Source: a virus. From it: a stretch of DNA of 27,401 bases. The first letter of the stretch is position 1. Each line of letters starts with the position of its first letter. Below are positions 1 to 27,401 of this stretch, piece by piece. The translations under genes and the position numbers were made by a program. The notes under the pieces are model-generated. The model searched no databases, had not been told where the DNA came from, and was given only the letters and a program-made list of their open reading frames with translations. The stretch is from IMG/VR virus record IMGVR_UViG_3300025141_013697, positions 1 to 27,401 of that record; one strand, given 5' to 3'.

Positions 1-1
1 T

Positions 2-1093
2 ACAGCTGTGGTTGCAGGCACATTGTTAGATGGAGGAGCTACGAGTGGTAGTGCAACTTTAAATGTTGATCTTTCAGAGCTTTCTACATCAACTTCTGAT
101 GGAGACGGTGATTATTTTGTTGTAACGGATGCATCAGACGCACAGAGAAAACTTACTAAGGGTAATATTAATAACAGCGGCTTTAATAATGATAGCGGGT
201 TTACTGATTGCGCAGGTACGGTTACAAGTGTCGCTGGTGGTGATGGTATGTCCGGTACCGTAACATCTTCCGGTTCGTTGGCAGTTGACAGCACAGTTAT
301 AAGAACGACAGGTACCCAAACCATAGGAGGATCAAAGACATTTTCTAGTGCGATCTGTACAGATTGTGTCCGGGCGACTGATGGAGACGGTCTTAAATTA
401 TATGATGACGGTGGTAATGGTATATTTGTTGAAGATGGTGGTAATGTTGGTATAGGCTCCACCAACCCTGCTAACCTTCTCGATGTATGTAGCGGTAACT
501 TAAACATAAACAACGGGGGGTATTGCTTAAAATTTGGAGGAGCTTCTTCATGCTCTAGCATGTTCTTTTATGGTGATATGTATTGGTGTAATGAAACCGG
601 TGATGTCAGGATCGATCAAGCGGCAGAAAATAAGGATATTATTTTCAAGACATGTGATGGGTCTATGAAAGAGACCATGAGGATTGATGGTAGTTCTCAA
701 CAAGTGGGCATAGGTACTACAGCACCAAATGAACTTCTTACTGTTAAGGGTAGTATAAGTGCTAGTGGCGCGTTACAGGGACAACTTGATATTAATGCAC
801 AGACCGGTACAACATATACTTTAGTAATAGGTGATAAAGGTAAATTAATTACTCTTAGCAATGGGAGTGCTATTACTCTTACAATACCTCCTAACAGCGA
901 TGTCGCCTTTCCTATAGGTACGGAAATTACAGTTACTCAATTAGGAGCAGGTCAGTTAACAATCGCTGAAGGAAGTGGCGTGACGGCTTCTGCTGCTGAC
1001 GATGAATTAAAAACACGGGTACAATATAGTGCAGCTGTTTTAACCAAAATAGCTTCTGATACTTGGTTAGTAGCAGGAGACTTAACAGCATAA
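2..1093 (+). CDS. Tail-fibre-like structural protein, 5' end outside window
   Basis: This is the C-terminal part of a low-complexity, Gly/Ser/Thr/Asp-rich fibre protein. The frame is open to the left edge, so the GTG at base 8 is probably internal and the true start lies upstream. Two copies of the VGIG(T/S)TxP motif followed by LLxV are visible (near bases 450-490 and 707-750). With the GTVTSV and TQTIGGSKTF phrases, they are typical of trimeric phage tail fibres and bacterial adhesins. The last 100 or so residues form a beta-rich domain with valine/threonine strands. Eight cysteines are scattered through the repeat region, which is unusual for a phage fibre. The gene is followed after 2 bases by another adhesin-like gene on the same strand, so they probably form one tail-fibre unit. 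The role in host binding is inferred from composition and motifs; no receptor can be named. Confidence 0.7.
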   Translation, partial: TAVVAGTLLDGGATSGSATLNVDLSELSTSTSDGDGDYFVVTDASDAQRKLTKGNINNSGFNNDSGFTDCAGTVTSVAGGDGMSGTVTSSGSLAVDSTVIRTTGTQTIGGSKTFSSAICTDCVRATDGDGLKLYDDGGNGIFVEDGGNVGIGSTNPANLLDVCSGNLNINNGGYCLKFGGASSCSSMFFYGDMYWCNETGDVRIDQAAENKDIIFKTCDGSMKETMRIDGSSQQVGIGTTAPNELLTVKGSISASGALQGQLDINAQTGTTYTLVIGDKGKLITLSNGSAITLTIPPNSDVAFPIGTEITVTQLGAGQLTIAEGSGVTASAADDELKTRVQYSAAVLTKIASDTWLVAGDLTA

Positions 1094-1095
1094 AC

Positions 1096-1956
1096 ATGAA
1101 AGGCAAAACAGGTATAATATCATCTAGACGAGATCTTTTAATGGACCTAGGGACTCCAGGGGATTATGACTTTGCAGTCTATGGAATGTATAGCCTTAGA
1201 TATTTAAATAGAGAATATAACGGTGATGTTATTCTAGGTTATAAGGATAGTTCTGGTGTAACACAGGGATTTACTCCTACGGAAATAATTGATGGAACAT
1301 TAACAACGTTTGCAAACGGTGACCATGTAAGAGTTAAAACATTCTACGATCAAAGCGGAAATGGAAATGATGCTACTCAAACTGGTCGGTATAATATGCC
1401 GCCTATAGTTATATCTGGTACTTTAATGAAGCTAGATGGTACAGATTTGCCAGCAATAGACTTTGATGGTACAAATGATTTTATGCCTTTAAATAGCGCC
1501 CTTCCAGATATTCGAATAGGCCATTGTAGCTCATTTACTGTAGGTGAATTTGACGGTACGACTTTAAGTAGTATGGAAATGATGCTATCTTTAGGTTGGA
1601 CTAATGCATCAGCTAGATGGTTTGCACCTGCAGGTTATCAAGGTGAGTATCTTTTTGGTTATGCTAGTACTTGGAATCAACAAACAGTTTCTGGATTGGA
1701 TACCGACCCACATCTTCATACTGCTATAGCCGGGTCTGACCAAGGAGATTGGAGATGTTTTATTGACGGTGACGAGGAAGGTACAGCTACTCGACAAGTT
1801 AGAAGCAGCGCTGGAGTTTATGGGATTGGTGGTGGTAGTAGTGTTACTAGCTATGCTTTAGACGGAAGGGTTGCTGAAGTATTAGTCTTCGACGGTGATT
1901 GTAGTACTACGCGGGCGGCTATAGAAAAAAATATAATGGATTATTATGGTTTATAA
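1096..1956 (+). CDS. LamG / arabinofuranosidase-B-like tail adhesin
   Basis: The protein has 286 residues from the ATG at 1096; an in-frame upstream start at 1063 would overlap the preceding gene and is less likely. It shows the YSLRxL segment (residues 32-37), TFYDQSGNGNDATQ (82-95) and a DYYGL C-terminus. This combination is typical of the concanavalin A-like (LamG/Laminin_G_3) fold related to the catalytic domain of fungal alpha-L-arabinofuranosidase B, which recurs in phage tail proteins. No catalytic residues can be assigned with confidence, so carbohydrate binding is more likely than hydrolysis. It starts 2 bases after the fibre gene stop, with a purine-rich AGGAGA about 15 bases upstream, so translational coupling is plausible. 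Likely role: a receptor-binding or accessory tail-fibre subunit recognising a surface glycan. The fold assignment is fairly sure, the role is inferred. Confidence 0.65.
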   Translation: MKGKTGIISSRRDLLMDLGTPGDYDFAVYGMYSLRYLNREYNGDVILGYKDSSGVTQGFTPTEIIDGTLTTFANGDHVRVKTFYDQSGNGNDATQTGRYNMPPIVISGTLMKLDGTDLPAIDFDGTNDFMPLNSALPDIRIGHCSSFTVGEFDGTTLSSMEMMLSLGWTNASARWFAPAGYQGEYLFGYASTWNQQTVSGLDTDPHLHTAIAGSDQGDWRCFIDGDEEGTATRQVRSSAGVYGIGGGSSVTSYALDGRVAEVLVFDGDCSTTRAAIEKNIMDYYGL

Positions 1957-1973
1957 TATACAATAAATTACTT

Positions 1974-2219
1974 ATGAAAGAATACGACTGGAATATAGCA
2001 GAATGTGATCCGCTAAGAGAGCCCATGAGTGGCTATTACGTAGACTTAGTAGAATATACATTAGACGATGCCGGCATTCGAATATCTGATAACTATTTAC
2101 AAGAACATCATTTTAGTAATTATGCTACAGCATCAGCATATTGGGATAGTAATAAGCAAGATGGTTACATTCTCTACAATGAAGTAGAAGAAGGTATAGC
2201 AGGTAGGCAAGAGTTTTAA
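1974..2219 (+). CDS. Small acidic hypothetical protein
   Basis: An 81-residue protein, acidic and rich in Tyr, Asp and Glu, with no signal peptide or membrane segment. I do not recognise the family. It follows the adhesin gene by 17 bases on the same strand and is the last gene before a convergent junction. An AATAAATT sequence (1962-1969) lies 4 bases before the ATG, one mismatch from the late-promoter motif found elsewhere in the window, so it may have its own late start. Position suggests a small tail-fibre accessory or assembly protein, but nothing in the sequence proves this. Confidence 0.55.
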   Translation: MKEYDWNIAECDPLREPMSGYYVDLVEYTLDDAGIRISDNYLQEHHFSNYATASAYWDSNKQDGYILYNEVEEGIAGRQEF

Positions 2220-2265
2220 AACTACTAGGCGTACCCTGTGTATCCCGTGGGAGAAGCAATGACAC

Positions 2266-2292
2266 GAGTAGAATACTACTCTTATTACTTTT
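2266..2292 (+). terminator. Weak stem-loop terminator after tail-fibre genes
   Basis: A perfect 6-bp stem GAGTAG/CTACTC with an AATA loop (2266-2281) is followed by the T-rich TTATTACTTTT. It lies in the short convergent gap after the + strand genes. The stem is short and the T tract interrupted, so it is a plausible but weak Rho-independent terminator; on the minus strand no T run follows. Confidence 0.4.
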
Positions 2293-2324
2293 AACTAAGT
2301 AAGGCGCTCTCCTAGGTTCTCTAG

Positions 2325-2939
2325 TTAGCGATAACCTAAAGCAACTAATCGACGGATATTAGGTCCAACATTTGTTTCAACGTTGTATGCATTACCTGTC
2401 GCGCTTAATCCACCATAGCCGGTGTACCCATTACCTTTAGCGTTAAAATTAGTGTTACCTGCAGATAAAGTATAAGTAGCTGTAAACCCGTTTCTATATA
2501 CTACAGCAAGGTCAATAGCTGCTGAAATAAATGTACAAATTGTAGTGTTTCTATGATTTGTATGAGGGGTTGCTCGGTTAGGCGTACTTAAGTTAATAAC
2601 TCTTGTAGTACGTGAAAGCCCAGAACTAGCATCATCTGCTTGTAGGGATGCATCTGTTTTCCACAAAACTCCCACTGCAGATAATCCGGGTCCTCCGGTA
2701 GTGTGTTGTGTACCCCACTGGTTGCCATATGCAGCTGTGCTGTGTATACCTATAAGAGCTGAACCTGTATCGTTGGGATTTGATCCAGAAGATAAAATAT
2801 CAAACCCAGATGTTCTTGCTATATTCTTACCGATCGCGTTACTTACAAAAGGTACCTCGTCTAAGAGCTGTGGAGGATCGATAACATCGTTAGCAAAAAA
2901 GCCATTAGTGTATGAAGTGATTGGAATATTCTGTGCCAT
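2325..2939 (-). CDS. Hypothetical late protein, possible virion component
   Basis: A 204-residue protein with no family I recognise. It is rich in Gly, Asn, Thr and Ala with alternating small and beta-branched residues, the composition expected of a beta-sheet structural or decoration protein. Cysteine is nearly absent, and there is no signal peptide or membrane helix. It lies directly downstream of the major capsid gene but is separated from it by a strong terminator, and has its own late-promoter motif (2945-2952) 5 bases before its ATG. Independent late transcription at this position suggests a virion protein made in its own stoichiometry, for example a head decoration or head-fibre protein. 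This is inference from context and composition only. Confidence 0.6.
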   Translation of the reverse strand: MAQNIPITSYTNGFFANDVIDPPQLLDEVPFVSNAIGKNIARTSGFDILSSGSNPNDTGSALIGIHSTAAYGNQWGTQHTTGGPGLSAVGVLWKTDASLQADDASSGLSRTTRVINLSTPNRATPHTNHRNTTICTFISAAIDLAVVYRNGFTATYTLSAGNTNFNAKGNGYTGYGGLSATGNAYNVETNVGPNIRRLVALGYR

Positions 2940-2944
2940 ATTAA

Positions 2945-2952
2945 TATTTATT
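2945..2952 (-). promoter_or_regulatory. T4-type late promoter motif
   Basis: The minus strand reads AATAAATA, matching the NATAAATA late-promoter core of T4-like phages, 5 bases before the ATG at 2939. It lies just downstream of the gp23 terminator, so it would restart transcription for the 204-residue protein. Confidence 0.6.
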
Positions 2953-2981
2953 GAAATGTGTTTGAATTTACGTAACTAAAG

Positions 2982-3014
2982 CAAAAAAAAACGATGGAAC
3001 TTTCGTTCCACCGT
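2982..3014 (-). terminator. Rho-independent terminator after major capsid gene
   Basis: On the minus strand the stem ACGGTGGAAC / GTTCCATCGT closes a GAAA tetraloop (one G-U pair, otherwise perfect over 10 bp) and is followed by nine T residues. This is a textbook intrinsic terminator with a GNRA loop, about 50 bases after the gp23 stop codon. The plus strand also has a T run after the stem, so it may act weakly in both directions. Confidence 0.92.
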
Positions 3015-3062
3015 TTTTGTGATTTGTCTCTCGACTGCTGCTTAATCAGCGACGTTCTAAGA

Positions 3063-4598
3063 TTAGAAGTACACTGACTGAGAAGCCGGAGTAAACGCAG
3101 TACCGAGTCCCTGAACAATAACTACATGGTAGTAGAGATCAGCCCCGAAGATGTTGTCAACAACACCATAACGAGTAAGCAAGCCAACACGTGGCGCGAA
3201 GTCGTTAGGACCAATAGTTCTCTGAACCATGACAGGAATGTAAGGACAATAAATGATACCAGTGTCGTAGAACTCAGGACCTTTGTAACCAAGCAACGCA
3301 TACTCGATGTTAGCAGTACTACCTGAGTACTGATTAACATTAGGATTGTTGTAGTAACTAGAGTTCTGAACCTCTGTTCTGGTATCACGGTAAACGTTGA
3401 ATCTCCCACCGAGTGAACCAACCTTTGCAATACCAACAGGCTGCGTGTTAACATCACCCTGCACAGGCACCCACTGAAATTCAGGGAGCATCTCGAGGAT
3501 GGCGCAAACACGAGGAGTAGCAACAACAAAGTTAGCTGCTCCACGTCTGTTACGTACGGCGATACGATTGGCTTCGATGATAAGACGTTGATAGAAGTCC
3601 CTATTACGCTCGACCATCCAACGACCATCTGCAGAAGCAGGTGACCAGAGGGAGTAGCCTTTGTTCAGTCCAGCTCCGAGAGCCGACTGGATCATTCTCA
3701 TGAGCATTTCACGGTCGATCTCAGCCTGAATCTCATACGACATAGCGTTTGTGATCTCGGCGTCAATATCGATACCATTCATGTTCTTAAGATCTTGCTC
3801 AAGTTCGACAGACCAACGTGCGCCAAGACGGCGTGTGCCGGCCTCAACTGCTGTTTTCTCGAACTTAACCTCGACCTGAGGAATGTTACCAGTAATCTCG
3901 AAAGCGGAAAGAATCTGAGCGACACCTTTATCTTGCGCACTGAAGGTCCAAGTTGAACCATCAGGAGTACCACTCAACCGTGTCGAAGACGTACCGGTGA
4001 AGCGGGTATCAAGAAGTTGGTATCCAAGTTCATCACCCGGAAGACCGGCAGCGCCATCATATGTCTTGTTACCTCCTGCAATCGTTGGATGCGAACCAGG
4101 CGTAAATCCTGGACCTGTAGTACCAGATCCAATAGGATTGGTAGTAGCATCACCAGTACCATCAGTACCGGCTCCAAGATAAGTAGACTCGTAAGCATAA
4201 CGAAGAGCAAAAGCAAGTCCAACAGGACCTGACATAGGCTGGACACCAACGATTTCGTTAGTGATAAGCTCAGGGAACGTACGACGAATCATCGGGATAA
4301 GCACTTTAGGAAGACGAGCGTCACCAGGAGCATAATTATCATTCGACCCGGTAGTACCAGGCGGAGAGAATATGTTCGAAGTAGAAGCACCGCTACCGAA
4401 GGCTCCACCGTGACCGGCGGAGTTTGCTTCTTCAATACACCACTTTTCCTGGTTCTCAAGAAGAATGGCGGTATTTAAACGGGTATGATCGTCTTCAATG
4501 GGCTTAACACTATCAGAAGAATATTCAAGAACAGGTGCCCACTTCTCAAGAAGTGTATCTGCTCTATCTCTATCTATAAATGACTGTGGTTTGTTCAT
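3063..4598 (-). CDS. gp23: Major capsid protein gp23
   Basis: The 511-residue protein forms the hexameric shell of the head and is close in length to T4 gp23 (521). Hallmarks are the RLPKVLIPMIRRTFPELI block (about residues 96-113), the VGVQPMSGPVGLAFALRY block that follows, LGARWSVELEQDLKNM and MSYEIQAEIDREM in the centre, and the C-terminal PYIPVMVQRTIGPNDF and RYGVVDNIFGADLYYH. The N-terminal segment contains IEE at residues 55-57 followed by Ala58. This fits the gp21 cleavage consensus (Ile/Leu-x-Glu), so the mature protein probably begins near residue 58. Unlike its neighbours it is preceded by a clear Shine-Dalgarno AAAGGAAA and a structured leader, and a strong terminator follows. Its base composition is visibly richer in G+C than the flanking genes. 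Folding probably depends on the gp31-like co-chaperonin encoded at 13826-14257. Confidence 0.98.
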   Translation of the reverse strand: MNKPQSFIDRDRADTLLEKWAPVLEYSSDSVKPIEDDHTRLNTAILLENQEKWCIEEANSAGHGGAFGSGASTSNIFSPPGTTGSNDNYAPGDARLPKVLIPMIRRTFPELITNEIVGVQPMSGPVGLAFALRYAYESTYLGAGTDGTGDATTNPIGSGTTGPGFTPGSHPTIAGGNKTYDGAAGLPGDELGYQLLDTRFTGTSSTRLSGTPDGSTWTFSAQDKGVAQILSAFEITGNIPQVEVKFEKTAVEAGTRRLGARWSVELEQDLKNMNGIDIDAEITNAMSYEIQAEIDREMLMRMIQSALGAGLNKGYSLWSPASADGRWMVERNRDFYQRLIIEANRIAVRNRRGAANFVVATPRVCAILEMLPEFQWVPVQGDVNTQPVGIAKVGSLGGRFNVYRDTRTEVQNSSYYNNPNVNQYSGSTANIEYALLGYKGPEFYDTGIIYCPYIPVMVQRTIGPNDFAPRVGLLTRYGVVDNIFGADLYYHVVIVQGLGTAFTPASQSVYF

Positions 4599-4684
4599 AT
4601 AAAACGTTTCCTTTCATTTTACCTCATGGGATCTAGTCCCAAGATACTCAGGTGACAAATGCACCTCATTGTTCAGGGTTGAAA
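4599..4684 (-). promoter_or_regulatory. gp23 leader with Shine-Dalgarno and two small hairpins
   Basis: The 86-base gap before gp23 contains AAAGGAAA (minus strand, 4607-4614) 8 bases before the ATG, the clearest ribosome-binding site in the head module. Two small inverted repeats lie upstream: TGGGA/TCCCA (4627-4641) and AGGTG/CACCT (4650-4666). No good NATAAATA motif is present; CACAAATA at 4686-4693 differs at the third base. The leader may tune capsid-protein translation, but the hairpins are only 5 bp each. Confidence 0.5.
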
Positions 4685-5539
4685 TTATTTGTGAGTTCTT
4701 TTAAGTTCCTCCAAGTATGGATTAGATGAGTTCTCTTTTTTCTTCTCTGAAATCTTTGGTCGTGGGGCATCAGTTTTGACCTTTCGCTGTGTAAATGCCT
4801 CCTCTTTAATAACACTAAGTCTTTCTTTTTCCTTTTTATCAAAAAGCCTTTCTGTGTAATCAAAATTTTCTTCAATAAATTTTGGTGACTTATCATGAAG
4901 AATCTTTATCATATACTCTTTCTTTTTACCTGTTAAATGTGCAGTTTTAGACTCTAATACAAGATCTGCTTTTGTTTTAGTATATGCTTCTTTAAGAAGG
5001 TTATTTTCTTTTTTAAGCGCTGTAACTGTTTGTGACAACTCATCAATCTGTGTCTTACCGTCGACAACCGCCTCTTTAACAGACTCTGCCATAAGAGAAG
5101 AATCAACAGCAAGAACCTTTCTTAAATTAGCAAGAACTTCACGTGATGTTCTGTTTTTGGTTGCTTCTTCAATAGCCTGTGTAGGTACAGCTTCATTAAT
5201 ATACTCTTCTAGGTAATCTGAAATACTTTCAACTAAAGTCGACTTGAACTTACTAGCTCTACCATTAAGCTCGCTTTCATAACGCTTTACAACAGTAATA
5301 AGCTTATTGGCGTTGTTATGATCAACAGCTTCAACCACTCTTTTAAGTTTATTTGTATGATCTTTATCAATTGCGCCTACTAACTCCTCAAGTTTTTCAG
5401 CATAGAGCTCATCTTGATTCGTTAAAGCAGCTTCAACTGATAATTGAATTTTTTCTTCAATAGCAGTTTCAATTTCCTTAACAGACTCTTCTGTTAATAC
5501 CTCTGCTGCTTGTTCTGGTAATGCTTTTTCGTTCTTCAT
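4685..5539 (-). CDS. gp22: Prohead scaffold core protein gp22
   Basis: This 284-residue, strongly charged protein (Lys/Glu-rich, almost entirely helical by composition, with predicted coiled coil around residues 160-200) has the length, composition and position of T4 gp22 (269 residues). gp22 forms the inner scaffold of the prohead and is destroyed by the gp21 protease after assembly. The gene sits between gp21/gp67 and gp23, the conserved T4-like order, and starts 2 bases after the stop of the tiny gp67-like gene. Glu-rich segments offer many potential gp21 cleavage sites. Direct sequence similarity to T4 gp22 is weak by eye, as usual for this fast-evolving protein, so the call rests on composition plus synteny. 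Confidence 0.85.
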   Translation of the reverse strand: MKNEKALPEQAAEVLTEESVKEIETAIEEKIQLSVEAALTNQDELYAEKLEELVGAIDKDHTNKLKRVVEAVDHNNANKLITVVKRYESELNGRASKFKSTLVESISDYLEEYINEAVPTQAIEEATKNRTSREVLANLRKVLAVDSSLMAESVKEAVVDGKTQIDELSQTVTALKKENNLLKEAYTKTKADLVLESKTAHLTGKKKEYMIKILHDKSPKFIEENFDYTERLFDKKEKERLSVIKEEAFTQRKVKTDAPRPKISEKKKENSSNPYLEELKRTHK

Positions 5540-5541
5540 GT

Positions 5542-5688
5542 TTAAAAGAGTGGTTTTTCAGTTGCGCGATTGATTCTTCTTGTAATCTTATCTTCAATTA
5601 CGCTCTTTAAATATTTATGTGCCTGGGCATAATTTTTCTTAGAAATATGCTCAATGACCTTAATAATCTTTAATTTTTCTTTAGCCAT
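5542..5688 (-). CDS. gp67: Tiny gp67-like prohead core protein
   Basis: A 48-residue reading frame starts at the ATG at 5688 and stops 2 bases before gp22. Its pattern (hydrophobic helix, KKNYAQAHKYL, then a basic helix ending in LF) resembles the N-terminal part of T4 gp67, where IKSND is followed by AARKLF and a second helix. T4 gp67 continues into a long acidic tail that is missing here. gp67 is an essential minor prohead core protein that helps determine head shape and is cleaved by gp21. Position between gp21 and gp22 matches the T4 order, and a late promoter motif lies 5 bases before the ATG. The similarity is short, so the name depends mainly on position and pattern. Confidence 0.65.
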   Translation of the reverse strand: MAKEKLKIIKVIEHISKKNYAQAHKYLKSVIEDKITRRINRATEKPLF

Positions 5689-5693
5689 AATAT

Positions 5694-5701
5694 TATTTAT
5701 T
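5694..5701 (-). promoter_or_regulatory. T4-type late promoter motif
   Basis: The minus strand reads AATAAATA 5 bases before the gp67-like ATG and overlaps the TAA stop of gp21 (TAATAAATA). It would start the gp67-gp22-gp23 transcript. Confidence 0.65.
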
Positions 5702-6365
5702 ATATAGATTTAATAAAGCTAAGGATTCTGTCACGTAAAAAGGTATCAATCTCCTTTTTAGGGAGCTTTTCTAGTGATTTTTCGAAATTTTCGTATACTT
5801 CGGTGTATTTATCATTACCAACAAGCACCCATTGCTTTGATTCTAAGATTCCATTTACAAATGCCTTGGGGTAGGATGGGTCTGCAACACAGTCAATAGC
5901 TACAAGTTTCATATTTTTTACAGTACTATGATCGCTACTCTCTTCAAGGGTTCCTAATGCGCGTGAAGACATACCAACTTTTACACCGTCGTTAATAAGA
6001 GATCTAACTATTTGACCGCAGGGTGTAGATAAAACTTTTGATTTACCATAAAACACATTCCCGTCTTGCTTTAATTCGGTTACCATGTGGCAGGCTCTTT
6101 CTAGATCAACATCTGCTGTAGTTGGGTGATTTAGCTCTCCCATTGCGCGACCAGGCTTGATCATCTCTTCAACATATCGTGTTGCTTCTCTCTCTAACTC
6201 GTCTAATGGATAAAGCCGGTTGTTTTTGTTTACACCCTCAGCCATCATATAAGGGCCTTTTATATATAAATTGGAAGGGGAGTTTCTATCTACTTCTTCT
6301 TCAATGTATTCGAACTCATCGTTCACATCGGGTTTTTCCACAACCAAGTTAAGTTTTAACGCCAT
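5700..6365 (-). CDS. gp21: Prohead maturation protease gp21
   Basis: The 221-residue protein is a serine protease of the T4 gp21 type (peptidase family S77, related to herpesvirus assemblins). It cleaves scaffold and capsid proteins inside the prohead. The N-terminal part has the YIKGPYMMAEGVNKNNRLYP motif (residues 34-53). Catalytic residues are visible as His80 in GELNHP and Ser133 or Ser134 in VGMSSRALG, matching the His/Ser spacing of T4 gp21 (His85, Ser140). Length agrees with T4 (212). It lies between the head-completion nuclease and the core genes, and its stop codon overlaps the late promoter of the next gene. The C-terminal 40 residues are charged and probably self-cleaved. Confidence 0.95.
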   Translation of the reverse strand: MALKLNLVVEKPDVNDEFEYIEEEVDRNSPSNLYIKGPYMMAEGVNKNNRLYPLDELEREATRYVEEMIKPGRAMGELNHPTTADVDLERACHMVTELKQDGNVFYGKSKVLSTPCGQIVRSLINDGVKVGMSSRALGTLEESSDHSTVKNMKLVAIDCVADPSYPKAFVNGILESKQWVLVGNDKYTEVYENFEKSLEKLPKKEIDTFLRDRILSFIKSI

Positions 6366-6370
6366 ACTAT

Positions 6371-6378
6371 TATTTAGT
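6371..6378 (-). promoter_or_regulatory. T4-type late promoter motif, variant
   Basis: The minus strand reads ACTAAATA, exactly 5 bases before the gp21 ATG and touching the TGA stop of the gp4-like gene. It differs from NATAAATA at the second base, but position and spacing match the other motifs. Confidence 0.45.
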
Positions 6379-6818
6379 CACCCCTTTGGATAAAGCTCCT
6401 TTTCTGTAATAATAATGAAAGTGAAGCCGCGCTTTTTACAATATTCTCGAGCAGCTTTCCATTTTGCTTGATTAGTTACATACGCTTTTTGCTCGTAAAT
6501 TAAATGCTGCTTTTTTCTATATTTTGTTTGAGGTGGTTTAGTTTGTTTTGATGGTTTAATTTCAACAAGATAGCTAATAGTGTCTTTACCTTCTTTTATA
6601 GTTACAAAATTATCAACATAATATTTATGTACTCTATTGTCCAATGGACTTTTATACGGTACAACTACATTTTCACTTCCCCATTTAATTACATTAGGAT
6701 TATTATCACAAAATCTAAAAAATATTAACTCTAATCCAGACCGATAAATAGCTTTCGACCCAATAAATTTTTCAGAATTTTTAGGTGTAAAAACGCCTTG
6801 ACGCCACTTTTTCCTCAT
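6378..6818 (-). CDS. gp4: Head completion protein gp4, TnsA-like nuclease fold
   Basis: The 146-residue basic protein matches T4 gp4 (150 residues) in length and pattern: FIGSKAIYRSGLELIFFRFCD (residues 18-38), KWGSENVVVPY (45-55), YYVDNF and YLVEIKPSKQT. It has the catalytic pattern of a PD-(D/E)xK/TnsA-like nuclease: Glu30, Asp69 and Glu86-x-Lys88. In T4-like phages gp4 acts after DNA packaging to prepare the filled head for tail joining. The start ATG overlaps the stop of the upstream neck gene (ATGA), indicating translational coupling in a neck/head-completion unit. Confidence 0.9.
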   Translation of the reverse strand: MRKKWRQGVFTPKNSEKFIGSKAIYRSGLELIFFRFCDNNPNVIKWGSENVVVPYKSPLDNRVHKYYVDNFVTIKEGKDTISYLVEIKPSKQTKPPQTKYRKKQHLIYEQKAYVTNQAKWKAAREYCKKRGFTFIIITEKELYPKG

Positions 6819-8047
6819 CCCACAAAGAACATTGGCGGTTCTGTGTCCCCAAATCCAGGTGAAGCTCCCTCCAATAGTTTACCTTCGAGTTCAGCTTTTT
6901 TCTCTAAACCTTCTGTTAACATATCATAATTTAACGCGCCTCCACCTAATAATTGAACATTACCAAATTTACCTCTAACTCGCCCGATTGTTATTTGTGT
7001 TAGCGCTAGCGCATATTCATAAACCCATTGCTCCATAATAACATCTCGTATTGCGCGCTCTAAATAACACCCAATAACGCCATAAAATTTATCGTTATTA
7101 GGTTGCGGGTACATTTGCAAATATTGGGTTCTTGAATCGAATTTTATATCTCTTCGGATTGCTAATAATTTTTCCCTTGTATCAATCCACTCTTTAAGTG
7201 AGTACCAAGACACAAGATCAAACCCGTAATTACCCAGTGCATAACTAAAATAAGTCTGCTGCGCTAGTGTTTGTTCGAGTGTAAATAGTGTATTAATACC
7301 GGTAGATGAACCTTCTTCAAAGTCTATTACATCAACAACTTTTCTATATTCCATTACATCATAGTCAAATACATTTTGATAATAGAGTGCTGACGAATCT
7401 TGACCTTCAAACGGTACAGTTTGTGGTGGTGTTGCTTTAAAATAAGCGCTAAGACCTGGTGTAAAAGCTGTTATGTCCTTGTAAAGTGTTTCATTAAATA
7501 CTTCAAATGCAGCAATCCCTGGGCCAGTAGATCCGCCCCCTTCTCCAGATTGACTTGCAAAGAGAGATGAAAGACTGTATGAAGTAACAAAATTAGATGC
7601 ACTTAATGTTGAAGTAGCAACATATACAGAGGCGATAGATCTTTCAGAATTACCTTTTCCGGCTGCACTTAATGTAGTAGGTGCATATGAGCCATACCAC
7701 TCTGGACCTGGGCCAAGAGGATTTGTACCATCTACTTGTTTTTGTTTGGTATTTAGATCGGTATTTGCTAGTGTATAAAGGAAATCTAATCGAATTCCTT
7801 TATTCTGTTCATACATATCTGAATCAAATATTAAAAATTCTCTTGTATATCCAGCGTATTTAGTAAAATATTCAACTGCTATTTGAATGCTTTGTCTAAG
7901 CTGGTCTGTATGTATTTCTAAACTAACTAATGGATATCCTAAAGATCTCTTAATTCTATCCCCTAAATTATCATAAGTTTTAATTTTACTATTTAAATTT
8001 GTTGATAAGAAAGCGGAAAGTGGTGTAATGTTGCATGCAAGTGCCAT
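6815..8047 (-). CDS. Probable neck protein, gp13-like
   Basis: A 410-residue protein. The N-terminal LGDRIKRSLGYPLVSLEIH segment, followed by a helix with the LRQSIQIAVEYFTKYA pattern, resembles the start of T4-like gp13 neck proteins. The C-terminal part carries a helix with ALALTQITIGRVRGKFG, then a Gly-rich LLGGGALNYDML segment and a PPMFFVG end that also fit that family. The centre (residues 95-240) is a less conserved Ser/Thr/Gly-rich insertion, which explains the greater length than T4 gp13 (309). gp13 joins the portal end of the head to the tail. It is transcribed from its own late promoter and coupled by ATGA to the gp4-like gene. It could instead be another connector or structural protein; the neck role is also supported by neighbours gp15, gp20 and gp4. 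Confidence 0.6.
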   Translation of the reverse strand: MALACNITPLSAFLSTNLNSKIKTYDNLGDRIKRSLGYPLVSLEIHTDQLRQSIQIAVEYFTKYAGYTREFLIFDSDMYEQNKGIRLDFLYTLANTDLNTKQKQVDGTNPLGPGPEWYGSYAPTTLSAAGKGNSERSIASVYVATSTLSASNFVTSYSLSSLFASQSGEGGGSTGPGIAAFEVFNETLYKDITAFTPGLSAYFKATPPQTVPFEGQDSSALYYQNVFDYDVMEYRKVVDVIDFEEGSSTGINTLFTLEQTLAQQTYFSYALGNYGFDLVSWYSLKEWIDTREKLLAIRRDIKFDSRTQYLQMYPQPNNDKFYGVIGCYLERAIRDVIMEQWVYEYALALTQITIGRVRGKFGNVQLLGGGALNYDMLTEGLEKKAELEGKLLEGASPGFGDTEPPMFFVG

Positions 8048-8052
8048 AAAAT

Positions 8053-8060
8053 TATTTATT
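8053..8060 (-). promoter_or_regulatory. T4-type late promoter motif, divergent pair
   Basis: The minus strand reads AATAAATA 5 bases before the neck-gene ATG at 8047. A plus-strand copy lies 3 bases away (8064-8071), so two late promoters point in opposite directions within 19 bases. Confidence 0.7.
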
Positions 8061-8063
8061 CAG

Positions 8064-8071
8064 CATAAATA
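8064..8071 (+). promoter_or_regulatory. T4-type late promoter motif, divergent pair
   Basis: The plus strand reads CATAAATA 5 bases before the ATG at 8077. Both motif and spacing mirror the minus-strand promoter at 8053-8060. Confidence 0.7.
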
Positions 8072-8076
8072 AATAT

Positions 8077-8430
8077 ATGGCTATAACACCAACAACTAAT
8101 TACGGTAGCACTTATTATAATATAAATCAGTGTAGAACATTCAGCATGCGTCTTGCCGCTACTACCTTAACGTGTCTGTCAAGTGTCGACGTTGGAGGCT
8201 ACGGGGTTGGGCAACCTTGTTCTGAAGTTATTATAGAGAATAAGACGGGTGGTATTGTTACTATATATGACAACAATAACGCTAGTGGTGCGCACGGGTT
8301 TGCGCTCGACGATAATGACTCTTTTACTTTTAGAGGTTTAACTAACGTTAACGATGTATCCGCGTATGCTGCTAGCACCGGAGCTATTTATTACAGAACT
8401 CAGTTCTTTAGCAGCAACCCAGCGCGTTAA
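8077..8430 (+). CDS. Small beta-rich late protein on opposite strand
   Basis: This 117-residue protein is the only plus-strand gene inside the head module. It is rich in Thr, Asn, Gly and Tyr with a likely all-beta fold; phrases such as SEVIIENKTGGIVTIYDNN and FRGLTN are of a kind seen in small virion proteins of marine phages, from memory rather than search. It has no signal peptide or membrane helix. It has its own late-promoter motif at the same 5-base spacing as the head genes, so it is probably made with them. Its TAA stop overlaps the gp20 stop on the other strand within one TTAA. A capsid decoration or other minor virion protein is the most likely role; this is inference. Confidence 0.6.
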   Translation: MAITPTTNYGSTYYNINQCRTFSMRLAATTLTCLSSVDVGGYGVGQPCSEVIIENKTGGIVTIYDNNNASGAHGFALDDNDSFTFRGLTNVNDVSAYAASTGAIYYRTQFFSSNPAR

Positions 8431-10235
8431 ACTACGGGCTCTTCTACTTCGACTTCAGTCTCGGCGACTTCCTCTGTATCGGCTTCACCAACGTCGGCTT
8501 CACCGCCGCCAAACTCTGGGATGCCGCCTTCACCGCCTCCTACACCAGCACCTTCACCACCAACAGCTGCTTCACCTTCTGCTAGCTCGCCGGCTAGAGC
8601 AGCTTCCTTCCAAGCAGGGCCAGCTGCTATAATATTAGCCAGCTCCCATTGCAATTCAGCATCTTTTCTTAAGAATTCTCTGTTAGCTAAGATATCTTTA
8701 TCTTTCCACCCAAGATACTTTTTCTGGGCGTAAGTTGCAGAAACGAACTCATTACCTGCTAAATTGGTATAGTTACCGGCTTTAAGCTCGAGTCTCTGAT
8801 TCTCTCTTAATTCATAGAAATTAGTAGGTACATTAAACTCGACTTCAATATTCTGTTCAGTAAGTTCTAATTTCTCAAATGTACCCATTAAGGTTAAATG
8901 AGTGATAAATCCTTTTTTAAGGCCAGCAGCAAATCTTTGCTGTTGTCTCATTACAAACCTCGCAAATTTAAGTTCTTCTCTTAAAATTGTCGACCCGTCA
9001 ACAGAAGCTTGGTCTTGAGGATCTAATCTAGCAGCAGGTACTTTAAGCGCTCTATACAGCTTTTTAATAAAGTACATTAGGTCAGATAATTCGCCTAAAT
9101 TAGCACCACCTGCTAATTGATCGACCGTTGTACCGTCTGATCCCTGACGTTTAGCAAACCAAAACGCATCAAGCATTGATTGTGGATTAAATTTCTTTAC
9201 GATATCGTCTTGATCAATATCGAATGTCTTTCTCGACCAATAATTTTGAATAAGCTTTTTAAGATATGCTTCAGCTTTTGGTGGAGGCATATTACCAACA
9301 TCAACATTAAAGACCAATCTTTCTGGCGCTCTCACTAGGCGATAGATAACAATAGCATCCTCAATTAAAGATAATTGTCTATACGGGCGTCTAGCATTTT
9401 CTAAGAAAGGTATAATAAAATTCTTTGTTTCGTTGTACACACCAGAATTAACATACATAATCTGGTTTTGATCCATGGGAATAAATTCAACCTTTTCGAC
9501 TTTATTTGGCTGAGTAGGACTAAAAATTGGCTTTTTATAAATATACCCTTTAACAAGCATATTTTGTATATTATTATATACCGGGTCAATAATCTCTGAA
9601 GGCAAGTTAATAACACCTAATACACCGTCCTTAACAAACCCTTCGTGAATTATTTGCTCAAAAAATACTTCTCCTTCAACCAATAATTGCCTAAAGTATT
9701 GCCATCCTTTGTTTTTAAGGTCATAATATTCTACATATCTATGAAATTGGGTTTCTAATTCACCTTTTTCATCTAAGGTTAGATCAACCTCTTTTAATTG
9801 TAGATTAGTGATCCACCCTGTTTCATCCGGATTAATGGTCTCGTCACAGATCTCGTCTAACGCATCAGATATCTCTGAATAAGCAGCCATTATCCTATAA
9901 TCTCTTAACCTACCAACTTTATCATCGGATATGTTTGCATACATAACGTCACCGAAAGATGAGTCTTTAGCGAAATCACCTATAGGAATGTTGTTGTATG
10001 GGTTAGAAGAAGATACGGAAGCTTTAGCTAAGGCTTCTGCCCTTCTCATACCAGCTTTTTGAAAGAACTTGTACTTAGGATTTAATGCGTCGTTTTCTTC
10101 GCGTGCGTCTGTCGAATAGGGTAGCCTATTCTGGATGTATTGCATTAAATTTCTTCCAAAAGTGGCTGCACGACCGTCATTCGTTACATAGGAGCGGTTT
10201 TGACTTGAACTTGTTGTTGATCCGGATCCAGGCAT
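8427..10235 (-). CDS. gp20: Portal vertex protein gp20
   Basis: The 602-residue protein is the T4-type portal, the dodecameric ring through which DNA is packaged and to which neck and tail attach. It carries the conserved YSEISDALDEICDETINPDE block, the FHRYVEYYDLKNKGWQYFRQ and LVEGEVFFEQIIHEG blocks, the PFLENARRPYRQLSLIEDAIVIYRLVRAPERLVF core, and the segments PAARLDPQD and GSTILREELKFARFV. It is longer than T4 gp20 (524), mainly because of a Gly/Glu/Ala-rich acidic tail over about the last 55 residues (VGGEGAGVGGGEGG and following), which is probably disordered. A perfect TATAAATA late promoter precedes it. Its stop codon overlaps that of the convergent small gene. Confidence 0.97.
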   Translation of the reverse strand: MPGSGSTTSSSQNRSYVTNDGRAATFGRNLMQYIQNRLPYSTDAREENDALNPKYKFFQKAGMRRAEALAKASVSSSNPYNNIPIGDFAKDSSFGDVMYANISDDKVGRLRDYRIMAAYSEISDALDEICDETINPDETGWITNLQLKEVDLTLDEKGELETQFHRYVEYYDLKNKGWQYFRQLLVEGEVFFEQIIHEGFVKDGVLGVINLPSEIIDPVYNNIQNMLVKGYIYKKPIFSPTQPNKVEKVEFIPMDQNQIMYVNSGVYNETKNFIIPFLENARRPYRQLSLIEDAIVIYRLVRAPERLVFNVDVGNMPPPKAEAYLKKLIQNYWSRKTFDIDQDDIVKKFNPQSMLDAFWFAKRQGSDGTTVDQLAGGANLGELSDLMYFIKKLYRALKVPAARLDPQDQASVDGSTILREELKFARFVMRQQQRFAAGLKKGFITHLTLMGTFEKLELTEQNIEVEFNVPTNFYELRENQRLELKAGNYTNLAGNEFVSATYAQKKYLGWKDKDILANREFLRKDAELQWELANIIAAGPAWKEAALAGELAEGEAAVGGEGAGVGGGEGGIPEFGGGEADVGEADTEEVAETEVEVEEPVV

Positions 10236-10241
10236 TATATA

Positions 10242-10249
10242 TATTTATA
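10242..10249 (-). promoter_or_regulatory. T4-type late promoter, exact consensus
   Basis: The minus strand reads TATAAATA, identical to the T4 late-promoter core, 6 bases before the gp20 ATG and overlapping the TAA stop of the gp15-like gene. Confidence 0.75.
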
Positions 10250-11465
10250 CTAATTTAAGGATAGAGCTACTGGCTTGATAGGAAGTTGCCCAGCCAGCCT
10301 CGTTTCCAGTTACAATTGTAAATTCACCAGCTTTGGCAGCACTGAGCGAAGATGCGGGGAAGAAGAAGTTAACTACATTATCGTTAACAACTTTATAAAA
10401 ATTATTACCAAGCTCGTAACCACTAATTGTTGAGTTTTTAGCTGAAGTTATCGCTGTGTAGTTGGTATAGAAACTAGTAACATATGAACTTAAATAAAAC
10501 TTATTATCTGCGTCAAATCTTTTTCCGTATAAAATAAAGTTATTAGCGTCACCGCTGGTGATTTGTGTTAATGTTCCTAGAGGAAAATCATTAATTGCTT
10601 GATATGTACCGGTTGTCGCGTAAAAAATATTAGTAAATTCAGGTATACCTGATACAGTAATTGTCTCTGTGTAGTTTGTGTTTACTGTCGACTGTTGTGC
10701 TGAAACGCCCGTGTGATAACTAGATAATCGTGCGTAGCCTAATTCTTGATACGTATTATCTTGAACGGGTAATGTAGGATCAAGTGGTGAGTAAATTTTG
10801 TTAGCTAGATCAACGGCTATAAAATTATTATCTATCTTGAAAATATTACCTGATGTATCTTTCTGCTCAGGAAACAACCATCCTTTAATAGTAAATGATG
10901 TATCAACTGTTACTCTAAATTTATCATTATATGTAGTATCTGTAGGCGTATCATAAGTTAGTTCACCATTCCACAAAACTTCACTTCTTATTTCTTGTGG
11001 GTATTGAGCTCCAAAATCATCCGGTACCTGCCAGGTTAGGATAATATACGGGTTGTTATACGGTACAAAGTTTGAAACGATCTGATCAACATCTTGCATA
11101 TATCTTGCAAGAATTGTCATATTGACTTCCAGGTTAACTGGAACGGGCATTAAAAACTTCGAAGAAGCTTTTGGGTTATCTATTTTTTGAACTGGTACGT
11201 ATGACGGAGCTAATTTATTAAACACTCTATCATTATCACGTGTCACTGAAGCTAAATTAACTGCCACGACCGGGAGAGTTAAGTTTTGAGCTTTATTTAA
11301 TATATCATACATTACTCTTTGCTTAGGAGCAAAGACATATCGGACCTCAATATTTGATTCAGGATTTCTATTTTTATTGTATCTACTAATAACAGTATTA
11401 TCAAACGCGGCGATAAACTGCGTTAGAAGATCTTTTATTTCAAAATGAAATGCTCGGTTCTTCAT
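10245..11465 (-). CDS. gp15: Tail sheath stabiliser/completion protein, gp15-like
   Basis: This 406-residue protein resembles T4 gp15, which caps the tail tube and sheath and forms the docking site for the head. Matching features are an N-terminal FAPKQRVMYDILNKA segment, then LEVNMTILARYMQDVDQIVS followed by NFVPYNNPYI (T4: SIFTRYEDDMFQIVEQILPYF), then a strand leading to FTIKGWLFPE (T4: FEVNGWMYPP). T4 gp15 has 272 residues, so about 130 extra residues form a Thr/Tyr/Asn-rich C-terminal extension of unknown role. It lies just upstream of the portal gene with a late-promoter motif 11 bases before its start. The family call rests on ordered motif similarity by eye; the extension is unassigned. 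Confidence 0.8.
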   Translation of the reverse strand: MKNRAFHFEIKDLLTQFIAAFDNTVISRYNKNRNPESNIEVRYVFAPKQRVMYDILNKAQNLTLPVVAVNLASVTRDNDRVFNKLAPSYVPVQKIDNPKASSKFLMPVPVNLEVNMTILARYMQDVDQIVSNFVPYNNPYIILTWQVPDDFGAQYPQEIRSEVLWNGELTYDTPTDTTYNDKFRVTVDTSFTIKGWLFPEQKDTSGNIFKIDNNFIAVDLANKIYSPLDPTLPVQDNTYQELGYARLSSYHTGVSAQQSTVNTNYTETITVSGIPEFTNIFYATTGTYQAINDFPLGTLTQITSGDANNFILYGKRFDADNKFYLSSYVTSFYTNYTAITSAKNSTISGYELGNNFYKVVNDNVVNFFFPASSLSAAKAGEFTIVTGNEAGWATSYQASSSILKLV

Positions 11466-11476
11466 GCGTACTTATA

Positions 11477-11484
11477 TATTTATT
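11477..11484 (-). promoter_or_regulatory. T4-type late promoter motif
   Basis: The minus strand reads AATAAATA 11 bases before the gp15-like ATG and overlaps the TAA stop of the helicase gene. The spacing is longer than the usual 5-6 bases in this window. Confidence 0.6.
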
Positions 11485-13120
11485 ACAGAAACCTGTCGAT
11501 GAAATATTTCGGTAACTTATGCTTATTATTTACAACACTTTCTACAACAGCTCCATCTAGTATATAGGTTGTACAATAGTCTTTTTTAGATCTAACACCC
11601 CGGCCACATGACTGAATCACCGAACATAGCATTTTATTCGAATACCAGTTAAAGTCATCTTTCATTAATCTTTCAATCCTCTTATCTTTTGTTGGTAAAT
11701 AAGGCGCTTTAACAATAATTTGAAATCTAGCCAAATTATCTTTTAAATCTACACCACGAGACAAAGAGGGAGACACTAGCACTGTTGGCGCGGGGTTGGC
11801 TAAATGCTGCTCTATTATCATTTCGTTATTAACACCCGGCTCTCTAGCTAGAAATCTCTCATCAGTTAATTGATTTGATAAAAACGACGTTATAGTATTA
11901 TTATGTGTGTGTATAATACCTTTATCATTTTTATGAAATTCACAAATTTGCTTTATTTGTTTTACTATCTTAGGTAAGCTTCGCTTTAAATTATGATAGT
12001 TTAATTTAACTTTTGTTGTGCAGTATATTGGAGCGTTTTTTGCATCAAAAGATGACTCAGCTTCCACATACTTAAATTTATCTATACCTAAGCTCTTACA
12101 AAAATTTGAAGGGTCAATAATTGTAGCTGACATTAATACTACCTTATCAGCATATTTAAATAAGTGGTTAGAAAGCTTGTTTACTTTCAACGGCATAAAT
12201 GTAATACCATCTTTACTAGTTTCAAAAAGATATTCGCTATCATTCCACGTATCAATAATTAATGAAAGCTTTGAGTGGAGGTTCCGTATACCCACTATTT
12301 GTCGTCTTGTTTCAATTAGAAATTTTTTATTATTAGTATTACCACTACTAATAATATCGCGGAGTTGATCTATCTTATCGCTCAGATCTAATAATAAATT
12401 GTTAATCCACTTTATAACATTAGCACTGTTTTTAGAATAGAATGGCCTTACTAATATATCCATTCTTTTTAACATTTCAAAATTAATGTCGCAAGAAAAT
12501 TCTTTAACTAATTGATCTTCTAATTCAGCGGCTTCATCACAAATTAAGAACTGTCTCTTTTTTATATGATTAGGCAACGAAAAGAACATGTTATAATTTA
12601 ACGCTGCAAATTTGTTTATTAGAGCATCTCTACGGTCGTTATGATAGGTGCACTTATGCCTTCTTCTATGATCCTCTAATATATTCTTAGGCATAATCAA
12701 TGATTCTAACTCAACATCAATATTTGAATCAATTGTACTAATGTAGTTACTCTTACCTTTAAGTATAGTTGTATCTTTAAATAGATCTCTATATTGATCT
12801 TGTAGAGCTTTTGTTATAGTAAGTGCAAACGCGCCGGGTGGATCTTCTTCTTCGCACTCTTCTTCGTGTATATATGAACCTGTTTGGTCTATTTTAAATG
12901 CTGTGTAGGATGTTATTAGATCCTTAAAATTGGAAGACGATTCTGTTGAGGCGTTCGCGAGAGTTTTTGATATAAAGCTTTTGCCCGACCCGGTAGGCGC
13001 ATTGCATACTACAAATTTGTAACCGTCGTCGAAAGCTTGATCGATATTTTTTAGTAGCTTTACTTGCGCGGAGTTGGGAGTATACCCTTCTGGAAAAACT
13101 TTTAATAAACCACCTAACAC
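11483..13120 (-). CDS. DinG/XPD-type superfamily 2 DNA helicase
   Basis: A 545-residue helicase with a GTG start. Visible motifs are Walker A APTGSGKS (residues 41-48), Walker B as DEAA (195-198) instead of DEAH, VVLMSAT (327-333), SRGVDL (454-459) and motif VI QSCGRGVRS (503-511). The order and the LKGKSNY element (120-126) place it in the Rad3/XPD/DinG group, which unwinds 5'-3' at DNA ends, forks or D-loops. The usual iron-sulphur ligand after NYx is Ser128 here and only one clear cysteine (Cys157) remains in that insert, so the Fe-S cluster is probably lost. A sigma-70-like promoter ends 5 bases before the GTG, pointing to early expression and a leaderless mRNA. Likely role: replication, recombination or repair; partner unknown. 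Confidence 0.88.
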   Translation of the reverse strand: MLGGLLKVFPEGYTPNSAQVKLLKNIDQAFDDGYKFVVCNAPTGSGKSFISKTLANASTESSSNFKDLITSYTAFKIDQTGSYIHEEECEEEDPPGAFALTITKALQDQYRDLFKDTTILKGKSNYISTIDSNIDVELESLIMPKNILEDHRRRHKCTYHNDRRDALINKFAALNYNMFFSLPNHIKKRQFLICDEAAELEDQLVKEFSCDINFEMLKRMDILVRPFYSKNSANVIKWINNLLLDLSDKIDQLRDIISSGNTNNKKFLIETRRQIVGIRNLHSKLSLIIDTWNDSEYLFETSKDGITFMPLKVNKLSNHLFKYADKVVLMSATIIDPSNFCKSLGIDKFKYVEAESSFDAKNAPIYCTTKVKLNYHNLKRSLPKIVKQIKQICEFHKNDKGIIHTHNNTITSFLSNQLTDERFLAREPGVNNEMIIEQHLANPAPTVLVSPSLSRGVDLKDNLARFQIIVKAPYLPTKDKRIERLMKDDFNWYSNKMLCSVIQSCGRGVRSKKDYCTTYILDGAVVESVVNNKHKLPKYFIDRFL

Positions 13121-13125
13121 ACTTT

Positions 13126-13153
13126 ATTATATTGTGGATTCTTCAGATGGCAA
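13126..13153 (-). promoter_or_regulatory. Sigma-70-like promoter for helicase
   Basis: The minus strand has TTGCCA (13148-13153; 5 of 6 to TTGACA), a 16-base spacer and TATAAT (13126-13131; 6 of 6). Only 5 bases separate the -10 box from the GTG at 13120, so the first transcribed base would lie at or next to the start codon. The promoter is embedded in the end of the upstream gene. Confidence 0.6.
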
Positions 13154-13477
13154 TATATAGACGAGATTATCGTACAGTTTAGATTTTAAGGAACTATCTA
13201 GAAACTTAACCATAGTCATTTGTGGCCTTGGAATAAATGAACTTAGTTGGTAGTTTAATACACCCTTACCTTCTTCATGATGCATTTTAAACGGGTAGGG
13301 TATTTCGTATGACTTTATAGAGTCGTTAAACTCTAAAGTTAAATTTATATAATATTGTTTTATTTGAAAAATTTTAAGCTTTCCTCGCTTTAGAACTTTT
13401 TTATCTGTTCTTATTACTATTTCTTGTAACAAGAATGGTTTTAAAAAATCTGTTACTTTCTCTAAGCTTAGGTTCAT
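13127..13477 (-). CDS. Hypothetical protein upstream of helicase
   Basis: A 116-residue basic protein with alternating charged and aromatic residues (QIKQYYINLTLEF, YEIPYPFKMHHEEG), suggesting a mixed alpha/beta globular fold. I do not recognise the family. It starts by ATGA overlap with the SH3-like gene and its 3' end carries the helicase promoter. Context (co-chaperonin, SH3-like gene, helicase) suggests an early or middle-stage DNA or regulatory protein, with no direct evidence. Confidence 0.65.
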   Translation of the reverse strand: MNLSLEKVTDFLKPFLLQEIVIRTDKKVLKRGKLKIFQIKQYYINLTLEFNDSIKSYEIPYPFKMHHEEGKGVLNYQLSSFIPRPQMTMVKFLDSSLKSKLYDNLVYILPSEESTI

Positions 13478-13851
13478 GAATTCATAAAATTAAATTTTTG
13501 TTTTGCTGACATTGGATATATATTTTCATTAAAATATACCCAAAAATCATCATTAGCGGGGATCTCTTGTATTAAATCGCATTGATTCATATTAATATTT
13601 CTATAATCTTGCATTAATATGTCCCATGCAACGGCTAAGTGATCCGGACCTAAATATGCCTTAGGAGGGCCTTTAGGCGGAAAATAGTTAAGCGAAATTC
13701 TACCATTAATAGAGTTTAGTAAGGATAATGATTTTGTACAAAGCATTCTTCTCGTAGTAGCTTGTCCAGTTTTAATTATTCTACGAGCGAATCTTATTTC
13801 ACAAACATTATCCAACAAGAGAGAATCAAGAGCTGCTTTTTGTATTATCAT
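13474..13851 (-). CDS. Probable SH3-like beta-barrel phage protein
   Basis: From the ATG at 13851 the protein has 125 residues. A TTG at 13872 extends the frame by 7 codons, but a purine-rich AAAGAGAAAG directly precedes the ATG. The pattern of an N-terminal helix, EIRFARRIIKTGQ, MLCTKSLSLLNS, and then AVAWDILMQDYRNINMNQCDLI resembles small SH3-like beta-barrel proteins common in T4-like marine phages (pattern: change of template codes, then VWD, then a Arg/aromatic segment). Their function is not established. It overlaps the gp31-like gene by 26 bases and the next gene by ATGA. The family name is tentative. Confidence 0.5.
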   Translation of the reverse strand: MIIQKAALDSLLLDNVCEIRFARRIIKTGQATTRRMLCTKSLSLLNSINGRISLNYFPPKGPPKAYLGPDHLAVAWDILMQDYRNINMNQCDLIQEIPANDDFWVYFNENIYPMSAKQKFNFMNS

Positions 13852-14257
13852 CTTTCTCTTTACAGATTCCAAACATTCTTTCTTCGTTTAAAAAGATGCC
13901 CTTCTCTACTGTCCCTTTACCTAGTACTGTGGCGCCTGTGATTGTAACACCCATGTTATTTGGGAAGAGAACAATGTCGCCTTCTTTAGCGTACTTTGCT
14001 TTAGGTCCAGCTAGAATAACCCTACCTTTACGCCAGGCCATTGTTATTTGATTAGTGGGAATTAATATTCCGTTTCTTTCAATCGCATCAGTACCGTTAT
14101 TAAAATCTTCTGCTAGATCAACATACTCAATTAATAAAATATCATCAAAAAGGAAAGTTAAATCATAGTCTTGCAGTCCAAAGTCCCCTTTATCGGATTT
14201 TGTTAAGTCGATTAAACTTCTTGTTGGAGCTAAATTATCTATAGATGCCATTGCCAT
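13826..14257 (-). CDS. gp31: GroES-like co-chaperonin, gp31 type
   Basis: From the ATG at 14257 the protein has 143 residues; a TTG at 14272 would add five. After an N-terminal extension of about 35 residues it follows the GroES pattern: LFDDILLIEYVD (36-47), a mobile-loop region ending in NGILIPT (62-68), WRKGRVILAGP (75-85), EGDIVLFPNNMGVTI (92-106) and a final strand FLNEERMFGICKE. In T4, gp31 replaces the host GroES so that GroEL can fold the large gp23 subunit, so this gene probably serves the capsid protein at 3063-4598. T4 gp31 has 111 residues. It is embedded between a sugar epimerase gene (18-base gap) and the SH3-like gene. The chaperonin-family assignment is strong. Confidence 0.88.
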   Translation of the reverse strand: MAMASIDNLAPTRSLIDLTKSDKGDFGLQDYDLTFLFDDILLIEYVDLAEDFNNGTDAIERNGILIPTNQITMAWRKGRVILAGPKAKYAKEGDIVLFPNNMGVTITGATVLGKGTVEKGIFLNEERMFGICKEKDDNTKSSS

Positions 14258-14275
14258 GACTCTATTTAACAAGCT

Positions 14276-15175
14276 CTATGATTTAATCCAACCTTCTAGA
14301 TCAACACTAGGCTTATAATTAAGAAGCTTATTACTTTTTGTTAAATCAGCTAACGTCTCACGTGCCTCACCTGGTCGGTTAGGAATGTACTCTGTCTCGC
14401 CGCCAATAATATCTGCAACATCTAACACGCTGTAATTTTTACCACAACCAACATTAAATACTTCACCTAAAATATCCGGATTGTCGCTGGTGGCTGCTAA
14501 TATATTAGCATTAACTACATCTCCAACATATGTAAAGTCTCTTGCCTGTTTACCGTCACCCACGATAGTCAGAGGCACTCCTTGTTCTTTTTGTTTCTGA
14601 AAAATACCAATAAGAGGTGCGTATTGACCCTTTAAAGGCTGTCGCTCCCCGTAAACATTAAAGTATCTAAAAATAACAGTTTCTACATCGAAGAGATTAA
14701 AATACATCTTACATAAGTCTTCTGCAGCAGCTTTCGAAACAGAATATGGATTAAGACAGTCTCTTGGCATATCTTCTTTTAAGGGGCACTTGTTACTAAG
14801 ACCGTATACAGAAGATGTTGAAGAAAACATAAATCTTTTAACACCATACTCCCTACTTTGTTGCAACATATTACATGTGCCTACAACATTAACGTCACAG
14901 GATTCGATAGGGTTCTTAATAGCAATTGGAATTCGTGAATGAGCTGCTAAATGAAAAACATAATCAGGTTTAAAATCCGCAAATACCTTACTACACTCTC
15001 TTTGATCTGTAATGTTTATTAAGTGATTTTGTGCTTTTTCGTTCCAGTAAAATTGTGCGTTTACTTGTGAACTTTCATTATCAATTACTGCCACTTCGTA
15101 TCCATCAGATAGAAGTTGATCGACTAAATTAGACCCGATAAACCCGGCTCCCCCTGTTACTAGTGCTCTATTCAT
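14276..15175 (-). CDS. NAD-dependent nucleotide-sugar 4-epimerase (GalE/WbpP type)
   Basis: A 299-residue extended short-chain dehydrogenase. Seen: the Rossmann motif TGGAGFIGS (residues 7-15), HLAAHS (75-80), the catalytic SSTSSVYG region (118-125), Tyr144 and Lys148 in NPYSVSK, and RYFNVYGERQ. These are typical of UDP-glucose or UDP-N-acetylglucosamine 4-epimerases, which interconvert gluco- and galacto-configured sugar nucleotides in the cytoplasm. It is slightly shorter than GalE (about 338). The exact substrate cannot be read from sequence. It overlaps the gp62-like gene by 8 bases and precedes the gp31-like gene, in an operon with gmd and fcl, so it probably supplies a hexose or hexosamine for the same glycan. 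Confidence 0.88.
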   Translation of the reverse strand: MNRALVTGGAGFIGSNLVDQLLSDGYEVAVIDNESSQVNAQFYWNEKAQNHLINITDQRECSKVFADFKPDYVFHLAAHSRIPIAIKNPIESCDVNVVGTCNMLQQSREYGVKRFMFSSTSSVYGLSNKCPLKEDMPRDCLNPYSVSKAAAEDLCKMYFNLFDVETVIFRYFNVYGERQPLKGQYAPLIGIFQKQKEQGVPLTIVGDGKQARDFTYVGDVVNANILAATSDNPDILGEVFNVGCGKNYSVLDVADIIGGETEYIPNRPGEARETLADLTKSNKLLNYKPSVDLEGWIKS

Positions 15176-15527
15176 ATTCTTTTATATAGTGTTTGAGTTC
15201 TCTAACGGAAATATTTTTATTTTTTGCAAAAGCAGATAAATCTATTTCTTCTTCCTGTTTCTTTTTTTTCTTAATGTACGTTATTTTTTTCCATTTAAGC
15301 CGTGGTATAAGATGGTAATAAAGTCGATAAGATTGTTGCTTATCATCAAAAATAACGCTAAATTTATTAACTGTTTCGTTTGTAAAAACAGACATATCAT
15401 TATTGTAAAAAGAAAGCCATCTATTAAACAGAAATGGAACAAATGCATCCTCACCTTCCGTGTCTAATTCCCCCGCTTTATCTTTTTTTGAATAAAATAG
15501 TTTATTTTGTAGTTGAAAGAAGTTCAT
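15168..15527 (-). CDS. gp62: Probable clamp-loader small subunit, gp62-like
   Basis: From the ATG at 15527, which overlaps the gmd stop as ATGA, the protein has 119 residues; a TTG start at 15542 is less likely. The pattern FVPFLFNRWLSFY, then VFTNETVNKF, a YRLYYHLIP segment, RLKWKKI and a C-terminal SVREL helix parallels short gp62 proteins of marine T4-like phages (PF.VNR.LS..., NEMN, Y.Y...., KW.K). With gp44, gp62 loads the gp45 sliding clamp for DNA replication and, in T4, for late transcription. It lies between gmd and the epimerase gene, an odd place for a replication gene. The assignment is from remembered family pattern; gp44 and gp45 are not in this window. Confidence 0.55.
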   Translation of the reverse strand: MNFFQLQNKLFYSKKDKAGELDTEGEDAFVPFLFNRWLSFYNNDMSVFTNETVNKFSVIFDDKQQSYRLYYHLIPRLKWKKITYIKKKKKQEEEIDLSAFAKNKNISVRELKHYIKEYE

Positions 15528-16504
15528 AGTTTTTTGTCCCAATATTCAATCATCTCATCAATCATTTGCTCGAAGGTACACTCTGGCGTCCACCCTAAAG
15601 TATTTTTTATTTTCGAACTATCGCCTTTAAGATTGCATAATTCTTCTGGTCGTAAAAATTTTTGATCTGTTTTTACACAATCTTTATTTATTTTAAGCCT
15701 GGAAAATGTGTAATCAACTAGATCTCTTACTGAATGTGATATACCTGTAGCGCATACGAAATCATCCGGCTTGTCGTGTTGTAAAATCATCCACATTGCC
15801 TTAACATAATCCCTAGCATGGCCCCAATCTCTTGTCGCGTCTAAATTACCTAACGCTAATTCATCCTTAATTCCTCTTTTAATTTGAACAGCTGTTTTTA
15901 CAACCTTTGAGGTTACAAAGTTGCTTCCCCTTCTAGGAGACTCATGATTAAACAGGATACCGTTTGCGGCAAATAGGTTATATGACTTACGATAATTCTT
16001 ACATATGTTATAGGAAAAAACTTTAGAGCAACCATATGGAGATACCGGGTTCATAGGTGTTGTTTCTCGTTGATACCCGTCGCTGTCTACACTATTACCG
16101 AACATCTCTGAAGAAGATGCTTGATACATTTTTATTGTAGGATCAATTATCCGGATCGCTTCCAATAAATTTAAAGTACCAACTCCTGTGCTTAATGTAG
16201 TATATATTGGTTGATCGAAGCTAATCCTAACATGGGATTGAGCAGCTAGATTATATACTTCAGTTGGTCTGCTTTTATGAATTGCGGATATTAGCGAAGA
16301 TAGATCACATAAATCTGCATAAAACAAATTGTTCCTTATCTCTTTATATACGTTATCTAACCTAGCAGTCTGATTTTCTGAAACTGAATTACGTTTAATG
16401 GTACCAAATACTTCATACCCTTTATCTAATAAAAATTCCGCTAAGTATGAGCCATCCTGCCCGTTAATACCCGTAATTAATGCTCTATGTCCGTGCGTCT
16501 TCAT
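15524..16504 (-). CDS. gmd: GDP-mannose 4,6-dehydratase
   Basis: The enzyme converts GDP-D-mannose to GDP-4-keto-6-deoxy-D-mannose, the first step to GDP-L-fucose. The ATG at 16504 gives 326 residues; a TTG at 16525 would lengthen it further into the upstream gene. Diagnostic features are TGINGQDGSYLAEFLL (11-26), the NAAQSHV-type segment NLAAQSHVRISF (85-96), the active-site SSSEMFG (130-136) with Glu133, Tyr157 and Lys161 in SPYGCSK, and FNHESPRRGSNFVT and RDWGHARDYV further on. All expected catalytic residues are present and length is near normal (about 340-370). It overlaps fcl by 20 bases and is coupled to the gp62-like gene by ATGA. One of the most certain calls in the window. Confidence 0.96.
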   Translation of the reverse strand: MKTHGHRALITGINGQDGSYLAEFLLDKGYEVFGTIKRNSVSENQTARLDNVYKEIRNNLFYADLCDLSSLISAIHKSRPTEVYNLAAQSHVRISFDQPIYTTLSTGVGTLNLLEAIRIIDPTIKMYQASSSEMFGNSVDSDGYQRETTPMNPVSPYGCSKVFSYNICKNYRKSYNLFAANGILFNHESPRRGSNFVTSKVVKTAVQIKRGIKDELALGNLDATRDWGHARDYVKAMWMILQHDKPDDFVCATGISHSVRDLVDYTFSRLKINKDCVKTDQKFLRPEELCNLKGDSSKIKNTLGWTPECTFEQMIDEMIEYWDKKL

Positions 16505-17390
16505 AGTTCTTATTAAACCATTCAACTGTTTCTTCTAGACCTTCTCTTAAACCTGTAAATTTAAAATCAGTAAATAACTCTCTTACTTTAGAATTATCTG
16601 TTGGCTTTTTATACTGACCATCAGGCTTGTCTGTATTCCAAACAACCTTACCTTCGAATTTAAACACATCTACTAAAATATCAACAACTTCCTTAATAGA
16701 GATTTCTTCACTTGTTGATAGTATTACCGGAGCTGTTCCTTTATATTCATCAAGCAACCTTTCAGTTAATACAGCTACATCTTTAGCAAAAATAAACTCC
16801 CTCAAGGGCTTACCAGTTCCCCATACTTCAAAATCTGTATTATGCTTTTTTGACAAATACATTTTATGTACAAGCATAGGAATTACATGTCCATGTTGTA
16901 AAGAAAAATTATCACCGGGTCCGTAAATGTTTGTTGGAATGACACAAAAATACTCTTTACCGTACTGCTCGTTGATAGTTCTTATTTGAACTTCAGACAT
17001 TCTTTTGGCGTATGCATATCCAAAATTTGATTCATGTGGAGGCCCATCGTGAAGGTACTCTGGCCTTATAGGATATTTTACTACACTAGGAAAAATACAT
17101 GTGGTTAAAAAGCAAGCTAACCTCTTAACATTATTTTTACGACTCTGTTCAATAACGTTAGTGTTAATACTGATATTTTCATAAAAATAATCAGCCTTGT
17201 AGGTCATATTCGAGCCTAAACCACCGACCCTAGCTGCTGTGTGAATAACTCGGTCTGGTTTTACCTTTTCAAAAAGATCTGTTGTTTGACTATTGGATAT
17301 AAGATCGTAATCCTTGGAAGATACTTTAATAAAATCTTTATTAAAATGACTCCCAACTAATCCAGTTCCTCCGGTTACTAGTGTACTCAT
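16485..17390 (-). CDS. fcl: GDP-L-fucose synthase (epimerase/reductase)
   Basis: This 301-residue extended SDR protein completes GDP-L-fucose synthesis by 3,5-epimerisation and NADPH-dependent 4-reduction of the gmd product. Seen: VTGGTGLVGSHF (5-16), HTAARVGGLGSN (50-61), the catalytic TTCIFP segment (96-101; SSCIYP in E. coli), Tyr125 and Lys129 in GYAYAKR, PTNIYGPGDNFSLQHGHVIP, and VWGTGKPLREFIFAKDV. Its length is close to E. coli Fcl (321). It starts by ATGA overlap with the DUF366 gene and overlaps gmd, so the two fucose enzymes are translated together. GDP-fucose is presumably used by the GT11 enzyme encoded at 24305-25114. Confidence 0.95.
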   Translation of the reverse strand: MSTLVTGGTGLVGSHFNKDFIKVSSKDYDLISNSQTTDLFEKVKPDRVIHTAARVGGLGSNMTYKADYFYENISINTNVIEQSRKNNVKRLACFLTTCIFPSVVKYPIRPEYLHDGPPHESNFGYAYAKRMSEVQIRTINEQYGKEYFCVIPTNIYGPGDNFSLQHGHVIPMLVHKMYLSKKHNTDFEVWGTGKPLREFIFAKDVAVLTERLLDEYKGTAPVILSTSEEISIKEVVDILVDVFKFEGKVVWNTDKPDGQYKKPTDNSKVRELFTDFKFTGLREGLEETVEWFNKNYEDART

Positions 17391-17968
17391 ACAATTACTT
17401 TTGTAGTCGCAGTAAATTGATCTCTAACTTCATTATTGAAATAATCTATTACTGCTTCCATAAATTCTTTAGTCGCTTTTTTTGTTAATCCTGAGGAGTA
17501 AGCGAAAGCCGGGGCTTTCTCACCGGCGACAATATTAATACCGGTATGGCCAACAGCGATATTATCTTTTGAGTAGGTAATAGAAACACTTACCTTACCA
17601 GATTGTCTCACTTTATCATCAGCGCCTACAAACTCATCTTGTACAAGGAGATCGTCGCCATCTATTACAATCGGTTTTTGAATAATATTAGATAAAATAT
17701 TAGCTATAGCTGTATTTAACAGCCGTTGAAAGGAAACAGCTCCAAACGGACATAAGTTTGGGATCTCCCAACAGAAATTTATTGCATCCTGACTGTGAAT
17801 AAAATCATTACTTAATGAATCCTCTAAATCAATTAGAGCGTCAGATACATACATTGGGGATCTAAACGCAACAATATTACCGCATGGCGACACTTCTTTT
17901 CGAAAAAACTTATAAGCAAATCTTTCATGAATTAACTTACCGTCATATACGCTTTGTGTAACTATCAT
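17387..17968 (-). CDS. DUF366-family protein
   Basis: A 193-residue protein matching the DUF366 (COG2029-like) pattern: an N-terminal YDGKLI, GNIVAFRSPMYV followed by ALIDLEDS, then HSQDAINFCWEIP, a QRLLNTAIANIL helix, GDDLLVQ, and KVSVSITYSKDNIAVGHTGINI. The family is known mainly from archaea and bacteria and has no established reaction; the last block recalls a substrate- or nucleotide-binding strand-loop, but I cannot assign a function. It is the first gene behind a sigma-70-like promoter and is coupled by ATGA to fcl, so it is co-expressed with GDP-fucose synthesis, gp62-like and gp31-like genes. Its Cys residues are not arranged as a metal site. Confidence 0.65.
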   Translation of the reverse strand: MIVTQSVYDGKLIHERFAYKFFRKEVSPCGNIVAFRSPMYVSDALIDLEDSLSNDFIHSQDAINFCWEIPNLCPFGAVSFQRLLNTAIANILSNIIQKPIVIDGDDLLVQDEFVGADDKVRQSGKVSVSITYSKDNIAVGHTGINIVAGEKAPAFAYSSGLTKKATKEFMEAVIDYFNNEVRDQFTATTKVIV

Positions 17969-17975
17969 ATTTAAT

Positions 17976-18003
17976 ATTATATTATAAATATGTTGAGGTT
18001 CAA
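17976..18003 (-). promoter_or_regulatory. Sigma-70-like promoter for DUF366-fcl-gmd operon
   Basis: The minus strand has TTGAAC (17998-18003; 4 of 6), a 16-base spacer and TATAAT (17976-17981; 6 of 6). A second overlapping TATAAT at 17981-17986 has too short a spacer. The -10 box ends 7 bases before the ATG at 17968, so the transcript would be essentially leaderless. An inverted repeat GTTGA-3 nt-TCAAC (17992-18004) covers the -35 box and could be an operator. No ribosome-binding site is visible. Confidence 0.55.
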
Positions 18004-18858
18004 CTATGCGGAATAATTTAAATATTCCTCAAATCGCCACTTTTGCCCGCCAGCAAAGTGCCTTAAGATAGTTTTATCTCTAGTAGAATGACAAATATCA
18101 TACCCATCTCTTAATCCGTTTTGAATATTCCAGTCGCCACCTGACTCACCAAGCAAATGGGTAGTGTTCCAGGTTACCGGGAGTATATCTACATTATCTA
18201 CGAGTTCATCTAAACCAAAAACAACATATGGGGTAACATAAGAATGGAATCCATAATTAGGCATTAGATAAAAGGGCAACCAGCTATGACATTTTATACC
18301 AGCTGCAATATAATACGCTTGCTGATCCCCCCAATAATAGAATACTTCCCCGCCGTCATTTTCTTTATAAAATTTCTTTGTTGTTAATAAGTCAAATCTT
18401 TCTTTTGATAGCATTGTATCAATAAGTTTGTTAGCGAAATCACTTACTTTTAAATTAAATGCTCCAAAGCAATGTGTATTACCGGAGTCAATTGCATAAG
18501 TAAAATTTTTATCATATGGTAACTCTTTTTCCATATCGCAAATAAACACATCTGCATCATGATGCCTAATAACATCTCCCTCTTTAAGATCGCCATTATC
18601 GATAAAATTTTTAAACAACTGCCATCTAGCAAAATGGTTGTTATTTTTTACTTCAAATTCAGGCATAGAAGGTATAGAGAATAAATGTGGTATTTTAAAT
18701 ACCTCTTCATCAGCCTCTATATACTCAAAATTATGCTTTAAACAATAATCTTTATTTCGTTTAGAATTATGTTTTTTAAAGAGCTGATATCTCTCCATGT
18801 CCTCTTCACTGTTATAGTCGCTACTATAATTTACAAATGTTACAAAATATTTTTTCAT
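18004..18858 (-). CDS. Putative GT-A-type glycosyltransferase
   Basis: A 284-residue soluble protein. It begins with MKKYFVTFVNYSSDYN, has HFARWQLFKNFID (75-87) leading to a DxD-like metal-binding motif, Asp101-Ala-Asp103 in HHDADVFI, and a later region with GDQQAYYIAAG. Such a helix-strand-DxD arrangement fits nucleotide-sugar-dependent glycosyltransferases of the GT-A fold, of the kind distantly related to galactosyltransferase/GT34-like proteins. Donor and acceptor cannot be told. There is no membrane helix or signal peptide, so it acts in the cytoplasm. It is the last gene of the large glycan operon before the internal promoter. Confidence is good for a glycosyltransferase, low for any subfamily. 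Confidence 0.7.
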   Translation of the reverse strand: MKKYFVTFVNYSSDYNSEEDMERYQLFKKHNSKRNKDYCLKHNFEYIEADEEVFKIPHLFSIPSMPEFEVKNNNHFARWQLFKNFIDNGDLKEGDVIRHHDADVFICDMEKELPYDKNFTYAIDSGNTHCFGAFNLKVSDFANKLIDTMLSKERFDLLTTKKFYKENDGGEVFYYWGDQQAYYIAAGIKCHSWLPFYLMPNYGFHSYVTPYVVFGLDELVDNVDILPVTWNTTHLLGESGGDWNIQNGLRDGYDICHSTRDKTILRHFAGGQKWRFEEYLNYSA

Positions 18859-18869
18859 TGATGTCGGTG

Positions 18870-18888
18870 TGTGATATTTAATGTGATA
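18870..18888 (+). repeat. Short direct repeat TGTGATA
   Basis: TGTGATA occurs twice, 12 bases apart, in the 45-base gap before the glycosyltransferase gene at 18004-18858. Two identical heptamers on nearly the same helical face could be a regulator-binding site or chance in AT-rich DNA. Confidence 0.35.
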
Positions 18889-18903
18889 AAGTTTTCATTC
18901 AAC

Positions 18904-19578
18904 TTAACAATATAGCGACTCAATAGGTAGAGTTGGCATTAATTCAGTCAATCGACTTTCTTTATTAGCAGTAAAGAACGTGGCATCATTATTAGACACT
19001 ATGTCTTTCCAATTATCAAATGATAGATCTAAAGTATCCATTTCTGAAACATGCCCTCTCCAATCTACATCTTCTTGATATACTTTTGAATCGCAATATA
19101 TCTCACCATCAGTATGTTGTAAGTCGACACCAGCTAAAATTATTTCACTGCAACCAGTAATATAAGCTAGATGCACGGCACATTGCACAGAATCTATTCC
19201 TTGAATAAATTTATCTCTTTTAGTAAGATCATATAGGTTGGAATGATCTCTCTCAAAGAAATATATTTTATCTTTTAATTGCATATGCAAATTTTTAATA
19301 TGTTCATGGTCATAAAAATTTCCCCATGTAGCAACTTTAGATGTTATGTTAACACCATATTCAAAAAAACTATTCTTTGGTACTGCAAAATCAGTCATAC
19401 AAAAATAATCACACTTAGACATAACTGTAACCGATTGGTTACACGCAAAGATGACGTTATCATCTGATACACGACTAAAATCTATATTGTTTAACGAAGG
19501 GGCACTACCACACACTATTGCACGTCTGCCTTTATGTATGTCTTCAATTTCCGATGGATGATTTGGGTGTTTAAACAT
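18904..19578 (-). CDS. DUF115/MptE-like Rossmann protein, possible glycan enzyme
   Basis: A 224-residue protein starting with a helix and then GRRAIVCGSAPSLNNIDF (17-34), the G-x-(G/A)PSL nucleotide-binding motif of the DUF115 (6-hydroxymethylpterin pyrophosphokinase MptE-like) family, and FACNQ (44-48). A second conserved block, GIDSVQCAVHLAYITGCSEI followed by ILAGVDL (127-153), is typical of the same family. Members occur in flagellar and surface-polysaccharide loci near glycosyltransferases. The N-terminal motif also resembles GT42 sialyltransferases (CGNGPSL, CNQ), so a sugar-transfer role is possible but unproved. It sits between a glycosyltransferase and a radical SAM gene in the same operon. 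Confidence 0.65.
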   Translation of the reverse strand: MFKHPNHPSEIEDIHKGRRAIVCGSAPSLNNIDFSRVSDDNVIFACNQSVTVMSKCDYFCMTDFAVPKNSFFEYGVNITSKVATWGNFYDHEHIKNLHMQLKDKIYFFERDHSNLYDLTKRDKFIQGIDSVQCAVHLAYITGCSEIILAGVDLQHTDGEIYCDSKVYQEDVDWRGHVSEMDTLDLSFDNWKDIVSNNDATFFTANKESRLTELMPTLPIESLYC

Positions 19579-19584
19579 TTTATA

Positions 19585-20520
19585 TTACCATTTGTCTGCG
19601 TGATTTTTTCCAAATAACATTCCGTTAGCGTCACAATTAGAACAAGGAGATAGGCATCGCTTACCATCTTTAAGTTTATCTCTAAAATCTTTTAAACGTT
19701 TATCACGCCAGATATCAAAGATAGGTTTTTCTGCTACATTTCCGAATTTTACTGTTCTATTATACATATCTTGACAACATAATAGAACGTCACCGTTCCA
19801 GTCTATATACATGGCATAATGTGGATAGTAGCACGGTCTTGTTGTAGCCTTTTTAAGTTCCTTTTGTGCACCGGTTCGGTTAGTATAAATTAAACCAAAA
19901 TCTTCATCTTCACTATACCACCGATCACGTAGCGTATACTTAGACTTAACAATTTGACATTCTGTAAATAGGTTATTAAAGTAATCTATTTGTTCTGGTC
20001 CGTCGTACATACTCACTACAAACTGTGAAAGGCCAATAGAGTATAAATCTTTTATAAGCCCGGGTTCTAATTTATCTCCATTTGTTACAATTTCAATATT
20101 AATTTGTCTATCACAAAAGCATTTTATAATTTCGAGGAGATTTCTTGTTAAAAGGGGCTCACCTGTACCACTAATATTTATTATACCAGAAAAATCTAAC
20201 TCATCTAATTGAAATGCTATAGCTGCAGCTAACCCCGGATCCATATGAAGGTTTTGATTAGGATAATCGCCGCTTCTTGGACAGAATGGACATGTACGAT
20301 TACAAAGTTCGTTAAGATTTAACTCCACCCAGCTAAACAACGGTATGTCGCGTACTATCTGTACGTGATCAATTGAAGTTCTCTTTCTATCTATATTTCT
20401 CTTAACACTGTGTGTAATTTGTTTAGAAGAAAAGTCTCTAGGTAACCACTTACGAGTTTCTTCGTCAGCTACACCTGATGGTTTATAGAAAAACCCACTA
20501 TGTTCACACTCGCCGTCCAT
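19585..20520 (-). CDS. Radical SAM protein with SPASM domain
   Basis: A 311-residue enzyme. After about 70 basic N-terminal residues, the iron-sulphur motif Cys73-x3-Cys77-x2-Cys80 is followed by GTGEP (118-122) and TNGDKL, typical of radical SAM barrels that bind S-adenosylmethionine. A C-terminal SPASM-type region has Cys230, Cys248-Cys249, Cys289, Cys293 and Cys296, able to hold an auxiliary cluster. Such proteins modify peptides, sugars or other small molecules and are common in glycan gene clusters; the substrate is unknown. It overlaps the cupin gene by 17 bases and lies downstream of a PLP aminotransferase, suggesting three linked steps. It probably needs low-oxygen or reducing host conditions to work. 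Confidence 0.9.
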   Translation of the reverse strand: MDGECEHSGFFYKPSGVADEETRKWLPRDFSSKQITHSVKRNIDRKRTSIDHVQIVRDIPLFSWVELNLNELCNRTCPFCPRSGDYPNQNLHMDPGLAAAIAFQLDELDFSGIINISGTGEPLLTRNLLEIIKCFCDRQINIEIVTNGDKLEPGLIKDLYSIGLSQFVVSMYDGPEQIDYFNNLFTECQIVKSKYTLRDRWYSEDEDFGLIYTNRTGAQKELKKATTRPCYYPHYAMYIDWNGDVLLCCQDMYNRTVKFGNVAEKPIFDIWRDKRLKDFRDKLKDGKRCLSPCSNCDANGMLFGKNHADKW

Positions 20521-20848
20521 TTGATTCCCGGTTTATATCATTATGATCAAACTCGGCCCAATATAACTCAAAGGCTACACCATCTTTTATACCTTCAAAT
20601 TGATGATATAATCCGGGTTTAACTTGCATAAAATCACCAGCGTTTAAAATTGTCTCATCAACTAGTTCATAGTCGTCATGCCACACCCGAACAACCATTT
20701 GACCACTTTCAACAAAAAACCCATTCCATTTAAATTGATGCTTATGCTTCGAGCACTGTACCTTGGCTTTATATTCAATACGATGAAATTCCAAAACACC
20801 GTTACTGTGAATTAATTCAGTTTGACCCCATATTTTACCGGCTTTCAT
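20504..20848 (-). CDS. Single-domain cupin protein
   Basis: A 114-residue cupin. The first cupin motif appears as His35-x-His37 and Glu47 followed by Gly49, and the second as GDFMQVKPGLYH with His82, so a metal-binding His/His/Glu/His set is present. The small fold resembles the C-terminal domain of bifunctional mannose-6-phosphate isomerase/GDP-mannose pyrophosphorylases and many sugar-binding or sugar-isomerising proteins. The gene is coupled to the aminotransferase (ATGA) and overlaps the radical SAM gene, so it probably binds or isomerises the same intermediate. A role in supplying mannose-type precursors for gmd is possible but not shown. Confidence 0.8.
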   Translation of the reverse strand: MKAGKIWGQTELIHSNGVLEFHRIEYKAKVQCSKHKHQFKWNGFFVESGQMVVRVWHDDYELVDETILNAGDFMQVKPGLYHQFEGIKDGVAFELYWAEFDHNDINRESNGRRV

Positions 20849-21864
20849 AAATTTATTTCTTGTAAGATGATATCTCTTACTTTATCGTTTTGTGTTACAC
20901 TAAAAACTAAATTATTATTATCAACTATACTCGTTATAATTTTTTTAGCGTATAAATTATTATAAGCTTGCTTTATTTTTTTGCTATCGTCTGAATAAAG
21001 TCTCAAGTTAAAGCCCTTTGAATCATAAGCAGTGAATATTTTATTACAAGATAATTCTTTTAACCACTGTTGTTTTTTATCAATAATATTTTCTTTTAAA
21101 CATTTAAAATATTTTTGATGAAGGATTAAAAATTCCAAAGCTTTACAAGAAAAATAATCCAACTCATATGATAATCTTGTTGTTTCAAGCTTTGTTTTAA
21201 GCTTATTATTTGTTGCTAGCCAACCTGTCTTTATTCCTGGAAATCCAATTTTTGAAAAACTTGAAGATATAATTAAATTATTATATTTTTCGAGGTTAGG
21301 TAAAAAGCTTTTATATTCCCACCCTGCATATATTTCATCTAAAAATACTATTACGTTATGTATCCGACTATGTTCAAGTATGGTATGCAATTCTTCATGT
21401 GTGAAGCAATTTGGTAAGTGCATTTTTGGATTATCTAAAAACAACACTTTGATATCAGGGAGTATTTTTATAATATCTTGTATATTAATGTTATAATTAG
21501 GAGATTCACCTTTTACATTAATAACACGAGCACCATACACTTTTGCATAGACATTATACATTGCAAAGGTAGGGGTTAATAACCCTACATTACAATTTTG
21601 TAAGTTTAAAGTTTCAAATACTTGTTTTATTGCACCTTCAACACCTCTTGTTATTAATAAACAATCTTCATCTACGTTAAGATAATCGCTTAAAGCTTTG
21701 TATGATGTTGACATATCTGGGTATTGAAAGAGACCGTCTCCTGAACACGTTTCTAATAAATTATTATATATATAATCTGGATGCTTGTCCATTATCATAT
21801 TTCTATTAAGGTAAGTATAACCGCCCTTAAACTCTTTTCTAACTCTATCAATATTATATACCAT
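20845..21864 (-). CDS. PLP-dependent aminotransferase (HisC/CobD-like)
   Basis: A 339-residue fold-type I aminotransferase. Seen: GDGLFQYPD near residues 42-50, GVEGAIKQVF (74-83), a stacking aromatic in PTFAMYN, Asn145-Pro146, Asp176 and Tyr179 in FLDEIYAGWE, and the PLP-binding Lys205 in SSSFSKIGFPG, with KTGWLA just after. The layout matches histidinol-phosphate aminotransferase and threonine-phosphate decarboxylase relatives. No other histidine or cobalamin genes are present, so a role in modifying a glycan precursor with an amino-acid-like or aminated group is more likely. The gene follows the GT fusion gene by 2 bases and is coupled to the cupin gene. The substrate is unknown. Confidence 0.85.
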   Translation of the reverse strand: MVYNIDRVRKEFKGGYTYLNRNMIMDKHPDYIYNNLLETCSGDGLFQYPDMSTSYKALSDYLNVDEDCLLITRGVEGAIKQVFETLNLQNCNVGLLTPTFAMYNVYAKVYGARVINVKGESPNYNINIQDIIKILPDIKVLFLDNPKMHLPNCFTHEELHTILEHSRIHNVIVFLDEIYAGWEYKSFLPNLEKYNNLIISSSFSKIGFPGIKTGWLATNNKLKTKLETTRLSYELDYFSCKALEFLILHQKYFKCLKENIIDKKQQWLKELSCNKIFTAYDSKGFNLRLYSDDSKKIKQAYNNLYAKKIITSIVDNNNLVFSVTQNDKVRDIILQEINL

Positions 21865-21866
21865 TG

Positions 21867-23423
21867 TTATTTTTTAATAACACTTTTAAAGTAATTAATT
21901 TTAAGCATGTCGTGCTTTTCGTCTAACTTGGTTATAAGTGATAATTTGGTTTTTAAAAATTTAGTAGTAACATCATTCCAGTCCTCGATAAAAAGGATTG
22001 GTAGATCTTTAAATTGTTCAAAGGCGTGGTGATATTTAACTATCGGTATGCATTTAAGATAAAGACATTCCCATATTCTATGACAATCAATACCGTTTCC
22101 AGGTGGAGAGATACAAAAGACAGATCGTGAAATATAATTTAGGTAATCTTCTTGTAATGTACACGGGGACATTTTAATACCATTTTTTGTAGTAATTTCA
22201 TCTACTTTTAATCTGTCTTCTGCATTTGTATCAATAGAGAAATTTTTATAAACCAAAATATCTTTAAAGGAATTTTCAGATAACTTGCTTAGTAACTTTG
22301 TGTTTCCGTGATCATATTTTTTTCTAGCAATTCCAATAGGTAACGTTACTGCATTATTGCCTATATGATTATTTTGACCATACCAATTTTTAATTTTTTT
22401 ACTATATGGAAAATGTTTTTTATCTATCCCTATATCTGAATTATGAGTAATAAGATCAAACTTAAAATTAATCTTCTCAACATACTCTAAGAATATATCA
22501 ATGTCATGACCGTATACATATATTACACGCGGATGTTGCTCATTAATTTCATTTATGCATTTGAGTGCAAGTTCGGTTTTTGTAGTTTGTAATTTAGGTC
22601 TTCCGTGATCACCGGTTATAAAGTTATCTACATCAAATACATAATCACCTAACTGCTTTATATTATCCCCGGTTATTATTTCATCTTCGTCCCATCTATA
22701 TTTTAAATGATCTTGGCAAAATGTCTTTATGTTAAAGTATGACATAGGAATATCTGTTACAGTACTAGCGCAATCTTTAACATACTCTCTATCATGTATG
22801 AACCATTTATGTTCTTCGTAAGGCCACCAGTTGTTCATTTTTAGGTTTAACGCTACAACTGACATAGCCACCTGATCATGTCGATGGCCATGAACTCTGC
22901 TGTCTACAGAAGCAATATTATTTTCATTTGTATACGGCCCCGGAAATGTTATACCGTCATTAGCTAGCTCTATAACTTCATCTAGGAAGTCTTTACTTCT
23001 TTTAAAATTAAGATTAAGGCCAAATTGTGTTCCTTGCAGACAGGGTGTATTAAATGATTGCTCTCTAGTTATATTAAGAGTATCTAAAGCCCGGTCGTGA
23101 CAATAATCACCTACAGAGTGATGATTTCTTATAAAAAAATATCCCTGCTTTTCTAATGCATCAAATATATCCTCTAAATTATTTTTAATAATTACTGATG
23201 AGTCGGCCCAAAAGATTATATCATATCCGTTCTTTCGACATTCTTCGATGCAGTAAAATTTAAAGGCGAATGGCGACTCTTCATGTGTAGGACACCCTTC
23301 CGGGTATTCAGTAAACGCAAAAAAAGGTATACCGAGAATATTCTTTACATTTTTTTCAAGACGTTCTAATCCTTTTTTAAAATTATGTCCCTTACCGAAA
23401 CTTACTATACATTTTTTAGACAT
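21867..23423 (-). CDS. Two-domain glycosyltransferase (GT-A plus exostosin-like)
   Basis: A 518-residue protein that seems to join two transferases. The N-terminal half (1-240) has a GT-A-like start (KKCIVSFGKGH), a WADSS motif at residues 72-76 in place of DxD, and later HGHRHDQVAMSVVALNL typical of that group. The C-terminal half (about 270-518) has RSVFCISPPGNGIDCHRIWE and CLYLKCIPIV (432-463), the acceptor/donor-site signature of exostosin-like (GT47-type) GT-B enzymes. No membrane segment is seen. It may add two successive sugars, as some bacterial bifunctional polymerases do, or one domain may be inactive. Neighbours are a GT-A gene and the aminotransferase, with gaps of only 2-3 bases. 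Confidence 0.75.
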   Translation of the reverse strand: MSKKCIVSFGKGHNFKKGLERLEKNVKNILGIPFFAFTEYPEGCPTHEESPFAFKFYCIEECRKNGYDIIFWADSSVIIKNNLEDIFDALEKQGYFFIRNHHSVGDYCHDRALDTLNITREQSFNTPCLQGTQFGLNLNFKRSKDFLDEVIELANDGITFPGPYTNENNIASVDSRVHGHRHDQVAMSVVALNLKMNNWWPYEEHKWFIHDREYVKDCASTVTDIPMSYFNIKTFCQDHLKYRWDEDEIITGDNIKQLGDYVFDVDNFITGDHGRPKLQTTKTELALKCINEINEQHPRVIYVYGHDIDIFLEYVEKINFKFDLITHNSDIGIDKKHFPYSKKIKNWYGQNNHIGNNAVTLPIGIARKKYDHGNTKLLSKLSENSFKDILVYKNFSIDTNAEDRLKVDEITTKNGIKMSPCTLQEDYLNYISRSVFCISPPGNGIDCHRIWECLYLKCIPIVKYHHAFEQFKDLPILFIEDWNDVTTKFLKTKLSLITKLDEKHDMLKINYFKSVIKK

Positions 23424-23426
23424 ACT

Positions 23427-24299
23427 CTAATATGATATAAATTTATCTAAATTTTTTCCATGTACGTGGAGATTACTTAGTTTAAATTCCCCGTGTTTGT
23501 TTTTTGCGAAAGGAACTTTAAGATCAAAGTCAAACCAACAAGATAGTTCGTTACGTTTTAATTGTTTACCAATAAAATGTTTTTTATCAATAAAAGGCTC
23601 TCCTGTTCCTCCTGCTTGTGATGATAGTCCGGATATATATTGACCATAGGAAATAGGATCAAAAATAAGACCGGTGTCTGAATCAGGAATTGAAGGGAAG
23701 ACATAATACTTAATAGGGCGCTTCTGGAAGATAAGATATATTATGCCCATTTCATTAGGATGCTTACCTTTTAAATCTAATAAACCATTTAGCTCTTCTT
23801 CTGTATATCTAAATATTGACTTAAAGTCGCCGGCGATTTCTACTAGGTCGTCCGGGGATCTAAAATACGTCATGGCGCAAATAAGCTCATCCTCTAAGGC
23901 TTGTGTGATCGCGATGTTTTTATCATCAGGAATACACTTAACAACGTCTTGTAAGTTATCATAAATTAATACGTCGTTATCAAACGTAAATATATTTTTT
24001 AAATTAAGCTTTCTTGCTAATTCCTCGATGTATAGGAACCTAACTGCACTCGAAAAGAATAGTTCCTTGTGTTCCTTTACAGGATTATTTTGAAAATATT
24101 TAACATCTTCTTGTTGTAGTAACGGTGTCGTTAAAAATTGATTTATATGATATACATTAACACCTTCGGCTCCTTTAACATCCTTATCTGATATTAAGTG
24201 AATAGTAGTTTCAGGAGAATGATGTTTAATTTGTGTAATACAGTCTTTTAAATATTTTGGAAAATCATATAGACTAAATAAAATAACGTTTGTTTCCAT
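23427..24299 (-). CDS. Putative GT-A glycosyltransferase
   Basis: A 290-residue protein with the start METNVILFSLYDFPKYLKDC, a helix-rich region with SSAVRFLYIEELARKL, and a DxD motif Asp107-Asn-Asp109 in FTFDNDVLIYDNL. A C-terminal LHVHGK could supply a metal-binding His. This arrangement is typical of GT8/GT32-like nucleotide-sugar transferases. The donor sugar cannot be read. It is a soluble cytoplasmic protein and lies between the GT11 fucosyltransferase gene and the fusion transferase gene with 3-5 base gaps, so it probably acts on the same growing glycan. Confidence 0.75.
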   Translation of the reverse strand: METNVILFSLYDFPKYLKDCITQIKHHSPETTIHLISDKDVKGAEGVNVYHINQFLTTPLLQQEDVKYFQNNPVKEHKELFFSSAVRFLYIEELARKLNLKNIFTFDNDVLIYDNLQDVVKCIPDDKNIAITQALEDELICAMTYFRSPDDLVEIAGDFKSIFRYTEEELNGLLDLKGKHPNEMGIIYLIFQKRPIKYYVFPSIPDSDTGLIFDPISYGQYISGLSSQAGGTGEPFIDKKHFIGKQLKRNELSCWFDFDLKVPFAKNKHGEFKLSNLHVHGKNLDKFISY

Positions 24300-24304
24300 G
24301 GCTT

Positions 24305-25114
24305 TTATGAAATATATTTAACGCTAGTATTGTTAAAGTCAAAAAATAAATCTTGATCATCCGGAAGTGGTTTTTCCGGCCACATTGCTTTATCACTTGT
24401 TGTGGTGTATGGAAAAATGATTTTTTTATGATAGCCTAAAAATGCCGGCCACCAAGAAAAAGAAGATTGTGATGTCGCTATATTTTCACTATATAGAAGT
24501 GTTTTAAAGTCATCAAGCGCGCTTCTATCTCCACTAACACTAAATTTTGAGACACCGGATGTTACTAATTCACAACCGTCCTCTACTAACCTGCTAACTG
24601 TTTCGTTAGCAGGATCATCAGTTACAATTTTTATTTTTGTAAATCCTGAATCCTGTATTAGGTTTTTGTAAAATTCATAACCTAGAAAAAAGCCTAGGGT
24701 ATTATAATCTGTACCTCTAATATGTAGTACTAGGGAATCTTCATTAATTGGTTCAAGCTTTTTAATGCCAAAAATCTCTCTTAAAAAGTCTTGGTGATCT
24801 ATATAATATTCAGATTTTTGAACCCAAGAATCAATAACAATATCACCGTCAAAGTCTTCTACGGCACTAAAGTCAAAATATTGCTCGCCCATATCTCTAG
24901 ACATAATTGCATTCTTTGAAATTCTAAATACACCCTCTGGAAGTCCAACTCGAAACTTTTCTTCCGGAAGCTTTGGAGCAATACCAAAGTTAGGTAACCC
25001 TTCATTGCAACATAGCTCACAATTATATTTTTTTGCTAATATAACTCCAAAAGCATATTGAAACATTCTATTACCTAGCCTATTATACGGATCATATTTA
25101 ATTATTATTCTCAT
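24305..25114 (-). CDS. GT11 alpha-1,2-fucosyltransferase
   Basis: A 269-residue protein with all main GT11 signatures: GNRMFQYAFG near the N-terminus (14-23), the donor-binding HIRGTDY (131-137) as the HxRxxD motif, VTDDP (164-168), and SQSSFSWWPAFLG near residues 215-227. GT11 enzymes transfer L-fucose from GDP-fucose to galactose or related sugars, usually in alpha-1,2 linkage, in O-antigens and H-type blood-group mimics. Length is normal (about 270-300). The donor can be made by gmd and fcl in the same window. It is coupled by overlap to the asparagine-synthase-like gene upstream. Family assignment is strong; linkage and acceptor are inferred from family behaviour. Confidence 0.92.
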   Translation of the reverse strand: MRIIIKYDPYNRLGNRMFQYAFGVILAKKYNCELCCNEGLPNFGIAPKLPEEKFRVGLPEGVFRISKNAIMSRDMGEQYFDFSAVEDFDGDIVIDSWVQKSEYYIDHQDFLREIFGIKKLEPINEDSLVLHIRGTDYNTLGFFLGYEFYKNLIQDSGFTKIKIVTDDPANETVSRLVEDGCELVTSGVSKFSVSGDRSALDDFKTLLYSENIATSQSSFSWWPAFLGYHKKIIFPYTTTSDKAMWPEKPLPDDQDLFFDFNNTSVKYIS

Positions 25115-26424
25115 GATATTTTTAAATCAAACCCTCTTTTCGCTTCAACGAACGGAAAATTACATTTCGTAAGCATTGAATGAAGAGGAGCTTTATAGTT
25201 TTTATTTTTTAGGTCCACTGTTAGATTAATAAAACTTTGAACTACGTGTTTATCTAAAAAGGGGTACCTAGTTTCTATTCCTACGCTGCCGGCAATGCAT
25301 TCTTCTTTGTTTAAATAACTCCAATTAGCACCATAATAAAAATTACCCCACGGAAAGACGTCTAATAAATTATCAGGCCATATATATGGATTAGGTGTAT
25401 TAAATCCATATGTTTGTATGTTACTCATAACCTCGTCTGCACCTTGACCAGACAACTGTACTTTAACCCCGTGTTTTTCTCTACATTCTTTAAGTAGATG
25501 TAAGAGACCTGTACCGCCTTTATCCTCAAAGCCCTCGTGTGTTTTGTTATTGGGAGTCGGGCCATAGAAAAACGGCTCGACAAAGTCACGTTTAAAGTTG
25601 TTAATATCGATATTTTCTTGAGGTGTAATACCTTCTTTAAGAATTTTCTTACTTATATGATGTACTCTTTTTTCAATTATATCTGGTTCCTCGTTAGCAG
25701 TAAAAGAGTACGTCATAAAGTCAGTTATATTCAGTTCTTTTAAACCGCAGACTATACCACCACTATCATGCCCACTACTTACCGGGACCAGAAAGTCATC
25801 TTTAATACCTGTTACTCTTTTTTTAAGTGCTTTTAAAAAATTTTCTTCCCACAATTCATATGTATCGATGTGTTGATCTAGATTCCATTCATATGTCTGT
25901 CTTTTTTGTGCTTTAAACGTCTTTAAATCAATAATATAAAATGAATTAGGCTCTGCTCGGATTATTTTATCAAAGCCTAGTGACGTAATAGCAGATTTAT
26001 ATGATGATATACAAATATTACTCCCATCTTTACCGATATAAAGAGGCTTTGTTAAAAATAAATCCCCACCAAATATTAACTTATTATTATTAAGGTCTAA
26101 TAAAGCTACAGCAAATTCACCATCAAGGTGCTTAAGGAAATCATCACCATGCTGTTCGTATGCATCTAAAATATAATAACCATCGCTTTTATATTCTTTT
26201 GTCTCGTTTTGAATATTGTAAATCTCACCATTGTATATTAAATGTACATTATTTTTAGACAATGGTTGCGGTGTAAAATCACCGGTAATTGATAACAGAT
26301 TATGGATTAATGTCCAGTTGTCTATTTCTGTCACTGTAGTTTCATCAGGCCCTCGACGCTGTAAATAGAAGTTAGTTTCTTCTACATCAGACACCTTTTT
26401 ATTTGTCATTAATATACTACACAT
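25111..26424 (-). CDS. asnB: Asparagine-synthase-like glutamine amidotransferase
   Basis: A 437-residue two-domain protein. The N-terminal class II glutaminase has Cys2, RRGPDE (23-28), NGEIYN (65-70) and DGEFAVALLD (101-110). The C-terminal synthase domain has the ATP PP-loop as SSGHDSG (216-222) where most AsnB proteins have SGGxDSS, then LSGQGADE (324-331) and GIETRYPFLD. It is shorter than typical AsnB (about 550). It may make asparagine, but within a glycan cluster relatives such as WbpS-type enzymes amidate uronic acids. The altered loop hints at changed substrate use. It overlaps the GT11 gene by 4 bases and the exostosin gene by 8. Family sure, substrate unsure. Confidence 0.85.
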   Translation of the reverse strand: MCSILMTNKKVSDVEETNFYLQRRGPDETTVTEIDNWTLIHNLLSITGDFTPQPLSKNNVHLIYNGEIYNIQNETKEYKSDGYYILDAYEQHGDDFLKHLDGEFAVALLDLNNNKLIFGGDLFLTKPLYIGKDGSNICISSYKSAITSLGFDKIIRAEPNSFYIIDLKTFKAQKRQTYEWNLDQHIDTYELWEENFLKALKKRVTGIKDDFLVPVSSGHDSGGIVCGLKELNITDFMTYSFTANEEPDIIEKRVHHISKKILKEGITPQENIDINNFKRDFVEPFFYGPTPNNKTHEGFEDKGGTGLLHLLKECREKHGVKVQLSGQGADEVMSNIQTYGFNTPNPYIWPDNLLDVFPWGNFYYGANWSYLNKEECIAGSVGIETRYPFLDKHVVQSFINLTVDLKNKNYKAPLHSMLTKCNFPFVEAKRGFDLKIS

Positions 26425-27229
26425 AATTTAATAATATTTTGTATACGTTATAGTTAGATATATTATTCCAGTAATCAATATGTAGTGATTCACTTTGATC
26501 AATATATGTCTCGGGGTTAATATCATAAACTTCATTAACCGTCTTAAGCCTAATTATATGTTTTTCAAACCCATATGGAACTTTTACATCATTAAAAATA
26601 ATTGGCATGCTGCCTACAGCCATTGATTCATATAATCTTATAGTTGACGGGCCAGTTCCTTGCGGACATAAGCTAAGCTTACTGTTAAGTAAAAACTCTT
26701 TAAATTTATCTGAATATTTCTCCCTATCTGTAGATTCCTTTTCGTAAAACCAATTACCGGTGTCTCTGATAATAATATCTTTATCGTTGTTTAAATCAAA
26801 TAACTCTTTACGAATATTATGTGTTGAAGAGCTACCTATAAAACTAGCTTTATATTTTCGTGTACTGTAGTCGATTGCATCTTCTTTGTTAAAGAAACTA
26901 TTATAATGTGGAATACATATCCAATCATCTGAAGAAACTGCATGTGGTGTAAAAACCGTATTATTATAAAAGTTAAGCTTATTAACTAGAATATGTTGAC
27001 ATACAAATTTCTTTTTACATTTATATTTTGCTTCAATATCATTAATTACTCTCTGCACTGCAGGTACACCATACTTATTAATAGTTTGAGCTATTGGTAT
27101 ATTAACGTAGTTAAAATCATCGGGTAGATCTTCAAGATGGTTAAACAAACTCTCTTGAATATTTTGCTCTGTTTTTACAGGGTCGCAATATTCTTCTTTA
27201 GATAATATATCATGATTTATTATTTTCAT
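26417..27229 (-). CDS. Exostosin-like glycosyltransferase
   Basis: A 270-residue protein whose C-terminal part carries KASFIGSSSTHNIRKELFDL (127-146) and LCPQGTGPSTIRLYESMAVG (187-206) followed by MPIIF, the conserved GT47/exostosin-type block with Glu201 at the nucleotide-sugar site. The N-terminal 120 residues are less conserved and contain FVCQHILVN and DDWICIPHY strands of a Rossmann-like half. It has no membrane anchor, so it acts in the cytoplasm like other phage and bacterial exostosin-like enzymes. It starts within an ATGA overlap with the partial upstream gene and overlaps the amidotransferase gene. The sugar transferred is unknown. Confidence 0.82.
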   Translation of the reverse strand: MKIINHDILSKEEYCDPVKTEQNIQESLFNHLEDLPDDFNYVNIPIAQTINKYGVPAVQRVINDIEAKYKCKKKFVCQHILVNKLNFYNNTVFTPHAVSSDDWICIPHYNSFFNKEDAIDYSTRKYKASFIGSSSTHNIRKELFDLNNDKDIIIRDTGNWFYEKESTDREKYSDKFKEFLLNSKLSLCPQGTGPSTIRLYESMAVGSMPIIFNDVKVPYGFEKHIIRLKTVNEVYDINPETYIDQSESLHIDYWNNISNYNVYKILLNYV

Positions 27230-27401
27230 CTCTTTAAGAATGTACCGGTAGATAGATAATAAGCAAATCCTGAAGGACTTAGATAGACATCGTAGACATG
27301 TCGACTGTATTGCTGCTGAGTTGTGTACGAATCTGTATTATGACTATCCCACCAACTGTTAATATCATCGTTTATTGTTTCCGGTGTCGTAATAATAAAT
27401 T
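27226..27401 (-). CDS. C-terminal end of a gene cut by the window edge
   Basis: The minus strand is open from the right edge to a TGA at 27226-27228, giving 57 residues without a start in the window. The end reads SWWDSHN and then VYDVYLSPSGFAYYL before STGTFLKR; it is rich in Tyr, Ser and Thr. I do not recognise the family. The ATGA overlap with the exostosin-like gene shows it belongs to the same operon and that the glycan cluster continues to the right. Confidence 0.6.
   Translation of the reverse strand, partial: FIITTPETINDDINSWWDSHNTDSYTTQQQYSRHVYDVYLSPSGFAYYLSTGTFLKR

Follow-up and report, generated by a model that had tools for sequence, protein, structure and literature searches.

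What a phage might make with an aminotransferase, a small cupin and a radical-SAM enzyme encoded by three overlapping genes, and whether the three act together, is the question raised by a locus in the virus record IMGVR_UViG_3300025141_013697. The stretch that was analyzed (27,401 nucleotides; here called the window) makes up a virus record of 27.4 kb and is a fragment. Its virus is marine, T4-like and has a bacterial host; T4-like structural genes were recognized by reading of the translations. The window also carries a glycan cluster, in which dehydratase-like and fucose-synthase-like genes are accompanied by one that is asparagine-synthase-like and several that are glycosyltransferase-like. 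The features under discussion are as follows:

15524..17390, minus strand: GDP-mannose dehydratase-like and GDP-fucose synthase-like genes, assigned by sequence reading
18904..19578, minus strand: MptE-like/GT42 (sialyltransferase CstII-like) protein, 224 aa; outside the span of the first-pass annotation
19585..20520, minus strand: BtrN-like twitch radical-SAM enzyme (rSAM), 311 aa; C73/C77/C80, C230/C248/C293/C296 and Arg215
20504..20848, minus strand: metal-binding small cupin (H35, H37, E47, H82), 114 aa; the CapF cupin is distant kin
20845..21864, minus strand: HisC-like PLP-dependent aminotransferase (AT), 339 aa; Schiff-base Lys205, Asp176 and Tyr179 kept
21867..27229, minus strand: upstream glycan genes (two GT47-like, of which one scored below the cut-off; a putative glycosyltransferase; one GT11-like, just below the cut-off; one asparagine-synthase-like)

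The AT and cupin genes overlap by 4 nt and the cupin and rSAM genes by 17 nt; gaps of only 2 nt and 6 nt separate the AT gene from the upstream glycosyltransferase gene and the rSAM gene from the MptE-like/GT42 gene, respectively. The three ORFs are real and translationally coupled, lying on the minus strand in the one order and at exactly the coordinates given by the first-pass annotation, and their Pfam matches were all above the curated cut-offs (Aminotran_1_2, 86.7 bits; Cupin_2, 29.0; Radical_SAM, 33.3; SPASM, 60.2). The active-site residues named in that annotation were also numbered correctly: Lys205 of the AT, H35/H37/E47/H82 of the cupin and C73xxxC77xxC80 of the rSAM are invariant across aligned close relatives.

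A profile hidden Markov model of 44 rSAM relatives matched BtrN, the 2-deoxy-scyllo-inosamine dehydrogenase of butirosin synthesis (PDB 4M7S/4M7T), over nearly its full length (E 3.3e-47, 164 bits); the next solved structure was reached only at E 5e-8. C16/C20/C23, R152 and C169/C187/C232/C235 of BtrN (residue numbers counted in the printed alignment) align with C73/C77/C80, R215 and C230/C248/C293/C296 of the rSAM, all of which are invariant in 44/44 relatives. R215 falls within an invariant NRxG motif, and its counterpart Arg152 is one that we take to be an important residue of BtrN. The AlphaFold model of the rSAM (pLDDT 84.7) had BtrN as its top Foldseek match (E 5.5e-20; TM-score by target, 0.82). 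The second Foldseek family was SpeY of the spectinomycin pathway (PDB 7WZV/7WZX/7X0B), which bears the PDB name twitch radical SAM dehydrogenase, at ∼20% identity and a lower TM-score.

BtrN and the phage enzyme are 28 to 29% identical in structural alignment, the latter having an extra ∼60 N-terminal residues. BtrN is the only characterized close relative, and at this low identity another radical reaction is possible. The auxiliary cluster of BtrN is bound by four cysteines, whereas that of MoaA has an open site, and BtrN carries out a two-electron oxidation of an alcohol on an aminocyclitol (PMC9012708). With CxxxCxxC, a four-cysteine auxiliary cluster, and homology and fold extending over the full length, the phage rSAM is kin to BtrN, an rSAM alcohol dehydrogenase of the twitch type. 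Its C-terminal cysteines had been read in the first pass as those of a SPASM domain; the four cluster ligands are indeed kept, but the domain is a BtrN-type twitch with one cluster and not a two-cluster SPASM. Because profile, residues and fold all match BtrN, whose reaction is known, oxidation of a carbinol carbon on a sugar-like molecule is the best-supported prediction for its chemistry.

The structures matched best by the AT were those of HisC and CobD, which it resembles in fold and in the PLP-site Lys, Asp and Tyr. It differs in the HisC motif NPNNPTG, which is replaced (NPxxHLxN; NPKMHLPN in the window), and in the canonical arginines: K212 occupies the phosphate Arg position, and V320 or Q the Arg position of LRxxxG. 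The latter loss is common to the phage AT and its relatives in loci L132, L139 and L140. Against the HisC equivalog TIGR01141 (NCBIfam) the AT scored 124.9 bits, where the cut-off is 276.55. Assignment as HisC was ruled out on this score and on the lost residues, and its substrate is likely to be unusual. The retained Lys205, Asp176 and Tyr179, invariant and characteristic of a fold-type I PLP enzyme, argue that the AT is still a working PLP enzyme. With only 19 to 25% identity to the HisC-like ATs linked to bacterial rSAMs, and without the HisC residues, the phage AT could catalyze a different PLP reaction.

Of 50,697 phage records searched at the protein level, 4 matched the AT and 10 the rSAM. 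The AT and the rSAM subfamily (at least 82% identity) were found on an identical set of 8 phage contigs; near-identical copies were present on four contigs and diverged copies on four more, making five lineages when the window's own is counted. In the four further diverged lineages, the module genes recur together at 54 to 90% protein identity. Their order is AT, cupin, Methyltransf_23 protein, rSAM and MptE-like gene in contigs L010 and L011; cupin, methyltransferase, rSAM and MptE-like gene in L013; and cupin, rSAM and MptE-like gene in L012; in the last two, the AT gene lies ∼0.7 kb downstream and is on the opposite strand. Thus, gene order varies but proximity is kept: the distance between AT and rSAM is at most ∼2.4 kb in 5/5 phage lineages, including those with the AT on the other strand. 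When the window is compared with L012/L013, the rSAM (82 to 87% identity) proves more conserved than a core helicase (65%), and the AT and the MptE-like protein stand at 54 to 56% and 43 to 44%, respectively. In the pairs for which dS could be computed, dN was far below dS, which was often near saturation. Recurrence in four further lineages and dN far below dS show that the AT/cupin/rSAM grouping is more than chance and not a random juxtaposition. Across the wider rSAM family in phages, most other members have no AT within reach, and none was seen among the distant phage rSAMs examined (L015 to L035).

The proposal that the three genes form an exact unit did not hold for the cupin. At least 600 viral stretches matched it, and most of the matches listed have neither an AT nor an rSAM nearby; judging from the translations, their usual neighbors are glycosyltransferase-like or replication genes. 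The cupin is common among marine phages and is not specific to the trio. A five-sequence cupin profile had no match in the PDB, and a broader one matched weakly to CapF, a sugar epimerase with a cupin domain. It is perhaps an accessory keto-sugar epimerase or isomerase, or a general glycan-cluster gene. The conserved core is the AT, the rSAM and the GT42/MptE-like gene, with a methyltransferase sometimes added.

In bacteria, a genome scan recovered 47 rSAM loci, among them loci of Nisaea, Paraglaciecola, Prochlorococcus, Sulfurovum and Bradyrhizobium, most of which encode an rSAM 35 to 50% identical to that of the window. A PLP aminotransferase was found no more than three ORFs from the rSAM in 18/38 bacterial loci (10.9 expected when the rSAM position was randomized within the same loci; P = 0.0005) and directly adjacent in 12/38 (3.9 expected). 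In the clade to which the rSAM of the phage module belongs, 14 of 21 bacterial loci had one within three ORFs. A separate search of whole genomes added two Alteromonadales, and in both the rSAM gene was followed directly by a class-III aminotransferase gene. The linked aminotransferase in bacteria is usually class III. This slot is taken by HisC-like relatives of the phage AT in L152, in Prochlorococcus L139, and in Sulfurovum L132 and Bradyrhizobium L162, in both of which the gene overlaps that of the rSAM; L140 carries a HisC-like relative too. The slot filled in Prochlorococcus L139 by a HisC-like enzyme is occupied by class III in the sister loci L136, L141 and L159. At some bacterial loci the rSAM is paired not with an AT but with an SDR or a Gfo/Idh/MocA oxidoreductase, as would be expected of an rSAM whose carbonyl product is aminated or reduced depending on the partner.

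These neighborhoods also bear on the substrate. In 4/4 Prochlorococcus loci (L136, L139, L141 and L159) the pair is followed by KdsB, together with KdsC, KdsA and KdsD, which makes these CMP-Kdo clusters, and KdsB was the sole PF02348 protein found in 3/4 of these genomes, which may be incomplete. Paraglaciecola L130 and L137 and the Nitrosomonadales MAG L135 share the gene order methyltransferase, rSAM, methyltransferase, class-III AT and MptE-like gene, and in L137 the module lies beside flagellin and a Maf glycosyltransferase. A GT29 sialyltransferase domain is encoded beside the rSAM-AT genes of Bradyrhizobium L162 and of phage L014, which has a KdsB-like gene as well. In the window, the protein encoded at 18904 to 19578 matched MptE-like (PF01973; 50.8 bits versus a cut-off of 34.6) and, by profile, CstII (E 3e-6), with a CST-I Pfam score below the cut-off. 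It thus resembles both GT42 CstII and the Maf core; the Maf N-terminal domain (PF20157), present in the Paraglaciecola neighbor, was absent from it by Pfam. The window and Paraglaciecola MptE-like proteins are distant relatives (hhalign probability, 94%). It is probable that the window protein transfers the product of the module.

The reading that we prefer, at a probability of about 0.5, is that the phage module converts a sugar C-OH to C-NH2 by oxidation and then amination; in full, and at the same even odds, this would be a two-step exchange on a carbohydrate followed by transfer. The BtrN-like rSAM, with SAM and two [4Fe-4S] clusters, would abstract first a hydrogen atom and next an electron from the carbinol carbon of a sugar to give, judging from homology, a keto (or aldehydo) sugar. 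From the recurrent genetic pairing, the HisC-like PLP enzyme is expected to transaminate that carbonyl to an amino-deoxy sugar, which in some relatives a SAM methyltransferase (Methyltransf_23) may decorate further. The GT42/MptE-like enzyme would then transfer the sugar, probably from a CMP donor, to a phage-directed glycan or virion protein. That the genes are part of the glycan cluster and possibly specify a new sugar amination, as the first-pass annotation proposed, is the reading that best fits the comparisons.

The alternative that the rSAM is a sugar dehydrogenase or epimerase, that the AT and cupin act in separate reactions and that the overlaps reflect only tight phage packing is unlikely. 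Abutting or overlapping neighbors are frequent elsewhere in the window too, the SDR and Gfo/Idh/MocA partners of some rSAMs would fit an oxidation-reduction epimerization, and the cupin is promiscuous. However, packing does not account for an AT and rSAM kept within ∼2.4 kb in five phage lineages despite a strand change, nor for a bacterial pairing that recurs with two different aminotransferase classes.

It is improbable that the AT instead aminates a nucleotide 4-keto-6-deoxy sugar, for example one made by GDP-mannose dehydratase, the cupin serving as a ketoisomerase and the rSAM as the enzyme that rearranges the product. The presence of the GDP-mannose dehydratase-like and fucose-synthase-like genes in the same cluster and the distant relationship of the cupin to the sugar-epimerase cupin of CapF would suit such a route. 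Keto-sugar aminotransferases, however, are usually of the DegT type, and PF00155 was the sole Pfam family reported for the AT, with no match to DegT_DnrJ_EryC1 (PF01041); DegT-type keto-sugar amination was rejected on this family assignment (Aminotran_1_2, HisC-like). Moreover, a tblastn search with the dehydratase and fucose-synthase genes of the window found no close match in L010 and L011; both contigs keep the AT, cupin and rSAM, and the module is therefore not bound to GDP-fucose. The BtrN-like chemistry would, in any case, already supply the carbonyl.

Modification of a side chain of a tail-fiber or other virion protein by the rSAM-AT pair is more improbable still. In phage S-SCSM2R the pair lies upstream of a long tail fiber gene, in phage L014 two rSAM genes and an AT gene follow a large fiber-like ORF, and twitch/SPASM domains are common among peptide-modifying enzymes. 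Yet no precursor peptide was recognized, the rSAM profile fits BtrN, which acts on an aminocyclitol, far more closely than it fits any peptide maturase, and the bacterial contexts are sugar pathways. Hypermodification of thymidine in DNA, which in some phages combines a PLP enzyme with an rSAM enzyme, is hardly credible here, given that the module genes lie among glycosyltransferases, that their relatives occur in bacterial surface-glycan and flagellin islands, that only 4 AT-matching and 10 rSAM-matching records turned up among the 50,697, and that we know of no thymidine-hypermodifying phage among them.

For the preferred route from hydroxyl to amine, our best guess, a tentative one, is that the host supplies the substrate as Kdo or as a different CMP-activated 3-deoxy-ulosonic acid. 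It is favored by KdsA, KdsB, KdsC and KdsD in Prochlorococcus and by GT29- and GT42-type transferases elsewhere. No CMP-sugar synthetase (PF02348) or NeuB was found in the phage contigs of L003, L010, L011, L012 and L013, so the CMP donor would be needed from the host. The known pair closest in logic is KdnB/KdnA of Shewanella, which converts Kdo to 8-amino-Kdo (Kdo8N) according to a passage in PMC5125639 that cites Gattis 2013. Like the proposed phage route, this pair oxidizes and then transaminates, and it occurs in marine bacteria. In contrast to the rSAM, KdnB belongs to the iron-containing alcohol dehydrogenase family, which is unrelated, and the Kdo link in the phage comes from genome context only. 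No Kdn genes were seen in the window, a fragment, and no Pfam domain of the KdnB-type iron-containing alcohol dehydrogenase was detected among its scanned genes.

The first-pass annotation considered the pathway to be unfamiliar. Related chemistry does exist: in butirosin biosynthesis the partner of BtrN is BtrS, a PLP aminotransferase, and a transamination step follows the BtrN oxidation. What remains distinct are the partners and the setting, since BtrN belongs to an antibiotic cluster, whereas the rSAM here has a phage and bacterial surface-glycan context and an aminotransferase of another family. No 2-deoxystreptamine pathway genes were seen among the genes of the window, itself a fragment. 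To our knowledge, BtrN-like rSAM dehydrogenases are known only from antibiotic pathways. The literature searched yielded no description of a sugar-tailoring module that joins a BtrN-like rSAM to a PLP aminotransferase, of which the phage genes are a member, and no paper on an rSAM with Kdo8N or on an rSAM with an aminotransferase, cupin, phage and glycan. The tie between rSAM and aminotransferase in surface-glycan and flagellin islands and in phages points to an undescribed amino-sugar route. In phages, the module would be a glycan-tailoring function, plausibly for disguise of the virion or host surface.

The gene set was apparently borrowed from bacterial islands for surface and flagellum sugars. 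The rSAM family is rare and horizontally scattered: in four groups that were sampled, ∼1% of the genomes or fewer contained it. In the rSAM tree, the rSAM of the phage trio nests among bacterial sequences and is separate from the remaining phage rSAMs (the clade had support of 88/95, which did not reach the starred threshold), and this nesting is consistent with its capture from bacteria. Flagellin glycosylation dependent on Maf is cytoplasmic (PMC4065374). It is conceivable, albeit doubtful, that phages captured such a cytoplasmic protein-glycosylation module from flagellin islands, that the rSAM and the PLP enzyme turn Kdo or CMP-Kdo of the host (or a nonulosonic sugar) into a new amino sugar, and that the GT42/Maf-like transferase places it directly on a virion protein; if so, Prochlorococcus and Alteromonadales would have, in the pairing of rSAM and aminotransferase, a route to amino-ulosonic acids that has yet to be described.

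The glycan cassette differs between closely related phages. In the window, the glycosyltransferase-like genes GT23427 and GT21867 are separated by 3 nt, whereas ∼800 nt of additional sequence lies between them in the near-identical contigs L002 and L003. A gene was thus recently acquired by, or deleted from, the cassette in one of these phages.

The cupin and the aminotransferase-radical-SAM (rSAM) arrangement were also found in other phages, as follows:

Window, 20504-20848, minus strand: cupin (phrog_7851), also at L037:14956-15327 and L038:12148-12333.
Synechococcus phage S-SCSM2R (L036), 14139-15753: HisC-like aminotransferase gene directly followed by an rSAM/SPASM gene.
Campylobacter phage vB_CjeM_WX1 (L039), 5246-16977: array of rSAM-annotated genes.

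The cupin is highly abundant across marine phage contigs (at least 600 matches), and deposited records name it "cysteine dioxygenase" or "putative nucleotidyltransferase." A long tail fiber gene is located downstream of the S-SCSM2R pair. The vB_CjeM_WX1 array, which also contains an amidinotransferase, a BtrN-labeled protein, and a class I/II aminotransferase, is a further phage rSAM-aminotransferase grouping. Two rSAM genes of the BtrN-like or a related family were located in tandem or near each other in two distant phage loci (L025 and L030) and in L143 and L165.

In four Prochlorococcus single-cell genomes (L136, L139, L141, and L159), genes for a BtrN-like rSAM enzyme and an aminotransferase adjoin clustered KdsA, KdsB, KdsC, and KdsD genes. 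It is possible that these clusters encode an amino-Kdo pathway. Alteromonadales islands L130, L137, and L190 combine a BtrN-like rSAM enzyme, a class III aminotransferase, and an MptE-like protein, the last recognized in L190 by reading. Flagellin is present in the L130 and L137 islands, with the flagellin glycosyltransferase Maf in L137, and L190 has apparent pseudaminic acid genes, again by reading. These islands possibly specify an undescribed flagellin glycan modification.

One further window gene is conserved in the diverged contigs L010 and L011 (78%):

Window, 17387-17968: DUF366 protein (PF04017, 70 bits).

An adjoining 124-amino-acid open reading frame appears clamp-loader-like from its sequence.
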